A program made the position numbers and the translations under genes. A stretch of 64,000 nt of DNA from an uncultured Oleispira sp. (GTDB taxonomy: Bacteria; Pseudomonadota; Gammaproteobacteria; Pseudomonadales; Oceanobacteraceae), in contig CAJXUD010000001.1 in the NCBI GenBank assembly GCA_913061415.1, positions 124,001 to 188,000 on the forward strand. Reading direction: 5' to 3'. This document shows, piece by piece, positions 1 to 64,000 of this stretch. A model generated the notes under the pieces. It did not search any database. It was not told the origin of the DNA and saw only the letters and a program-made list of their open reading frames with translations. The first letter of the stretch is position 1, and each line of letters starts with the position of its first letter.

Positions 1-417
1 TTTCGCCATTTCTAAGATAGTTTCAGTACTATTACCTTCGATATCCAAACCAACTACTTCACTTAACGCAGGCTTGCCTGTCGCTAGCTGAGTCGCAGAA
101 CATGCCGAATCAACAACCAAACCACCTACCGGTGTGGTACTCGAAAACGCCACTTGCCCACTATTGGCAAATAACTCTAAAGCGGTTTCACGATTTTTAT
201 AAATATCAGTCTTAGAATGTGCTGCAAAATCTTGCAGCAAACCCACTTGCTGTGGACCCATACCATCACCAATCATCATAATGACGTTTTTGATCTTTCC
301 TGATGAAGAAGCTCCATTAGTACGGCTGTTAGAATCAGAACTAGAGCTGTCACCGCCACACGCGCTTAATAAGCTGGCGGTAATAATCGCTGAAGACAAT
401 TTAATAAATGAATGCAT
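1..417 (-). CDS. Alkaline phosphatase lipoprotein, N-terminal part (runs off window)
   Basis: Open from the start codon at 417 to the window edge (139 codons, no stop). The product begins with a signal peptide ending in a lipobox (LLSAC, Cys20), followed by a Ser/Asn-rich linker. It then shows IMMIGDGMGP (about residues 46-55), the first metal-binding motif of the alkaline phosphatase superfamily, and VVDSACSAT (about 101-109), which carries the nucleophilic serine. It probably hydrolyses phosphomonoesters at the cell envelope. An AAAGG ribosome site lies upstream of the ATG. Metal ligands further downstream are outside the window, so activity cannot be fully judged. A Pho-box-like sequence at 524-541 is placed to control it. 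Confidence 0.85.
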   Translation of the reverse strand, partial: MHSFIKLSSAIITASLLSACGGDSSSSDSNSRTNGASSSGKIKNVIMMIGDGMGPQQVGLLQDFAAHSKTDIYKNRETALELFANSGQVAFSSTTPVGGLVVDSACSATQLATGKPALSEVVGLDIEGNSTETILEMAK

Positions 418-485
418 AAGTATAACCTTTGTATTTTGACGTCGCCCAAGCCGTTGTACATGCTGGGCATTATTATGTAATTATT

Positions 486-504
486 AGTTGTTATATTAAC
501 AACT
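486..504. promoter_or_regulatory. Perfect palindrome in the phosphatase/helicase intergenic region
   Basis: AGTTGTTA and TAACAACT form 8-base perfect arms around a 3-base centre (TAT). It lies between the divergent phosphatase and helicase genes, just downstream of the candidate Pho box when read on the minus strand. It has no T-tract, so an operator is more likely than a terminator. The binding protein is unknown. Confidence 0.4.
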
Positions 505-523
505 AGCATATTAATTATGTTTT

Positions 524-541
524 ATGACAATTTAGTTACAT
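524..541 (-). promoter_or_regulatory. Candidate Pho box for the alkaline phosphatase gene
   Basis: On the minus strand the sequence reads ATGTAAC-TAAA-TTGTCAT. Compared with the PhoB direct-repeat consensus CTGTCAT-N4-CTGTCAT, the second half matches 6 of 7 and the first 4 of 7. Spacing and AT-rich linker are as expected, and AT-rich sequence that could serve as a -10 follows. Position upstream of a phosphatase supports the call; the weak first half limits it. Confidence 0.4.
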
Positions 542-637
542 GCGATTAATTACTGACGCTCATATCGCAAAAGCAGTCATAGCTCTAGAACCCGCTATGC
601 TGTAAGCTGCACCCCCGCTAAATCAAGTGAGTTTCCT

Positions 638-2035
638 ATGAGTTTTGCAGATCTGGGCCTTTCCCCAGCAATTCTTGAAGCTGTAGTCGCACAAGGCTAT
701 ACCGTACCGTCACCGATTCAGGCCGCAGCGATCCCTGCCGTGCTGGAAGGTAAAGACATAATGGCAGCCGCGCAAACAGGCACAGGCAAAACTGCAGGCT
801 TTACTTTGCCTATTTTAGAAATGCTTTCCAAAGGACCGCGTGTACAAAATAATCAAGTTCGCGCTTTGGTATTAACCCCCACTCGCGAACTGGCTGCGCA
901 GGTTGCAGACAACGTCGATAAGTATTCAAAGAATACCCACCTGACTTCTTGCGTAATTTTTGGTGGTGTAAAAGCCAACCCACAAATGATGCGCATGCGT
1001 AAAGGTGCTGATGTCTTAGTTGCAACACCCGGTCGCTTGCTCGATCTAATGAACCAAGGCGCCGTTAAATTCGCACAATTAGAATTTTTGGTATTAGACG
1101 AAGCGGATCGCATGCTGGATATGGGCTTTATCCACGACATCAAAAAGATCATCAAAGCACTGCCGAAAAATCGTCAGAACTTATTATTCTCTGCCACCTT
1201 CTCTAATGACATTCGCGCATTAGCCAAAGGCTTAGTGAATAACCCAGTAGAAATTTCTGTTGCTCCGCCAAACGTTACCACTAAGTTGGTAAAGCAATGG
1301 ATTTACCCTGTTGATAAAAAACAAAAGCCTGCAGCACTGGCCAAACTCATCGAAGATGGTGATTGGAAACAAGCATTGGTCTTTAGTCGTACTAAACACG
1401 GCGCCAATAAGCTCACTAAATTTTTAGAAGGCCGCGGTATTACGGCTGCTGCGATCCATGGCAATAAAAGCCAAGGCGCGCGTACTCGTGCATTAGCCGA
1501 TTTTAAAGCCGGTGAAGTTCGTATTTTAGTTGCAACAGATATTGCTGCTCGTGGTATTGATATTGAGCAACTGCCACAGGTAGTGAACTTTGATCTGCCA
1601 AACGTACCTGAGGATTATGTTCACCGCATAGGCCGTACAGGTCGTGCTGGTTCTGAAGGTAAAGCCGTTTCTTTAGTATGTGCTGATGAAACCAAAGAGC
1701 TGTTCGCGATTGAACGTGTTATTGGTGAATTATTAGAACGTGAAATGCTGCCAGGATTTGAGCCGGTTAGCCGCTTGCCAGAATCAAAACTGAATGCTCG
1801 CGCACCTAGGGTCAACAAGCCAAAGCGTAACAATTCTCAGAGTAAGCCACGCAGCGAACATCACGATGGCCAGCATGCCGCTAATAGCACTAAGCAACAT
1901 AAACAAGGTGCCAACACGTCGACCAGAGCGCCGCGTCGTGGACAGCCTGCTGCCAAAAAAGACTCGTCGGGTAGCTCTGATAGCCCTTGGTCAAATAGCA
2001 ATGGTCAGCGCCATAAGCCGAACTCTTCTCGTTAG
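638..2035 (+). CDS. rhlE: DEAD-box ATP-dependent RNA helicase, RhlE type
   Basis: A 465-residue cytoplasmic RNA helicase. The Q motif (about residues 22-28), Walker A AQTGTGKT (about 45-52), PTREL, VLDEAD (about 153-158), SAT and the C-terminal [10 protein letters not shown] are all intact, so it should unwind RNA duplexes using ATP, as RhlE does in ribosome maturation and RNA decay. The last 90 residues are a low-complexity basic Asn/Ser/Lys/Arg tail, typical of RhlE and likely to bind RNA. Length is close to E. coli RhlE. It is a single gene closed by a strong terminator. RhlE rather than SrmB or DbpA is inferred from the N-terminal sequence. Confidence 0.93.
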
Positions 2036-2089
2036 AGATTAGTTGTATTGTGACGGCTTGTTTTGACTGCTTGCATGAAAATGCTTAAG

Positions 2090-2119
2090 AATCCCTAGCG
2101 AATGCTGGGGATTTTTTTT
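2090..2119 (+). terminator. Rho-independent terminator after rhlE
   Basis: AATCCCTAGC pairs with GCTGGGGATT (10 base pairs, one G-U) around the loop GAAT, followed by an uninterrupted run of T to 2119. It lies 55 bases after the helicase stop codon. Confidence 0.9.
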
Positions 2120-2180
2120 CCTGTCTCTTTTTACTTACAGCCTTTTATTGACAACATAATGAAGCATAAACGACAGGCAT

Positions 2181-2214
2181 AAAAAAAGGCCAAACCTTTC
2201 GGTTTAGCCTTTTT
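2181..2214 (-). terminator. Terminator of the cold-shock gene
   Basis: A near-perfect inverted repeat (AAAAAGGCCAAACC / GGTTTAGCCTTTTT, one mismatch, loop TTTC) has A and T tracts on both sides, so it can stop transcription from either side. It lies about 50 bases beyond the cold-shock stop codon, which is probably its main client. Confidence 0.88.
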
Positions 2215-2262
2215 CAAACTTGAACTGCTTAATCTCTAAGAGGCTAAGCCGTTACCTTTAAA

Positions 2263-2469
2263 TTATAAAGGTACGATGTTCTCAGCTTGTGGGCCTTTTT
2301 GACCTTGAGTTACAGTGAACTCAACTTTTTGGCCTTCAGCAAGAGTTTTAAAGCCAGTACCTTGAATAGCACGGAAGTGAGCGAAAACGTCAGGGCCGTT
2401 TTCTTGCTCGATAAAACCAAAGCCTTTAGATTCGTTGAACCACTTAACTGTACCAGTTGTAGTAGACAT
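2263..2469 (-). CDS. Cold-shock domain protein, CspA family
   Basis: A 68-residue single cold-shock domain. RNP1 (KGFGFI, residues 15-20) and RNP2 (VFAHF, residues 28-32) are both present, so it should bind single-stranded RNA or DNA as an RNA chaperone. Start is GTATCC-free and set by AGGAT just upstream of the ATG. Consensus-like promoter elements about 150 bases upstream give it a long 5' leader, the usual arrangement for thermoregulated csp genes. Which E. coli Csp it corresponds to cannot be decided; it may be growth-phase rather than cold controlled. Confidence 0.95.
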
Positions 2470-2642
2470 AATAGTATCCTGTAAATTCAGAAAAAAATTG
2501 CGGCTCTAATGAGCCATTATGGCTGAAGTGCTGCCAATAATTTATGAAAACAGGACGAGATACAGGATATCGAAACGGTGTACATAAAACTAAGACTAAC
2601 TTTCAGACGTCTGTATTCTATGCTGTTTATATTCATTGTCAA
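2470..2642 (-). promoter_or_regulatory. Promoter and long 5' leader of the cold-shock gene
   Basis: Reading on the minus strand, TTGACA (2637-2642) is followed after 16 bases by TAGAAT (2615-2620), a good sigma-70 promoter that puts the transcript start near 2608 and leaves a leader of about 140 bases. The leader contains a palindrome (AGCCATAATGGCT) near its 3' end. Long structured leaders are characteristic of cspA-type mRNAs. The rest of the gap up to 2774 shows only a weak 7-base inverted repeat. Confidence 0.65.
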
Positions 2643-2774
2643 TACTATTTAAATATTTTCTTGTCGGATTTATGGTTTTATTTACGCTTACTCAAAGACC
2701 TTGAGGCCACTATCACCGCAATGTCACCGCCAATTTCACAGTGACATAAGAATGGCCCGAAGGCTTAAAAATCA

Positions 2775-3266
2775 CTAACCGCAAAGATACGTTCCGGTTC
2801 CAACCGCGATCAATTCATCTTGCTCGTTCTTCAGCTCCATCCGCGTCACCGCTACCTTGTTACCAATTCTTAGCAGTGTCGCACCAATGATGAATTCCTT
2901 ACCTTTACCTGGCTGAAGGAAATCGACACGCATATCAATCGTCCCCAATTTGGCTAATGTTTTCGGACGCTCAGACTGAGGAACCTTATGCTCTTTCAAT
3001 CGCTGCCATGCGGCAACCATAGCCATCGCACCTCCCGTTACATCCAACGCTGTTGAAATCGCACCACCATGAAGAATACCCTGCAGAAAGTTGCCAATTA
3101 GGTCGTCTTTCATGCTCATTTTGAATTCACAATAATCTTGACTGAGCTTGCTGGGTTTTAAGCCTAATACTTTATTAAAAGGAATCTGTTCAAGAAAATT
3201 CATCGCAATATTATATTCGCTTGGGTTAAAGCCATGCGCTTCAACGGGGGTCGTTTCAATACTCAT
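2775..3266 (-). CDS. yigI: Hotdog-fold acyl-CoA thioesterase, YigI-like
   Basis: A 163-residue PaaI/hotdog thioesterase. The signature LHGGAISTALDVTGG (about residues 66-80) holds the central helix and catalytic region. The C-terminal half (LGTIDMRVDFLQPGKG, then RIGNKVAVTRMEL) closely resembles E. coli YigI as I remember it. It likely hydrolyses medium- or long-chain acyl-CoA in the cytoplasm. No signal peptide. It stands alone between genes on the same strand with long spacers, so it is probably monocistronic. Substrate is not deducible. Confidence 0.85.
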   Translation of the reverse strand: MSIETTPVEAHGFNPSEYNIAMNFLEQIPFNKVLGLKPSKLSQDYCEFKMSMKDDLIGNFLQGILHGGAISTALDVTGGAMAMVAAWQRLKEHKVPQSERPKTLAKLGTIDMRVDFLQPGKGKEFIIGATLLRIGNKVAVTRMELKNEQDELIAVGTGTYLCG

Positions 3267-3445
3267 TTATTAAACTCCTAGCTTGTAATGATAGAAGCAT
3301 GCGCTGATTGTGTTTATTGAGCTGCTAAAGTAAAAACACGTGCTCAATACTAAGTCGACATATTCTCCAAAGATTCAACACACTCAGACACAATAGAGGT
3401 ATTCTCTGGGGTAAATCGACTTGAGCTCAGGCAGCTTCTTTTTTA

Positions 3446-5587
3446 TTATAAATTTTTACGGTTATACCACCCCACTAACGCTAATAATCTGGCCGAAACT
3501 TGAGTACGTTTCCACTGCCCAGAAACAAACTTATTAGCCTCCATATACGTAGGGTAAGCATGGATAGTACCTAATACCTTGTTCAGACCCAAGCCATGTT
3601 TCATTGCCATCACAAAAACAGCAATTAGATCATCAGCCCTTGGCCCTACAATGGTTGCCCCGAGTACTTTGTCTTTGCCCGGCACGGTTAATACGCGAAC
3701 AAAGCCTATTGCTGCGTCATCAGTGATGGCGCGATCTAGATCATCCAAGCCGTATTGAGTACATTCGTAGGCAATACCTTGTGCTTTCGCGTCTTTTTCA
3801 CTGAGTCCAACACGACCTACTGCTGGACTTGTAAAAGTTGCCCACGGGATAACTCGGTAATCAGCCTTAAAGCGCTTCAAACGACCAAATAAACTATTAA
3901 CCGAAGCAAACCATGCCTCATGCGCTGAAACATGAGTAAATTGATAACCACCAATCACATCGCCACAGGCGTAAATGGTTGGGCACTCGGTCTGAAGATA
4001 TTCGTCTACGGCTAAGAAGCCATTACGATCGGTCCCTAGATCAACATTCTCTAAGCCTAAATTCTCGGTATTTCCTTCACGCCCAATCGCTAATAACAAT
4101 GCATCAAATTCAAGCACCTCACCCGTATCCAAAACGGCCGAATCACCTCCCGTGGAAGTTTTCAATTCAGTAATGGAACGACCTGACAAATGCTTTACAC
4201 CATCCGCCTTCATGGATTCGGCCACCAGCAGAGAAACATCTTCATCTTCTCTCGGCATCAAGAACTGGCCTTTATCGACCATCGTCACTTGTGACCCTAA
4301 ACGTGCAAATGCTTGCCCTAGCTCACAACCGATTGGTCCAGCACCCAGAATTAAGAGTCGCTTAGGTAATTCATTAAGCTGCCATAACGTATCAGAAGTC
4401 AGGCTATTAACTTTATCCAGCCCAGGAATATTCGGTATCCGAGGTCGACCGCCCGTCGCGATAATAATATTCGCCGCACTGCGTATTTCTGTTTCGCCAG
4501 ATGCGTGTTGAATTTCAACTTCCCAGGGTGAAAGTATGGTTGCCTGCCCCGTCGCACAAGAAACCCCTAAACCTTCATAACGCTCAATCGAATCGTGAGG
4601 TTCAATCGCTTTGATCGATTGATGAACATGCGCCATCACCTTCTCAAAATCGACAGCACCAGGCTCGCCGCTCAATAACCCCGAAAGATGACTTTTCTTA
4701 TTGTCATGAACAATTCCCGCCGCGTGAATCATCGCTTTACTAGGAACGCAGCCGGTATTTAAACAATCGCCACCCATCCTATGCTTTTCCACCAGCGTGA
4801 CCTTTGCCTTAACCGCCGAGCCTATAATTGAACTCACTAGTCCAGCGGCACCACCACCAATAACGATCAAGTTATCATCAAACTTACTCGGTTTTGCACG
4901 GCCTTTGGCGCGCTTTAGCAATGCTCTTCTGGCTTGTACTCGATTCAATACAGCTCTTGCTAACCAAGGAAAGAGAGCCAGCAGCCCTAGCGCCACTAAT
5001 AGTCCAGGGGTCATGATACCTGCTAATGAGAACCCATCCTCTTGACCAATCACTGATGCAAACTCAGCACCCGCATTCACATAAACCGCCGTGCCGGCAA
5101 GCATTCCCAGCTGACTAACCCAGTAAAAACGCCATGCAGAAATAGGCATTAACCCCATCAATAAATTAATCGCAAAAAAAGGCACTACAGGGATAAGTCG
5201 CAGAGTGAATAAAAAGAAAGGGCCATCTTTCTTAACCCCTTCGTTAATGGTTTTTAAATACCCAGAAAATTTATTTTGAACCCAGTCTTTCAGTAGCAGC
5301 CGCGACATAAGAAACGCCAACGTCGCTCCTAATGAACTAGCAAACGAAACAATCAGTAAGCCAGGGCCTAAACCAAAAATAGCCCCTGAAATAAGCGTCA
5401 TCAAGGCCGCTCCAGGAATTGACAGCGCAGCCACCAAGACATAAACAATAAAAAATAACCCCGCAGTTTTTACAGGGTCTTTTTGATACAAGGCTTGATA
5501 GGTCTCAGGCAGCAACCATTGTTCGCCTAAAAAATAAAAACCCGATACTAAGCCTGCAATTAGCCCTAGTAGTAATAATTTCTTCAT
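3446..5587 (-). CDS. VTT/TVP38 membrane domain fused to FAD-dependent disulfide reductase
   Basis: A 713-residue fusion. Residues 1 to about 220 hold a signal-like segment and several transmembrane helices of the VTT/DedA-like TVP38 family. After a basic linker, a complete pyridine nucleotide-disulfide oxidoreductase follows: FAD motif VIGGGAAGL (about residue 240), redox pair GGDCLNTGCVPSK (about 270), NAD(P)H motif LILGAGPIGCELG, the YACGD FAD motif and a dimerisation domain. The C-terminal H-x-x-E-like segment reads HAYPTYMEA. The enzyme half resembles mercuric reductase/dihydrolipoamide dehydrogenase, but no heavy-metal HMA domain or C-terminal Cys pair is present, so mercury is unlikely. 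It is presumably membrane-anchored with the flavoenzyme in the cytoplasm; substrate unknown. No partner genes adjoin. Confidence 0.85.
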   Translation of the reverse strand: MKKLLLLGLIAGLVSGFYFLGEQWLLPETYQALYQKDPVKTAGLFFIVYVLVAALSIPGAALMTLISGAIFGLGPGLLIVSFASSLGATLAFLMSRLLLKDWVQNKFSGYLKTINEGVKKDGPFFLFTLRLIPVVPFFAINLLMGLMPISAWRFYWVSQLGMLAGTAVYVNAGAEFASVIGQEDGFSLAGIMTPGLLVALGLLALFPWLARAVLNRVQARRALLKRAKGRAKPSKFDDNLIVIGGGAAGLVSSIIGSAVKAKVTLVEKHRMGGDCLNTGCVPSKAMIHAAGIVHDNKKSHLSGLLSGEPGAVDFEKVMAHVHQSIKAIEPHDSIERYEGLGVSCATGQATILSPWEVEIQHASGETEIRSAANIIIATGGRPRIPNIPGLDKVNSLTSDTLWQLNELPKRLLILGAGPIGCELGQAFARLGSQVTMVDKGQFLMPREDEDVSLLVAESMKADGVKHLSGRSITELKTSTGGDSAVLDTGEVLEFDALLLAIGREGNTENLGLENVDLGTDRNGFLAVDEYLQTECPTIYACGDVIGGYQFTHVSAHEAWFASVNSLFGRLKRFKADYRVIPWATFTSPAVGRVGLSEKDAKAQGIAYECTQYGLDDLDRAITDDAAIGFVRVLTVPGKDKVLGATIVGPRADDLIAVFVMAMKHGLGLNKVLGTIHAYPTYMEANKFVSGQWKRTQVSARLLALVGWYNRKNL

Positions 5588-5751
5588 ATTCCATCCTTAA
5601 TATTACACACATCCGGCAGAGTTGCGCATTAGAAGCAGCGCTCTCATCGGAACCTAAACTCAATCACACATTCAGAACGCTATAACGCTTAGTCGGACTA
5701 AAGCGTATTACGTTCAATTTTATTTATCTTAGAGCTATAGGCTTAATAATT

Positions 5752-5769
5752 TTCTAATGAATCTGTCAT
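5752..5769 (+). promoter_or_regulatory. Pho-box-like sequence upstream of hemB-ppk1
   Basis: TTCTAAT-GAAT-CTGTCAT: the second half is a perfect PhoB half-site, the first matches 4 of 7, and the 4-base spacer is correct. It lies about 100 bases before hemB. Because ppk1 follows hemB on the same strand, phosphate control of polyphosphate synthesis is plausible. No clear -10 sits at the expected distance, so this is tentative. Confidence 0.35.
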
Positions 5770-5801
5770 AAATCAGCGAATTGATAAGCTGAGTCAGCTA
5801 G

Positions 5802-6878
<1,077 letters not shown>

Positions 6879-6925
6879 TAAGAGCTACATCAATAAGAAT
6901 TGATACGTTTAGATAAGGAAGAACA

Positions 6926-9031
6926 ATGTCAGCGACTGACGATACAGTGATCGATCTGCACAACTCGGAGTATTACATCAACCGAGAGCTGAGCCATTTG
7001 CAGTTTAATATTCGCGTATTAGAGCAAGCACTGGATGAAACTCATCCTCTATTAGAGCGTCTATTCTTTCTATGTATTTTCAGTAGCAACCTTGACGAAT
7101 TCTTTGAAGTTCGTGTTGCCGGCCTAAAGCAGCAATTGGCATTCGGGCGCGAAACCGCCGGTGCCGATGGTCTGCATGCGGGCCAGGTATTAAAGCAAAT
7201 CAACGATATGTGTACCAATACGCTTGAGCGTCAGTACGACATATTAAACGACGTAATGTTTCCTGCACTGGCGCAAGAGAACATCCGCTTTTTACGCCGC
7301 GCCGCTTGGACAGAAGAGCAACAAGCTTGGGTAAAAGAGTACTTTTATAACGACGTACTGCCGATTTGTAGCCCGATCGGACTTGATCCTTCTCACCCTT
7401 TTCCACGCTTGGTAAACAAAAGTCTTAACTTTATTGTCAGCCTAGAAGGTAAAGATGCCTTTGGTCGTGAAACAGGCTTAGCGTTAATTCCTGCACCACG
7501 CTCTCTACCTCGAATCATCCGCCTTCCCGATAAGCTGTGTGAAGATGGGGATAACTTCGTTTTTCTATCCTCCATCATCCATCACTTTGCCGACGAACTG
7601 TTCCCAGGCATGACAATTAAAGGCTGTTACCAATTCCGCGTAACCCGTAATGCCGATTTAGAGATCGACCACGACGATACCGTCGATCTAGCCCGGGCGC
7701 TTGAAGATGAGCTGCACTCGCGTAATTTCGGTGAAGAAATGCGCTTAGAAGTCGCCGACAACTGCCCTCTTGAGCTGGTCGAGTTTTTACTCGCCAAGTT
7801 CGACCTTAAGCAAAGTGACTGCTATCAAGTTAATGGCCCAGTCAATCTTGGCCGTATGATGGAAGTGGTTGGGCAAATTGACCGCCCCGATTTACGCTAC
7901 CCACCTTTTACTCCAGGCTTACCCAAGCATCTGAGTTTTAAAAAGAGTATCTTTGAAGCTATTCGCGAAAAAGATACTTTGCTGATGCATCCGTTTGAAT
8001 CATTTACGCCAGTGGTCGACATGCTGCGTGAAGCGGCAAAAGATCCTTCTGTATTAGCGATCAAGCAAACCTTGTATCGTACGGGGGCAAAATCTGAAAT
8101 TGTAAACGCCTTAGTAGACGCTGCACGCAGCGGTAAAGAAGTCACTGTGGTGATTGAACTACGCGCGCGCTTTGACGAAGAAGAAAACCTCTACCTAGCC
8201 AACCGCTTACAAGAAGCGGGAGCCGTTGTGGTATACGGCGTAGTAGGCTACAAAACGCATGCGAAAATGATGCTCATTGTGCGTAAAGAACAAGGAATCT
8301 TACGTCGCTATGTGCACCTAGGCACTGGCAACTACCACGCAGGTAATGCCCGTATGTATACCGATTACAGTTTCTTAACTGCAGATGATTCCATCGGTGA
8401 AGATGTCCACAAAGTATTCCAGCAGCTAACCGGAATGGGCAAAGCATTACGCATTAAAAAACTCTTTCACGCACCGTTTACCCTGCATAAAAAGTTACTC
8501 GAGCTGATTGATCGCGAAGCCGTCAATGCCATAGAAGGCAAACCCGCTTACATTCGTGTAAAAGTGAACGGCCTCACCGAGAACAAGGTGATTCGTGCTC
8601 TGTATAAAGCGTCGCAAGCAGGGGTTCAAATTGATCTAATTGTTCGTGGAATGTGTTGTTTACGACCTGGTATTCCAGGAGTTTCTGAAAACATTCGAGT
8701 TCGTTCTATTGTTGGCCGCTTTTTAGAACATACCCGCATTTATTCTTTTTGTAATAACGGCAAAGACGAATTCTATGCCGCTAGTGCAGACTGGATGGAA
8801 CGTAATTTATTGAATCGCGTTGAAGCCTGCTTTCCAATCGAAGGTAATAAATTGCGTAGTCGCATGAAAGAAGAGTTTGAATGCTACCTAGCGGATAATA
8901 GCCAAGCATGGGACCTAGACAGTGATGGCCATTATATTTTGGCCCAACCACAAAAGAATGAAGAAACTGGCGAAGTAGAAATCATCCGCGCCCAGCAAAT
9001 TTTATTAGAAAGACTCTCTGCCGCAAACTAA
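6926..9031 (+). CDS. ppk1: Polyphosphate kinase 1
   Basis: Makes polyphosphate from ATP. The 701-residue product has the four PPK1 domains: N-terminal helices, the head domain, and two phospholipase-D-like catalytic domains. The autophosphorylated histidine lies in [13 protein letters not shown] (about residue 447) and the second catalytic histidine in [16 protein letters not shown] precedes the ATG. It probably shares a transcript with hemB and ends 70 bases from the convergent exopolyphosphatase gene, so synthesis and degradation enzymes lie tail to tail. Ends of this type resemble Pseudomonas Ppk. Confidence 0.97.
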
Positions 9032-9061
9032 ATTCAGAGCTCGCTGAGAATGCTAAAGGTA

Positions 9062-9094
9062 AGTAAGATGAGTACATTCCGCACCCATCTTACT
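9062..9094. terminator. Hairpin between convergent ppk1 and ppx
   Basis: AGTAAGATG and CATCTTACT are perfect 9-base arms around a 15-base loop in the 69-base gap between two converging genes. No T-tract follows on either strand, so it may be a weak or Rho-assisted stop or a 3'-end stabiliser. Confidence 0.5.
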
Positions 9095-9100
9095 GATGTA

Positions 9101-10642
9101 TCAAGTATCTTCCGCTACGATTAGGGTTAGACCCGCAGCTTTTAAATAGTCCGCCTCTACACGCAAATCATCTTGCGTTAACGGATGCTGCTTAAACCAA
9201 TCGTTAGGGAAAATTAAGGTTAACGTATCTGCCTTTCCCTGGCATTCAATTTCCGGCAATTCAACAGCGCCACGACTATTATTCAATACCGCAGCGAGGC
9301 GTAATAACAGACAAAGATAACGAGCTTGCTGGCGAACCATCACACTCAAACCTTCGAGGCCTGCGAGCGGAAATTTACGACGATGGCCTTTTAATAATAC
9401 CGCCAACAGCTCTTGCCCTTGATTGGTAAACCCGGCCATGTCGCTGTGCAAAACCAAATACGCCCCATGCTTCTGAAATTGATGGTGCGTAATACTCAAA
9501 CCTACTTCATGCAACTCCGCAGCCCACAACAACCACTTTCTAGCAGTACTAGGGAGTTTCCAATCTTTTTCGACCTGATCGAGCATAGCCAAAGCGCACT
9601 CTTTTACTCGATTCGCTTGCCCTTGGTTAACGTGAAATCGTTTCTGCATCGACTTAACGGTACGTTGACGAACATTTTCATGGCCAGAACGACCAATCAA
9701 ATCCCACAATGCACCTTCTCGCAAAGCACCATCTGAGTAGTTCATTTTCTTGATTTTAAAGGTATCAAAAATCCCTTTTAAAATGGCTACCCCGGCAATA
9801 AATACCTGCTGGCGCAAAGGTTTAAAGCCCGGCAGATCAATTTCTTCAATGGTCTTATGTGTCGTAAGCCACTGGCACAGTTTATTCAAACCGTCACGGC
9901 TAATACCCTGCTCACTCCACCCTTTCTTAATCAGCAATTGCTCGGTGGCACGAATGGTTCCTGACGAACCAATCACTTCACTCCAACCGATATCTTTATA
10001 GGCCTGCTGAATTTCTAATAACTCACGACGGGCACGAGTCACCGCTCGGTGAAAATTAATTTCACTGATTTCGCCATCAGGGAAAAATTGTTTGGTATAA
10101 GATACGCAACCCATAAAGAGGCTTTCAAGTGCCTTCGTCTCAAATCGTTCACCAATAATAAGCTCAGTACTACCACCACCAATATCGATAACTAACCGCT
10201 TTCCCTCGTCATCTGCCTGGGTATGACACACCCCAAGATAGATCAAGCGCGCTTCTTCGCGGCCGGCAATTAATTCGATCTGAAACCCTAGAATTTCTTC
10301 AGCCCGAGTTATAAATTCACTGCGATTACGGGCGACCCTTAACGCATTGGTTGCCAATACAGTCACGGCTTCGGGTTTAAAGCCCCGCAAGTGCTTAGCA
10401 AAGCCTTTTAAGCACTCTAAGCCACGCTGCATAGATTCTTCACTCAAATAGCCTCGTTCGTTCAAACCCGCCGCTAGCTGCACCTTCTCGCCACGCTTAT
10501 CAACCGTGCGCAACTCACCTTGTAGCTGGTTGGCAATAATCATATGAAAGCTATTGGAACCTAGATCGATTGCAGCAATCTGATTAGAGTCTTCAGGCTC
10601 TGAGTGAGGTTGATTTAGCTCTTGGTGACTAACATCTGTCAT
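9101..10642 (-). CDS. ppx: Exopolyphosphatase, Ppx/GppA family
   Basis: A 513-residue acetate kinase-like phosphatase that releases phosphate from polyphosphate ends or converts pppGpp to ppGpp. The N-terminal AIDLGSNSFHMIIA (about residues 24-37), the TNALRVARN loop and VIDIGGGSTELIIG (about 145-158) form the phosphate-binding and catalytic elements. The C-terminal half is the helical HD-like domain found in full-length Ppx. The ATG at 10642 gives a 20-residue polar N-terminal extension before the conserved fold. Genomic pairing with ppk1 favours Ppx over GppA. Confidence 0.92.
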   Translation of the reverse strand: MTDVSHQELNQPHSEPEDSNQIAAIDLGSNSFHMIIANQLQGELRTVDKRGEKVQLAAGLNERGYLSEESMQRGLECLKGFAKHLRGFKPEAVTVLATNALRVARNRSEFITRAEEILGFQIELIAGREEARLIYLGVCHTQADDEGKRLVIDIGGGSTELIIGERFETKALESLFMGCVSYTKQFFPDGEISEINFHRAVTRARRELLEIQQAYKDIGWSEVIGSSGTIRATEQLLIKKGWSEQGISRDGLNKLCQWLTTHKTIEEIDLPGFKPLRQQVFIAGVAILKGIFDTFKIKKMNYSDGALREGALWDLIGRSGHENVRQRTVKSMQKRFHVNQGQANRVKECALAMLDQVEKDWKLPSTARKWLLWAAELHEVGLSITHHQFQKHGAYLVLHSDMAGFTNQGQELLAVLLKGHRRKFPLAGLEGLSVMVRQQARYLCLLLRLAAVLNNSRGAVELPEIECQGKADTLTLIFPNDWFKQHPLTQDDLRVEADYLKAAGLTLIVAEDT

Positions 10643-10749
10643 AGTTGAATTCTTACCCGGAGGACTTACATTACAATATCCTTTCCATCATACGTGAATG
10701 TGACAATGATACGGAACCGCTGTTTTCTGCTAGTTAAGCATTTTTTGAC

Positions 10750-10777
10750 TTGCGTCCTTTTTCTGGCTCCGTACAAT
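10750..10777 (+). promoter_or_regulatory. Candidate trxA promoter
   Basis: TTGCGT (10750-10755) and TACAAT (10772-10777) are separated by 16 bases, 45 bases before the trxA start. A second -10-like TATAAT lies at 10787-10792 without a matching -35. TTGACT at 10745 would be too far (21 bases) from TACAAT. Confidence 0.45.
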
Positions 10778-10821
10778 GCACGTCTTTATAATTTTTGATA
10801 ACCAAATTCCGGAGATATTCC

Positions 10822-11148
10822 ATGAGTGATAATATCCTAACCGTTTCTGACGATTCTTTTGATGCAGACGTTCTAGGTTCTGACCTACCTGTTTTGGTTG
10901 ATTTTTGGGCTGAGTGGTGTGGTCCTTGCAAAATGATCGCTCCTGTATTGGAAGAGATTGCTGAAGAATTCGCAGGCAAGATCAAAGTTGCTAAGCTGAA
11001 CATCGATCAAAACGAAGCAACTGCACCAAAATTTGGTATTCGTAGCATCCCAACTTTGATGATTTTCAAAGATGGAAACGCTGAAGCAACTAAAGTTGGC
11101 GCATTGAGCAAGTCTGAATTAGTCGCGTTCATCGAACAAAGCATCTAA
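10822..11148 (+). CDS. trxA: Thioredoxin 1
   Basis: A 108-residue cytoplasmic thioredoxin with the redox motif WAEWCGPCK (Cys at about 33 and 36) and the cis-proline segment RSIPTLMIF. It reduces disulfides in ribonucleotide reductase, methionine sulfoxide reductase and other proteins with electrons from thioredoxin reductase. I start at ATG 10822 with GGAG nine bases upstream; an in-frame start at 10795 would add nine residues not found in the family. trxA directly before rho is the arrangement seen in E. coli and Pseudomonas. Confidence 0.97.
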
Positions 11149-11156
11149 TTTGGTTG

Positions 11157-11179
11157 GCACCTAGTACTAAACTAGGTGC
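11157..11179. terminator. Perfect hairpin between trxA and rho
   Basis: GCACCTAGT and ACTAGGTGC are perfect 9-base arms around ACTAA, eight bases after the trxA stop codon. There is no T-tract, so it may mark a 3' end, a processing site or an attenuation structure before rho. Confidence 0.5.
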
Positions 11180-11361
11180 AATGTAGAGGTAAAGCATGAC
11201 TTATCGCGCTTTATCTCTGTCTTCCCCTAGACAGCCTTTGGCAAAACGTCTATATTTAATTTGTTCAATATTTAGTCTTAACCGACATTCCCCTAATATG
11301 TGCCAACCTCTTAGGTATATATTTTATTCTTAAATAAGCAATAAAACTTCTTATCCTATCT

Positions 11362-12639
11362 ATGAATCTTACCGAATTAAAGCAAAAATCCGTTCCAGAA
11401 CTACTGGATATCGCCAAGGAAATGGGCATCGAGCACGTTAGCCGTTCTCGTAAACAAGACATCATTTTCGCAGTATTAAAAAAACACGCCAAAAGTGGCG
11501 AAGACATCTACGGCGATGGCATTTTAGAAATTCTACAAGACGGCTTCGGCTTCTTACGTAGCGCAACCTCTTCTTACCTTGCTGGCCCCGATGATATTTA
11601 TGTATCACCTAGCCAAATCCGACGCTTTAACTTGCGTAAGGGTGATACGGTTGCAGGTAAAATTCGTCCGCCAAAAGAAGGCGAGCGTTACTTTGCAATG
11701 TTGAAGGTCAATGAGATCAACAACGATAAGCCAGAGAACGTTAAGAATAAGACACTTTTTGAAAACCTAACGCCATTATTTCCAGATGAAGCGTTAGTAT
11801 TAGAAGTCGGTAACGGCTCTGCAGATGATTTGTCATCCCGTGTTATCGATTTGATTGCCCCAATTGGTAAAGGCCAGCGCGGATTAATCGTTGCCCCACC
11901 TAAAGCTGGTAAGACAATGTTGCTACAAAGCATTGCTCAAGCAATCTCTCGCAACAACCCAGAATGTGAATTGATCGTATTATTGATCGACGAACGTCCT
12001 GAAGAAGTAACCGAAATGACTCGCTCCGTTCGCGGCGAAGTTGTTGCCTCTACGTTTGATGAACCACCTTCCCGTCACGTTCAGGTAGCCGAAATGGTTA
12101 TCGAAAAAGCTAAGCGTTTGGTAGAACACAAACGTGACGTTGTTATTCTTTTAGACTCCATCACGCGTCTTGCTCGTGCTTACAATACCGTTGTTCCTTC
12201 CTCTGGTAAGGTACTAACCGGTGGTGTTGATGCTCACGCATTAGAAAAGCCAAAGCGTTTCTTTGGTGCGGCTCGTAACATCGAAGAAGGTGGTTCTTTA
12301 ACCATCATCGCAACAGCGCTAGTTGATACTGGCTCTAAGATGGACGAAGTGATCTACGAAGAATTTAAAGGTACCGGTAACCAAGAACTTCACCTTGATC
12401 GTAAAGTCGCTGAGAAGCGTATTTACCCAGCGATCAACGTTCGTCGTTCTGGCACTCGTCGTGAAGACTTATTGATGTCTGAATCTGATCTTCAGCGTCT
12501 ATGGATCTTGCGTCGCTTACTTGCCGAAATGGAAGATGTACCCGCGATCGAATTCTTATTAGATAAGTTGCGTCAAAGCGAAACTAATAACGAATTTTTC
12601 GATTCTATGCGTGGTGGTAAGACGTCTAAGAAAAAATAG
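11362..12639 (+). CDS. rho: Transcription termination factor Rho
   Basis: A 425-residue hexameric RNA-dependent ATPase that ends transcription. The N-terminal helical domain ([18 protein letters not shown]) and the cold-shock-like RNA-binding fold with DGFGFLR are followed by Walker A PPKAGKT (about residues 179-185), Walker B and the Q/R loops ([10 protein letters not shown]). It aligns with E. coli Rho over its whole length apart from a short basic tail (GGKTSKKK). No clear ribosome site precedes the ATG, but the MNLTEL start is standard. The 213-base leader after trxA could host Rho autoregulation, known in E. coli. Confidence 0.98.
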
Positions 12640-12657
12640 ACGTTTTATAACTCGCCC

Positions 12658-12729
12658 ATCTAACGCTTTGAATAAAAGCGTTAGATACAAAAAAGCCGCT
12701 AATCATTTTGCAACGATAGCGGCTTTTTT
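12658..12729. terminator. Double hairpin terminator between convergent rho and rpoH
   Basis: Two hairpins follow rho. At 12658-12686, ATCTAACGCTTT pairs perfectly with AAAGCGTTAGAT. At 12689-12729, AAAAAAGCCGCTA pairs perfectly with TAGCGGCTTTTTT around a 15-base loop, with T tracts on both strands. The second should terminate both rho and, from the other side, rpoH. Confidence 0.9.
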
Positions 12730-12820
12730 GTGCCTGCCCCTTCAATCAGAGACTTTAATCATTTCTGATTGGGAATCAAGCTAGACAATGCCAGGGTGCT
12801 GAGACTGTCGTTATGCGAAG

Positions 12821-13684
12821 TTAAGCTGTTTCTGCCTCCATGGCATCACGAACTTTCTTCATAGCATTCTTTTCTAGCTGGCGAATACGCTCAGCGGATA
12901 CATCGTACTCTGCAGCCAATTCGTGCAAAGTCGCCTTGTCGTCGGTCAACCAACGTTGCTGCAAAATATCACGGCTACGTTCATCTAAATTAGCTAAAGC
13001 CAAGTGCAGGCTCGTACTAGACTGCTGTTCATGAGCGTCGCTTTCCACAACCATGGCTGGATCAAAACGCTGATCTTCTAAATAGTGTGCAGGTGCTTTA
13101 TACGCTGTTTCATCGTCTTCATCAGCGCCAGCATCGAAAGCCGCATCACGTGCTTGCAGGCGGCCTTCCATTTCAAATACGGTTTTTTGCTCTACGCCCA
13201 ACGCTTCAGCAATATCTTGTGCTTCAGATTGAGACAACCAACCTAGCTTCTTCTTAGAGCTGCGTAGGTTAAAGAACATTTTACGCTGCGCTTTAGTGGT
13301 CGCAACTTTCACAATGCGCCAGTTACGCAAGATGAATTCGTGCATTTCGGCTTTGATCCAGTGCACAGCAAAAGATACCAAACGTACGCCAACAGCAGGG
13401 TCGAAGCGTTTAACCGCTTTCATCAAACCTACGTTACCTTCTTGGATTAAGTCACCTTGATTCAAACCGTAACCGGAGTAGCTTTTTGCGATATGCGCAA
13501 CAAAACGTAAGTGCGACATAATTAAACGACGCGCAGCCTCTAAGTCTTCTTCATAATGAAGACGACTGGTTAATTCTCGCTCTTCTGCAATGCTTAACAC
13601 AGGCACAGAATTAACCCGAGCCAAATAGGCTTCTAGGTTAGCGCCAGGGCTTAAGGCATCAATAGATTGCAAGGCAGTGTTCAT
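12821..13684 (-). CDS. rpoH: Heat-shock sigma factor RpoH (sigma-32)
   Basis: A 287-residue group 3 sigma factor that directs RNA polymerase to heat-shock promoters. Region 2 ([19 protein letters not shown]), the RpoH box QRKMFFNLR (about residues 132-140, diagnostic of sigma-32) and the region 4 helix-turn-helix ([18 protein letters not shown]) are intact. Start is ATG 13684 with GGAAG upstream; the TTG one codon earlier is less likely. It lies downstream of ftsX on the same strand, the ftsYEX-rpoH order shared with E. coli, but has its own promoter candidates at 13735-13764. Confidence 0.97.
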
Positions 13685-13734
13685 CAATTCTTCCTATTCA
13701 ATTAATAAAGGACACAAGGAGTGTAGCACTGGTT

Positions 13735-13764
13735 ATTATAGAGTGCCATGGTGATATTAAGTTC
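13735..13764 (-). promoter_or_regulatory. Candidate overlapping sigma-70 and sigma-E-type promoters of rpoH
   Basis: On the minus strand GAACTT (13759-13764) is followed after 16 bases by TCTAT (13738-13742), close to the GGAACTT-N16-TCTGA pattern of RpoE promoters, and an exact sigma-70 -10, TATAAT (13735-13740), overlaps it. E. coli rpoH also has an RpoE-type promoter. No good sigma-70 -35 is seen. A short inverted repeat (GGTGA / TCACC) spans the element. Confidence 0.45.
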
Positions 13765-13828
13765 ACCAGTGGAACAGTCCTTTTACTTTTCTTTGCATTA
13801 AACTCGCTCAAGACGCGAATCTAAAAAA

Positions 13829-14800
13829 TTAAGGCTCAATCGCTACCAAATGACGCTGGACTGACCACCACGAACCCATCAAGCCCAATAGCGACGCGCT
13901 TAATATTAACCAACAAGTCGGCTCAAAAGGAAGGGGCTGTAGATAAAAGTCAGCTCCATATAAAGCCGCAATCTCGGCAACCGGACCTTGTAGCAAAATC
14001 CAACATAACCCAAGCATGAGCCACGCGAGTATTCCACCAATTGCGCCGTACCAGAAGCCCGAGTATAAAAAGGGACGACGCACATAAGCATTGGTGCCCC
14101 CCACCAGCTTAATGACTCTAATTTCTTCAGTGCGTGCGGCGATGGATAAGCGAATGGTATTACCCACCACTAGCACAATCGCCAAGGCTAACAAAACACC
14201 GACAACCACCACTAAGCGTTGGGCAAGGGCTAGCAAGGCGAGTAGTCGCTCAACCCAAGCCATATCAACTTGCACACTGTCTACGTGCTTAAAGGATTGG
14301 ATTTGTGCGACCAGCACATTGAGCTCATCTTTATCGATACCCAGTGGCGGCTCCACCAGCAAAACCGCTGGCAATGGATTTTCATCTAAGAAACTCAGGG
14401 CTTCCGATATTCCGCCATATTCTGTGAACTCTTCTAAAGCTTGCTCAGGCGAGACATAAACTACTTTGTTAACCTGATCCAGCGAGCCTACTTTTAAGCG
14501 CAAAGCATTACTGTCAGCTTCGCGAATATCGGTTGTTAAAAAGACCGTCATTTGGCCCGATGCTTCAAAGTGACCACTTAGCTGTTGTAAGTTATTCACC
14601 GCCATATACAACGCACCAGGCAGTGTGAGAGCAATAGCGATAACCAACCAAGTTAATAAACTGGACGCAGGCGTGGATAATAGTTTTGCTAAAGATTCCA
14701 CAGCCACCATTTGGTGGTTGCGGAAGTAGGCGCTTAATTTATCACTCGCGGCTAACTTAGCCGTGGATGCGCCTTGCTGAGTTATTTGCTTCTCAGACAT
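13829..14800 (-). CDS. ftsX: Cell division protein FtsX
   Basis: The membrane half of the FtsEX complex, which couples ATP hydrolysis at the septum to activation of peptidoglycan hydrolases through EnvC-like partners. The 323-residue product has a cytoplasmic N-terminus, one transmembrane helix (about residues 48-68), a periplasmic domain (about 70-185) and three further helices in the FtsX/MacB permease domain (about 190-320). Its start overlaps the end of ftsE by eight bases, so the two are translationally coupled. Confidence 0.96.
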   Translation of the reverse strand: MSEKQITQQGASTAKLAASDKLSAYFRNHQMVAVESLAKLLSTPASSLLTWLVIAIALTLPGALYMAVNNLQQLSGHFEASGQMTVFLTTDIREADSNALRLKVGSLDQVNKVVYVSPEQALEEFTEYGGISEALSFLDENPLPAVLLVEPPLGIDKDELNVLVAQIQSFKHVDSVQVDMAWVERLLALLALAQRLVVVVGVLLALAIVLVVGNTIRLSIAARTEEIRVIKLVGGTNAYVRRPFLYSGFWYGAIGGILAWLMLGLCWILLQGPVAEIAALYGADFYLQPLPFEPTCWLILSASLLGLMGSWWSVQRHLVAIEP

Positions 14801-15485
14801 GCGTTACCCCTTCGCTGGCAGTATTTCCGGCAACCATTTGGCCGTCTTGCAAGATTAGGCGACGTTTGTTCATGCGCTCTACGAGTGCGATGTCGTGGGT
14901 TGCGATTAATACGGTTGTTCCAACCTGCTGGAACTGGCTAAAAAGGTTCATAATTTCAGCGGATAATTCAGGGTCTAGGTTACCAGTGGGTTCATCGGCA
15001 ATTAATAGTGCAGGTTTATTAACAACAGCGCGGGCGATACCGATGCGTTGTTGTTCACCTCCTGACAATTGGATAGGGTTGAGCTTTTCTTTGCCTAACA
15101 AGCCGACTTTATCTAACGCGGCACGCACACGACGGCCGGTCTCTTTTAACGAGGTGCCTGCAATCAATAGCGGCAACGCGACGTTTTCGAAGACCGAGCG
15201 ATCAAAGAGTAGTTGGTGATTTTGGAAGACGACGCCGACTTTACGTCTATGGTAGGGAACAAGCCCTTCACGCATACGCGACAGATTGCTGCCATCGACA
15301 ATGACTTCGCCACGCGTAGGCACTTCCATGCGCATCATGAGTTTTAGCAGGGTACTTTTACCGGCACCGGAGTGACCGGTAAGAAACGCCATCTCACCAC
15401 GAGCCAACTCAAAGCTAACACCGCTGAGGGCCTCATTACCCGACGGGTAACGCTTACTGACACGATCAAAACGAACCATTGGCAA
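14793..15485 (-). CDS. ftsE: Cell division ATP-binding protein FtsE
   Basis: ABC-type ATPase of the FtsEX septal complex. Walker A GHSGAGKST (about residues 37-45), the Q loop, signature LSGGEQQR, Walker B LLIADEPTGNLD and the H-loop histidine (ATHD) are intact. Start choice: AGGAG at 15494-15498 is eight bases from a TTG at 15485 but 14 from the ATG at 15479, which matches the usual family start (MVRFDRVSK). I give the TTG; the ATG would shorten the protein by two residues. It precedes and overlaps ftsX. Confidence 0.95.
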   Translation of the reverse strand: MPMVRFDRVSKRYPSGNEALSGVSFELARGEMAFLTGHSGAGKSTLLKLMMRMEVPTRGEVIVDGSNLSRMREGLVPYHRRKVGVVFQNHQLLFDRSVFENVALPLLIAGTSLKETGRRVRAALDKVGLLGKEKLNPIQLSGGEQQRIGIARAVVNKPALLIADEPTGNLDPELSAEIMNLFSQFQQVGTTVLIATHDIALVERMNKRRLILQDGQMVAGNTASEGVTHV

Positions 15486-15515
15486 AGTATGGGCTCCTGG
15501 TTACGCTCTCGGCTA

Positions 15516-15620
15516 TTGGGGTCTAGCATGCCCTTTTACGGCACGCGGTGAATACTTCCATGTACGCTCGTATTTTGCATCCCTGCAAAATGACGGCCTT
15601 AAATGGCACACTAGACCCAA
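15516..15620. repeat. Nested palindromic element between ftsY and ftsE
   Basis: About 105 bases bounded by an inverted repeat: TTGGGGTCTAG at 15516-15526 and CTAGACCCAA at 15611-15620 (10 pairs, one bulged G), with TGCC/GGCA pairing just inside. Within it lie a short hairpin (TAC-TTCCAT-GTA, 15553-15564) and a perfect one (ATTTTGCA-TCCC-TGCAAAAT, about 15573-15592). No coding potential. The architecture resembles a short palindromic repeat or MITE-like element; only one copy is in this window. Confidence 0.6.
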
Positions 15621-15708
15621 ACACCCAAAAGCTGTAGTTATCAATTTATTATTTTATGTTTTATTCCGCCGCATACTCTATCGCAAGAAGCATGATTAGC
15701 TTTCTTTG

Positions 15709-16935
15709 TTAACTATCTTTATTAAACAGTGCACGAGTAAAATCATTGGCATCAAACGGACGCAAATCATTAATACCTTCACCAATACCAATAAAGCGAA
15801 CCGGCAAACCAAGTTGTTTAGCCAAGGCGAAGATCACACCGCCTTTTGCTGTGCCATCAAGCTTGGTTAAGGTTAAGCCAGTAACCCCCACTGATTTTTG
15901 GAATTGAGTCGCTTGGTTCAGGGCGTTTTGACCTGTACCTGCGTCCAATACCAGCATCACTTCGTGGGGTGCTTCTGGGTCAATTTTTTTCATCACACGA
16001 ACGACTTTTTCAAGCTCGCCCATTAAATTGTCTTTAGTATGCAAACGACCTGCAGTATCCGCGATTAAAATATCCGTACCACGGGCAGTCGCCGCTTCTA
16101 ACGCGTCATACAATACCGATGCACTGTCTGCACCAGTGTGCTGAGCCACAACAGGCACGTCGTTACGTTCGCCCCAGACTTGTAGCTGCTCGACCGCCGC
16201 CGCACGGAAGGTATCACCTGCCGCTAACATTACCGACTTGCCTTTCGCTTGGAATTGCTTTGCAAGCTTACCGATAGTCGTGGTTTTACCAACACCGTTG
16301 ATGCCAACCATTAAGATCACATAAGGTTTATTACCCGAGTCGATCACTAACGGCTGTTCGCAAGGCGCTAAGATGTCTTGCAGCTCTGTGATTAGAGCTT
16401 CAAACAACGCATCGGAATCGGTTAATTCTTTACGACCGACACGTTCGGTCAACTTCGCCATAATTTCGCGAGTTGCTTCAACACCCACATCGGCCATTAC
16501 CAGCTGAGTTTCTAGATCTTCTAATAGATCGTCATCAATTTCTTTTTTACCTAAAAGAAGATGTGCAACACCGTCGCTGAAGCCTGAGCGGGTTTTACTT
16601 AAGCCTGTCGCTAAACGACTAAAGAAGCCTTTCTTCTCTTTCGCCTCTTCTATCTCGGCAGACTCTTTAAAGAAAACAACCTCTTCACCAGCAGGCGTAC
16701 CAGCCTTAGCCATATCTTGCGTATGCACTTTAGGCACAGCTGTTTGAGGCACTGCTGCTTTGGGTATTGCAGCTTTGGCCTCATCGATAGGCTGTTCTGG
16801 AGTACTATTTGCTGAGTTGTTTAGAGAGCTATTTGTAGAGCCATCTAAAGAGCTATTAGCAGAGCTTTCAGCTGCTTCCGTCGCGTTATTTTGATCATCG
16901 ACGTCTTTTTTCTTACGCTTAAACATTTCAAACAT
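15709..16935 (-). CDS. ftsY: Signal recognition particle receptor FtsY
   Basis: SRP receptor GTPase that docks ribosome-SRP complexes at the inner membrane. The 408-residue product starts with a basic segment (FKRKKK), then a low-complexity Ser/Asn/Ala region of about 75 residues with imperfect repeats, typical of the poorly conserved FtsY A domain. The NG domain follows: helical N domain, G1 GINGVGKTTT (about 213-222), DTAGR, and TKLDGTAKGG near the C-terminus. It reads toward ftsE but is separated from it by 223 bases containing the palindromic element. Confidence 0.97.
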   Translation of the reverse strand: MFEMFKRKKKDVDDQNNATEAAESSANSSLDGSTNSSLNNSANSTPEQPIDEAKAAIPKAAVPQTAVPKVHTQDMAKAGTPAGEEVVFFKESAEIEEAKEKKGFFSRLATGLSKTRSGFSDGVAHLLLGKKEIDDDLLEDLETQLVMADVGVEATREIMAKLTERVGRKELTDSDALFEALITELQDILAPCEQPLVIDSGNKPYVILMVGINGVGKTTTIGKLAKQFQAKGKSVMLAAGDTFRAAAVEQLQVWGERNDVPVVAQHTGADSASVLYDALEAATARGTDILIADTAGRLHTKDNLMGELEKVVRVMKKIDPEAPHEVMLVLDAGTGQNALNQATQFQKSVGVTGLTLTKLDGTAKGGVIFALAKQLGLPVRFIGIGEGINDLRPFDANDFTRALFNKDS

Positions 16936-17025
16936 AGCGGGTTCTCGAATCTATCGCTCGAATAAGATTTAGTTGCGGTCTATCCTACCATCTATCGTCT
17001 GTTGTGAATAATACAAGGAAGCATA

Positions 17026-17946
17026 ATGAAGCTGCGTTTTAGCCGTTCAACCCTTAATTTGATCATTTTCACCTGCATTATCTTAATTGGCTGGGCCAGT
17101 ATCGATAAAAATCGAACAGATGACGCCCCAAAAACCGAAATGATCGAACTGCCACCGTTAACAGAATTACAGCACCAGTCTTGGTTTAGCCACGAAGGCA
17201 TTCAGGTTATTTGGCAAACTAGACTCGATACTGACTTTCTCATTCGCATCCGCGGAACGGGAAAATATGACATTTCAAAAATCCCGCTAGATTCTTCCCT
17301 ATTCAGCTGGCAGCAAGGTTATTGGCAGTGGGATTTCAGCCTAGGTGATCAATTTGAACAGGGATTACCCAGCTTAAGTCAGCAGCTCAATAATTTCCCT
17401 GATCATTTAAAAGGTCAACCAGCGACGATTATTCTACAAGGCCCTTGGAGTGATGATATTGCTCGCCTTACCAGTGCTCGTCTAATAAGAAGCTTGGCTT
17501 TAAAGCCGCTCGATTCTGTCACCCGCTCTGCTGATACTCCACTCTCGACTAAATCTCACAACAAAAGCGATACCAATACGTACTCTTGTCCATGGCAGCC
17601 CGTTAGCGCGCAGTTTTGGCTACAAGATCAGTTAACCCACGCTAAAAAAAGTCAGCCGAATATCGAAACAAAAGAGTGGATCGTCTCTGCTTGGCCAACA
17701 CTTGCCCCGATTAATGAGGCGTCATTACGTATTTGGAAGCAGACATTTGTGCAACAGTGGCAGTTAAATTGGCAAAATGCTGCAACACAATTCGACATAC
17801 TCTCCGACCTCGCATACTATCGCCTGCCTCAAAACTACCTATTAGAAGGTTACTGGGGCATCAATGAACTAGAGGTGCCCGAGCTAGAGACATACTTGAG
17901 TCAGTGCCAGCCATTAAGTGCATTAGCCACTGATACTGATCATTAA
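17026..17946 (+). CDS. Unrecognised membrane-anchored protein at the usual M16-peptidase locus
   Basis: A 306-residue protein with one N-terminal transmembrane segment (about residues 10-26, likely an uncleaved anchor) and a mainly extracytoplasmic body rich in Trp and Gln. AGGAAG precedes the ATG. I do not recognise a family with confidence. In Pseudomonas and relatives the gene between ftsY and rsmD encodes M16-type peptidases. The segment near residues 264-293 (RLPQNYLLEGYW..., ending in ELETYL) resembles the end of an M16 domain, but no HxxEH zinc motif is present. A degenerate, non-catalytic M16-like protein is therefore possible. It is divergent from ftsY. Confidence 0.75.
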   Translation: MKLRFSRSTLNLIIFTCIILIGWASIDKNRTDDAPKTEMIELPPLTELQHQSWFSHEGIQVIWQTRLDTDFLIRIRGTGKYDISKIPLDSSLFSWQQGYWQWDFSLGDQFEQGLPSLSQQLNNFPDHLKGQPATIILQGPWSDDIARLTSARLIRSLALKPLDSVTRSADTPLSTKSHNKSDTNTYSCPWQPVSAQFWLQDQLTHAKKSQPNIETKEWIVSAWPTLAPINEASLRIWKQTFVQQWQLNWQNAATQFDILSDLAYYRLPQNYLLEGYWGINELEVPELETYLSQCQPLSALATDTDH

Positions 17947-18036
17947 GAAGATGGCCGCTAAACAAATAGCGGTTAAGTAAATAGTTAACACCGACAATAG
18001 CGCATTCAGAAGAGCATTAGGTAAGGCAGCATCACC

Positions 18037-18642
18037 ATGGCGAAAAAGAAAAGCAGCAGTAATAAAACCAGCCTACGCAGAGGCGCTCAGCAATTGCGTA
18101 TTATTGGTGGTGATTGGCGATCTCGTCGCATCCAATTTGCCGATGCACCTGGCTTACGACCAACCATGGATAAAGTTCGTGAAACAGTGTTTAACTGGCT
18201 GCAATGGGATATCGAAGGCAAACTGATTCTCGATTGCTTTGCCGGAAGTGGAGCCTTGGGTTATGAAGCCCTGAGCCGTGGCGCAAAAGAAGTGACCTTT
18301 TTAGAATTCAATGCCAATGCAACACGCTGCATTCGTGAATCTCTAGAATCGTTAAATGCGACCAATGCACAAGTGCACCAAACCGATGCGATTGCTTGGT
18401 TGGCGCAGCACCCTCAATTAGAGCAGTTTGACGTTATCTTTTTAGACCCGCCTTTTGGTAGAGAGTTGCTAAAACCTGCAGTTGATATTTTGGCAGAGAA
18501 AGCTCAGGTCGGGTGCTTGATCTATGTTGAAGTTGAAGCCGATGCGGACCTCTCTTGCATCCCTGCTAACTGGTTAGAAACCAAGCGCAAAGATGCGAAA
18601 GAATTTAGCTTTATGGTCTTTGAGGTTGAATCAGCCGAATAG
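18037..18642 (+). CDS. rsmD: 16S rRNA (guanine-966-N2)-methyltransferase
   Basis: Methylates G966 of 16S rRNA in the 30S subunit using S-adenosylmethionine. The 201-residue Rossmann-fold protein has the RsmD N-terminus (LRIIGGDWRSRRIQF, PTMDKVRETVFNWL), the SAM motif LDCFAGSGALGYEALSRGA (about residues 68-86) and the catalytic FLDPPFG (about 138-144). The basic Ser/Lys N-terminal extension of about 15 residues is common. Position next to ftsY agrees with E. coli and Pseudomonas. Confidence 0.95.
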   Translation: MAKKKSSSNKTSLRRGAQQLRIIGGDWRSRRIQFADAPGLRPTMDKVRETVFNWLQWDIEGKLILDCFAGSGALGYEALSRGAKEVTFLEFNANATRCIRESLESLNATNAQVHQTDAIAWLAQHPQLEQFDVIFLDPPFGRELLKPAVDILAEKAQVGCLIYVEVEADADLSCIPANWLETKRKDAKEFSFMVFEVESAE

Positions 18643-18682
18643 GTCTTTCAACGACGACGCTAAACTTGATTGAAACGTTTAA

Positions 18683-19348
18683 TTACAGCCAGTCAGGCTT
18701 AGCAACAAAGTCGACCTGCATAGCCTCGACACGTTCACGATACTCGTCAGTTAAATACGGACGCTCTAGCTGGAATATTTGGTAAATCCCGCCCTTGAGC
18801 ATTTCTAAGGTAACCGTCTCGTTTTTGCCCAGCAATAGATTGCACTGCAAGAACGAAAACCAGCTCGTTACTACAATCCAAGTGTTCAATGCGAGTCCCT
18901 CTATATTGCGCTGATCAATATCGATAATATTGGCATCACGCAAGCCTTCATAAATTCGCTCGGTGTTCTTTTGGCAACGACGGAAAAACGCTCTATAACG
19001 AGAGTGCAGCCTTTCCTCTTCAAATAATAAAGACTCCATATCGCGATGAAGAAAACGATATTCCCACAAGCCCTGAAAGACCTCTTGTAAATAACTCAGC
19101 TTATCTTCAATGGTCAACTTACGGCCAATCGGCACGACTAGATTTTGATCGACGCGAGCTTCGTAGCTTAAGAACAGTTCAAAAATAATCTCTTGCTTAT
19201 TCTTGAAGTGGTAATACAAATTACCAGGAGACATATCTAAATGAGCGGCAATATGATTGGTCGTCACCTTGCGCTCACCCTGCTGGTTAAATAGTTCGAG
19301 GGCGGCATTCAGTATCCGGTCACGAGTTTTCATCTTCTGTTTGAACAT
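18683..19348 (-). CDS. TetR-family transcriptional regulator
   Basis: A 221-residue regulator. The N-terminal TetR helix-turn-helix (RDRILNAALELFNQQGE, then HIAAHLDMSPGNLYYHFKNK, about residues 9-51) is intact; the rest is an all-helical ligand domain of uncertain specificity. It is divergent from the aldehyde dehydrogenase gene, with an inverted repeat between them, so it most likely represses that cluster and itself. Inducer unknown; given the target genes, an alcohol, aldehyde or fatty acid is plausible. An alternative ATG five codons in cannot be excluded. Confidence 0.92.
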   Translation of the reverse strand: MFKQKMKTRDRILNAALELFNQQGERKVTTNHIAAHLDMSPGNLYYHFKNKQEIIFELFLSYEARVDQNLVVPIGRKLTIEDKLSYLQEVFQGLWEYRFLHRDMESLLFEEERLHSRYRAFFRRCQKNTERIYEGLRDANIIDIDQRNIEGLALNTWIVVTSWFSFLQCNLLLGKNETVTLEMLKGGIYQIFQLERPYLTDEYRERVEAMQVDFVAKPDWL

Positions 19349-19415
19349 CCTTTTAAATACCCCAACATTTCTGGCAGCTTCATTGTAAACCTTCCTGTCA
19401 TTTTTGCAGCTGCTA

Positions 19416-19444
19416 TTGACAGTTTAGAGCAATCACTCTAATAA
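19416..19444 (+). promoter_or_regulatory. Promoter with inverted-repeat operator for the aldehyde dehydrogenase cluster
   Basis: A perfect -35 TTGACA (19416-19421) is followed after 17 bases by TAATAA (19439-19444). Between them TTAGAG-CAATCA-CTCTAA (19424-19441) is a perfect 6-base inverted repeat with a 6-base centre. A dimeric TetR protein bound here would block polymerase, which fits the adjacent divergent regulator gene. Confidence 0.55.
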
Positions 19445-19498
19445 TACCCATAGAATAATTAATAACAGCGCCACGAATCTATTTATCGGAGCCCTTCC

Positions 19499-20941
19499 AT
19501 GGTTACCAATACTGCAGAAGTCACCCCTCTAGACATTGAAATCATTCGGTTGAAAGAACTTTTTAGCCGCCAAAAAAGTGCTTACAACAAGACCCCAATG
19601 CCAACAGCAGAGCAGCGTATTGACCACCTGAAAGCGCTAAAAAACATCACAATTAAGTACCAAGACCAACTAGCAACAGCGGTTAATAAGGATTTTAGCT
19701 GTCGTTCAAAGGATGAAACCTTACTGGCTGAGATTCTAACCAGTGTAGAAGGCATCAACATGGCGATCAAAAAGACTCGCAAATGGATGAAGCCCAGTAA
19801 GCGCAGCGTCGGCATGTTGTTCGCACCGGCCAAAAACGAAGTACGATACCAGCCATTAGGCGTTATCGGGATTATTGTTCCTTGGAATTACCCTATTTTC
19901 TTGGCTATTGGCCCTTTAGTCGCGGCGCTATCGGCCGGTAACCGCGCCATGATTAAGATGTCGGAATTTACCCCAAATCTTAATCAAGTATTCAAAGCAA
20001 TGATCGCCGAAGTCTTTGATGAAAACCGCGTTTGCGTTATTGAAGGTGAAGCCGACGCTGCTATCGCGTTTACCGAACAGCCTTTTGACCACATTCTATT
20101 TACGGGTTCAACCGCCGTTGGTCGTTTTGTCATGGCGGCGGCGGCAAAAAACCTTACCCCAGTGACGTTAGAGCTTGGCGGGAAATCGCCCACCATCGTC
20201 TCCGATAATATTCCAATGAAAGATGCTGCCGAACGCATCTGCTTTGGTAAATCAATGAATGCAGGCCAAACCTGCGTTGCACCTGATTATATTTTGGTAC
20301 CTAAAGCAAAAGAAGAAGCCTTTATTAAAGCTTATATCGCCGCTTTTTCTAAGATGTACCCAACACTAAGAGATAATGGCGACTACACCGCCATTGTTAA
20401 CGATCGCCAATACCAGCGTCTAAGCAGCTGGATTAACGATGCGAAAGACAAAGGCGCGAAACTAACAAAGATTAACCCGGCGAACGAAGATTTATCCGCT
20501 GGCCGTAAATTAGCGCCCGTTATCGTTCAAAATATGAAAAACAATATGACCATTGCCGAAGAAGAGTTATTTGGTCCTATTTTGCCGATCATACCGTATG
20601 AATCTATGGACGAAGCAATTGCCTATATTAATGACCGTCCGCGTCCATTGGCGTTGTATTTCTTCGGCTATGATAAAAATGAACAGGATCATGTTTTAAA
20701 TAATACGCATTCTGGCGGAGTGAGCGTAAACGATACGTTAATGCACCTTGCACAAGAAGATATGCCTTTTGGCGGCATTGGTGATTCGGGCATGGGTCAT
20801 TACCACGGAAAAGAAGGCTTTATTACCTTCTCGAAAGCGAAGGCGGTTCACCGCAAAGGTCGTATCTCTACAGGTAGCCTAGCGCATCCTCCTTACGATA
20901 ATTCAATCCGTAAAATGATTTATACCTTTTTCATTCGCTGA
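19499..20941 (+). CDS. Aldehyde dehydrogenase, coniferyl-aldehyde dehydrogenase type
   Basis: A 480-residue NAD(P)-dependent aldehyde dehydrogenase. It has the substrate/cofactor segment VIGIIVPWNYP (about 121-131), the Rossmann FTGSTAVGR, the general-base glutamate in LELGGKSP (about 223-230) and the catalytic cysteine in NAGQTCVAPDY (about 258). The C-terminal hydrophobic tail (MIYTFFIR) is like class 3/CalB-type fatty aldehyde dehydrogenases. It should oxidise an aromatic or aliphatic aldehyde to the acid, downstream of the alcohol oxidation by the GMC flavoprotein in the same cluster. GGAG precedes the ATG. Confidence 0.92.
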   Translation: MVTNTAEVTPLDIEIIRLKELFSRQKSAYNKTPMPTAEQRIDHLKALKNITIKYQDQLATAVNKDFSCRSKDETLLAEILTSVEGINMAIKKTRKWMKPSKRSVGMLFAPAKNEVRYQPLGVIGIIVPWNYPIFLAIGPLVAALSAGNRAMIKMSEFTPNLNQVFKAMIAEVFDENRVCVIEGEADAAIAFTEQPFDHILFTGSTAVGRFVMAAAAKNLTPVTLELGGKSPTIVSDNIPMKDAAERICFGKSMNAGQTCVAPDYILVPKAKEEAFIKAYIAAFSKMYPTLRDNGDYTAIVNDRQYQRLSSWINDAKDKGAKLTKINPANEDLSAGRKLAPVIVQNMKNNMTIAEEELFGPILPIIPYESMDEAIAYINDRPRPLALYFFGYDKNEQDHVLNNTHSGGVSVNDTLMHLAQEDMPFGGIGDSGMGHYHGKEGFITFSKAKAVHRKGRISTGSLAHPPYDNSIRKMIYTFFIR

Positions 20942-21023
20942 TTAGCCGTATAACAGGAGTCTTTAAGGCAATGTCCAACGGGCTCCCAGAATGCAAAATA
21001 ACAAAAAAGAGATGAGAGAAACT

Positions 21024-21638
21024 ATGGACTCAAAAATTGATCAGGCACTGCCAACAACGCGCAGGGGCTTTTTACAGCTAGGCTTAATGGGTACCGCCAC
21101 ACTTGCATTGGGTAGCACAGTTGCAACACTCACTGGTTGCGCAACCCCACTAGAAAGAGATTCAACATTCAAGTTTTTAAAACCTGACGATCGAGCGTTA
21201 TTTGCCGCTCTTATTCCTCAAGTACTGAACAAGAGCTTCCCTGGGGATTTATCCGATAAGTCAGCAATGCGCCGTATGCTTTTATCATTAGACGATCTGA
21301 TCTATACCTTGCAGTACAATAATAGACACCAAATGCGCATGATGTTTGATGCCCTTGCCATGGCACCTATTCGTATGATCGCTGGTGCCTCTTGGACTGA
21401 CTGGGAAGATATGAGCCCGAAGCAAGTTAACGACTTTTTAATCGGCTGGCGCGATAGCAGCATTCAATTAAAACGCATGGGTTATGTATCGCTTACCAAG
21501 CTCATCAACATCAGCTGGTATTCGCAGCCGGAGTCTTTTGCCTCAACAGGTTACCCAGGACCACCGGTAAAAATTCCTACGCCAGTTTCACCAACACTAT
21601 CATCTATATCGTCAATAACAACAGCGGAGCAGAGCTAA
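21024..21638 (+). CDS. Tat-exported small subunit of a GMC dehydrogenase (gluconate 2-dehydrogenase subunit 3-like)
   Basis: A roughly 204-residue exported protein with a twin-arginine signal (TTRRGFLQLG) and a lipobox-like TLTGC at the end of the hydrophobic stretch, so it may be a Tat-dependent lipoprotein. The body (PDDRALFAALIPQVL, about 35 residues after the signal) resembles gluconate 2-dehydrogenase subunit 3. The next gene, overlapping by one base, encodes the flavin subunit, which has no signal of its own. I start at ATG 21024, preceded by GAGAG; ATGs at 20991 and 21012 are in frame, the latter overlapping a short upstream reading frame. Function as maturation and export partner is inferred. 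Confidence 0.8.
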   Translation: MDSKIDQALPTTRRGFLQLGLMGTATLALGSTVATLTGCATPLERDSTFKFLKPDDRALFAALIPQVLNKSFPGDLSDKSAMRRMLLSLDDLIYTLQYNNRHQMRMMFDALAMAPIRMIAGASWTDWEDMSPKQVNDFLIGWRDSSIQLKRMGYVSLTKLINISWYSQPESFASTGYPGPPVKIPTPVSPTLSSISSITTAEQS

Positions 21639-23263
21639 TGGCTAAGAAAAATTTTGAAGAAATCCGCGGCATTACCGACCCGATTTTAGAAGGCATCAGC
21701 AATGGTTGGATCACTTTAAATGCGGGGGACTATACCCAGTCTGCAACACTAGAAGCAGATGTAGCCATTATTGGTACAGGCGCAGGCGGTGGCGTAACCG
21801 CCGAAATTCTTGCTAAGGCCGGCTTAAAAGTTTTATTGATTGAAGAAGGGCCACTTAAAAGCACTAACGATTTTAAGATGGATGAGCGCGAAGCTTATAA
21901 AGACTTATACCAAGAAAACGCAGGCCGCATGAGTAAAGACGGCGCTATGTCGATTTTACAAGGTCGCTGCGTAGGTGGTACAACCGTCATCAACTGGACC
22001 TCTAGCTTCCGTACACCCGAGCAAACACTGCAATATTGGAGTGATGAATTTAAGACGGAAGGTGTGTCAAAAGAAGAGATGGCGCCTTGGTTCGATAAAA
22101 TGGAAAAGCGTTTAAACATTGCGCCATGGGCCTTTCCAGCGAATGAAAATAATGCAGTATTGATGCGCGGTGCAGATGCCCTCGATATTTCATGGAAAGC
22201 CATTCCTCGAAACGTCGCTGGTTGTTGGAACTTAGGTTACTGCGGTACCGGTTGCCCAACCAATGCTAAACAATCCATGCTCGTTACCACGATTCCTGGT
22301 GCCATGAATGACGGTAGCCAATTGCTTTACAGTGCTCGCGCTGAACGCTTAATCATAGAAGACGATAAAGTGACGGGCATTGAAATTACTGCTTTGGATA
22401 AGAGCTATCGCCCAACCGGTATTAAGCTTACCGTTAAAGCACCGACGGTCGTATTATCGGCTGGCGGCATTAATGGCCCCGCGATGATGCTGCGCTCTGA
22501 GGCTCCTGACCCTAAAGGCTTGGTCGGTAAGCGCACCTTCTTCCACCCAACCATTTTTTCGTTCGCTGAATTTGAACAAGAAATTAATCCTTATTATGGC
22601 GCACCCCAAGCGATTTATTCAGACCACTTTCAATGGGAGACCGTCGACGGCCCAGTAGGCTATAAGCTAGAAGTCCCGCCACTACATCCTGGCTTAACCT
22701 CGGCTCTGTTAATGGGGCATGGTGAATCTCACTTTGATGACATTCGTAAACTCCCCAACATGAACGGCATGATTTCTTTGCTACGCGATGGTTTTAATGA
22801 AGAGAGCATCGGTGGCACCATCGAATTAGCCAGTGACGGCTCAGCCATTATTGACTACCCGTTTACTGACTACCTTTGGGAAGGCGTTAAGCGTACACAC
22901 TTAACCATGGCTGAAATACAGTTTGCAGCGGGTGCTAAATCCGTTAAGCCTGCTCACGTTGATGCCAAATTCGAAACTTCATGGGAAGCATCCAAAGCCG
23001 CTATCAATGAACTATCTTACGAGGCTTGCAGAGCATTAGTAGGCAGTGCCCATGTTATGGGTGGCATGGCAATGGGTGAAGATTTAGATCGTTGCGTTGT
23101 TAACAGTCAAGGTAAGTATCATTACCTCGACAACCTCTACGTGATTGATGGTTCTATTTTTCCAACCAGTATTGGTGCCAACCCACAGCTATCCATTTAT
23201 GGAATGGCGTGCCGTCTGGCGACAGGTTTGGCGGTAAAGCTGACCGGTAAGACGCCCGCTTAA
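21638..23263 (+). CDS. GMC-family FAD-dependent alcohol dehydrogenase/oxidoreductase
   Basis: A 541-residue glucose-methanol-choline flavoprotein. The FAD motif VAIIGTGAGGGVTAEILAK (about residues 44-62), GGTTVINW and the C-terminal NPQLSIYGMACRLA segment with the catalytic region (GSAHVMGGMAMG) are visible. A Cys-rich stretch (CWNLGYCGTGCPTNAK) matches long-chain alcohol and bacterial GMC dehydrogenases. It likely oxidises an alcohol and passes electrons to quinone or a cytochrome. The start overlaps the small-subunit stop (TAATG). No signal peptide is seen; export with the Tat subunit is plausible, as for bacterial FAD-glucose dehydrogenase. Confidence 0.9.
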   Translation: MAKKNFEEIRGITDPILEGISNGWITLNAGDYTQSATLEADVAIIGTGAGGGVTAEILAKAGLKVLLIEEGPLKSTNDFKMDEREAYKDLYQENAGRMSKDGAMSILQGRCVGGTTVINWTSSFRTPEQTLQYWSDEFKTEGVSKEEMAPWFDKMEKRLNIAPWAFPANENNAVLMRGADALDISWKAIPRNVAGCWNLGYCGTGCPTNAKQSMLVTTIPGAMNDGSQLLYSARAERLIIEDDKVTGIEITALDKSYRPTGIKLTVKAPTVVLSAGGINGPAMMLRSEAPDPKGLVGKRTFFHPTIFSFAEFEQEINPYYGAPQAIYSDHFQWETVDGPVGYKLEVPPLHPGLTSALLMGHGESHFDDIRKLPNMNGMISLLRDGFNEESIGGTIELASDGSAIIDYPFTDYLWEGVKRTHLTMAEIQFAAGAKSVKPAHVDAKFETSWEASKAAINELSYEACRALVGSAHVMGGMAMGEDLDRCVVNSQGKYHYLDNLYVIDGSIFPTSIGANPQLSIYGMACRLATGLAVKLTGKTPA

Positions 23264-23276
23264 TACGCTTATTCTG

Positions 23277-23316
23277 GCCCATGTTAATTATTGCTTATTT
23301 ATTAATTAACGTGGGC
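23277..23316. terminator. Long hairpin between convergent genes
   Basis: GCCCATGTTAATTA (23277-23290) pairs with TAATTAACGTGGGC (23303-23316) over 14 bases with a single G-U, around a 12-base loop. It separates the GMC gene from the convergent thioredoxin-like gene and overlaps the 3' end of the latter. No T-tract. Confidence 0.6.
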
Positions 23317-23801
23317 TGAAATAATTCTAATAATTCAGCCGAGGTTAAAGCCCCCCTTAACCGCTTAACCTTTCCTTTAATCGGGAAGAAGTAACTTCTA
23401 GGTAAATCACCAAACCAACGAGCGTCGATATCATAGCGAAGCTTCTCTTCATCGGCATCTGAAAAAATCCAATTATCCAACGTCAACAAATTATATTTTT
23501 CCAATAATGTTTTTACTCGTGCCTGTTCTTCGAGCCCATCCGTATTAATAAGCGTTAATTGGTATTCAGGATACTGTTGATTTAATACTGAGACTTTTTT
23601 TAATTCCTTAATGCAGGGCGGACAATCAAACGACCAAAGAATAACAAGATGATCTTTTTTATCTTTCTCCTTAACTATTTTTTCAAAACTTCCCACATCA
23701 AATAATTTTAGATCAGTGGGCGAACTTGCCTGCACAGAATTCGGTAGGGTTACCGCGGGCAGAATTGATATAGCAAAAAGTAATACCAAAAATCGCTTCA
23801 T
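23295..23801 (-). CDS. Exported thioredoxin-like protein (TlpA type)
   Basis: A 168-residue protein with a cleavable signal peptide (about residues 1-25) and a thioredoxin fold containing WSFDCPPCIKEL (Cys at about 60 and 63) and a cis-proline segment (DLPRSYFFP). It is probably a periplasmic thiol reductant or oxidant. It lies three bases after the Asp-box protein, which has several cysteines, so keeping those cysteines reduced is a reasonable guess at its role. AT-rich, like the two genes before it. Confidence 0.87.
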   Translation of the reverse strand: MKRFLVLLFAISILPAVTLPNSVQASSPTDLKLFDVGSFEKIVKEKDKKDHLVILWSFDCPPCIKELKKVSVLNQQYPEYQLTLINTDGLEEQARVKTLLEKYNLLTLDNWIFSDADEEKLRYDIDARWFGDLPRSYFFPIKGKVKRLRGALTSAELLELFQPTLINK

Positions 23802-23804
23802 TCA

Positions 23805-25043
23805 TTATTCCCCGACAGTTTCAAAACGATAGCCTTCATCCTGAGTATGCCAACTCAAATACACAGTTTCTGAATCTTTAACCAATTGAGGATGATCGGA
23901 AGAACCTGCGGTAGTACTCACTATTTTATTTTTACTCCAGCTGATACCAGAGTCTTTCGATTCCTTCATTAAAATATCTGTTTCTTTACCATCAAATTCT
24001 TTCCAAACCAAGAAGACAGTTTGATCAATAGAAAGTACATAAGGATGCGCAGACTGCTTATCGGCTTGGCCAAAACCCATCGGCTTATAATCACCTATAT
24101 TAAAACCCGATACACTATTACCGTAAAACAATACATGATCTCCCTCAGTGTCGTTAAACCACGTAGAATGAACAATATTATTACCATCAACATCCAATGC
24201 GGGGCCGTGATGCGGGCAGCCATTAATTTTCCACTGCTCGTTGCTCAAGCGTATTTTCTTCGCAGGTTTCAAGGCCGAGCTGAACGTTATTAAACTGTGG
24301 TCACGAATTTGATTATTAACATCATTGCCATAAATATCACGCCAAGCAATCACCGGTAAATTGTTATTATCTAACGCCATAGCAATGCGACAGCACACAC
24401 AGGAGTTATCCGACAGATTTATATTTTCACTAAACGTCTTACCTTGATCAGCAGAATAACTGTAATACAAAGCACCACCAATATATTCCTGTTGCTTGTC
24501 TTTTGCGGCTTGCTGATCGCGTTTATCCAACCAACTGATAAAAACTTTGCCATCATCACTAACAACCATAGAATCAAAGCGGTGACTTATTTCCTGCAGG
24601 TCATCATTCACGGTAATAGGCTGACTGAAACTTTTACCGCCATCAACAGAGCGACTAAAACGAATATTTCCGGTATAGGGTTTATTCAAAGACTGTGTCC
24701 ATGAAATATAAATATTGCCGGTATTATCCAACTGAATTTTTGCGCGATTCTCAGCGCGAGCAGCAATTTTTTCAGGGGCACGATTCACAATAGAAGGGGC
24801 TGAGTAACTCTGACCTTGATCACTAGAATACTGAACATAAACATGACCAGCAAAGACCCAAGCCAACCATAACTTACCATCAGGTCCAAAGCTCGCAGAA
24901 GGTGCCTTAGCGCACTTGAGCGAGGCAATGGTGCAAGCAACTCCATTCACTCCCTTGCCTGTAGCAGAAGCACCATGCTGCATCGCATGGCTACTGCTAA
25001 AGCACAGTAAGATGATGAACAAAAATGATGCTAACCTGAACAT
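23805..25043 (-). CDS. Exported Asp-box/BNR (sialidase-like) protein with conserved Cys/His motifs
   Basis: A 412-residue protein with a signal peptide (about 1-20) and a probable six-bladed propeller with Asp-box repeats (for example SSDQGQSY, SVDGGKSF, SADQGKTF, SKDSGISW). It carries NSCVCCR (about 215) and CPHHGP (about 275), which look like metal-binding or redox sites, and an N-terminal Cys pair. I recall similar sialidase-annotated proteins with these two motifs, of unknown function. The arginine triad of true sialidases is not evident, so glycosidase activity is doubtful. It sits between a TonB receptor and a thioredoxin-like gene in one probable operon. Confidence 0.8.
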   Translation of the reverse strand: MFRLASFLFIILLCFSSSHAMQHGASATGKGVNGVACTIASLKCAKAPSASFGPDGKLWLAWVFAGHVYVQYSSDQGQSYSAPSIVNRAPEKIAARAENRAKIQLDNTGNIYISWTQSLNKPYTGNIRFSRSVDGGKSFSQPITVNDDLQEISHRFDSMVVSDDGKVFISWLDKRDQQAAKDKQQEYIGGALYYSYSADQGKTFSENINLSDNSCVCCRIAMALDNNNLPVIAWRDIYGNDVNNQIRDHSLITFSSALKPAKKIRLSNEQWKINGCPHHGPALDVDGNNIVHSTWFNDTEGDHVLFYGNSVSGFNIGDYKPMGFGQADKQSAHPYVLSIDQTVFLVWKEFDGKETDILMKESKDSGISWSKNKIVSTTAGSSDHPQLVKDSETVYLSWHTQDEGYRFETVGE

Positions 25044-25073
25044 AAAATTAACCTTTTATAAATTGATACTAAA

Positions 25074-27155
25074 TCAAAATGAATAACTAGCAGATACATA
25101 CGCAGTGCGTGGCATACCTGGCGAGTATTCAAACGTTTCAGGATTACCATAAGCCGCTGGTTTATAAGTTGAATTAGTCGCATACGTTTTATCTTCTAAA
25201 TTTAAAATACGCGCACTCACTTTAAACTCAGGGGTTACGGGGTAATTAAAACGAATATTTAATAACTGATGACCTTTATACGTTTCCGTATTCGCTTGGT
25301 CCATCCAGTATTGCCCTAAATGAGAAAGCTCTAACTCAACCTTACCACCGTTTAATTGGCTAGGATGATAACCTAAAGCAACATTACCAATATCTCTCGG
25401 CGCCGCTTCTAATTGATTATCACTATAGTCTGTTGTCGAATTCGGTTTCCAATCTTCGTAGGTGAATTCGGTATAGGCATAAGAAACTGCAAGATCGATA
25501 TCGTTACTCAACGGTGCTGTTAAACCTGTTTCAATGCCTTGGTGTAATGTTTTACCCGCGTTCATTGTTTCACTACTACCATCAGCATGCTTGAAGGTTA
25601 AAATATCATCTTCCTTCACCATGTAATAAACCGAGATTTCATAATTCACTTTGCTAATGGTTTTTCCACGCAAACCAATCTCATAGTTATCCACTTTTAC
25701 CGGATCAAGCTTAACCGTATTAGTCGCCTTTCCTTGACGGAATAACTGACTCTGCGACGGCACTCGAAACGCATGGCGATAAGAAGCAAACGTATTTAAT
25801 TGATCGTTAATTGCATACGTCATACCCAATTTAGGACTTAAGTGTTGATACTCAACATCGGTATCTTCAGGGCGTCTATGATTGCCGGTATCGATATCCG
25901 TTAAATTATTTTCATAGTCATAACGCATGTGATCAAAACGCAAACCCGCATTCACTCTTAACTTATCGGTCGGCGAGGTTTCAATATGGGCATAAGGCGA
26001 GATAGACGAAAAGGTCACGTCATAGTCATACAGTTTTTCTTTAACTGTATAATCAACAAAATAGTTACCTTCTTTTGTCACATCAATTTTATTTTGATCC
26101 ATCGAACCTGGGCTGTAATCAATATCGGTTCCAACAATTAAACGCGTACGCATTGGTGTGAAATCTTGACGATATTTCATCATCACACCCGCCGACTTGT
26201 TTTCCGTTTTATACGTATTCGGATCGTAACTTAACGACCAGTTCGGTAATAACTCCATGCTGTTATAACGGAAGTAAGGGGTAATGCTATAAAGACTCGC
26301 ACCCACTTCTTTTTCGAACGCACTGGATAAACGTAACGATTCAACTTTGCGCATAGAGATAGGCGTGTAATTACGTGTTGGATGATTTTTATAATCGTCT
26401 TCTAGCAAACGCGAAGAACCCGCTGTTTGTTGATCAATGTTTGAAAAATTCAAAACGGTTTTAACTTTAGTACCGTTATCTAAAAAAGAATCCAAACGAA
26501 CATTCGCACTTTGACGATCGTATTCGGTCGAGTCTCTCCAGCCATCGGTATGAGTCAGGTTTAAATCGGCACGAATGCCATGATTCAAACTCGCAGTTCC
26601 ACCCCCTAATAGCAAACGCTGCCAACCAAAGCTGCCTACCTCTAAACTCACATCGCCCTCAGTTTCTTCTGGTGCAGCCTTAGTACTCACGTTAATAACC
26701 GCTGCCATCGCATCGCTTCCATGCAAAGCACTGCCTGGGCCTTTGCTGACTTCAATGCCCGCAGACTGAGGCACGTTAATCTCATACAACGCATTGTGAT
26801 TAAAGAAACCCGTAGAGCGAGTCGGAATACCATCTTCCAAATAAAGATACACAGCACCGGTCGTAATCGGCTGGCGAATTGCTGTCATGTGGCCTTCGCC
26901 ACCCGTAACATTCACATGCACACCCGGCATGCGATTTAATACTTCAGAAGGATGACCTGGTTGTAAAAACTCGATGTCTTCTTGGCTAATCTGACTGGTA
27001 CTGGCAGAAGTTTCTGACTTTAATGCGGCTTCGCGCGTATCGGTAATCGTAACAGGCGCAAGTTCAACTTCGTCGTTATTAACTTGTGCGGCGAGTGTAA
27101 AAGAAGGGTATAAAAGGGTAGCAATGGCTAACGCTAATGGCTGCTTATGTTTCAT
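25074..27155 (-). CDS. TonB-dependent outer-membrane receptor
   Basis: A 693-residue outer-membrane receptor with a signal peptide (MKHKQPLALAIATLLYPSF, cut near AQA-like LAAQ), a TonB-box region (APVTITDTRE), a plug domain (VLNRMPGVHVN to VINVSTK) and a beta-barrel ending in aromatic YSF. I start at 27155; the reading frame extends 31 residues upstream, but that part is not signal-like. Substrate is unknown. It heads a probable operon with the Asp-box and thioredoxin-like genes. No histidine-rich loops or clear Fur or Zur site were seen; a 12-base palindrome lies upstream at 27249. Confidence 0.9.
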   Translation of the reverse strand: MKHKQPLALAIATLLYPSFTLAAQVNNDEVELAPVTITDTREAALKSETSASTSQISQEDIEFLQPGHPSEVLNRMPGVHVNVTGGEGHMTAIRQPITTGAVYLYLEDGIPTRSTGFFNHNALYEINVPQSAGIEVSKGPGSALHGSDAMAAVINVSTKAAPEETEGDVSLEVGSFGWQRLLLGGGTASLNHGIRADLNLTHTDGWRDSTEYDRQSANVRLDSFLDNGTKVKTVLNFSNIDQQTAGSSRLLEDDYKNHPTRNYTPISMRKVESLRLSSAFEKEVGASLYSITPYFRYNSMELLPNWSLSYDPNTYKTENKSAGVMMKYRQDFTPMRTRLIVGTDIDYSPGSMDQNKIDVTKEGNYFVDYTVKEKLYDYDVTFSSISPYAHIETSPTDKLRVNAGLRFDHMRYDYENNLTDIDTGNHRRPEDTDVEYQHLSPKLGMTYAINDQLNTFASYRHAFRVPSQSQLFRQGKATNTVKLDPVKVDNYEIGLRGKTISKVNYEISVYYMVKEDDILTFKHADGSSETMNAGKTLHQGIETGLTAPLSNDIDLAVSYAYTEFTYEDWKPNSTTDYSDNQLEAAPRDIGNVALGYHPSQLNGGKVELELSHLGQYWMDQANTETYKGHQLLNIRFNYPVTPEFKVSARILNLEDKTYATNSTYKPAAYGNPETFEYSPGMPRTAYVSASYSF

Positions 27156-27248
27156 TTTCAACTTCGCTATAAAGGACTGAGTGAAAGGAATTGAACGCAG
27201 TCTATAGAGGCCGTTGAGATTTGAAAATGTGGCACATTGTCGCACCAC

Positions 27249-27260
27249 TGACCTAGGTCA
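27249..27260. promoter_or_regulatory. Perfect 12-base palindrome upstream of the TonB receptor
   Basis: TGACCTAGGTCA lies 94 bases before the receptor start. It could be an operator for a dimeric regulator. It does not resemble Fur, Zur or CueR sites. Confidence 0.35.
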
Positions 27261-27280
27261 TTATGTGGTTCACAAGAGAT

Positions 27281-27325
27281 GATCATCTAGAGAAGTTTTA
27301 AAAACTAGTTTAACTCTAGATGGTC
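27281..27325 (-). terminator. Hairpin after mscS
   Basis: GATCATCTAGAG (27281-27292) and CTCTAGATGGTC (27314-27325) form 12 pairs with one wobble around a 21-base AT-rich loop, 20 bases past the mscS stop codon. No T-tract follows on the minus strand, so its efficiency as a terminator is uncertain; it could also affect the receptor leader. Confidence 0.45.
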
Positions 27326-27344
27326 ATTTTAAATTTTCTAAAGA

Positions 27345-28181
27345 CTATAAATCATAACCTTCTTTTTCAATGATCAATTTACAATGAGGGAACGGAATCT
27401 CAATGCCTTCAGCATCTAATGCCTTCTTCATTTGTTCAGGTACTGAATACAAAACATCAAAATAATGTTCACCTTTGCAGAAAGGGCGTACCAAGAAATC
27501 TACTGAGCTATCATTCAATGTTTCAACTTCAACAAACGGTGCAGGATCTTTCAAAATATGAGGGTGGTTAGCAAGTACCGAATTAATTACCTTACGCACC
27601 GCATCCGTATTTTCTTTATAAGCAACGCCAAAATGCATATCAACACCACGGACTTTATGGTGAGAGTGATTAGTGATTTGGCTTCCCCAAATTTCACTAT
27701 TCGGAATGATAATTTGCTGATTATCAAACGTTTGTAACACCGTGGTGAATAAATCGATTTCTTGAACATTACCAAAACACCCAGCAGCATTAATGAAATC
27801 ACCTGCTTTATAAGGACGGAATATTAGCAACATAACGCCAGCGGCCAAATTCGATAATGTCCCTTGTAATGCTAAGCCTACCGCTAAACTGGCTGCGCCT
27901 AAAAGCGCGATAATCGATGCGGTCTGTACACCAAAACGATTAAGCACTGCGATAGCAACAAACGCTAAAACAACGTATTTACCAATACTGCCTAAAAACC
28001 GGAATAATGTATCGTCAAGATTGGGATGACTTTCTCCGACCTTACAAATAAGAGTATTTACTTTGTTCGCGACGAATAAACCAATAATGAGAATCAAAGC
28101 GGCAAAAAGAACGTTTGTTCCTCCCGCAATAATATCGGGTAGGTATTGGTCGATGTTGATTTTATTGACTAAATCGTTCAT
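27345..28181 (-). CDS. mscS: Small-conductance mechanosensitive channel, MscS family
   Basis: A 278-residue inner-membrane channel that releases solutes on hypo-osmotic shock. It has three transmembrane helices; the pore helix and beta-domain entry read VGLALQGTLSNLAAGVML (about residues 100-117) followed by FRPYKAGDFI, as in E. coli MscS, and a cytoplasmic C-terminal cage. I start at ATG 28181 with AAGGA eight bases upstream, since an upstream in-frame start adds 19 residues with no family match. Promoter candidates on the minus strand are TTGCCT (28233-28238) and TATTCT (28211-28216), 16 bases apart. Confidence 0.94.
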   Translation of the reverse strand: MNDLVNKINIDQYLPDIIAGGTNVLFAALILIIGLFVANKVNTLICKVGESHPNLDDTLFRFLGSIGKYVVLAFVAIAVLNRFGVQTASIIALLGAASLAVGLALQGTLSNLAAGVMLLIFRPYKAGDFINAAGCFGNVQEIDLFTTVLQTFDNQQIIIPNSEIWGSQITNHSHHKVRGVDMHFGVAYKENTDAVRKVINSVLANHPHILKDPAPFVEVETLNDSSVDFLVRPFCKGEHYFDVLYSVPEQMKKALDAEGIEIPFPHCKLIIEKEGYDL

Positions 28182-28673
28182 GGGCTCTGTCCTTAAGAAA
28201 GTATGCTTACAGAATAGAGTATCACTTAGCTTAGGCAAGAAAGCAGAGGGCTATTTAACCCTTTTTAACATCTACGGAAATGCTCATGATGAAGAAATGC
28301 TCATGATGAAGAATTGCTCATGATTTCATAGACGACATATAAGTAGAAAAGACTTTAGGCAGTTCAAGTAGCCTATATTCACGCCAAGCATCGGCGATGA
28401 TAATAACGATGGACAGAATAAGAATCTACCCCATAAAAAACGCCCTACAAAAATAGCGCGCGATACTGTGATATTAAGGCATAAATTCAACAGCGATGAA
28501 TGCTTTACGAGGTTTTGTCATAATGATCAATAATCTAAATCAGAGGACTTAATTTAACCCTAGATCAATGTTCGAATTTTCCACTACTAAAGTCACATTT
28601 AGCAGCTACTGTATTGAGTGTCCTATTTGTTGCAATATGTCATTACTACTCGTTGTGTATAGATGATAGAATT
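28182..28673. other. 492-base non-coding gap upstream of mscS
   Basis: The gap holds the mscS promoter candidate near 28211-28238 and a 17-base tandem repeat (28278-28324). The remainder is AT-rich, with no reading frame that has a ribosome site and no convincing hairpin terminator. It marks the edge of the AT-rich islet that continues to about 30138. Confidence 0.6.
28278..28324. repeat. 17-base tandem repeat
   Basis: AAATGCTCATGATGAAG occurs exactly twice (28278-28294 and 28295-28311), followed by a partial, slightly altered third copy (28312-28324). It lies upstream of mscS; no function is apparent. Confidence 0.85.
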
Positions 28674-29348
28674 TTAATTAAATTGTAATGAACAAACATG
28701 CTCTACAGGCGTTGAAATTGAAATGCTTCTGAGAATCTCACCTGAGTCAATATCAATTCTATGTGCTTTGATCTCCCTATTGCTATCTTCGACGACAACT
28801 AAAAAATTATCACATATTTTAGGTTTTACGACTCTCCAACTGAGATCAACTTTCCAAGATTTTTGAACCGAATAACAGCTACCTATATTTTCACTAGTCT
28901 TCATTAGTGGAGTTGGCTTGCAGGCAATGATGAACTCATTGCTATCAACAATGATAGAGTTTGACTGAAGCTTTATAGAAGATTCAACCCAAGTGCTATT
29001 TTCATATAATTCCACCCTACCTAAGTCATCCAAAAGATAAGTATGCTTCTTATATAAAAAGAACTGCTGAACCTTCCTATTTCTCTTCCATGAACTTCTC
29101 ATAGTTAACTCATTATCAACAAATACAGCATAAGGATGATTTATACCTTTATTATCTATTTTGTAACCCGCAATAAAAACACCTTCACCATTAGAAAATC
29201 CACTGTATGCGCTTTGTAAGCCAGTCTTCAATTGCTTACCACTCATAGTTACAGAGCCGTCATAATTCCAGCTAAGATCGGCACTTGAACATGCCGATAC
29301 AAATATTAGAAGGAAAAGGAGGGGGGGGGTTGATTTATAAATTTTCAT
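28674..29348 (-). CDS. Putative lipoprotein with C9 tract in its signal peptide
   Basis: A 224-residue protein with a lipoprotein signal peptide ending in FVSACSS (Cys20). I recognise no domain; the sequence suggests a small beta-rich exported protein. I start at ATG 29348; the frame extends upstream but the lipobox fixes the start. The gene overlaps the end of the transpeptidase-like gene by 14 bases, so the two are probably translated together. Codons 7-10 (Thr-Pro-Pro-Leu) are written in a run of nine C, a length prone to slippage that would switch the gene off. One possible role is an immunity protein for the upstream enzyme (inference). Confidence 0.8.
   Translation of the reverse strand: MKIYKSTPPLLFLLIFVSACSSADLSWNYDGSVTMSGKQLKTGLQSAYSGFSNGEGVFIAGYKIDNKGINHPYAVFVDNELTMRSSWKRNRKVQQFFLYKKHTYLLDDLGRVELYENSTWVESSIKLQSNSIIVDSNEFIIACKPTPLMKTSENIGSCYSVQKSWKVDLSWRVVKPKICDNFLVVVEDSNREIKAHRIDIDSGEILRSISISTPVEHVCSLQFN
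29321..29329. repeat. Homopolymer G9 (C9 in the lipoprotein coding strand)
   Basis: Nine consecutive G on the given strand lie inside the signal-peptide codons of the minus-strand lipoprotein gene. Gain or loss of one base would shift the frame after about ten codons. It is by far the most conspicuous G/C homopolymer I noticed in the window. Confidence 0.9.
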
Positions 29349-29970
29349 AATATTTATGCACTGTAAAAATGGTTCCTGGCTTGAAAGCTCCGATAGCAAA
29401 TAACTGATCTCGTTCTCTAGGTTTTAGATGAATACACCCGTGTGAATGAACCATATTAATAGGAAGCCTTCTAATTTCTTCAGCTTCATTTGCCTGTGTT
29501 GTATGGAACATTTGCCCTGAGAGTTGTTCATTAGCATCCAATTTTCGATTACCATTTGAATCTTTAAACCATCTGATAGCAACAGGCCCGAAATCATTAA
29601 ACACCCATTTCTTGGGAACAATCCTCAGAGAATATAAATTAAAATACAAATCGATTATGTCAGACCTGGAAATTTTATGATCATTCTTTATTGAACCCCA
29701 CTTATTCTCGGGTAGTTGATACCAAACATCATCCTGAGAGGGTTTATCAAGCAACTTGGTTCCCCAAGTTATACGAGACAAAGGCCATGTATTTGTTCGA
29801 TAGGCGTGAGATTTATCAATAATATACTGACCTGGCCAAGTCGGTTCCTCTGCCATGCGCGCATCATTTCCAATAGTCGATGGTCCTCCCCACGCTTCAA
29901 AACGCCCATGAATTCTTGTTTTGTCTTTAGCAACAAGAAGGTTTCTCCCTGGATAAAAGTGTAATTCCAT
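29335..29970 (-). CDS. L,D-transpeptidase-like (YkuD-fold) protein without signal peptide
   Basis: A 211-residue protein. The C-terminal region has the L,D-transpeptidase catalytic signature: a histidine at FHTTQ (about 160) and, about 20 residues on, VHSHGCIHLKPRER with the nucleophilic cysteine (about 185). The N-terminal part (LHFYPGRNLLVAKD, HGRFEAWGGPS) is the usual start of the YkuD fold. No signal peptide or membrane segment is visible, unusual for an enzyme acting on periplasmic peptidoglycan. GGAAA precedes the ATG. It overlaps a downstream lipoprotein gene. Alternatives are a secreted antibacterial effector delivered by a type VI-like route, or a protein exported by an unrecognised signal. 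Confidence 0.82.
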   Translation of the reverse strand: MELHFYPGRNLLVAKDKTRIHGRFEAWGGPSTIGNDARMAEEPTWPGQYIIDKSHAYRTNTWPLSRITWGTKLLDKPSQDDVWYQLPENKWGSIKNDHKISRSDIIDLYFNLYSLRIVPKKWVFNDFGPVAIRWFKDSNGNRKLDANEQLSGQMFHTTQANEAEEIRRLPINMVHSHGCIHLKPRERDQLFAIGAFKPGTIFTVHKYYENL

Positions 29971-30138
29971 TTTCTAAATTTCCATGTTGAATACTAATGT
30001 AATAATTTAAGCACGACTAATTTTAATGTCGATTAGTATAGAATGAAATAGATAAAAATCATGAGCTGAATCGCCCCTAGCTTTAATACTCCACTGGCGA
30101 AAATTATTTATTTCTTTCTCAAGATTTTATAAAAGCAG

Positions 30139-30927
30139 CTACCTCCTAACCGAATTAAATATCTGACTCATCACAAACAAACTAGCAGCAGAAACCACAA
30201 TCGTCGGCCCTGTTGGGGTATCCCAAATAAACGAAAAAGCCATACCAGCACACACAGAAATCATACCGATTAAACTCGCCAACATCGCCATTTGTTCAGG
30301 ACTTTTTGCCAAAGGTCTTGCCGCAGCGGCAGGTATAATAAGCAACGCACTGATTAATAATACACCAACAATTTTCATCGAAATCGCCACGACTAACGCG
30401 AGTAATAAAACCAGCATGGCTTTTAATCGTTTTACTGGGTATCCATCTATCGCGGCTAATTCTTCACTCACGGTCGAGGCTAATAACCCGCGCCATTGCC
30501 AGATCAATAATCCAATCACTAATGAACCACCCGCAAAGATCCAAAGTAAATCGTTCTGGTTTACCGCAAGTAAATCACCAAACAGATACGCCATTAAATC
30601 GATACGCACATTATCGAAAAAGCTTAATACAACTAAACCAATGGCGAGCGAAGAGTGCGATAAAATCCCCAATAAGGTATCGGAGGCAATGCCCGTGTAT
30701 TTATCGAGCTGCAATAAAATTAACGCTAAAACCGAGCACGAAAATATCAACGCTAGGGTTAGGTGAAGATCAAATAAAATCCCTAGGGTAATGCCTAATA
30801 ACGCACCGTGGGCGAGGGTATCGCCAAAAAACGCTAACCGACGCCATACTACTAAGCTGCCTAATGGACCTGCGGTTGCCGCAACGCCTAAGCCTGCGAA
30901 CAAGGGTAATAACCACCAACTAATCAT
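30139..30927 (-). CDS. znuB: Zinc ABC transporter permease ZnuB
   Basis: A 262-residue inner-membrane permease of the ABC-3 metal family with about seven to eight transmembrane helices and the conserved cytoplasmic coupling region (SEELAAIDGYPVKRLK, about 145-160). With ZnuC and ZnuA it imports zinc. Its start overlaps the end of znuC by eight bases, giving a coupled zur-znuC-znuB unit. Confidence 0.95.
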   Translation of the reverse strand: MISWWLLPLFAGLGVAATAGPLGSLVVWRRLAFFGDTLAHGALLGITLGILFDLHLTLALIFSCSVLALILLQLDKYTGIASDTLLGILSHSSLAIGLVVLSFFDNVRIDLMAYLFGDLLAVNQNDLLWIFAGGSLVIGLLIWQWRGLLASTVSEELAAIDGYPVKRLKAMLVLLLALVVAISMKIVGVLLISALLIIPAAAARPLAKSPEQMAMLASLIGMISVCAGMAFSFIWDTPTGPTIVVSAASLFVMSQIFNSVRR

Positions 30928-31810
30928 GTTTGTGTCCTTCGCTCTTGCTTACATTTTCGTGCGCATGCGTGCATTCTTCGCTGCCTTCGATATGGCCATC
31001 GGCACAATGTTTGTGGTCGTGGTGATGAGTATAGTGAGCCAGCTCTGGGGCGAGCTCACTTATGGGGGCAAGAGGTGCAAGTTGGTGGCCATTCTGATGA
31101 CCCTGCTGATGACCACTCTGATTACCGAAGAGTGAGTTGTACTCGTCACTGATACTGACTTGGTCGGGGTGACCTGAGCAGCACACATGGCCATTCAAAC
31201 AAATCACGCGATCGGTTTGCGCCATTACTAAGTGTAAGTCGTGTGACACTAATACGATGCCGCAGCCTAATTCGTTGCGCAGTTCTGGCAATAGCTGATA
31301 CAGCTCGCGCTGACCTTGAATGTCGACCCCTTGTACGGGTTCGTCGAGCACCAATAGATGCGGTTCTATTAATAAGGCGCGGGCTAATAAAACACGCTGC
31401 CATTCACCACCGGAAAGTCGCTGCACGGGCTGTTTGGCTAATGCGGTAATCGATAGGCGTTCTAGCCATTCTTGTACGCGTTCTTTGCGAGCACCGGGGG
31501 CGAGCATAAGAAAGCCAGTGACCGATAACGGTAGACGATCGTCTATACGTAATTTTTGCGGCATGTAGCCGACTCGCAAGCCTTTGCGGCGGGTGATCTT
31601 ACCGGAGTCTGCGGTATGTAAGCCTAGCAAGATGCGCAATAAGCTCGATTTACCACAGCCATTGGGGCCGATGATGGTGACAATTTCGTTTTCACAAATA
31701 GCTAGATCAATGTTTTGTAATACGTGGCGATCGCCCCAAGTTTGGTTGATGCCTTGGGCGCGGACGAGGGTTTCCGCTTTGGCTTTAACGACAACTAACT
31801 CAGGGTTCAT
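30920..31810 (-). CDS. znuC: Zinc ABC transporter ATP-binding protein ZnuC with His-rich tail
   Basis: ATPase of the zinc importer: Walker A GPNGCGKSS (about 50-58), signature LSGGEWQR (about 141), Walker B LLVLDEPVQGVD, and H-loop VSHD. After the ATPase fold (about residue 230) the protein carries a 65-residue tail with roughly a dozen histidines, including GHQQGHQNGHQ, HHHDHKH and HAHE, which could sense or buffer zinc and is absent from E. coli ZnuC. The start overlaps the zur stop codon. Confidence 0.95.
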   Translation of the reverse strand: MNPELVVVKAKAETLVRAQGINQTWGDRHVLQNIDLAICENEIVTIIGPNGCGKSSLLRILLGLHTADSGKITRRKGLRVGYMPQKLRIDDRLPLSVTGFLMLAPGARKERVQEWLERLSITALAKQPVQRLSGGEWQRVLLARALLIEPHLLVLDEPVQGVDIQGQRELYQLLPELRNELGCGIVLVSHDLHLVMAQTDRVICLNGHVCCSGHPDQVSISDEYNSLFGNQSGHQQGHQNGHQLAPLAPISELAPELAHYTHHHDHKHCADGHIEGSEECTHAHENVSKSEGHKHD

Positions 31811-32313
31811 GCGTTTTGGCCTTTAGAGCACTTTTTAGAACACTCTTTAGAACATTGGGGGCAAGTGCCAACGACTTCGGTGATTTGTGTTTCTACTTCG
31901 AAGCCTTGAGTTTTTGCAGCATCTGATAGCGAGGTAAACCAAGACTGCACATCCATCTCGTGAGCTTTACCGCACACCTTACAAATCAAGAAGCAGCTTT
32001 GATGTTCGTGCCCAGGGTGTGAACAACCTATAAATGCATTAAGCGAAGCTAGGCGATGAACTAGGCCTAGGTCGAGCAAGAAATCGAGGGCGCGATACAC
32101 CGTTGGAGGTGCAGAGTTAAAGCCATCTGCCGCTAAGGCAGGCAGTAGATCGTAGGCACCCATGGGTTTGTGGCTCTGCCATACTAGTTCTAATACGCGC
32201 TTGCGTATGGGTGTTAAGCGTACGCCTTGCTCGGTACAGAGCTTGGTCGCTTGTTGCAGTGCGGTATTGATACAACCTTGATGGTCGTGCGGGTGGTAAG
32301 CTGAAGCAGACAT
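31807..32313 (-). CDS. zur: Zinc uptake regulator Zur (Fur family)
   Basis: A 168-residue Fur-family repressor of zinc uptake. The winged helix (RLTPIRKRVLELVW, then PPTVYRALDFLLDLGLVHRL) and the structural zinc cysteines (CKVCG, about 121-125; CPQC, about 153-156) are present, as is the H-rich regulatory site near SHPGHEHQS. The C-terminus ends in an unusual Cys/Lys repeat (CSKECSKKCSKG). It is first in the zur-znuCB unit and divergent from znuA, with a Zur-box-like palindrome between them. Confidence 0.94.
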   Translation of the reverse strand: MSASAYHPHDHQGCINTALQQATKLCTEQGVRLTPIRKRVLELVWQSHKPMGAYDLLPALAADGFNSAPPTVYRALDFLLDLGLVHRLASLNAFIGCSHPGHEHQSCFLICKVCGKAHEMDVQSWFTSLSDAAKTQGFEVETQITEVVGTCPQCSKECSKKCSKGQNA

Positions 32314-32356
32314 AAAACAAGGTGCTCTAATCAGTTAACTCGTTTATAAAAAATAA

Positions 32357-32382
32357 CAGATCGTAAAAATATCAGATCGTAA
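32357..32382. repeat. Direct repeat in the zur-znuA intergenic region
   Basis: CAGATCGTAA occurs at 32357-32366 and again at 32373-32382, 16 bases apart, inside the shared promoter region. It may bind a second regulator or form part of the zur promoter. Confidence 0.5.
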
Positions 32383-32388
32383 CAAAAT

Positions 32389-32411
32389 TAAAGGTTATAA
32401 TATTACAATTT
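32389..32411. promoter_or_regulatory. Candidate Zur box overlapping the znuA -10
   Basis: The core GTTATAATATTAC is one base away from the perfect palindrome of the gammaproteobacterial Zur box (GTTATANTATAAC) with AA/TT-rich flanks. It contains TATAAT (32396-32401), which would place the znuA transcript start about 27 bases before the ATG, so a bound repressor would cover the promoter. Confidence 0.7.
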
Positions 32412-32435
32412 GACTCAATCTGCTTATTTAAATTT

Positions 32436-33302
32436 ATGAAAAAACGTATTTCTACTCTGCTATCAACGTCATTAGTACTGCCTGTCATGCTGGCTACAAG
32501 TCTATATTCTAGTGCTGCTAATGCACGAATCTTGGTATCGAATAAGCCTTTAGCGCTGATTGCTGCGGCAACTTATCCTACAGAGCAAATCGATATCCTT
32601 GTTCCCGATGGTATGTCTCCGCACGACTACAGCTTGCGACCGTCCGATATTGGCAAGATTCGCCAAGCAGATAAGATTTTATGGGCTGGCGACCATATGG
32701 AGCCGTACTTGGCCAAGTTTGCGGCAGAATCTGCACGCTCTAAGTCCAATTCAATCGAATGGCTGGATGCTACTCATCTTATGGAAGACATGGGTCTCTA
32801 TGGTAGTGATCCACATATTTGGCTTTCTCCTGAATTAGCCATAGAGATCAGCCAGCGCATCAGTGCTTGGAACCCTACAGATGTTGAGCAAGCGAAAAAA
32901 GATCATCAAGCTTTTGCTAAACAGCTAACCGCTTTGGTAGAAGAAAGTAAGACAACCCTTGCTCCACTAAAGCAGTCTGGCTTTTTTGTTTTTCACCAAG
33001 CCTATGACTATTGGTTTCAGGCCATTGATATTAAGCAGCTAGGGGCCTTCACCCTGTCACCAGAGCGTAAGCCTGGTGCTCGCCATATTCAGAACATGCG
33101 CAACCAGCTTAAAAATAAAGAAGTGGCGTGTGTGCTGTCTGAGCCACAATTCAGCCCTGCACTTATAGAGACCGTGGTTAATGGTTTAGCCATTAATCGT
33201 GGCGAGCTAGACCCTCTTGCTGGTAGTACTACGTTAAGTAAAAGTGCTTATATTGATTGGTTAAGCGCAATGACGGCGACGTTATCTGAGTGCCTAAAAT
33301 AA
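32436..33302 (+). CDS. znuA: Zinc ABC transporter substrate-binding protein ZnuA
   Basis: A 288-residue periplasmic zinc-binding protein with a signal peptide (about 1-30). Ligand histidines appear in GMSPHDYSL (about 63), SDPHIWLSP (about 128) and FFVFHQAYDYW (about 192), and a late Glu/Asp site follows. The charged His-rich loop common in ZnuA is absent; the His-rich segment is instead on ZnuC. No ribosome site precedes the ATG. It is transcribed divergently from zur-znuCB. Confidence 0.94.
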   Translation: MKKRISTLLSTSLVLPVMLATSLYSSAANARILVSNKPLALIAAATYPTEQIDILVPDGMSPHDYSLRPSDIGKIRQADKILWAGDHMEPYLAKFAAESARSKSNSIEWLDATHLMEDMGLYGSDPHIWLSPELAIEISQRISAWNPTDVEQAKKDHQAFAKQLTALVEESKTTLAPLKQSGFFVFHQAYDYWFQAIDIKQLGAFTLSPERKPGARHIQNMRNQLKNKEVACVLSEPQFSPALIETVVNGLAINRGELDPLAGSTTLSKSAYIDWLSAMTATLSECLK

Positions 33303-33310
33303 GGAGATTA

Positions 33311-33332
33311 TCGCCGTACTTTTGTACGGCGA
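33311..33332. terminator. Hairpin after znuA
   Basis: TCGCCGTAC and GTACGGCGA form a perfect 9-pair GC-rich stem with a TTTT loop, nine bases after the znuA stop codon. It lacks an immediate T-tract but is stable enough to mark the 3' end. Confidence 0.6.
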
Positions 33333-33423
33333 ATGAGTGAACGATAAGTCAGCAATAAGCGGCTTGATGATTTGATTTTTCCCGCGCATAGTAGACAAAA
33401 GCACAATAAAGGAGTGTCTTTTA

Positions 33424-34788
33424 ATGTCTACTGCAGAAGCGTTATTACATTCGTTACGACAGCAAACAAAAACAGGGCATACGCATAGCGATGAACCTGA
33501 CTCTCTGCCCAATCGCTATCTTCGTATACGCCAACAGTCATTAAAGCTCTGCCAAGAACTTGAGATTGAAGATTTCGAGTTACAAGCCGCTGATTTTGTC
33601 AGCCCTATAAAATGGCACCTTGCTCATACCAGTTGGTTTTTCGAAACATTCATCTTAAAAAACATCTCTGATTACCGTATTTTTCATCCTCAGTTCGAAT
33701 ACTTATTTAACTCTTATTACAATGCGGTAGGAAAACAATACCCTCGAAATAAACGCGGCATAATGTCTCGCCCGACTGTGAGTGAAGTTAAATCTTATCG
33801 TCAGTATATTGATCAAAAAATATTAGCCTTATTCGACAGTGACGATGAGATACTTGATGAATACAAAGAGTTAATTGTTTTAGGGTTAAACCACGAACAA
33901 CAGCATCAAGAATTGATGCTTACCGATCTTAAATATAACTTATCGTTTAATCCGCTATACCCTATTTATGCCAAAGCAAAATTTCCTGAAGGTCACGAGC
34001 CTAATAGCGAACAAGCTGATTGTATTATGCCATTGGATTTTATTGAATTTGGTGGTGGCATTTATAATTTTGGTAAGAAAGGTAATGGATTCAGTTTTGA
34101 TAATGAAACGCCCAGACATCAAGCATTGATTAATGATTTCCGTTTAGCTAATCGCTTAATTACGAATGCTGAATATTGTGAATTTATCGATAATGGCGGT
34201 TATCAAGATTCATCTCTTTGGTTAGCGGATGGTTGGAGCTGGGTAAAAAATAATAATATTACGGCACCTCTTTATTGGCACTTAGAAAGTGATGATGGCC
34301 AACCGTCTCAACGCTATGAATTTCGGTTGACGGGTTATGGACAACTGCACCCACAGCAACCGGTAACGCACGTCAGTTTTTATGAAGCAGATGCTTTTGC
34401 TCGCTGGGCTGGTAAGCGTTTGCCGACCGAGTATGAGTGGGAAGTCGCCAGTAAGAAGCGTGAAATTAAAGGAACCTTTGTTGAGTCTTTAAGTTTTCAT
34501 CCCCTAATGATTAATCCCGCTAGCAAGCATTATCCCAAAGATGGCATGAAACAATTATTTGGCGATTGCTGGCAGTGGACACAGAGTTCTTATGCGCCCT
34601 ACCCACAATTCAAAACACCTGAAGGCGCAGTCGGCGAATACAACGCTAAATTTATGTGCAACCAAATTGTTTTACGGGGTGGGTCCTGTGTTTCTCCCAG
34701 AGATCATTTACGCACAACGTATCGCAACTTTTTTTACCCGCAAGATCGCTGGCAATTTACCGGTATTCGTTTGGCCGAGGATGCTTAA
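33424..34788 (+). CDS. egtB: Ergothioneine biosynthesis sulfoxide synthase EgtB
   Basis: Non-haem iron enzyme that joins a sulfur donor to N-trimethylhistidine (hercynine) with oxygen. The 454-residue protein has an N-terminal DinB-like domain with iron-ligand histidines (HLAHTSWFFE, about 66; NHEQQHQE, about 158-165) and a C-terminal formylglycine-generating-enzyme-like domain (GGGIYNFG to VLRGGSCVSPRDH, TGIRLA). AAGGAG lies upstream. egtD follows 74 bases later. No egtA or egtC is nearby, so cysteine rather than gamma-glutamylcysteine may be the donor, or those steps are encoded elsewhere. Confidence 0.94.
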   Translation: MSTAEALLHSLRQQTKTGHTHSDEPDSLPNRYLRIRQQSLKLCQELEIEDFELQAADFVSPIKWHLAHTSWFFETFILKNISDYRIFHPQFEYLFNSYYNAVGKQYPRNKRGIMSRPTVSEVKSYRQYIDQKILALFDSDDEILDEYKELIVLGLNHEQQHQELMLTDLKYNLSFNPLYPIYAKAKFPEGHEPNSEQADCIMPLDFIEFGGGIYNFGKKGNGFSFDNETPRHQALINDFRLANRLITNAEYCEFIDNGGYQDSSLWLADGWSWVKNNNITAPLYWHLESDDGQPSQRYEFRLTGYGQLHPQQPVTHVSFYEADAFARWAGKRLPTEYEWEVASKKREIKGTFVESLSFHPLMINPASKHYPKDGMKQLFGDCWQWTQSSYAPYPQFKTPEGAVGEYNAKFMCNQIVLRGGSCVSPRDHLRTTYRNFFYPQDRWQFTGIRLAEDA

Positions 34789-34862
34789 CATCAGGATGCA
34801 TTAAAAGACTGATCATTTAATTTTGGCCTAGATATATTACGTATAATAAAGGATTTATCGAT

Positions 34863-35885
34863 ATGAATGATATTCAGCAGCAGACATCGTTTGATTTATC
34901 AAACCGTAAAAGATTACGTTTTTATGATAACCAACCTGCTGCTGAAGATATTTTATCTGAAGTTATTTCTGGTTTAAGCCAAAATCAGAAAGTACTTCCC
35001 GCTAAATTATTTTATGATCATATCGGTTCTAAATTATTCGAAGCCATCACCCAACTTCCTGAGTATTATCCGACTCGCATCGAAATAAATTTATTAAGAA
35101 AGCATCATAAAGAAATTGCGGATTTGTTAGATAATGATGTTTGGTTATTAGAATATGGCAGTGGTGCAAGTTTAAAAATACGTTTGCTATTGCAAGCTAT
35201 AAAGCCAAATTGCTACGTCCCTATGGATATTTCAAAAGATTTTTTATTATCATCTTCAGAAAGCCTCATCGATGATTATCCTTGGCTGAATGTGTATGCC
35301 GCTTGCGTTGATTATTCTCAGCCGGTACGTCTACCTGCCGACATGGCAACCAGCGCGCAAAAACTGGGGTTCTTCCCTGGCTCTAGCATTGGCAACTTTG
35401 CCCCTCACGAAGCGCAAATATTTTTGCAAGGTGTGCGTAAAACCTTAGGCAAAGACGGCGCGATGTTAATTGGCGTTGATTTAATAAAAGATACGCAGGT
35501 ATTAGAGGCTGCTTATAATGATTGCCAAGGCGTAACAGCGGCATTCAACTTGAATATTTTACATAACATTAATAGCGTACTAGGCACTCAATTAAACGCT
35601 GATCACTTTGAGCACCGAGCAATTTATAGCGAAGAAAAAAATCGTATTGAAATGCACCTAGTGAGCTTAATGGATCAGATCGTTAATATTTCTGATGCCA
35701 ATGTAACGGATAGTCCTGCTAAAAATATTATTTTAAAAGCAGGGGAATCGATTCATACCGAAAACTCTTACAAGTATTCTAAACAAAGCTTTACTGATTT
35801 AGTTGAAGGGGCAGGGTTTGAAGTTCGTGAGCATTGGTCAGACGAAAAAGATTATTTTTCTCTATTTTATTTAAGTTGCTGTTAG
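34863..35885 (+). CDS. egtD: Histidine N-alpha-methyltransferase EgtD
   Basis: SAM-dependent enzyme that trimethylates histidine to hercynine, the first step to ergothioneine. The 340-residue protein has the family features: LPEYYPTRIE (about 60-69), SAM-binding LLEYGSGASLK (about 95-105), FFPGSSIGNF (about 168-177) and the C-terminal SYKYSKQSF. AAAGGA precedes the ATG. It is paired with egtB in one unit, enough for a short ergothioneine pathway, which would defend against oxidants. Confidence 0.95.
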   Translation: MNDIQQQTSFDLSNRKRLRFYDNQPAAEDILSEVISGLSQNQKVLPAKLFYDHIGSKLFEAITQLPEYYPTRIEINLLRKHHKEIADLLDNDVWLLEYGSGASLKIRLLLQAIKPNCYVPMDISKDFLLSSSESLIDDYPWLNVYAACVDYSQPVRLPADMATSAQKLGFFPGSSIGNFAPHEAQIFLQGVRKTLGKDGAMLIGVDLIKDTQVLEAAYNDCQGVTAAFNLNILHNINSVLGTQLNADHFEHRAIYSEEKNRIEMHLVSLMDQIVNISDANVTDSPAKNIILKAGESIHTENSYKYSKQSFTDLVEGAGFEVREHWSDEKDYFSLFYLSCC

Positions 35886-35922
35886 CGGTTATTCTAATTA
35901 TATAGTTGAAAAACAACCGCTA
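35883..35922. terminator. Inverted repeat between convergent egtD and thrB
   Basis: TAGCGGTT (overlapping the egtD stop) and AACCGCTA are perfect 8-base arms around a 24-base AT-rich loop. It lies in the short gap between converging genes and may act as a weak bidirectional stop. Confidence 0.45.
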
Positions 35923-35929
35923 TGAAAAC

Positions 35930-36946
35930 TTAATATTGTGCTTCTCTATGGCGCATAAGTTTAAGGAAATATTCCATCGGATCTTTTATCGTCGTGACTA
36001 ATGCCGCCATAGGGTCTTTAGCAATCGCTTCTGCTTGATGTTGCTGAGTCGTTAAGCGGCTTAACCAAAAACGCAACGCCGCTGCACGTAAACACATCCC
36101 CCATGCTTGCTGCTCTAACTCGGTTAATTTACGTACCGATTGATAGCCTGTCATTAATGCGGGTAAATTTCCTTCTATCCAAGTGCCATTATCGTTAGCA
36201 CACCAGTCATTCGCCACAATGGCCAAATCAAATAGCCAAGCATCTTGGCAAGCGTTATAAATATCTAAAATAGCACCTAATGTATCGCCATCTTTTTCAT
36301 TATTAAATTCAGCGATTTCAAATAACGCATTATCGTGAAATAAATCACCATGAATTAAACCACGCGGCAAGCTGTACCAAAGTTCGGTATTCGATTCTTG
36401 AAATTCAACTTCATCCACCAGCACGTGCTGCTGCTCTTCGGTCAATAACGGCTCGTTTAATGGCCTTGTGGTTGCGCTTATCTGAATCAGTTTGCGTCCA
36501 ATTTCTGGCCACCACTGAAGGCCGCGATTATTTTCTTCCAGCGGTAAACCGTCGCCGGCTAAATGAAATTGCGCTAAAGCTTTTCCTATTTGCTGGCAAT
36601 GGTCTGCGGTTATTTTTTCAGGATGAGAGCCGGGTAAGCAAGGGCAAAGAATAGCAGGCTTGCTTTTTAGCTCATGTAAATAAAGCCCAGCATCATCTGC
36701 AATAGGGCCAGGAACAGGCACATTTTTTTCTGCTAAGTGGCGGCCTATTTTAATAAAGTTCTCAACTTCTTCTGCATTGTGATGCTCAAAGATCGTTAAT
36801 ACGTATTTTTTGCCGCCCACTTCAACAAAGAAATTAGTATTTTCAACACCTGCACTGATGCCTTGATGATTTTCATAATCACCTAAAGAAAATTGACTTA
36901 GGTAAGCAGCGACTTCTTTCGCTGAAAGATCAGTATAAACAGACAT
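35930..36946 (-). CDS. thrB: Homoserine kinase (APH-fold, Pseudomonas ThrB type)
   Basis: Phosphorylates homoserine in threonine synthesis. This is the choline/aminoglycoside kinase-fold version, not the GHMP kinase of E. coli: N-lobe AGVENTNFFVEV, catalytic LIHGDLFHDN (about 212-221) and metal-binding ILDIYNA (DFG-like, about 245). I start at ATG 36946 (338 residues), the family N-terminus being MSVYTDLS; a longer frame adds 16 residues. No strong ribosome site is visible. Next to the DUF2782 gene and polA, as in P. aeruginosa. Confidence 0.93.
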   Translation of the reverse strand: MSVYTDLSAKEVAAYLSQFSLGDYENHQGISAGVENTNFFVEVGGKKYVLTIFEHHNAEEVENFIKIGRHLAEKNVPVPGPIADDAGLYLHELKSKPAILCPCLPGSHPEKITADHCQQIGKALAQFHLAGDGLPLEENNRGLQWWPEIGRKLIQISATTRPLNEPLLTEEQQHVLVDEVEFQESNTELWYSLPRGLIHGDLFHDNALFEIAEFNNEKDGDTLGAILDIYNACQDAWLFDLAIVANDWCANDNGTWIEGNLPALMTGYQSVRKLTELEQQAWGMCLRAAALRFWLSRLTTQQHQAEAIAKDPMAALVTTIKDPMEYFLKLMRHREAQY

Positions 36947-37037
36947 GGATTTAGACTTACATTTTATAAAAAGAGGGAGAGTGACCTTAGCCACTCATAA
37001 GCGAATCGTTTTCTTGGCTTTTTTGCCAGTCGTATAA

Positions 37038-37325
37038 TTACCAGCGGAAAATAACCCAGCTTGGTACAGAAACGTCTGGCGCATCTGACTGAATATATTG
37101 ACCATCTTCGGCATTTTTAATATCAGAAGGTTTCAAATAATAAGGCTTACCATACTTAGGCACGACTTTAATTTCGACAATTTCACCACCGCGACGATAC
37201 TCATAAAAAGTCTTATCACCGTCGTTACGAATAACGACTTCTTCACTGTCTGTCCCTGCTGCATAAGCAGGGCCGCTAATCAGTGCAAAAGCACATGCGA
37301 AAGTCACAAGTAGGGTACGCATCAT
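37038..37325 (-). CDS. Exported DUF2782 protein
   Basis: A 95-residue protein with a signal peptide (about 1-22, ending in AYA) and a short beta-rich domain with the DUF2782 pattern (YEYRRGGEIVEIKVVPKYG, then YYLKP). Function unknown. It is found beside polA and thrB in many gammaproteobacteria. A second ATG directly follows the first, and GAGG lies upstream. Confidence 0.88.
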   Translation of the reverse strand: MMRTLLVTFACAFALISGPAYAAGTDSEEVVIRNDGDKTFYEYRRGGEIVEIKVVPKYGKPYYLKPSDIKNAEDGQYIQSDAPDVSVPSWVIFRW

Positions 37326-37451
37326 GGTAAGCTATGCCTCATTCAAATATTAAAAATCATCTCTATTACTATTGTACCCTTTTTACACCTCAGTGCACCG
37401 AGTAACGTATTTAGACCACTGAGTAAAAGAGAATCTGTTACGGATAATTTT

Positions 37452-40247
37452 ATGTCAGAATCTACAGTAAAGTCGGCATCAGCTCCGGCTATTTTAGTCG
37501 ATGGATCGTCCTACTTGTTCCGCGCATACCACGCGATGCCGCCACTGACCAACTCAGTCGGCCACCCAACAGGGGCGATTCGTGGTGTGATTAACATGAT
37601 GCGCAAGCTGCAAAAAGATTATCCGGCATCTCAAATTATCGTGATTTTTGATGCCAAGGGTAAAACCTTCCGCAACGACATGTACCCAGAATACAAAGCC
37701 AATCGCCCTGCTATGCCGGATGAGCTACGCGTTCAGATTCAGCCAATTCACGACATAATCAAAGCCATGGGCTTGCCATTACTAGTGATTGACGGTGTAG
37801 AAGCCGATGACGTGATTGGTACTTTGGCGGCGCAAGCCACTGAAGGTAAGCGTGACGTTATCATCTCGACCGGCGATAAAGACATGGCGCAACTGGTTAA
37901 CGAACACGTTAGTCTGATAAATACCATGACCGACACCTTTATGGATGTGGACGGCGTTATCGAGAAATTTGGCGTGCGCCCCGATCAAATCATCGATTAC
38001 CTGTCTTTGATGGGCGATAAGGTCGATAACATCCCAGGTGTTGAAAAGTGTGGCCCTAAAACCGCCGTTAAATGGTTAGACGCTTATGAAACTATGCAGG
38101 GCGTGATCGATAACGCCGATACGATGAAAGGAAAAATCGGTGAAAACCTGCGAGCGGCCATCGAATTTTTGCCACTATCGTACGAGCTGGCCACCATTAA
38201 GTGTGACGTAGCGCTAGAGCACAACTTGCCCGATATCGAAACGCAAGCGATTGATAAAGAAGCCCTTTTGGCATCGTTCAGCGAATTCGAATTTAAATCT
38301 TGGGTCACCGAGCTCGGTGGAAGTCTCGAAGAAAAATCGGCCACCGCTACTAAAAACGGTGCTAAAGATGATGCAACCGAAGCGGGTTCCTCTACAGCGT
38401 TACCAGTAGACGTGATTGAGACGGATTATCAGATCATTTTTGATCAAGCTCAGCTTGATGAGTGGTTGGCTAAATTAGAAGAGGCCGAGCTATTCGCCTT
38501 TGATACCGAGACAACGTCGTTAAATTACATGGAGGCGGAAATTGTTGGTTTCTCTTTCGCCATAGAAGCAGGCACCGCAGTTTATGTACCGCTGGCGCAC
38601 ATTGGCCCCGATACGCAATTAGAAGATGCTCCCACTCAACTGAATCGCGATGCTGTTTTAGCTCAGTTTAAACCTATTTTAGAAAGTGCAGACCACAAGA
38701 AAGTAGGCCAGCACTTAAAGTACGATGCCCACGTATTAGCGAATTACGGCATTGAGTTGAAAGGCATTCAGTTCGATACCATGCTGGAATCTTACATTCT
38801 TAACTCCGTCGCGACTCGCCACGATATGGACAGCTTAGCGTCGTATTATTTAGGCACTAAAACCACCAAGTTTGAAGAAGTGGCTGGCAAGGGCGCCAAG
38901 CAAATCACTTTTGATAACGTCGAAATTGCCATCGCTGGGCCTTACGCCGCCGAAGATGCTGACATCACCTTGCGTTTGCACCAAGTCCTTTGGGCGCAGT
39001 TGAATGAAAGTGACAAAGCCGATCTAAAGACGGTATTTGAAGAGATTGAATTACCGCTCGTGGAAGTATTAACCAAAATAGAAGCCAATGGTGCTTTGAT
39101 CGACCCTAATATTTTGCACGAGCAAAGCGGCCAACTAACCGCGCGCTTAGCCGAATTAGAACAACAAGCTCACGATGTCGCAGGGCAGGTCTTTAACCTA
39201 GGTTCGCCTAAGCAGCTAGCCGAAATCTTATTTGAAAAGCTTGAACTGCCGGTGGTTAAGAAAACACCCAAAGGCGCTCCGTCGACCGCCGAAGAGGTTT
39301 TGGTTCAGCTCGCCGAAGAATACGAACTGCCTAAGCTGATTTTAGAAAACCGCAGTTTGAGCAAGCTAAAATCAACCTATACCGACAAGCTACCCTTGAT
39401 GATCTGCAAGCGCACTGGCCGTTTGCATACCTCATACCACCAAGCAACCGCGGCAACTGGGCGCTTATCATCAACCGATCCAAATTTACAAAACATTCCG
39501 GTTAAAAGCGAAGAGGGCCGCCGTATTCGTAATGCCTTTATCGCACCCGAAGGCTATACCATGGTCGCGGCGGATTATAGCCAGATTGAATTACGCATCA
39601 TGGCACATCTGTCTAAAGATAACGGTTTATTAACCGCCTTTGCTAACGGTGTCGATGTGCATACGGCAACGGCCGCCGAAGTTTTTGGCGTAACGATTGA
39701 TAACGTCGAACCCAATATGCGCCGCAGCGCCAAGGCGATTAACTTCGGTTTAATCTACGGTATGTCCGCCTTTGGCCTAGCCAAACAATTAGGCGTAGGG
39801 CGTGGGCAAGCACAAGAATACGTTGATCTGTATTTTGAACGCTACCCTGGGGTGAAATCCTACATGGATAATACTCGCGCAGATGCGGCGGATGCCGGTT
39901 ACGTTGAAACCATCTTTGGTCGTCGCTTATACCTACCCGATATTAAGGCTAGAAGTGCGCAGCGCCGCCAGCATGCCGAACGTACAGCGATTAACGCGCC
40001 GATGCAGGGCACCGCGGCTGACATCATCAAAAAGGCCATGATCAAGGTCGCAGACTGGCTAGCAACACAAGAGTTTGATGCTCAGATGATTATGCAGGTA
40101 CACGATGAATTGGTATTAGAAGTGAAAACTGATCAGCTAGAAGCCTTCTCGGCCAAGCTAAAAGACATCATGGAGAATGCCGTTAAGATCGATGTGCCGC
40201 TGATTGTGGATGTGGGCTTTGGTAAAAACTGGGGTGAAGCGCATTAA
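37452..40247 (+). CDS. polA: DNA polymerase I
   Basis: A 931-residue repair and Okazaki-fragment polymerase with all three activities: 5'-3' exonuclease (residues 1 to about 290, with VDGSSYLFRAYHA and the YKANR and DDVIGT motifs), 3'-5' exonuclease (about 325-520, FAFDTETTS present and intact) and polymerase (about 525-931: motif A DYSQIELR, motif B RRSAKAINFGLIYG, motif C QVHDELVLE). Divergent from the DUF2782 gene and followed by a terminator 160 bases downstream that belongs to a possible small RNA. Confidence 0.98.
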   Translation: MSESTVKSASAPAILVDGSSYLFRAYHAMPPLTNSVGHPTGAIRGVINMMRKLQKDYPASQIIVIFDAKGKTFRNDMYPEYKANRPAMPDELRVQIQPIHDIIKAMGLPLLVIDGVEADDVIGTLAAQATEGKRDVIISTGDKDMAQLVNEHVSLINTMTDTFMDVDGVIEKFGVRPDQIIDYLSLMGDKVDNIPGVEKCGPKTAVKWLDAYETMQGVIDNADTMKGKIGENLRAAIEFLPLSYELATIKCDVALEHNLPDIETQAIDKEALLASFSEFEFKSWVTELGGSLEEKSATATKNGAKDDATEAGSSTALPVDVIETDYQIIFDQAQLDEWLAKLEEAELFAFDTETTSLNYMEAEIVGFSFAIEAGTAVYVPLAHIGPDTQLEDAPTQLNRDAVLAQFKPILESADHKKVGQHLKYDAHVLANYGIELKGIQFDTMLESYILNSVATRHDMDSLASYYLGTKTTKFEEVAGKGAKQITFDNVEIAIAGPYAAEDADITLRLHQVLWAQLNESDKADLKTVFEEIELPLVEVLTKIEANGALIDPNILHEQSGQLTARLAELEQQAHDVAGQVFNLGSPKQLAEILFEKLELPVVKKTPKGAPSTAEEVLVQLAEEYELPKLILENRSLSKLKSTYTDKLPLMICKRTGRLHTSYHQATAATGRLSSTDPNLQNIPVKSEEGRRIRNAFIAPEGYTMVAADYSQIELRIMAHLSKDNGLLTAFANGVDVHTATAAEVFGVTIDNVEPNMRRSAKAINFGLIYGMSAFGLAKQLGVGRGQAQEYVDLYFERYPGVKSYMDNTRADAADAGYVETIFGRRLYLPDIKARSAQRRQHAERTAINAPMQGTAADIIKKAMIKVADWLATQEFDAQMIMQVHDELVLEVKTDQLEAFSAKLKDIMENAVKIDVPLIVDVGFGKNWGEAH

Positions 40248-40299
40248 TTTAGCTTAATTCGAAGCTAAGTGGAATTATCGAAAAAGGGGGCTATAGTTA

Positions 40300-40450
40300 A
40301 TTTAGGTAGCCAATATATGCACTCCCTACCTCCAGTTAGGTCTAACGTTATGGCTAAATTTTAGCGGTAATGTCCCTTTCTTCGGTGATTCCCCAAAGAT
40401 CCGAAGCCTAGCCCGATTGATTCCCCCAATTATCAATCGGGCTCTTTTTT
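40300..40450 (+). ncRNA. Candidate small RNA downstream of polA (Spot 42/ErsA position)
   Basis: The gap after polA ends in a very strong terminator about 160 bases beyond the stop codon, too far to be a simple polA 3' end. A second stem (TTCGG / CCGAA, 40381-40405) lies before it, and both loops expose C-rich stretches (TTCCCCAA, TTCCCCCAA) suited to pairing with ribosome sites. A -10-like TATAGT at 40292-40297 could start the RNA near 40304. Spot 42 (E. coli) and ErsA (Pseudomonas) are encoded at this locus. The 5' end is uncertain. Confidence 0.5.
40410..40450 (+). terminator. Strong Rho-independent terminator
   Basis: AGCCCGATTGAT (40410-40421) pairs perfectly with ATCAATCGGGCT (40432-40443) around a C-rich 10-base loop, followed by C and six T. 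It ends the polA transcript, the candidate small RNA, or both. Confidence 0.93.
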
Positions 40451-40512
40451 GCCTACGATTTACCCTAGCTTCAATATGAGATGTTTTTCAATACCATACA
40501 AGCCTATAAATC

Positions 40513-41514
40513 TCAGCGAGGAAAAAGAACTTCATTTGTTTTACCTGAGTTAACTAATGCGGCCATTAAACTCAAATACGTTGCAGGGTCTTTTTCAATA
40601 AGACTTATTCTATCAACGTATTCGCAGGTGATTTCTTTAACGGCAAAATAAAGAAGATCTGCGCCTTTTAACTTATGACGTAAAATGTGCCAAAGCGTGG
40701 GGCAGTTTGTTTGTAACGCTCTACTCTCACTTGCGGCCAAATCAGCCCAGCCTTGCGCTTTTAATAAACCCAACAACACCCCGGGCGCAGTACCACGCGA
40801 TGCTTTTCTAAACTCAACTAAGTGCCTTTTTAGGCGCCACGTAGCAGCTGAAGATTGCATAAGCTTTTTAGTGATTATTTCAGCAACAACTACAGCTAAA
40901 GCAACACCCAGTTTTTTGCCTACCTGCTTAGAAATTATCTTCTTTGCTGGATCGTTTAACGCACTGATTGCAGCCTCGACATCAACCCGACTAAGCCCAG
41001 TGATAACTCCATGAGCAATCATTTTATAAATAAATTCTTCATCTATTTCAGAGTCTATTTTAAAAGCGCCATCCTCCAACATCGTTTCTAAAATAGATTC
41101 GGGCACAAGCCCTATATATTCATAAATAATTGCCATCACTAGCTTGGATACTGGATTATCAATAAAATCGATTTCAGTACTAACTACTTTCTCAAATACT
41201 TCCGTTAATAAGTTAAGAATTGCTATATTTTCAGAACCTACTTTTTTAAATTTTTCCTTTCCTGCTAGCCCAAGCCCTTCACCCGTTCTATTTACTCCAC
41301 CTGCAATTAACCCAACCTGCTTAAAGGTGGAGCTATAAGCTCCATCGACTAAGCCAGCAGTAATAGGAGATATTGAATTCAGGCTGCCTATAAACTCATT
41401 CATTGTGGTCAATTTTTCATTGCGCCTAAACGTTGGACCATGGCAAGAAAAATCGCAGTCATCCCATGCTTTATTATAAAACGATTGCCTCTCCATAATC
41501 GGTATATTCGCCAT
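40513..41514 (-). CDS. Unknown protein, probably the body of a frameshifted gene
   Basis: A 333-residue frame from ATG 41514. I recognise no family. Visible are an N-terminal polar part with two cysteines (DDCDFSCHGP), a Gly-rich stretch (about 50-75), hydrophobic segments around 115-125 and 210-225 (VGKKLGVALAVVVAEI) and a helical C-terminus. No ribosome site precedes any start of this frame. A short frame with a good ribosome site begins at 41587 and would join this one if the A7 tract at 41516-41522 were one base shorter, giving about 357 residues. It is AT-rich and follows two lipoprotein paralogues. A toxin or envelope role is speculation. Confidence 0.65.
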   Translation of the reverse strand: MANIPIMERQSFYNKAWDDCDFSCHGPTFRRNEKLTTMNEFIGSLNSISPITAGLVDGAYSSTFKQVGLIAGGVNRTGEGLGLAGKEKFKKVGSENIAILNLLTEVFEKVVSTEIDFIDNPVSKLVMAIIYEYIGLVPESILETMLEDGAFKIDSEIDEEFIYKMIAHGVITGLSRVDVEAAISALNDPAKKIISKQVGKKLGVALAVVVAEIITKKLMQSSAATWRLKRHLVEFRKASRGTAPGVLLGLLKAQGWADLAASESRALQTNCPTLWHILRHKLKGADLLYFAVKEITCEYVDRISLIEKDPATYLSLMAALVNSGKTNEVLFPR

Positions 41515-41587
41515 GTTTTTTTGCATTATACCCAACCAAGTATTTCTTTACACCAAGCTCACTAACAAGCATCCCATCGAATTCCAT
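41474..41587 (-). CDS. Short frame, likely the true 5' end of the frameshifted gene
   Basis: ATG 41587 has GGAG ten bases upstream, inside the last codons of the preceding lipoprotein gene, and encodes 37 residues (beginning MEFDGMLVSELGVKKYLVGY) before a stop. Its frame runs into a run of seven A (41516-41522). Removing one A continues directly into the 333-residue frame. So it is either a disrupted start, a phase-variable or slippage-dependent gene, or a sequencing error. Confidence 0.5.
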   Translation of the reverse strand: MEFDGMLVSELGVKKYLVGYNAKKHGEYTDYGEAIVL

Positions 41588-41590
41588 TTC

Positions 41591-42160
41591 TTATATCTCC
41601 GTATTATTACTAACTTTTTTAATTTCGAACCCTTCAAGAATGAAGTCCACCTTATTACTGTACCTGAGCGAAGGTGATTGTGAGTTAAAGGTAAAATACA
41701 CCACGTAATCTTGATATTCACCGCGCAGAGTTTCTATAAATACATGTAATGAATCAGGCTCAGGTACGATAAGTTCAGCATAAAGTCCTTCTCCAGAACT
41801 ACGCTCAGATATTCCATGCGTAACCCTAGCCGAGTCTCGCATCCTTTTGGTAGGAGTCTTGTCTAATACAGCGAATTTAAAGTATTCAGTAAATGAGGGG
41901 ATTAATAATGCGCTGTGCGGACCTTTAGGGTGTATCTCGATTGTAAGCGTATCTGTATATTCAGAAAGAACTGATATTGTTCTTATATAATCAGGCACTC
42001 CAATATCATCTATTACTTTCCACGTAACAGGTAATTTTAAAATCACGCCATCTTTAACATACGTTGTCGAATTAGCATTATTATTACTACAGCCATGAAA
42101 TAACACTGAAAATACAATTATTGCTGCAATACAGGCTGCTGATTTGATTTTTTTTATCAT
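41591..42160 (-). CDS. Putative lipoprotein, paralogue A
   Basis: A 189-residue protein with a lipobox (VLFHGC, Cys24). The mature part has no family I can name with certainty; its pattern (a strand-rich start KDGVILKLPVTWKV and a C-terminal FEIKKVS) is vaguely like DcrB/DUF1795 domains. It is strongly similar to the neighbouring paralogue from residue 80 on, less so before. It ends four bases before the start of the frameshifted gene, so the two are probably cotranscribed. Confidence 0.8.
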   Translation of the reverse strand: MIKKIKSAACIAAIIVFSVLFHGCSNNNANSTTYVKDGVILKLPVTWKVIDDIGVPDYIRTISVLSEYTDTLTIEIHPKGPHSALLIPSFTEYFKFAVLDKTPTKRMRDSARVTHGISERSSGEGLYAELIVPEPDSLHVFIETLRGEYQDYVVYFTFNSQSPSLRYSNKVDFILEGFEIKKVSNNTEI

Positions 42161-42355
42161 AACTAATGTTTATTCTATCTATTAATTTAAACCAAAAACT
42201 TGTCTTATTTTAACTCTAATTATTGATAATTAATTGCTCATTTTCTAATGATATATAAGTATTTTTATCCCCTATATACCTTACAAACTAACCATTGATT
42301 GCCATCAAAACTCATCTTTTTAGCTTCTATTTTCCGAGCTAATCAATATTATTTT

Positions 42356-42928
42356 TTACTTTGAACGATCTGAATAGCTACTAACTTTTTTAATTTCGAA
42401 CCCTTCAATAATTAAATCAACCTTATTGCTGTATCTGAGGGCAGGTGTTTGTGAACTAAAGGTAAAATACACCACGTAATCTTGATATTCAGCGCGCAGA
42501 GTTTCTATAAATACATGTAATGGATCAGGCTCAGGTACGATAAGTTCAGCATAAAGACCTTCTCCAAAACTACGCTCTACTATTCCATAGGTAATCCTAG
42601 CCGAGTCTTGCATCCTTTTTGTAGGAATCTTATCTAATACAATGCGTTTAAAATATTCAGTATACGGGGGGATTAATACTGCGCTATACGGGCCTCTAGG
42701 ATATATACTGAGTGTAAGCGTATCTCCATAATCAGAAAGAACTAATAATGTTCTTAAATTGTCAGACTCTCTAATATCATCTTTTACTTTCCACAAATCA
42801 GGTAATTTTAAGCTCAGGCCACTCTTCAAATATATGGCTGAAGTTAAGTGATCAGAGCTACAAGCTTGAATAGTAAAAGCTAATGAGAGAAATAGGGTAT
42901 TACGAAATACAGCCCTAAATAATCTCAT
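42356..42928 (-). CDS. Putative lipoprotein, paralogue B
   Basis: A 190-residue protein with a signal peptide ending in FTIQACSS (lipobox cysteine about 23). It is a tandem duplicate of the next gene: about 115 bases coding the central part differ at only a few positions, while the N-terminal third is clearly diverged. The ATG at 42928 is preceded by AAGGA and by an in-frame GTG. First gene of the three-gene AT-rich islet between engB and polA. The 195-base gap to paralogue A is AT-rich and without visible signals. Confidence 0.8.
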   Translation of the reverse strand: MRLFRAVFRNTLFLSLAFTIQACSSDHLTSAIYLKSGLSLKLPDLWKVKDDIRESDNLRTLLVLSDYGDTLTLSIYPRGPYSAVLIPPYTEYFKRIVLDKIPTKRMQDSARITYGIVERSFGEGLYAELIVPEPDPLHVFIETLRAEYQDYVVYFTFSSQTPALRYSNKVDLIIEGFEIKKVSSYSDRSK

Positions 42929-43078
42929 CACACCTCAATTCCTTTTATGTTCCATTCATAATATTTGCCATATTCTAACCAAAACGGTGTCTTACGACTG
43001 TAAGGCTTAATCATGACTTTTTAGCCATCTACTCGCCATAAGACGCCAGATATATCGGCTTAAAACTTTATTCAAGAC

Positions 43079-43114
43079 AAAAAAAAGCCCTTACCGCTTA
43101 AAGCAGTAAAGGCT
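43079..43114 (-). terminator. Terminator of engB
   Basis: On the minus strand AGCCTTTACTGC and GCGGTAAGGGCT form an imperfect stem with a short loop, followed by eight T. It lies about 20 bases past the engB stop codon. Confidence 0.85.
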
Positions 43115-43132
43115 ATTTTCAATAATCAACGA

Positions 43133-43822
43133 TTATTGCTCAGCAGGAGGCTCATTACCTTCGATGAACGGCGCATCTGCACCTTCGCTATCATCTTCAT
43201 GAAACTCGGTATTATCCATAAACCACTTAGTCAGATGTTTACGCAATTCTTTTACGCCATCGCCTTTCAATGATGAAAACATCTGCACAGTCGCTAAATC
43301 ACCCATATTGGCAACGGCTTTACGTACTTGCAGCATGGTTGCAGAGGCTGGGCCGCGCTTAAGCTTATCGGCTTTGGTTAGCAAAATGTGCAGAGGCATA
43401 TTCGATTCGTGTGCCCAATCGACCATTGTTTGGTCAAATTCAGTCATTGGATGACGAATATCCATCACTAAAACGAGGCCACGCAGACAATCGCGCTTAT
43501 CTAAATACGCGCCTAACTGCTTTTGCCACTCAATTTTGATCGCTTTTGGTACTTTTGCGAAGCCATAACCGGGCAAATCCACGAGTCGATAAGGCGTATC
43601 ATCAACTTGGAAAAAGTTAATTAACTGCGTTCGACCAGGGGTTTTACTGGTTCGAGCGAGTTTTGTCTGTTCGGTTAAGGCGTTAAGCGCACTCGACTTA
43701 CCAGCGTTTGAGCGGCCTGCAAAGGCAATCTCTACACCGTCCCATTGAGGGCATTGAGTGAACTTTGCGGCGCTTTGCATGAACCGAGTCTTGGTATAAA
43801 TCAATGTTTGTGCATTTAACAT
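43133..43822 (-). CDS. engB: Ribosome biogenesis GTPase EngB (YihA/YsxC)
   Basis: A 229-residue essential GTPase for 50S assembly. G1 [14 protein letters not shown] (about 31-44), G2 [10 protein letters not shown]3 DLPGYG (about 78-83), G4 LTKADK and the C-terminal basic helix are intact. An acidic tail of about 20 residues extends beyond the family core. Usually adjacent to polA; here three genes and a candidate small RNA lie between them. Confidence 0.96.
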
Positions 43823-43956
43823 AAGGTAAACGTAATGACCGTAAGGAAATTAATGGTATATAATCATCGGCTTTTTAAATCCGGCAATGAATTGTATCAT
43901 AGTCGGGTGAATCAAAGCCGTGCATTTTTAATTAGCTCCCAATGAGGAATCTCAAT

Positions 43957-44253
43957 ATGAAAAAACTCGCGCTTCTTGCAACTATCGTTGCAGCGACTAG
44001 CTTTAATGCCAACGCGTTTGATGTTGACACTAAATATAAGCAAACTTGCAGTATATGCCACGGCATGGGTGTTGCTGGCGCTCCAAAAGCATTTGATAGT
44101 GCTGCTTGGGCTCCTCGCATGGCAACAGGCATGGACAAAATGGTTGCTAGTGTTAACAACGGTAAAGGCGCTATGCCACCAAAAGGTTTGTGTAATGATT
44201 GTACTGATGACCAGTACAAAGCATTAATCAACCATATGGCGACTAGCAAATAA
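43957..44253 (+). CDS. Monohaem cytochrome c5-like protein
   Basis: A 98-residue periplasmic cytochrome c. A signal peptide (about 1-20, ending ANA) is followed by the haem site CSICHG (about 31-36) and a methionine ligand in GAMPPKG (about 69). A second Cys pair (CNDC) occurs as in cytochrome c5. I start at ATG 43957 with GAGGA nine bases upstream. It lies 29 bases before the dihaem cytochrome gene and probably shares its transcript; both could carry electrons to a terminal oxidase. Confidence 0.93.
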   Translation: MKKLALLATIVAATSFNANAFDVDTKYKQTCSICHGMGVAGAPKAFDSAAWAPRMATGMDKMVASVNNGKGAMPPKGLCNDCTDDQYKALINHMATSK

Positions 44254-44282
44254 TTAATTTTTTATAAAAACTGGACCTGACG

Positions 44283-44882
44283 ATGAAAAAACTACTGATT
44301 AGCTTAATCGTTTCTGTTGGCCTCATGTCTGCTGCACAAGCAGGCGATGCGGTTGCAGGAAAAACCAAGGCAGCCACTTGTGGTGCCTGCCACGGCGCTG
44401 ACGGTAATAGCTTAGCCCCTAGCTTCCCTAAAATTGCTGGCCAAGGCGAGCGTTATTTAGTGAAGCAAATCACCGAGATTAAGAATGGTGACCGTCAGGT
44501 TCCTGAAATGCTAGGTTTCGTAATGGGCTTAAGCGAAACGGATATTGCCGATATCGCTGCGTATTACGCGGGTCAAACAGCGTCTAGTGGTGCTGCTGAT
44601 GCTGCACTAGTAGAAGCGGGCAAGCGTATTTTCTTAGGCGGAAACGAAGCAACGGGCGTTCCAGCTTGTATCGCTTGTCATAGCGCAGACGGTAAAGGTA
44701 TCGCAGCTGCAGGCTTCCCACGTGTGGCGGGTCAACATGCCACTTATACAGAGAAGCAATTAATGGATTTCTACAACGCTAAGCGTACTAACGACGCCAG
44801 CAATGTAATGCGTGATATTGCTTCACGTATGCATATGGATGAAATCAAAGCAGTTTCTAGCTACATCCAAGGTTTGAAATAA
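44283..44882 (+). CDS. Dihaem cytochrome c4
   Basis: A 199-residue periplasmic electron carrier with a signal peptide (about 1-20) and two tandem cytochrome c domains, each with a haem-binding motif (CGACHG at about 33, CIACHS at about 131) and a methionine-containing loop (MLGFVMG, and MRDIASRM). Cytochrome c4 passes electrons from the bc1 complex to cbb3-type oxidases in related bacteria. It is followed by a terminator and dsbA, an order conserved in Pseudomonas. Confidence 0.94.
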   Translation: MKKLLISLIVSVGLMSAAQAGDAVAGKTKAATCGACHGADGNSLAPSFPKIAGQGERYLVKQITEIKNGDRQVPEMLGFVMGLSETDIADIAAYYAGQTASSGAADAALVEAGKRIFLGGNEATGVPACIACHSADGKGIAAAGFPRVAGQHATYTEKQLMDFYNAKRTNDASNVMRDIASRMHMDEIKAVSSYIQGLK

Positions 44883-44950
44883 CCTAACTCACTGATTGAC
44901 AGCTTTCTTTTTGAGATCGCTCTTTTAAGGATTTAATTGTCATCTAGTGT

Positions 44951-44976
44951 AAAAAGCGGCTTAGGCCGCTTTTTTT
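44951..44976 (+). terminator. Terminator after the cytochrome genes
   Basis: AAAAAGCGGC and GCCGCTTTTT form a perfect 10-pair stem with a TTAG loop and a tail of T, 68 bases past the cytochrome c4 stop codon and before dsbA. Confidence 0.92.
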
Positions 44977-45071
44977 ATGCCTGGTATATCTACCTAAGGT
45001 GGAACCTTTATGCCACAATCATTGTCAATGACACTTATAAACACTTAATTTTAAATAATCTGGAGAACTCC

Positions 45072-45719
45072 ATGTTCAGACGTTTAGTCGCCAGCACTGC
45101 CATTCTTTTTGCCAGTTTTACCGCTTCGGCCGCCGATGGCCACAACCATCAAGAAGCGCCGATTAAGGATATGAGCAAAGCTTATTCGTTAATCGAACAA
45201 CCTCAAGCCGTGCCTGCCAATGGTAAGTTGCATGTTGAAGAATTATTTTGGTATGGCTGTGGCCACTGTTTCTCGCTAGAAGAACATGTAACGTCTTGGG
45301 TTAATAAGCTACCAAAAGATGTTGAATTTAGCCGTGTTCCAGCGATGTTTGGTAAGCCTTGGGTTATTCATGCTCAGCTTTATTACATGGGTGAAGTATT
45401 GGGTATTACCGAACAGTCTCATGGTGATATTTTTAAAGCGATCCATATCAATGGCAAACGCCTGCAGCGTAAATCAGAGCAACAAGAGTTCTTTGCAGCT
45501 TATGGTGTGAGCGAATCCGATTTTGAAAAAGCCTATAACTCATTTACGGTTAAGAGTCGCTTAAAGCAAGGTGATAAACGCATCCGTAACTATCGAGTCA
45601 GTGGCGTACCAGCTATTGTTGTTAATGGTAAGTACCTAGTCGACGCATCCTCAGCCGGTGGCCAGCATAATATCTTTAAAGTTGTTGATTACCTACTTGA
45701 GAAAGAGCGTAATCAATAA
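45072..45719 (+). CDS. dsbA: Thiol:disulfide interchange protein DsbA
   Basis: A 215-residue periplasmic oxidase that introduces disulfides into exported proteins. Signal peptide about 1-21; the thioredoxin fold with helical insertion has the active site YGCGHCFSLE (CGHC, where E. coli has CPHC) and the cis-proline segment SGVPAIVVNG. I start at ATG 45072, with GGAG seven bases upstream; the longer frame has no signal-like start. It is next to cytochrome c genes, whose maturation depends on the same thiol system. Confidence 0.95.
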   Translation: MFRRLVASTAILFASFTASAADGHNHQEAPIKDMSKAYSLIEQPQAVPANGKLHVEELFWYGCGHCFSLEEHVTSWVNKLPKDVEFSRVPAMFGKPWVIHAQLYYMGEVLGITEQSHGDIFKAIHINGKRLQRKSEQQEFFAAYGVSESDFEKAYNSFTVKSRLKQGDKRIRNYRVSGVPAIVVNGKYLVDASSAGGQHNIFKVVDYLLEKERNQ

Positions 45720-45738
45720 GTCATGTTAGGACGATAGC

Positions 45739-46551
45739 ATGGTCAATCAAAGACTGAGCCTATCCGAATTCCTCGCGGCCCTGCCTGATGCAGACAAGGC
45801 CGCGAATCAGCTTAACCTCATCAGCTTTAATATTCAGGTCGGTATTCAGACCGCTGCCTACCACCACTATCTCACCCGCAGTTGGCAACACATGCTGCCC
45901 TGCAAAGAACGCACTCCCACTCTTGATCGCATTGCCGATATATTAAGACACTTCGACATTGCAGCCTTGCAAGAAGCCGATGGTGGCAGCTGGCGCAGTA
46001 ACTTTATCAATCAAGTTGAACATCTCGCCGAGAAAGCCGACTTCCCTCATTGGTATCAGCAAACCAACCGCAATTTGAAACCGATTGCGAAGCACAGTAA
46101 TGGCTTACTATCTCGCTTGGCTCCTTACAAAATCGAATATCACAAGCTGCCCGGGCTACTGCCTGGTCGTGGCGCGATGGTGATGAAAATTGGTCGCGAA
46201 GATCCGCTCATCATTATCGTATTACACCTAGCACTAGGCATTAAAACTCAAGCCGAACAGTTAGGTTACATCCAGTCTTTGGTTAAAGATGCACGTCATG
46301 TGGTGATAATGGGAGACTTAAACAATCACGCCGAGCACTTACTGACCAATACACCACTGGCCGATTTAAACTTTCAATCGGTTAATCCTCTTTTGCACAC
46401 ATTTCCAAGCTGGCAGCCACAGCGAGGATTAGATCATATCCTTGTCAGCGATAGCTTGCAGATCAATAAAGTTGCGGTTTTAGATACCCCAATTTCTGAT
46501 CATCTTCCCATTGCGATGCAGATTCAGCTGCCTAATAAAATTATTCTTTAA
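45739..46551 (+). CDS. Endonuclease/exonuclease/phosphatase family protein
   Basis: A 270-residue protein of the EEP superfamily. Motifs in order: NLISFNIQVG (about 25), LQEADGG (the metal-binding Glu, about 78), MGDLNNH (about 194) and SDHLPIAM (catalytic His, about 258). No signal peptide. It could be a nuclease or a phosphodiesterase; the substrate is not deducible. Twenty bases after dsbA, the same arrangement as in P. aeruginosa, where its role is also not settled to my knowledge. Confidence 0.88.
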   Translation: MVNQRLSLSEFLAALPDADKAANQLNLISFNIQVGIQTAAYHHYLTRSWQHMLPCKERTPTLDRIADILRHFDIAALQEADGGSWRSNFINQVEHLAEKADFPHWYQQTNRNLKPIAKHSNGLLSRLAPYKIEYHKLPGLLPGRGAMVMKIGREDPLIIIVLHLALGIKTQAEQLGYIQSLVKDARHVVIMGDLNNHAEHLLTNTPLADLNFQSVNPLLHTFPSWQPQRGLDHILVSDSLQINKVAVLDTPISDHLPIAMQIQLPNKIIL

Positions 46552-46630
46552 TATTTAGCCATTCAAAACAGCACTTCTCTTAATATTTTCTATACTCAAT
46601 AATATTCATACTGACACTGGTAAAGGGACT

Positions 46631-48427
46631 ATGTCGCAAGCAAGCGATAATTCAGGTAAAGCAGTCAACAAATGGCGTGATAAATACCTGGATCTCATAG
46701 AGCAGCACGAGAAGCTAGAAAAAAGCAGCGAGAGCAAGCAGGACCAAATGCGCCGAGCATTGGTGATTGTTTCTCTATTGGCTGAAGGTCAATCAGATAC
46801 CATCGATAAACCACTAGCGACATTGCGTGATGCCATTAAGCCTCAAAATGATGGCGTCGGTCTTGAATCCAGCGTTCAAGTTTTACAGGCCGAAGTTAAT
46901 CGTTTTGAAGAGCAATGGCAGCTACAAAGCAATGAAGTTTTGCAAAGTCTGCAGAAAGCTTCAAAGAATTTATTACGACTGCCGTGCTCTAGTGAAGAAA
47001 AACGTCGCATCAAAAAGATTGTCAGCAAATCGAAGGAGCACCTAAAGCAGTGGTCTGGCTATGGCAAGCAACTCCAAGCGTGGTCTGAACTTTTATCTGA
47101 TTTATCGATTGATCTAGACCCTGACAGCTTGGCCAAAGCCGCTTCGGGTGGGTTTTTTAGTCGTTTTTTTCAAAGAAATTCCTCTCTAGAAAGCGTATCA
47201 AAAGAAGCCTTAGCTAATTCAGAAGGTCAGTCCTCCGATACACCTGAAGAAACAGCTGGTTGCTTAGATAAAAATACTCTTGAGGTTGAACCTGAGGCTG
47301 AGTCTAAGACCCTACAAGGCGCAACCAATATAAAATCGGGCGATCATGAAGCCCCTAATCATAACGACACGCCAACACCCAGCTATGACCATATAGAGCA
47401 AGAAATCACTTCAATGCTCACAAATTTACTCGCTCAGCTGGTGATCCCTTCTCGCTTTAATGAGCAGCTAGACAATCTTAAGCATAAATTAATGAGTAAG
47501 TTGAACTGGTATGAACTTGTGCCCTTGCTCGAACAAGTGTCGAATCTCGTCATTGATGCGTTAGGGGATGGCCAGGAAGAATTTGAAAACTTTTTACAAG
47601 GCTTAGATCAACGCTTAGAAATGATTCAGCAACTGGTTAATAATGCATCTCAAGGCCAGGTCAATCGCAGTGAAGCGCGAACGGTATTTGAAGGCATGCT
47701 AGAAGGGCAGGTTGATGAGATTCGCTCAGTCGTCAATAACAAGCATGATCTCGGAGAGTTAGGCCATAGCATTACCCAGCATCTGGGGATCATCATTCAG
47801 GCGATGCATGACTTTAGTTCGGAAGAGCACCAGCGCGAGGATGAGCTAAAACAACAGCTCGGTGATATGCAACTGCGCCTTGATGAAATGGAAAAGCTGG
47901 CCCAATCAGCGCAGCATGCGATTGAAGAGCAGCGTAAAAAAGCGATGCACGATTCATTAACCGGACTGCCCAATCGAGAGTCTTACCAGCAGCGCTTAGA
48001 CCAAGAAGTACAACGTTTTCAACGCTATGGTGGCAAGCTGTCTCTAATGGTCTGCGATGTGGATTTGTTCAAACGAATTAACGATACCTATGGCCACCTT
48101 GCGGGTGATAAGGTTTTAAAAATCATCGCAAAATCTTTACAAAAAAACTTACGAAGCAGTGATTTTATCGCCCGCTTTGGCGGTGAAGAGTTTGTTGCTT
48201 TAATGCCCGAAACATCTACCGATGAAGCCTTGATCGTTGCTGAGAAATTGCGTAAAAAAATTGAAGAGAGCCCGTTTAACTTTAAAAAAGAACCCGTCCA
48301 AATCACCGTGTCTTTTGGCATTAGCGAAATTGTTGAATGGGAAAGTATCGACGAGGTCTTTAACCGAGCCGATAAGGCGCTTTATAAAGCCAAAGAGAGT
48401 GGACGTAATCAAGTGCAAATAGGCTGA
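46631..48427 (+). CDS. dgcH: Diguanylate cyclase (GGDEF), DgcH-like
   Basis: A 598-residue cytoplasmic protein. The first 430 residues are largely helical with coiled-coil character and no membrane segment. The C-terminal GGDEF domain (about 435-598) has an active GGEEF signature and an RSSD inhibitory site five residues before it, so it should make cyclic di-GMP under product inhibition. Synteny with dsbA and the EEP gene matches P. aeruginosa dgcH; the symbol is given by that analogy. The signal sensed by the N-terminal part is unknown. Confidence 0.93.
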   Translation: MSQASDNSGKAVNKWRDKYLDLIEQHEKLEKSSESKQDQMRRALVIVSLLAEGQSDTIDKPLATLRDAIKPQNDGVGLESSVQVLQAEVNRFEEQWQLQSNEVLQSLQKASKNLLRLPCSSEEKRRIKKIVSKSKEHLKQWSGYGKQLQAWSELLSDLSIDLDPDSLAKAASGGFFSRFFQRNSSLESVSKEALANSEGQSSDTPEETAGCLDKNTLEVEPEAESKTLQGATNIKSGDHEAPNHNDTPTPSYDHIEQEITSMLTNLLAQLVIPSRFNEQLDNLKHKLMSKLNWYELVPLLEQVSNLVIDALGDGQEEFENFLQGLDQRLEMIQQLVNNASQGQVNRSEARTVFEGMLEGQVDEIRSVVNNKHDLGELGHSITQHLGIIIQAMHDFSSEEHQREDELKQQLGDMQLRLDEMEKLAQSAQHAIEEQRKKAMHDSLTGLPNRESYQQRLDQEVQRFQRYGGKLSLMVCDVDLFKRINDTYGHLAGDKVLKIIAKSLQKNLRSSDFIARFGGEEFVALMPETSTDEALIVAEKLRKKIEESPFNFKKEPVQITVSFGISEIVEWESIDEVFNRADKALYKAKESGRNQVQIG

Positions 48428-48447
48428 GAGATAAACTTACTATTTTC

Positions 48448-48488
48448 TTAATGCAGGTCAAAGCTCATCCTGCTAATTCCTCTATTAT
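48448..48488 (+). promoter_or_regulatory. Candidate FNR/DNR-type promoter for the hemerythrin cluster
   Basis: TTAAT-GCAG-GTCAA (48448-48461) matches the FNR/DNR consensus TTGAT-N4-ATCAA at 8 of 10. A -10 TATTAT lies at 48483-48488, so the site would be centred about 41 bases before the transcript start, the classic position for activation by this family. Confidence 0.5.
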
Positions 48489-48520
48489 GCAACGATCACT
48501 TGGCATTTTAAGGATCTATC

Positions 48521-48949
48521 ATGACTTCAATCCCCGACTACATGACCGCTAAACACCGTGAGTGTGACGAAGTTTTTTCCCTTGCTGAATCCAATGCTGC
48601 AGCAGGTGATTGGCTGCTGGCTGCCAAAAACTGGCAAGCGTTTAAAGATGAATTATTAACTCACTTTGGCCAAGAAGAAGAGACACTATTTCCTGCATTT
48701 GAACAAGCAACCGGGATGACGAATGGCCCCACTCATGTCATGCGTATGGAGCACCAACAAATGCGTGCCTTGCTGCAAGATATTGATCAGGCAATGAAGG
48801 GCCAAGATAAAAATACTTACCTAGGCTTATCTGAAACATTAATGGTCATGATGCAGCAACATAATATGAAAGAAGAAATGATGCTCTACCCAATGATGGC
48901 GCAACACCTGAGTCAAGGTGAAGACATCATTGAATCGTTTAAAGCGTAA
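48521..48949 (+). CDS. Hemerythrin-domain protein
   Basis: A 142-residue helical bundle with the di-iron ligand pattern: His in AKHRECDEVF (about 11), HFGQEEETLFP (about 47-57), HVMRMEHQQM (about 69-76) and HNMKEEMMLYP (about 111-121). It likely binds oxygen or nitric oxide or repairs iron centres. It is cotranscribed with a DUF2249 gene and an NnrS-like membrane protein, a combination seen in bacteria that handle nitric oxide, so a nitrosative-stress role is inferred. Confidence 0.92.
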   Translation: MTSIPDYMTAKHRECDEVFSLAESNAAAGDWLLAAKNWQAFKDELLTHFGQEEETLFPAFEQATGMTNGPTHVMRMEHQQMRALLQDIDQAMKGQDKNTYLGLSETLMVMMQQHNMKEEMMLYPMMAQHLSQGEDIIESFKA

Positions 48950-48967
48950 CTTGAATTATTCATAGCC

Positions 48968-49201
48968 ATGATATTTATTGCAATCGATGTACGTGAATTA
49001 GCACCACCTGAACCCATGACGGCCATTTTGCAGGCTTTATCAACCTTGCCAAAAGGAGATGGCTTACGTGTGCATCATAGTCGCCAGCCATTCCCGCTCT
49101 ACGAACAGCTCACATCTGCTGGCTGGGAATATGAGTGCGAGAAAAAAGCAGAAGACTATTTTTTAATTTCCATCTATCGCCAGCAGGAGAAACCCACATG
49201 A
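48968..49201 (+). CDS. DUF2249 protein
   Basis: A 77-residue cytoplasmic protein of the DUF2249 family, seen in the start IDVRELAPPEPM and LPKGDGLRVHHSRQPFPLYE (about 29-48). The family is a TusA-like fold of unknown function often linked to hemerythrins and denitrification genes. It starts 19 bases after the hemerythrin gene and overlaps the next gene by four bases (ATGA). Confidence 0.87.
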   Translation: MIFIAIDVRELAPPEPMTAILQALSTLPKGDGLRVHHSRQPFPLYEQLTSAGWEYECEKKAEDYFLISIYRQQEKPT

Positions 49202-50520
49202 GCTTAGCGGGTTTGTCCTTTAACGCTTTACCCCCCATCCGCTTGCCGTTTCGCTTTTTTATTACTGCCCCCATTTTTATTTTACTGTGTACAGGGCTCA
49301 TCGCCTATAGCGGCCCCGACTTATGGCTAGGCCGCTGGCAACCCCCCATGCTCGCGCTGGTGCATGGCTTTACCTTAGGTTTTTTAACCATGGTTATGCT
49401 GGGCGCATTGTTACAGCTATTACCAGTCATCGCTGGCATTGGAATTCCTCACCCAGAGCTTTTAGCGCCCCTGACTCACGGCTTACTCTCTGTAGGCACG
49501 CTAATGCTATTATGGGGTTTTCTCCAGTTTCATAGCAGCTTCATCTTAGCCGCTATGTGGCTGATCGCGATAGGTTTGGGTATTTATATTAGCGCTCTGT
49601 TTTGGGTTTTAATCAAACACATTAGCCAAGGAGACTCTCTGTTAGGCTTTCGTTTGGCTATTTCATCTTTGCTTGTGGTGGTGTTATTAGGCTTAGCTCT
49701 ATTGGGTCGCTACCTAGGTATTGAATGGATTCCGCCCAGTAAGCATTTAACCAATGTTCATGCTTTATGGGGGCTCGTCGGTTGGGCAGGGATATTGATT
49801 ATTGCGGTTAGTTATCAAGTTATTCCGATGTTTCACGTTGCGCCGTCATTTCCATTAATAGTGCGCCGATTTCTTACGCCCTTGATCTTTATTGGGCTAT
49901 TGCTGAGCATCGCGCTCCCCAGTTATTCACTTCCTGCTCTAAGCCTCTTACAAGGCTTATTCGCTTTGGTTTTATTGCTCGTCATTCATCGACGTAAACG
50001 CAAAGTGCCCGACACCAGTATTCGTTATTGGCAGCTTGGAGCGTCGGCTTTATTGTTAACCAGCGTGCTATTTTTTATTCCTGAAGGCATTTGGAATGAG
50101 TACCTCGACATTGATAAAACCCTGTTGCTCACTGCGTTATTTATGTATTTGTATTTGATGTCGATTATTGAAGGGATGTTATTAAAAATACTGCCTTTTT
50201 TAAGCTATACGCATCTGCAGCAGCGCTGTTTAATTGATTTTACAGCCATGCAATATATCCCAAACATGCATGAGTTTTTTGATAAAAGGCATGGTCAATG
50301 GCTTTTCTATTCGCATGTAATTAGCGGCTTAATATTAATATGGGTATTATTTCAGCCTAGTTATTATTTTATCTTCGCGATTGCACTGGTATTGGAGTCG
50401 ACTGGGCTACTGGTGATTATGCTAAAAACGATGAAACTCTATTTTGCGGTCGATAAAAAGATCTCCCAAGCGGCAAAAGATAGAGTTGAGCCGCCAACAG
50501 CCTCGTTTAAAAACACATAA
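49198..50520 (+). CDS. NnrS-like polytopic membrane protein
   Basis: A 440-residue inner-membrane protein with about twelve transmembrane helices. Conserved histidines in helices (LVHGFTLGFLTMV, LTNVHALWGLVGW, QVIPMFHVAP) suggest haem or copper binding, as in NnrS and haem-copper oxidase-like proteins. Start is ATG 49198, overlapping the DUF2249 stop, with AGGAG upstream. Probably the membrane partner of the hemerythrin/DUF2249 pair in nitric oxide or low-oxygen response; no activity is proven by the sequence. Confidence 0.8.
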   Translation: MSLAGLSFNALPPIRLPFRFFITAPIFILLCTGLIAYSGPDLWLGRWQPPMLALVHGFTLGFLTMVMLGALLQLLPVIAGIGIPHPELLAPLTHGLLSVGTLMLLWGFLQFHSSFILAAMWLIAIGLGIYISALFWVLIKHISQGDSLLGFRLAISSLLVVVLLGLALLGRYLGIEWIPPSKHLTNVHALWGLVGWAGILIIAVSYQVIPMFHVAPSFPLIVRRFLTPLIFIGLLLSIALPSYSLPALSLLQGLFALVLLLVIHRRKRKVPDTSIRYWQLGASALLLTSVLFFIPEGIWNEYLDIDKTLLLTALFMYLYLMSIIEGMLLKILPFLSYTHLQQRCLIDFTAMQYIPNMHEFFDKRHGQWLFYSHVISGLILIWVLFQPSYYFIFAIALVLESTGLLVIMLKTMKLYFAVDKKISQAAKDRVEPPTASFKNT

Positions 50521-50542
50521 GAAAGCACATAATATTGCCCAT

Positions 50543-50597
50543 AAAAAAGCCGAACTTCTGACTGATAGCCTCATCAGTCGGAAGCTCGGCTTTTTTT
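50543..50597. terminator. Bidirectional terminator between convergent genes
   Basis: AAAAAAGCCGA / TCGGCTTTTTT with a nested CTTC-GACTGAT / ATCAGTC-GAAG stem form a long hairpin with T tracts on both strands. It closes the NnrS-like gene on one side and htpX on the other. Confidence 0.92.
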
Positions 50598-50653
50598 GTT
50601 TTTACAACTTAATGTTCTTGTAAGCGCCGTTATTTTAAGCGCTTACTACTGAC

Positions 50654-51544
50654 TCATTGCTGCTGTTTAGCAGCGTTCTGTAAAGCAGCAATACGGTCAT
50701 CTAGTGGTGGGTGACTAGAAAACAAAGCCGATAATTTACCTTCGCCACGAATACCAAAGGCCACCAGCTCGCCACTGAGTTCACTTGGCTGATCATAGGT
50801 TTCTTTTAAGCGCATAAGAGCACTTGCCATCGCGGCATTGCTGGTTAACGCTGCACCCGCTTCATCGGCACGATATTCACGACGACGACTAAACCAAGCA
50901 ACGATGGTTGAGGCTAGAATACCCAATACAATTTCTGCAACAAAAGTGGTCACATAAAACGCGATACCTGGGCCATCTTCGTTTTTGAAAACCGCTTTAT
51001 CAACAAAGTTACCGATGATACGGGCAAAGAACATAACGAATGCGTTTACCACACCTTGAATCAAGGCAAGAGTAACCATGTCACCATTGGCTACGTGGCC
51101 AATCTCGTGGCCTAGTACCGCAGCAACTTCGTCTTTATTCATGCGTTGTAATAGCCCGGTCGAAACCGCAACAAGGGCGTTGTTTTTATTCCAACCTGTG
51201 GCAAAAGCATTCGGCGCATCAGAATGGAAAATACCCACTTCTGGCATGCCAATACCGGCTTTGTCAGCAAGCTCTTTAACCGTGCTATACAACCACTGCT
51301 CAGAAGCATTTTGTGGTTGATCAATTACTTGAACACCCATGCTTCGCTTGGCCATCCATTTAGAAATCAGCAAGGAGACAAAGGATCCTGCCATACCAAA
51401 CACCAAACAGAAGGCGAGCAAGTTATTTAGATTTAGGTTATTACCTTGTTCTAGATAACTACCCACACCCAATAAACTTAAGGTGATACTGGCAACCGCG
51501 ATGACCGCTAAGTTGGTTAATAAAAATAATACTATTCTCATCAT
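50654..51544 (-). CDS. htpX: Membrane zinc metalloprotease HtpX
   Basis: A 296-residue inner-membrane M48 protease that degrades misfolded membrane proteins. Two N-terminal transmembrane helices (about 5-25 and 38-58), the zinc motif [14 protein letters not shown] (about 140-153), two more helices and the third ligand in [12 protein letters not shown] (about 220) are intact. It has a Gln-rich C-terminus. Often under envelope-stress control (Cpx or RpoH); no site is identified here. Confidence 0.96.
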
Positions 51545-51628
51545 CAGAGAATGCTCCTCAAAATGGACTAACGCGCAAAACTGCTCGTTAATGGGTTACT
51601 GCATTAAACATCTACAATAATTGTATAT

Positions 51629-51648
51629 ATGCCGTCTATTGACGGCAT
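51629..51648. terminator. Hairpin after aroE
   Basis: ATGCCGTC and GACGGCAT pair perfectly over eight bases around TATT, between aroE and htpX. It has no T-tract on the minus strand, where both genes are read, so it is at best a weak terminator. Confidence 0.45.
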
Positions 51649-51727
51649 TTTCAACAATTATTAGCGCTTTAAAAGATTCTTTTGGTCAGAAAATGTCAAC
51701 GATCAAATACGCTCGAGACAAGAAGGG

Positions 51728-52558
51728 CTATGCCTTGGCGGGAACTAAGCTATTGCGCATACTACTGATCACAGGAGCTGAATCAGGTCGAACGCCGCGC
51801 CATGTTGTAAAAGATTCTGCAGCTTGCTCAACCAGCATGCCTAACCCATCTAGCGTCAGTGCCGCATTATGGCTCGCAGCCCACTGGTTAAATATGGTCG
51901 GTTCAGCGCCATACATCATGTCATAGCAGATGGTATTTTGATGAATAACAGATTCAGGAATCGGCGGTAGCTCACCACTTAAACTCGCAGAGGTACCATT
52001 GATGATTAAATCAAACTGCCCCTCGATTTGATCAAATCCACAGCCCACAATAGTACCGATGTCTGAGAAATCTTCTGCGAGACGCTGAGCCTTTGAAACC
52101 GTTCGATTAGCAACCACAACTTCTAATGGTTTCTCTTCCAGCACGGGTTCTAAGATGCCTCGTACCGCGCCTCCCGCACCCAGTACCAGTACTCGCTTAC
52201 CGGCAATGTCGCAGCCATTATTCACGGTAATGTCTCGTACCATACCAATACCATCGGTATTATCGGCGTGAATAGAACCGTCTTCCTTTTTGATTAGGGT
52301 ATTAACCGCACCCGCTCGTAAGGCACGAGATGAGTAGGTATCGGCATATTGCCAAGCATCTTCTTTAAACGGCACAGTCACATTTAATCCAAAGCCTGAG
52401 CGGAAAAAGCTATTGGCTTCATCACTGAACTTTTCTAACGGCACTAAGATGGCCGAATAGATCAGGTCTTGCCCAGTTTGCTCTGCAAAAGCGCTGTGTA
52501 TTTGTGGACTCTTACTATGGTTGATAGGGTTGCCCATCACCGCATATAAATCACTCAT
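51728..52558 (-). CDS. aroE: Shikimate dehydrogenase
   Basis: NADPH-dependent reduction of 3-dehydroshikimate in aromatic amino acid synthesis. The 276-residue enzyme has the substrate site [10 protein letters not shown] (about 9-18), the catalytic lysine in NVTVPFKE (about 60-67), NTDGIGM (about 101) and the NADP motif [10 protein letters not shown] (about 125). It starts two bases after hemF, at the end of the lysM-dprA-tsaC-hemF-aroE run. Confidence 0.96.
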
Positions 52559-52560
52559 GA

Positions 52561-53529
<969 letters not shown>

Positions 53530-53595
53530 TTAACTTTAATAATGATCTTTTACGTAACAATTTTTGATGCTAACAATCGTTTCTAAACTCTGTGA

Positions 53596-54153
53596 CTATC
53601 TTACCCTTTGACCATCAAGAGTACGAATTTCTGAGGGCTTGGAATACCCACCTAATTCACCCGGCAAAATATAACTGAGCTGATCATTAAAATACTGACG
53701 CACGTCTTCTGCAGACATGGCTGCTGCCAGTCCAGTAGGATTTGCTGAGGTTGAAATAATAGGGCCGACCGCCGCACACAATTCTTGCACCTGCGGATGA
53801 CGGCTAAAGCGCACCGCAATACTGTTATGCTGACCGCGCACCGATTCGGACACTGATGATTTGCAGGGTAATATCCAGGTCACTGGATGTGGGTATTGTT
53901 GCGCGATCTGTTGTTGATGTTCTGTGCTTAAGGGTAATAAGAATGCTTCAATATCCGACAGCTGAGCACATAAAACAATCATGCCTTTTTCTAATGGCCG
54001 TTGCTTAAGTCGTAGAATTTCTTTAATAGCGACTTCATCAGTCCACAAGCAACCTAACCCCCACACACCTTCTGTTGGGTAGGCAATAACACCACCCGTT
54101 TGTAAGCGACTGACGGCTTGTTGTAGATGACTATTTTCGAAGGGCTCAGACAC
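53596..54153 (-). CDS. tsaC: Threonylcarbamoyl-AMP synthase TsaC (YrdC family)
   Basis: First step of t6A37 tRNA modification, making threonylcarbamoyl-AMP from threonine, bicarbonate and ATP. The 185-residue single YrdC domain has GVIAYPTEGVWGLGC (about 21-35), KQRPLEKGMIVL (about 50-61) and STSANPTG (about 138-145). Short form without the extra Sua5 domain, like E. coli TsaC. Located next to dprA, as in E. coli and Pseudomonas. Confidence 0.94.
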   Translation of the reverse strand: MSEPFENSHLQQAVSRLQTGGVIAYPTEGVWGLGCLWTDEVAIKEILRLKQRPLEKGMIVLCAQLSDIEAFLLPLSTEHQQQIAQQYPHPVTWILPCKSSVSESVRGQHNSIAVRFSRHPQVQELCAAVGPIISTSANPTGLAAAMSAEDVRQYFNDQLSYILPGELGGYSKPSEIRTLDGQRVR

Positions 54154-54219
54154 AATAAACTCGTTTTAACTAAATAAGGCTTTTGCAGATTATAGAGGAT
54201 GAACCTTCATCCGCACAGC

Positions 54220-55455
54220 TTACAGCCGCACATAGCCGCCTGGGGTTTGTGCGATTTGCCCTTTAAGTTCCATTAACATCAGCTGTTGAGCGATTTCAGC
54301 AACGCTCAATCCAGTGCGATTAACCAAGGCATCAATCGACGTTGGCACGACATCCAGAGCTTGATAAATTGTTTTACTCATACCGCTTAACTTTGGCCCT
54401 ACAGCCTTTGACGCGGATGATGTTTGAGCGGTTTGTGATATTTCTGAGTCTGAGGAAGCAGTAGAAGAAGCGGCAAAGAAGTCTTCTTGTTGCTGCTCTT
54501 GCGACAGTGGCGCTGATCGCGTTTCAACCGCCAAATCCGAATTCAGCAAAGCAATAATATCCCCAGCATCCTCGATTAGACTAGCCCCTTCTTTGATCAA
54601 AAGATGACAGCCTCGACTCAGAGGATTACTCACCGCGCCGGGTAAGGCAAAAACTTCACGACCTTGTTCCGCCGCCAAGCGAGCCGTAATTAAAGAGCCG
54701 CTTTTAAGCGCCGCTTCGATCACCAAGGTGCCCAAACTCATACCACTCACAATCCGATTACGCCTTGGAAAATGCTGCGCAAGTGCCTTAATGTCCGGTA
54801 AATGTTCCGACAATAAAACCCCTCCCGCGCTGACGATTTGATCCGCTAATACTTGATGACGCTTAGGATAAATCTCTTCTAAGCCCGAGCCTAATACCGC
54901 AATGGTTTTACCCAAACCAAGACCTGTCGCATTATTCAGTGCGCCACTATGAGCCTCTCCATCAATACCAATCGCCAAGCCACTAATCACATGCCAGTCA
55001 GAAGCGACCAGCTGTTGCGCGATAGTAAACGCTTGCTCGCGGCCATAATGGCTAGGATTACGACTGCCTACAATGGCAATACTAGGCTCGTTCAATAGTT
55101 GAGGATTACCACGATAAAACAAAAAGATAGGCGCATCACGTAAAATGCTTAAGGCATCTGGGTAGTATTCATCATCTGGCATTAATACGCCGCAATCAGG
55201 CTGCTGACACCAATGTTTTATTTTTTGCCAGCCGGCATATACAAAGGGATTAAGTTGATCGGTCGATGCTTGTAATCGCTGCCACTCATGAGCGCATTCT
55301 GGTTTTAATCCAAAAGCGATAAGGTCTTCAGCACAATGATTGATTAAATCGGAGCTGTTTGGCAGCTGCTCTCTAATTTTATTGAGCGCAATACTGCCAA
55401 TGCCAGGGATGCTTGATAGAGTCCACCAAGCGAAGAGCACCTCATCCTTGAGCAT
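54220..55455 (-). CDS. dprA: DNA-processing protein DprA
   Basis: Loads RecA onto incoming single-stranded DNA in natural transformation. The 411-residue protein has an N-terminal helical/SAM-like domain, the Rossmann core (IAIVGSRNPSHYG about 127-139, SGLAIGIDGEAHSGAL, FPRRNRIVSGMS, VFALPG) and a C-terminal winged-helix-like DprA domain, separated by a Ser/Gln/Glu-rich linker of about 50 residues. The presence of dprA does not by itself show competence, since the gene is widespread. Confidence 0.95.
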   Translation of the reverse strand: MLKDEVLFAWWTLSSIPGIGSIALNKIREQLPNSSDLINHCAEDLIAFGLKPECAHEWQRLQASTDQLNPFVYAGWQKIKHWCQQPDCGVLMPDDEYYPDALSILRDAPIFLFYRGNPQLLNEPSIAIVGSRNPSHYGREQAFTIAQQLVASDWHVISGLAIGIDGEAHSGALNNATGLGLGKTIAVLGSGLEEIYPKRHQVLADQIVSAGGVLLSEHLPDIKALAQHFPRRNRIVSGMSLGTLVIEAALKSGSLITARLAAEQGREVFALPGAVSNPLSRGCHLLIKEGASLIEDAGDIIALLNSDLAVETRSAPLSQEQQQEDFFAASSTASSDSEISQTAQTSSASKAVGPKLSGMSKTIYQALDVVPTSIDALVNRTGLSVAEIAQQLMLMELKGQIAQTPGGYVRL

Positions 55456-55491
55456 GCTGTTTCCTTTTTCTATGTTCTTGGTAATACGTCC

Positions 55492-56529
55492 CTAGTAAGG
55501 GCTACGTACCTGATCGCCTACATTCAATGCACGCGTTGCTTTTGTTACTAGCGCATACGATAACTTCTCGTAAGAGCGGAATACCATTAACTGGCCCGCT
55601 TTCTCGGCAGGTAAACGAACTTGTTCTTTCTTAGTGCGGTCACGCACCACTTCACCGCGCTTCATAATATCAAGTACTGCACCCTCAGTAACGCCATCAC
55701 GAGTCCCTTTGTTGATCACAATCATGCTGTATTGACCAATTTGAGTAACACCGCCGGGTACTGAAATAATGAAACCATCGACATAATCATCTGGCGCTTT
55801 CGGCTGAAAGCGAGCAATAACTTGTCTGTTTTCGGTCGTTAATAAACGGTCGCCTTCAACCACTTGCTGGCTTGTTTTAACCAACTCGAGTTTAACGATG
55901 TCTTTTTCATTACTGATAACGTTGGCTAGACCAATCTCTTTCGCTTCAAGGCCTAATACTTCTTCCGTCACTGGATCTTTATAAACAACACTGGCGCGGA
56001 ACAAGCCATAAGCGTTTGCGTAGCCATCAGTAAAATCACCACGGCCGTAAGCAGTACCACCCGCACCATTCATAATGCGACCACCACCAGCAGAAAGAAT
56101 ATAAGGAGCTGCTTCTAGCTCACCTTTTTCTACAATTCGGTTACGCGTAATGAATGGCATAATGGCATCCATAGGAATCGTTGGAATAGCGGATTCAATC
56201 GGTTCGATTCGAGCCGTCGGGGTCATTTTAATCGTGCGGCTGCCTTCGCCTCGCTTAACGACTGAAACTTTCATTTCACCATCAATCATCATCAAACCGA
56301 TAATATCGCCTGGAAAGATCAAATGAGGGTTCTTAATTTGGTCATTTTGATACCAAATATTAGGCCACTGCCAAGCGTCATCCGTATATCGCTCTGCAAT
56401 TCCCCATAGCGTATCGCCTTTTTTAACCGTATATCGCTCTGGCGCATCTGGTTTTAGCGTTAAAGCGTGACTAATTGTGCTTACTACGAGAAAAATCGCA
56501 GTAATTAGGTAACGAACTGTTTTGCTCAT
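55492..56529 (-). CDS. Exported LysM-domain protein
   Basis: A 345-residue protein with a signal peptide (about 1-22) and one LysM domain (YTVKKGDTLWGIAERYTDD, about 33-51) that should bind peptidoglycan glycan chains. The rest is a conserved beta-rich region of unknown function. The gene at this position, divergent from def and before dprA, is conserved in Pseudomonas and relatives. It heads the minus-strand series down to aroE. Confidence 0.92.
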   Translation of the reverse strand: MSKTVRYLITAIFLVVSTISHALTLKPDAPERYTVKKGDTLWGIAERYTDDAWQWPNIWYQNDQIKNPHLIFPGDIIGLMMIDGEMKVSVVKRGEGSRTIKMTPTARIEPIESAIPTIPMDAIMPFITRNRIVEKGELEAAPYILSAGGGRIMNGAGGTAYGRGDFTDGYANAYGLFRASVVYKDPVTEEVLGLEAKEIGLANVISNEKDIVKLELVKTSQQVVEGDRLLTTENRQVIARFQPKAPDDYVDGFIISVPGGVTQIGQYSMIVINKGTRDGVTEGAVLDIMKRGEVVRDRTKKEQVRLPAEKAGQLMVFRSYEKLSYALVTKATRALNVGDQVRSPY

Positions 56530-56672
56530 CCTATAATCCCTTTATCATTGGCATATAAGCCAACAGTCTTGTTTAGCCTTGTTATTATTGAAGACGCTAT
56601 TTATTAAAAGTAGCTCTAACTATGACATATTAACAAGTTAAGCCCCAATAGTAATATAAGTGCATCACATCT

Positions 56673-57194
56673 ATGGCCATATTAGAAATACTAGAGTACC
56701 CAGATAAACGTCTGCGTACAATTGCAAAACCCGTTACAGAAGTCACGGATAACATTCGCACAATCATCGATGACATGTTCGATACCATGTACGAAGCACC
56801 AGGGATTGGCCTTGCGGCGAGTCAGGTCGACGTACATTTGCGTATTGTGACAATGGATTTATCTGAAGATAAATCTGAGCCTCTGGTTTTTATTAACCCT
56901 GAAGTCACTGTATTAGACGGTGAATTAGAAAGCATGCAAGAAGGCTGCTTATCGGTTCCAGGCTTCTATGAAGACGTAACGCGTATTGAGCACTGTCTTG
57001 TTAAGGCACTTGATCGCGACGGAAAGCCTTTCGAATTAGAAGCCCGTGGCTTACTCGCCGTTTGTATTCAGCATGAGCTGGATCACTTAGAAGGTAAGCT
57101 GATGGTTGATTATTTATCGCCATTGAAGCGTAACCGCATTAAATCTAAGCTAGAAAAACAACACAAGATCGAAGCGCGTAACAAACGTCGTTAA
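56673..57194 (+). CDS. def: Peptide deformylase
   Basis: Removes the formyl group from the N-terminal methionine of new proteins. The 173-residue metalloenzyme has all three motifs: GIGLAASQ (about 45-52), EGCLSVP (about 90-96, Cys ligand) and QHELDHLEG (about 133-141, His ligands). It opens the def-fmt-rsmB-trkA-trkH series, the usual arrangement, and is divergent from the LysM gene. Confidence 0.97.
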
Positions 57195-57238
57195 TCACAA
57201 TCGTCGTTAATCACGGTCGCCGCTAAGAAAGAGAGATT

Positions 57239-58192
57239 ATGGACGCTTTGAATATTGTTTTTGCCGGTACGCCGGATTTCGCCGCTGGTCATTTACAGGC
57301 ATTAATAGACAGTCGACATAATGTGGTTGGCGTATACAGCCAACCCGATCGCCCAGCAGGGCGTGGTAAGAAACTGCAGCCTAGCCCAGTAAAGCAGTTA
57401 GCACTTGAGCATAATATTCCGGTCTTTCAACCGCTGAATTTTAAGCAAGAAGGCGCTATTGCAGAACTTGAATCCTTAAATGCCGACATCATGATTGTTG
57501 TCGCTTATGGTTTATTGCTGCCGTTAGCGGTTCTTGAGGCTCCTAAAATGGGCTGTTTAAACGTTCACGCCTCCATTTTACCTCGCTGGCGGGGTGCCGC
57601 ACCGATTCAACGGGCGATTCAAGCCGGGGATACCGAAACCGGAATCACCATCATGCAAATGGATGTTGGGTTGGATACTGGCGATATGTTAAGTAAAACC
57701 TTACTCGACATTCATGCCGACGAAACCGGCGGCAGCTTACATGATCGTTTATTAGAAAAAGGGCCGACCGCCTTACTGCAAACACTCACGTTATTACAAG
57801 CAGGAGAAGCAATTGCCGAGAAGCAAGATGATTCTCTCGCCAACTACGCCCATAAGTTAACCAAAGAAGAAGCGTTAATTGATTGGTGCTTACCTGCAAA
57901 AGACATTGAATTAAGTGTTCGTGCCTTTAATCCATTCCCGTGCGCTTTTACCCTGTTAGGTGACCAGCGCATTAAAGTTTGGCAGGCCATTACCTTAGAC
58001 GAAGCGACCAATCTGCTACCCGGAACGATCGCACGCGTCAGTAATGAAGGTGTTGATGTCGCTACCGGTGCCGGCATGATTCGACTATTAAACATTCAGC
58101 TGATCGGCAAAAAAGCCATGACCGTACGTGATTTTATCAATGGTCAGCCTAATCTCTTTCAGCCACAGCATATGTTTGCTAGCCAGGCCTAA
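57239..58192 (+). CDS. fmt: Methionyl-tRNA formyltransferase
   Basis: Formylates initiator Met-tRNA using 10-formyl-tetrahydrofolate. The 317-residue enzyme has the N-terminal formyltransferase fold (FAGTPDFAA, then SQPDRPAGRGKKL), the catalytic NVHASILPRWRGAAPIQRAI segment (about 110-129) and the C-terminal tRNA-binding OB domain. It starts 44 bases after def and is read toward rsmB. Confidence 0.97.
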   Translation: MDALNIVFAGTPDFAAGHLQALIDSRHNVVGVYSQPDRPAGRGKKLQPSPVKQLALEHNIPVFQPLNFKQEGAIAELESLNADIMIVVAYGLLLPLAVLEAPKMGCLNVHASILPRWRGAAPIQRAIQAGDTETGITIMQMDVGLDTGDMLSKTLLDIHADETGGSLHDRLLEKGPTALLQTLTLLQAGEAIAEKQDDSLANYAHKLTKEEALIDWCLPAKDIELSVRAFNPFPCAFTLLGDQRIKVWQAITLDEATNLLPGTIARVSNEGVDVATGAGMIRLLNIQLIGKKAMTVRDFINGQPNLFQPQHMFASQA

Positions 58193-58198
58193 TTAACT

Positions 58199-59635
58199 AT
58201 GTCTAAACCTATACCGTCTAAACCTACACCGCCTAATTCAGCACCGTCTAAGCAAGCTAGCTTTGATGCATCAACCTTCACAGTAAAAACCCCAGCGACA
58301 AAAAATATCCGAGCCATCGCGGCGCGGGTTTTAACTCAGGTTCAGTACGGCCAATCATTAGCTCAATGCTTGCCTGCTGCAGAAGAAAAAATTGAGTTTG
58401 ACGATATCCCGTTTTTACGTGAACTTTGCTACGGTAGCTGCCGCTGGTATTTCCGTTTGAATGCGCTGGCAAAAATGCTGCTTGAAAAACCCTTTCACGA
58501 CGACGACGAAGACCTGCACCAATTATTAATCATTGGTCTGTATCAGCTAAACATTCAATCTAAAGCGGCTCATGCCGCTATTTTTGAAACCGTAGAAGCC
58601 GCTGCCAGCTTAGACAAGCCATACTGCAAAGGGGTGATTAACGCCTGCTTACGTCGTTATGACCGTGAACATGTTGAACTAATCGAATCATTAGGCAATA
58701 ACCCTGTCACCTTGCACAGTCACCCTAAGTGGCTAGTGAAAGCGTTGAAAAAAGCGTGGCCTGATAATTATTTAGACATCATGGAGGCCAATAACCAACA
58801 CCCTCCCTTTTGCCTACGCGTGAATCAGCAGCATCATACGCGCGAAGAATACCTCGCCATTTTAGAGCAAGCCGGTATTGAAGCCAGCGCAGGAAAATTC
58901 GCGGAGCACAGCATTTATCTCGCCCATGCGATGAATGTCTTTGAGCTGCCTGGTTTCGAAGAGGGCTGGTGCAGCATTCAAGACGAAGCCGCACAACTGG
59001 CTGCTGAACTGTTAGCACCACAAGCGGGCGAGCATATTCTTGATGCCTGCGCCGCGCCGGGCGGAAAGACCTGTCACATTCTTGAAAGCGCAGCCGATTT
59101 AACCGTTACGGCTATCGATTTAGAAGAAAAGCGCCTAGCCCGCGTCACAGAAAACCTTGAACGTTTGCAGCTAGAAGCAAAAACCATTGCTTGCGATGCC
59201 AATAATTTGGACGAATGGTGGGACGGACAATTATTCGACCGTATCTTACTCGATGCGCCATGTGCTGCTATTGGCGTAATTCGTCGCCACCCTGATATCA
59301 AATTGCTGCGCCGTAAAGAAGATATTGAGCAATTGGCCGATGTACAACTAGGCTTATTAACATCGCTTTGGTCTACCTTAAAACCCGGTGGCCGCTTGGT
59401 ATACGCGACATGCTCTATCATGCCGATGGAAAATGCCGCAGTGATTGATACTTTTATTCAGACTCAAAATGACTCACATCAGGACGTTCTGACCTACAGC
59501 CTTCAGAATAAAAGCTGGGGAGTAGAAAGTGGCCATGGGCGACAGTTGTTCCCGCAACTCACAAAGGAGTTGGACACGGGCACAGAGCAGGGTCATGATG
59601 GATTCTATTACGCTGTATTAGAAAAGAAGAAATAG
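58199..59635 (+). CDS. rsmB: 16S rRNA (cytosine-967-C5)-methyltransferase
   Basis: Methylates C967 of 16S rRNA. The 478-residue protein has an N-terminal NusB-like domain (about 38-165) and a methyltransferase domain with the SAM motif [13 protein letters not shown] (about 281-293), the DAPCAAIGV motif (catalytic Cys region, about 350) and [11 protein letters not shown] (nucleophile, about 402). A Ser/Lys/Pro-rich N-terminal extension of about 35 residues comes from a 15-base tandem repeat. Six bases separate it from fmt. Confidence 0.96.
58202..58261 (+). repeat. 15-base tandem repeat at the rsmB 5' end
   Basis: Two near-identical units (TCTAAACCTATACCG and TCTAAACCTACACCG) followed by two decayed ones encode [20 protein letters not shown]. 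The repeat keeps the frame (five codons per unit), so copy-number change would alter only the length of the flexible extension. Confidence 0.75.
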
Positions 59636-59636
59636 A

Positions 59637-61010
59637 TTGAAGATAATAATTTTAGGCGCAGGTCAGGTGGGTGGCACATTGGCCGAAAACCTCGCCCATG
59701 AACAAAATGACATCACGGTGATCGATACCGATTCCCAACGACTGCGAGAACTGCAAGATTTAATCGATATTAAAACCGTGGTGGGTACGGGGTCTTACCC
59801 TCAGGTACTTCGCCAAGCGGGGGCTGATGATGCCGACATGTTGATTGCGGTAACGAACTCTGACGAAACCAACATGGTGGCCTGTCAGGTAGCGTATACT
59901 TTATTTCGCACCCCCACCAAAATCAGCCGTATTCGCTCAAATGCCTATTTAAAGCAAAAAGAATTATTCAAATCCGACGCATTCCCCATCGATGTTTTAA
60001 TCTCTCCTGAGCAAGTCGTTACCAACTACATCAAGCGCTTATTAGAATACCCTGGGACTTTGCAGGTATTGGACTTTGCCGATGAGAAAGTTCAGCTAGT
60101 CGCCGTTCGGGCTCACCATGGTGGTCTGCTTGTTGGGCAAGAATTGCGTAAGCTAAGAGAACATATGCCATCGGCTGATACCAAGGTAGCGGCGATTTAT
60201 CGCCGTGGCCAAGCGATTTTACCAACCGCCGATACCATTATTGAAGTGGATGATGAAGTCTTCTTTATCGCTGCTAAAAATCACATCAAAAAAGTCATGA
60301 GCGAACTGCGCCGAGAAGAAGGCCAATATAAGCGCATTCTGATCGTAGGCGGCGGCAACATTGGCTATCGCCTAGCCAAGACCCTCGAAAACAAATACCG
60401 CATTAAGTTAATTGAACACAATCCTAAGCGAGCGAAGTTCCTTAGTGAAAACCTTTCAAAAACGGTTGTTTTAATCGGTAGCGCATCTGACAAAGTGCTC
60501 TTAGAAGAAGAGAATATCGAAAATATCGATGTTTTTTGCGCCGTCACAAACGATGATGAATCAAACATTATTTCATCGATGTTGGCCAAGCGTTTAGGGG
60601 CACGTAAGGTCATGACCTTAATTAACAAAGCCGCTTACGTTGATCTCGTTCAGGGTGGGGTTATTGATATTGCCATCTCGCCACAGCAAACGACGATTGG
60701 TAGCTTGCTTACACACGTAAGGCGCGGAGACGTAGTAAATGTTCACTCACTACGCCGAGGTGCAGCGGAAGCCATTGAAGCCATCGCGCACGGTGATAAG
60801 CTCACATCAAAAGTAGTGGGGAAGGCCATCTGCGATATTTCTTTGCCAAAAGGGACGACTATCGGCGCCATTGTCCGTGGCGAACAAGTCATTATCGCTC
60901 ACGATGATGTGGTCGTAGAGTCTGATGACCATGTCATCTTATTCGTAGTTGATAAGCGTCGAATTTCAGAAGTCGAAAGATTGTTCCAAGTCGGATTAGG
61001 GTTCTTCTAA
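59637..61010 (+). CDS. trkA: Trk potassium uptake regulatory protein TrkA
   Basis: A 457-residue peripheral membrane protein that gates the TrkH channel in response to nucleotide binding. It has two RCK repeats, each with a Rossmann NAD motif ([10 protein letters not shown] at about 3, [13 protein letters not shown] at about 233) and a TrkA-C domain. Translation starts at TTG 59637, one base after the rsmB stop codon, with AAGAAG upstream; the residues after it are the standard TrkA start. trkH follows two bases after. Confidence 0.96.
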
Positions 61011-61012
61011 GC

Positions 61013-62461
61013 ATGCATTTTTCTGTTATTGCCCGGGTACTCGGGTTGCTGATGATGATATTCAGCTTCACCCTAGTGCCTCCTATGATCGTTTCTTGGC
61101 TCTATCAAGACGGCACCCTCAACGCTTTTTTATACGCCTTATTGATCACTTTTGGCATTGGCTTACTGGTATGGCTACCGGTTCATAATCATAAGCAAGA
61201 ATTAAAAACCCGAGATGGTTTTGTTATTACCGTCCTGTTCTGGCTGGTACTCGCATTTTCTGGAAGTGTGCCGTTATATTTAGCCGAGCACCCAGGGTTA
61301 AGTTATACCGATGCGTTTTTCGAATCGCTTTCGGGTTGGACAACGACTGGCGCGACCGTGATCACCGGTCTAGATGAACTGCCTGAGTCCATTCTTTGGT
61401 ATCGACAGCAACTGCAATGGCTTGGCGGTATGGGGATTATTGTTCTCGCAGTGGCGGTATTACCGATGCTCGGTATTGGTGGTATGCAGTTATTCCGTGC
61501 TGAAACACCTGGCCCAGTAAAAGACTCAAAACTCACCCCAAGAATTACCGAAACAGCCAAAGCGCTTTGGTATATTTATCTATCGCTTACCATTGCCTGC
61601 GCCGCCGCTTATTGGTTTGCAGGCATGTCGCTCTTTGATGCCATAGGGCACAGTTTTGCGACCGTGGCGATTGGCGGTTTCTCAACCCACGATGCATCGC
61701 TTGGCTACTTCAATAGCCCTACGATTGAAGCCATTGCCATGATCTTCATGCTGATATCCGTATTGAATTTCGGCTTGCACTTTTACGCTTGGAAAAATAA
61801 ATCCATCGTGCATTACTTCATGGATTCTGAATTTAAATTTTTGCTCTCAATTATATTCGGCGGCGCGGCTCTCACAGTATCGGCACTCTGGTTAACCGAC
61901 ACCTATACGCTTACCGACTCCATTCGTAATGGGTTATTTCAGTTGGTTTCTGTTGCCACAACAACAGGATTCGGTACGGCTGGTTTTGCTGAATGGCCGG
62001 TATTTTTGCCTGTTCTCTTATTCATGATGGCCTTTATTGGCGGCTGTGCCGGGTCTACCGGCGGCGGCATGAAAGTAATTCGGATTTTACTTATTTATAA
62101 GCAAGGTATACGTGAAATTCTTCGCCTTATTCATCCCAATGCCATCATCCCAGTGAAGATCAACAAGCGAACGGTCAATGACCGCGTGCTAGAGTCTGTT
62201 TGGGGGTTTTTCTCGGTTTACATCCTTACTTACATGGTAATGATGGTGGCACTACTTGCTACTGGCCTAGATCACGTTACTGCTTTCTCTGCAGTGGGTG
62301 CTTGCTTAAATAATTTAGGTCCTGGCCTAGGTGATGTTGCTGCTCACTACGGTAATATCAGTGATGTAGCCAAGTGGATATTATCCATCACCATGCTTCT
62401 AGGGCGTTTAGAAATTTTCACATTCCTAGTACTAATGAGCCCTGCCTTCTGGCGTAATTAA
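61013..62461 (+). CDS. trkH: Trk potassium channel subunit TrkH
   Basis: A 482-residue inner-membrane potassium translocating subunit with about ten to twelve transmembrane helices. The four pore-loop repeats with selectivity-filter glycines are visible, for example SGWTTTGATV (about 107), TVAIGGFSTHD (about 220), TTTGFGTAG (about 320) and ACLNNLGPGLG (about 432), along with GGCAGSTGGGMKV. It forms the Trk system with TrkA and ends at a strong hairpin. Confidence 0.96.
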   Translation: MHFSVIARVLGLLMMIFSFTLVPPMIVSWLYQDGTLNAFLYALLITFGIGLLVWLPVHNHKQELKTRDGFVITVLFWLVLAFSGSVPLYLAEHPGLSYTDAFFESLSGWTTTGATVITGLDELPESILWYRQQLQWLGGMGIIVLAVAVLPMLGIGGMQLFRAETPGPVKDSKLTPRITETAKALWYIYLSLTIACAAAYWFAGMSLFDAIGHSFATVAIGGFSTHDASLGYFNSPTIEAIAMIFMLISVLNFGLHFYAWKNKSIVHYFMDSEFKFLLSIIFGGAALTVSALWLTDTYTLTDSIRNGLFQLVSVATTTGFGTAGFAEWPVFLPVLLFMMAFIGGCAGSTGGGMKVIRILLIYKQGIREILRLIHPNAIIPVKINKRTVNDRVLESVWGFFSVYILTYMVMMVALLATGLDHVTAFSAVGACLNNLGPGLGDVAAHYGNISDVAKWILSITMLLGRLEIFTFLVLMSPAFWRN

Positions 62462-62496
62462 CGCCACCTTAAATTTAAATTCTCTCTGTGTTAATG

Positions 62497-62560
62497 AAAG
62501 CCTTAGGTTTGGTCAGCGAAGTTGTAAAGCTTTGCTAGACTTAACCTACCGGCTTTTTTT
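62497..62560 (+). terminator. Long terminator after trkH
   Basis: AAGCC-TAGGTT-GTC pairs with GAC-AACCTA-GGCTT through small internal mismatches, and an inner stem (AGCGAAG / CTTTGCT) caps it. Seven T follow. It closes the def-to-trkH series. Confidence 0.85.
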
Positions 62561-62608
62561 ATATAGCTAATTTTAAATAGCACACATACGGATAAACGAT
62601 TTTCTCAT

Positions 62609-64000
62609 ATGATTAATTTAGAAAAAGCGCTAGCAGGGCGGCGCATCTTAATTGTCGATGACCTTGTACAAGCTCGAAGCTCATTAAAAAAAATGGCGAC
62701 TATTTTGGGTGGCGAGAATATCGATGTAGCAATTAATGGTATAGAGGCCATGAATCTTATTCATGAGCATGAGTACGACATCGTTTTATCCGATTATAAT
62801 CTTGGCAATAGCAAAGATGGCCAGCAAATTTTAGAAGAAGCTCGCTTTACCCATCGCCTGCGTGCGACCTCATTGTTTATCGTGATCACCGGTGAAAATG
62901 CGATGGACATGGTTATGGGTGCGCTTGAATATGACCCCGATGGTTATATTACTAAGCCCTACACCCTTGATATGTTGAAAGAGCGGCTTATTCGAATCAT
63001 GACCATTAAAGAAGGTCTGATTAACGTCAATAAAGCCATTGATTTAAAAAAATATGATCTAGCCATTAAGCAATGTTTGCAGGTGCTCGAACACAACCCC
63101 CGCTTACGATTGCCTGCTTCTCGCATTCTAGGTCAGCTGTTACTGCGCCAAAAACAATATGCTCAAGCCCTAAAAATATACTCCCAATTATTAGAAGAGC
63201 GTTCTATTTCATGGGCAAAACTAGGCCAGGCAATTTGTATTTTCAAACTGGGTGAGCCTGAAAAAGCCTTACGTCTGCTCGAAAATACCCTCATGGATCA
63301 TCCACTCTATGTTCAATGTAATGACTGGATTGCTAAGATTTTATTGAGCTTAAAGAAACCAGAAGAGGCGCAATCTTCCCTAGAGAAGGCCATTTTAGTA
63401 TCTCCTAAAGCAGTATTACGACAAATGGAGCTAGGACGTATTGCCTTCAAAAATGGTGACTTAGAAACTGCTGAAAAAGCCTACAAGTATGCCATGCGTT
63501 TAGGGCGTCACTCTTGTCACAAATCGGTTAATAACTATTTACAGTTTGCTCGCTCTGCTCAATCTTTACTTAACAACCCTAAAGAAAGACAAGTTCAAAA
63601 TAAAGCCAATGAAGCTCTGCGAGCATTAGAAGAAGTAAAACAAGATTTCTCTGATAATACCGATGCTCTTTTTGAAGCCTCTATTATTGAAAGCAAAACA
63701 CACAGTACCATGGAAAATCCGAAGTTAACCAAAAGCAGTGCTAATGATGCAGAGAAATTACTCAGTTCTTACGAAGAACCTAGTATTGACTATCAACTAC
63801 AGCTAACTGAAGCCTTTATTGATAGCGATCAATCAGTAAAAGCACAGAAAATAATTGATGATTTGAAGAAAGCCGAACTCAGCCATAAGCAAGAAATGAC
63901 TTTAATTCGCCTAGATAATGCCTTAAACGGCGAGGCTTTGAAGCGCCATTCCGGCTTACTCAATGATGAAGGGATTGCTCATTATGAAAAAGGCGAGTTA
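62609..64000 (+). CDS. Response-regulator receiver fused to TPR repeats (runs off window)
   Basis: Open from ATG 62609 to the window edge (464 codons). The receiver domain (residues about 12-135) has the acidic pair in ILIVDDLVQ, the phosphoacceptor aspartate in IVLSDYNLG (about 62), a T in VITGENA and the lysine in YITKPYT. It is followed by TPR-like helical repeats (from about 140, for example AIKQCLQVLEHNP, and later YKYAMRLGRH). No DNA-binding or enzymatic output domain is seen in the visible part. In Pseudomonas, similar receiver/TPR proteins lie near trkH. Probably a protein-interaction output; partner kinase not in this window. Confidence 0.88.
   Translation, partial: MINLEKALAGRRILIVDDLVQARSSLKKMATILGGENIDVAINGIEAMNLIHEHEYDIVLSDYNLGNSKDGQQILEEARFTHRLRATSLFIVITGENAMDMVMGALEYDPDGYITKPYTLDMLKERLIRIMTIKEGLINVNKAIDLKKYDLAIKQCLQVLEHNPRLRLPASRILGQLLLRQKQYAQALKIYSQLLEERSISWAKLGQAICIFKLGEPEKALRLLENTLMDHPLYVQCNDWIAKILLSLKKPEEAQSSLEKAILVSPKAVLRQMELGRIAFKNGDLETAEKAYKYAMRLGRHSCHKSVNNYLQFARSAQSLLNNPKERQVQNKANEALRALEEVKQDFSDNTDALFEASIIESKTHSTMENPKLTKSSANDAEKLLSSYEEPSIDYQLQLTEAFIDSDQSVKAQKIIDDLKKAELSHKQEMTLIRLDNALNGEALKRHSGLLNDEGIAHYEKGEL

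Follow-up and report, generated by a model that had tools for sequence, protein, structure and literature searches.

A TonB-dependent receptor, an Asp-box propeller with Cys/His motifs and a thioredoxin-like protein form a conserved gene module that probably serves copper acquisition in Oleispira

We analysed a 64,000-nucleotide stretch of DNA (the window) from an uncultured Oleispira sp. and propose that three of its genes form an envelope copper-acquisition system, in which a TonB-dependent receptor imports the metal, an Asp-box propeller binds it and a thioredoxin-like protein keeps the propeller's cysteines reduced. We put the probability of this reading at roughly three in four; the cargo itself is very probably copper. 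The proposal builds on features legible in the sequences: a conserved operon, cysteines that do not vary and that fall in register in the propeller, copper genes near some relatives, and a dyad shared with nosR-nosZ.

The three genes lie on the minus strand. The gene for the 693-aa outer-membrane receptor (25074..27155) runs from an ATG at 27155 to a stop at 25074; this start was preferred to a longer GTG frame because orthologues of the receptor are 689-693 aa long and align from the first residue of the ATG-27155 frame. It is followed by the genes for the exported 412-aa propeller (23805..25043) and the exported 168-aa TlpA/ResA-like thioredoxin-fold protein with a CPPC motif (23295..23801), with gaps of 30 bp and then 3 bp in the open-reading-frame reading of the window, and the operon of three genes terminates at a convergent gene. 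A Sec-type signal sequence was recognised by eye at the start of all three proteins. The same gene order was seen again in the loci of relatives, and since the TonB-receptor barrel model has so few matches in the 3.65-Mb genome (11 at E 1e-5), the grouping goes beyond chance. The close packing of three same-strand genes described in the earlier note was thus borne out. Upstream of the receptor, a footprint within the genus revealed a conserved dyad, TGCGACAATGTGCCACA (27228..27244, minus strand), a candidate RegA/RegR-type operator, and the start of the feature should be moved upstream to take it in.

Two collections of relatives were used. The first, found by protein or profile searches (E cut-offs of 1e-3, 1e-20 and 1e-15), comprised 43 loci including the window; most came from a search with profile A2, in whose rows the Cys/His motif is present, so that the motif was favoured though not required. 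Motif conservation was taken only from this set, over 42 of the 43 loci, one truncated protein having been dropped. The second consisted of 80 contig loci, the best 80 of 566 confirmed matches; as their search pattern contained CPHHGP, conservation of CPHHGP is not quoted from them. A few contigs were common to both sets (e.g. L047 and L127). One of 125 proteins (<350 aa) was left out, and merging at 99.5% identity kept 120 of the remaining 124, from 118 distinct loci. The numbers given for PCuAC, Csp1, OprC-like receptors, DUF2946 and RegB are counts of sequence clusters, of which the representatives alone were checked against families. Among the 39 full-flank loci of the first set, a TonB receptor was present on the same strand in 33, a thioredoxin-like gene in 35 and both partners in 30, the receptor and thioredoxin queries of this survey being taken from the same loci. 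The linkage to TonB receptors, which the earlier note had left to a gene-neighbourhood survey, is therefore common.

The propeller contains NSCVCCR and CPHHGP exactly as first described (C215-x-C217-C218-R219 and C276-P-H278-H279-G-P). Conservation of the cysteines and histidines had been set beforehand as a point on which the idea could fail: C215, C217, C218 and C276, which make up the CxCC and CP motifs, are each present in 42 of 42 proteins of the set gathered without requiring the motif, and the two CPHHGP histidines are kept in 37 and 35 of the same 42. The window protein has four S-x-D-x-G-x-x-[WFY] Asp boxes, and its AlphaFold2 model (pLDDT 86.5, pTM 0.85) gave Photorhabdus PLL-type lectins, CylK and BNR-type enzymes as best structural matches (Z about 25-30). 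Seven blades can be counted by register, their starts (CAKAP, ENRAK, SHRFD, CVCCR, CPHHG, SAHPY and SDHPQ) aligning just before or at the first strand of each blade. These starts were placed by hand and the Cys/His residues compared by register rather than by distance in space; since the motifs stand in register at the starts of the inner strands of their blades, they should, according to the model, ring the central channel of the propeller.

The FRIP-type motif, with the first arginine of the triad, is defining for sialidases. The window protein resembles sialidases and BNR propellers in its Asp boxes and fold, but it differs from sialidases in lacking a FRIP-type motif, in Pfam scores that stay under the gathering score (BNR_2, 26.0 against 31.4; BNR, 22 against 27) and in the Cys/His set, which presumably occupies the place of the sialidase active-site residues. 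The motif [FYW]R[IVL]P was found in none of the 118 propeller members, a pool that includes the best 80 of the 566 pattern matches. Sialic acid use was rejected, given the missing FRIP-type motif and the profile scores under cut-off. The earlier suggestion of a metal rather than sialic acid is supported, and the gene neighbourhood narrows the metal to copper. A precedent by analogy for a metal-carrying periplasmic propeller may be seen in AztD, the zinc metallochaperone of an ABC-type system, which is a periplasmic β-propeller in which we know of no CxCC or CPHHGP.

With 147 bits for TonB_dep_Rec_b-barrel and 52 bits for Plug, the window receptor exceeds both Pfam cut-offs. Among proteins of solved structure, the PQQ transporter PqqU is closest to it (E 2e-25), and CrtA (9RVQ) matches best over residues 511-676 (E 2.5e-13). 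OprC in the PDB gave no match at E 1e-5, and the receptor's 25 NCBIfam matches, taken to an E of 1, do not include TIGR01778 (OprC/NosA). A whole-genome search with the window receptor (threshold E 1e-10) covered 33 of the 41 other propeller genomes: the best match was the propeller-adjacent receptor in 18 (17 on the same strand, 1 divergent) and lay away from the propeller in 7, and at this threshold there was no match in 8. Of 94 adjacent receptors, 33, counting that of the window, reach 40% identity or more, and all 33 share six histidines (H68, H89, H120, H390, H538 and H629). The adjacent receptors as a whole are diverse (median identity 29%) and keep these histidines only in the window-like third, so the idea that they form one coherent copper subfamily found no support.

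Assignment of the third protein to the thioredoxin-like group is weak by profile (AhpC-TSA, 18 bits against a cut-off of 26, with distant ResA and StoA matches) and is suggested by its CxxC motif and by PDB matches to TlpA (E 0.0015) and ResA (E 0.0021). All 68 neighbouring thioredoxin-like proteins scored have a C..C motif, which is CPPC in 31 (first match). In the motif-not-required set, 36 of the 43 loci encode a relative of this protein on the same strand and no more than 2.5 kb away. No such gene was found within this distance and on this strand in 32 of 123 loci, counted in the pool with the best 80 of 566 matches; 29 of these thioredoxin-less loci had enough downstream sequence, and 24 of the 29 are titled Methylomonas, Methylobacter or other Methylococcales-type methanotroph. 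Upkeep of the propeller's thiol site is the role we infer for the thioredoxin-like protein.

The cargo was narrowed to copper because copper genes recur in the neighbourhoods of relatives. It weighs against copper that, among the clusters scored, PCuAC, Csp1, an OprC-like receptor or DUF2946 lies near only 16 of 118 distinct loci (pool including the best 80 of 566 matches). The Csp1 cluster accounts for 5 loci, its representative from L072 scoring 138 bits (cut-off 100) with a PDB match at E 1e-16, and DUF2946 is found upstream in 3. An OprC-like receptor is an extra neighbour in 6 of the 118, and for the one in L072 the nearest PDB entry is OprC (E 2e-12); the two tested reached 121 and 102 bits with TIGR01778, under its cut-off of 472, and haem-receptor models, likewise under cut-off, outscore it. 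In another genus, g388, each of the 14 propellers checked (14 of 14) has a DUF1775 gene no more than 4.4 kb away. Nine propeller loci were inspected, among 18 genomes of the genus known to carry the propeller. Five have the order receptor-propeller-TlpA-PCuAC-DUF1775-CopCD, to which L189 adds a CopC-like stretch; in two (L190 and L191) the module precedes DUF2946-receptor-PCuAC-DUF1775-CopCD, and the remaining two have PCuAC only. Six g388 loci without the propeller all have PCuAC-DUF1775-CopCD, DUF1775 being present there by selection, as the loci were chosen around this gene. By gene order, the three-gene module replaces the DUF2946-receptor pair ahead of PCuAC-DUF1775-CopCD, in an operon laid out like pcuABCDE.

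The pcuABCDE operon of Bradyrhizobium japonicum, like the module, combines a TonB receptor with periplasmic proteins and a copper chaperone. The pcu operon is reported to be induced by copper starvation and to encode the receptor PcuB, the PCuAC-like PcuC and the YcnI-like PcuD (PMC12617631, PMC8424229). Deletion of the PcuB receptor in B. japonicum gave no detectable phenotype (PMC12617631), which weighs against the copper reading. PcuA of the type strain is, by its layout, probably a DUF2946 protein. The window locus differs in having the propeller and thioredoxin-like genes and no PCuAC, DUF1775 or CopCD, a gene set that stands alongside the module in the five g388 loci described above. In Bordetella pertussis, CrtA/BfrG is a TonB receptor for chelated copper; CrtA loci often have DUF2946 in front and sometimes ExbBD and PCuAC, and PepSY_TM genes follow the CrtA genes in >75% of loci (PMC12914433). 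The window receptor is instead followed by the propeller and thioredoxin-like genes, with no PepSY_TM gene. The main text of PMC12914433 contains none of the words sialidase, propeller, thioredoxin, TlpA or BNR, and among the papers listed in searches of a limited literature library there was no report of a BNR- or sialidase-like protein in copper uptake.

The dyad sits 72 bp upstream of the receptor ATG, has one mismatch to TGYGACANNNTGTCRCA, and fits what we take to be the RegA/RegR consensus, GNGRCRTTNNGNCGC. Of 83 non-redundant loci, 33 have the pattern TGYGACAnnnTGTCRCA, with no more than one mismatch, upstream of the receptor; three control patterns counted in the same way each gave 0 of 83. 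It was also found before nosR-nosZ in three genomes of the window's genus; in L170, NosZ (904 bits) and NosR (1101 bits) both score over cut-off. The module thereby resembles OprC/NosA, which combine TonB-dependent copper import with a tie between NosA and nitrous-oxide reductase (for NosA, PMC7558416), although, as given above, the window receptor has no match to TIGR01778, or to OprC at E 1e-5. NosZ as an obligate or general client was not supported: over the 38 of 42 propeller genomes searched (the window's own included), a TAT-type NosZ over cut-off was present in 13, compared with 9 of 51 propeller-less relatives (Fisher p 0.087). RegB/RegA-type genes are neighbours of the propeller in 9 of 118 loci (best 80 of 566 matches included), the RegB-type gene being 0.7-3.1 kb away; in only 3 of the 9 does the dyad precede the receptor with one mismatch or none. 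For the pairs of L133 and L139 and for the regulator of L107, the best-scoring families were ActS/PrrB/RegB and ActR/PrrA/RegA, though under cut-off. The dyad was not found before the module in the PCuAC-linked genus g388 (7 of 7 loci, each with 4 or more mismatches). PMC4064962 gives nosR boxes such as TGCGTCAACGGCGA, with variable and imperfect half-sites, and a search for the dyad sequence as literature text yielded nothing related among the matches listed. A redox two-component system of the RegB/RegA type probably adjusts how strongly the module is transcribed, RegA being the presumed binder.

Also against copper, the window locus itself has no proven copper gene adjoining, and the nearest metal genes resemble a zinc uptake cluster (zur/znu-like, about 30139-33302). 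The module could accordingly serve uptake of zinc, or another divalent metal, together with these genes: in L128, too, a znuB-like cluster is found upstream of the propeller, some 4 kb away, and Cys/His sites are good zinc binders. However, the znuB-like cluster was present in only 2 of 123 loci (pool with the best 80 of 566 matches), the window and L128, which belong to the same genus; other genera repeatedly show copper genes instead, and a thioredoxin-like partner is better suited to a redox-active metal. A simple palindrome scan has little bearing on Zur control, having found no site in the zur-znuA gap itself. We consider zinc capture very unlikely, and the link through the znu-like genes was rejected as unsupported outside the window's genus. 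Import of an organic redox ligand (a quinone-type cofactor, haem or an iron-siderophore) that the propeller would bind or process is in line with the receptor's closest solved relatives, PqqU/YncD, CirA and BtuB, and with its top NCBIfam score (TonB-siderophore, 161 bits, under the cut-off of 223.5). Yet TonB receptors are much alike in sequence regardless of cargo, the four cysteines of the propeller are invariant despite the diversity of the adjacent receptors (median identity 29%), and the metal-specific partners that can be named are copper proteins, which makes such a ligand an improbable cargo.

Copper defence, with the propeller sequestering or detoxifying periplasmic copper, was also considered. 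In the 3 records viewed of 64, distant relatives on Roseobacter plasmids, which retain CxCC and CPxxGP, are surrounded by genes for resistance to copper and other metals, a setting that supports copper as the ligand as well. These resistance islands contain multicopper oxidases and, in 2 of the 3, also P-type ATPases, and Csp1 is able to store copper. Among 30 plasmid relatives listed, most are named 'sialidase family protein' or 'exo-alpha-sialidase' and one 'hypothetical protein'. Against defence, the HH of CPHHGP is missing from the plasmid relatives in the three stretches viewed, where no TonB receptor is annotated in plasmid gene tables that are themselves incomplete; the main family has an importer as its partner, and ExbB/ExbD-type genes accompany 41 of 118 loci (again including the best 80 of 566 matches); and in g388 it is the receptor of an operon with a starvation-operon layout that the module replaces. 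A role in defence thus seems to us most improbable.

For copper acquisition, we propose the following route. The receptor would carry copper, probably chelated, across the outer membrane, and the periplasmic propeller would take it, most likely as Cu(I), at the Cys/His site at the mouth of the central channel. By keeping the CxCC and CP cysteines reduced, the TlpA/ResA-like protein would allow Cu(II) to be reduced or freed from its ligand. Copper could then pass to periplasmic users: PCuAC or Csp1 where these are encoded alongside and, in the window's organism, probably nitrous-oxide reductase and haem-copper oxidases. A bolder version, which we advance tentatively and hold to be rather doubtful, is that CxCC/CPHHGP propellers are a new class of periplasmic copper proteins: at the hub of the seven-bladed Asp-box propeller, a Cys/His site would accept copper from TonB receptors, its own thiols would reduce Cu(II) to Cu(I) to strip the chelate, and a dedicated thioredoxin-like partner would recharge them. 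Such redox-driven copper release might operate in denitrifiers, in bacteria of the g388 type and in those that oxidise iron or nitrite; methanotrophs might use it with another electron source, and in Oleispira it might be linked to nitrous-oxide reductase.

Bacterial copper acquisition is much less understood than copper resistance, as PMC12914433 notes. If the copper reading is true, a widespread family now annotated as sialidases would turn out to handle copper, with a defined site and partners, correcting a misleading annotation, and a candidate redox regulator would be attached to copper handling. A candidate route for copper would also be gained for methanotrophs, for N2O-reducing bacteria and for bacteria that oxidise nitrite or iron.

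The module lies on the minus strand at 27155-23295. Its first gene encodes a TonB-dependent receptor (693 aa), followed after 30 bp by an Asp-box protein (412 aa) carrying NSCVCCR and CPHHGP motifs and, after a further 3 bp, by an exported thioredoxin-like protein (168 aa) with a CPPC motif. A mechanosensitive-channel gene precedes the operon and a convergent oxidoreductase gene lies at its 3' end. A genome search returned a single match to the Asp-box propeller in the 3.65-Mb genome. Relatives were collected by protein and profile searches of whole genomes that did not demand the motif (first set: yields of 4/55, 25/369 and 15/398, the window genome counted in each) and, separately, by scanning named contigs for the motif. 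The best 80 of the 566 matches of that scan are titled Methylomonas, Methylobacter, Gallionella, Candidatus Nitrotoga and other Gamma- and Betaproteobacteria, mostly uncultured. Linkage was scored where at least 2.5 kb upstream and at least 1 kb downstream were available, counting same-strand receptors up to 4 kb away and thioredoxin-like genes up to 2.5 kb away. Among the first-set loci that qualified (39/43), 33 had the receptor, 35 the thioredoxin-like gene and 30 both; the linkage on which the earlier note had built a single envelope system recurs among relatives. The motif-found set gave 61/63, 41/63 and 40/63, respectively, 63 of its 80 loci having such flanks. As the TonB-receptor barrel family gives 11 matches in the whole 3.65-Mb window genome, the receptor-propeller linkage is far above background.

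When 33 propeller genomes were searched with the window receptor, the best match was the propeller-adjacent receptor in 18 and lay away from the propeller in 7, while 8 had no match at E 1e-10. ExbB/ExbD-type genes neighbour the propeller in 41 of 118 loci. A thioredoxin-like gene was not found in 29 loci despite sufficient downstream sequence; 24 of these are titled Methylococcales-type methanotrophs, some of which have DUF3450 and ExbB genes in its stead. In the methanotroph loci L093, L097, L099, L108, L118 and L121, mostly without a thioredoxin-like gene, DUF3450 comes after the propeller, together with a long gene resembling ExbB (family assignments checked in L108).

The putative thiol/imidazole site is largely conserved in the 42 first-set proteins, in keeping with the metal or thiol site proposed previously. 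All four cysteines (C215, C217, C218, C276) are present in 42/42, as are P277 and R235, with D173 and D248 each in 41/42; the CPHHGP histidines H278 and H279 are kept in 37/42 and 35/42, and H292, H249 and H154 in 40/42, 31/42 and 29/42. The AlphaFold2 model is a confident propeller (pLDDT 86.5; residues 17-33 low), and structure searches matched PLL-type lectins, CylK and BNR-type enzymes with Z of about 25-30. The motif [FYW]R[IVL]P was found in 0/118 family members. Seven innermost-strand starts, set by hand, read in blade order CAKAP, ENRAK, SHRFD, CVCCR, CPHHG, SAHPY and SDHPQ, and each aligned start falls at or just ahead of its blade's first strand in the model. The CVCCR and CPHHG motifs are therefore in register and, judging from this, would be expected to encircle the entrance to the central channel.

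Copper is the predicted substrate on the evidence of four kinds of neighbourhood, narrowing the earlier proposal of "a metal", which otherwise holds. The first is in g388, a genus, possibly Bradyrhizobium, in another class of the same phylum (genomes of 5.0 to 10.4 Mb), where 14/26 sampled genomes carry the propeller and all 14 copies have a DUF1775 gene within 4.4 kb. We examined nine propeller loci of this genus, in which 18 genomes are known to carry one, with Pfam run on representatives. Five read receptor-propeller-TlpA-PCuAC-DUF1775-CopCD (with an extra CopC-like stretch in L189), two have only PCuAC after the module, and in two the module is followed by DUF2946-receptor-PCuAC-DUF1775-CopCD. 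Of the 12 sampled propeller-free genomes, six were viewed at loci chosen around the DUF1775 gene, and the order PCuAC-DUF1775-CopCD was found in 6/6. Comparison of these layouts indicates that the module replaces, or precedes, the receptor pair of an operon whose layout resembles that of pcuABCDE of B. japonicum. The latter is described as induced by copper starvation, with no detectable phenotype reported there for deletion of its receptor PcuB (PMC12617631), and has been assigned a role in copper acquisition (PMC8424229). Since DUF2946 heads PCuAC-DUF1775-CopCD in four propeller-free loci (L183, L184, L186, L187), the periplasmic PcuA of pcuABCDE could be a regulatory leader peptide of the CruR type and not a carrier of copper.

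DUF2946, to which the copper-responsive leader CruR is reported to belong (PMC9426467), also immediately precedes the receptor in L156 and L164. In L167, which yielded no receptor, it lies upstream of the propeller; PCuAC is present in all three. In the third kind of neighbourhood, five loci have a Csp1 copper-storage cluster near the propeller, and six an OprC-like receptor cluster. These are sequence clusters checked in the representative L072, where Csp1 scores 138 bits (cut-off 100) and the second receptor has OprC as nearest PDB entry, scoring below the TIGR01778 cut-off and higher with haem-receptor models. Finally, distant Roseobacter plasmid relatives (22-23% identity) keep CxCC and CPxxGP. 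All three stretches viewed place them among multicopper oxidase genes; P-type ATPases occur in two, plastocyanin-type genes in one and mercury genes in one.

Gallionella-type loci, including L098, L104, L109 and L112, have upstream genes for a protein with weak similarity to DUF4198 and for two membrane proteins, a NapH-type ferredoxin and a DsbD_2 protein (family assignments checked in L098), which could perhaps supply electrons for periplasmic metal reduction; L112 also has a second TonB receptor upstream of the propeller operon. In the window, znuB-, znuC-, zur- and znuA-like genes (recognized by sequence look) lie at 30139-33302, 3-6 kb from the operon. Next to them is an L,D-transpeptidase-like gene (29335-29970; Pfam score slightly under the cut-off) with a counterpart in two of the three Roseobacter plasmid stretches. 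Two adjacent EgtB- and EgtD-like genes of ergothioneine biosynthesis, assigned by eye, occupy 33424-35885.

Within-genus alignment of upstream DNA revealed a dyad at 27228-27244. The window has it as TGCGACAATGTGCCACA, two relatives as TGTGACAATGTGTCACA. Among 83 non-redundant loci that contain the complete receptor gene, TGYGACANNNTGTCRCA was exact in 15 and had one mismatch in 18, while one reversed and two scrambled control patterns gave 0 matches at up to one mismatch. Upstream of nosR-nosZ, the window genome and its two relatives each carry another copy (L170, G000:C11:56400-64400, dyad at 3995; L173; L176), NosZ and NosR of L170 scoring 904 and 1101 bits, both above cut-off. This shared element suggests a single putative regulator for the copper module and nitrous-oxide reduction. 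As a candidate operator, the dyad would fit the RegA/RegR type of box. RegR is reported to control nos, nor and copper-homeostasis genes and to bind the nosR promoter in B. japonicum (PMC4064962), and Rhodobacter capsulatus RegA to bind copper (PMC9147068). In 9/118 loci a RegB-type gene is found 0.7-3.1 kb away from the propeller; of nine such loci scored, three had the dyad before the receptor with up to one mismatch and one with two mismatches. A single clear RegA-type gene stands out in the window genome (156 bits against a cut-off of 250; the runner-up scores 71).

A third copy heads another operon in all three genomes (L171, L174 and L177, if the L177 start is right). In L171 (G000:C17:12200-20200, 103-4017) it encodes a TlpA/ResA-like protein, a DUF547 protein, a Cys-rich SCCGGG protein and a further protein, the last two having no Pfam match; thioredoxin-fold proteins passing Pfam number one in L171 and two in L174, and COX3 lies on the opposite side of the dyad in L177. 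In L139 and L147 the propeller operon is followed by a protein resembling, by eye, one of this operon, a small cytochrome-like protein and a thioredoxin. The operon headed by this third copy is possibly a companion copper or redox module.

Copper scavenging is the most economical reading of the module. TonB receptors that import copper are a known kind, as are copper-starvation operons; the propeller is the new part, and the literature searched showed no copper role for it. NosZ is not supported as a general client, being found in 13/38 propeller genomes versus 9/51 relatives without the propeller. In the scavenging model, the receptor would import copper, the propeller's thiol/imidazole site would capture it and the thioredoxin-like protein would serve upkeep or reductive release at that site. 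The metal would then be delivered to each species' own periplasmic copper users, of which NosZ is probably one in Oleispira.
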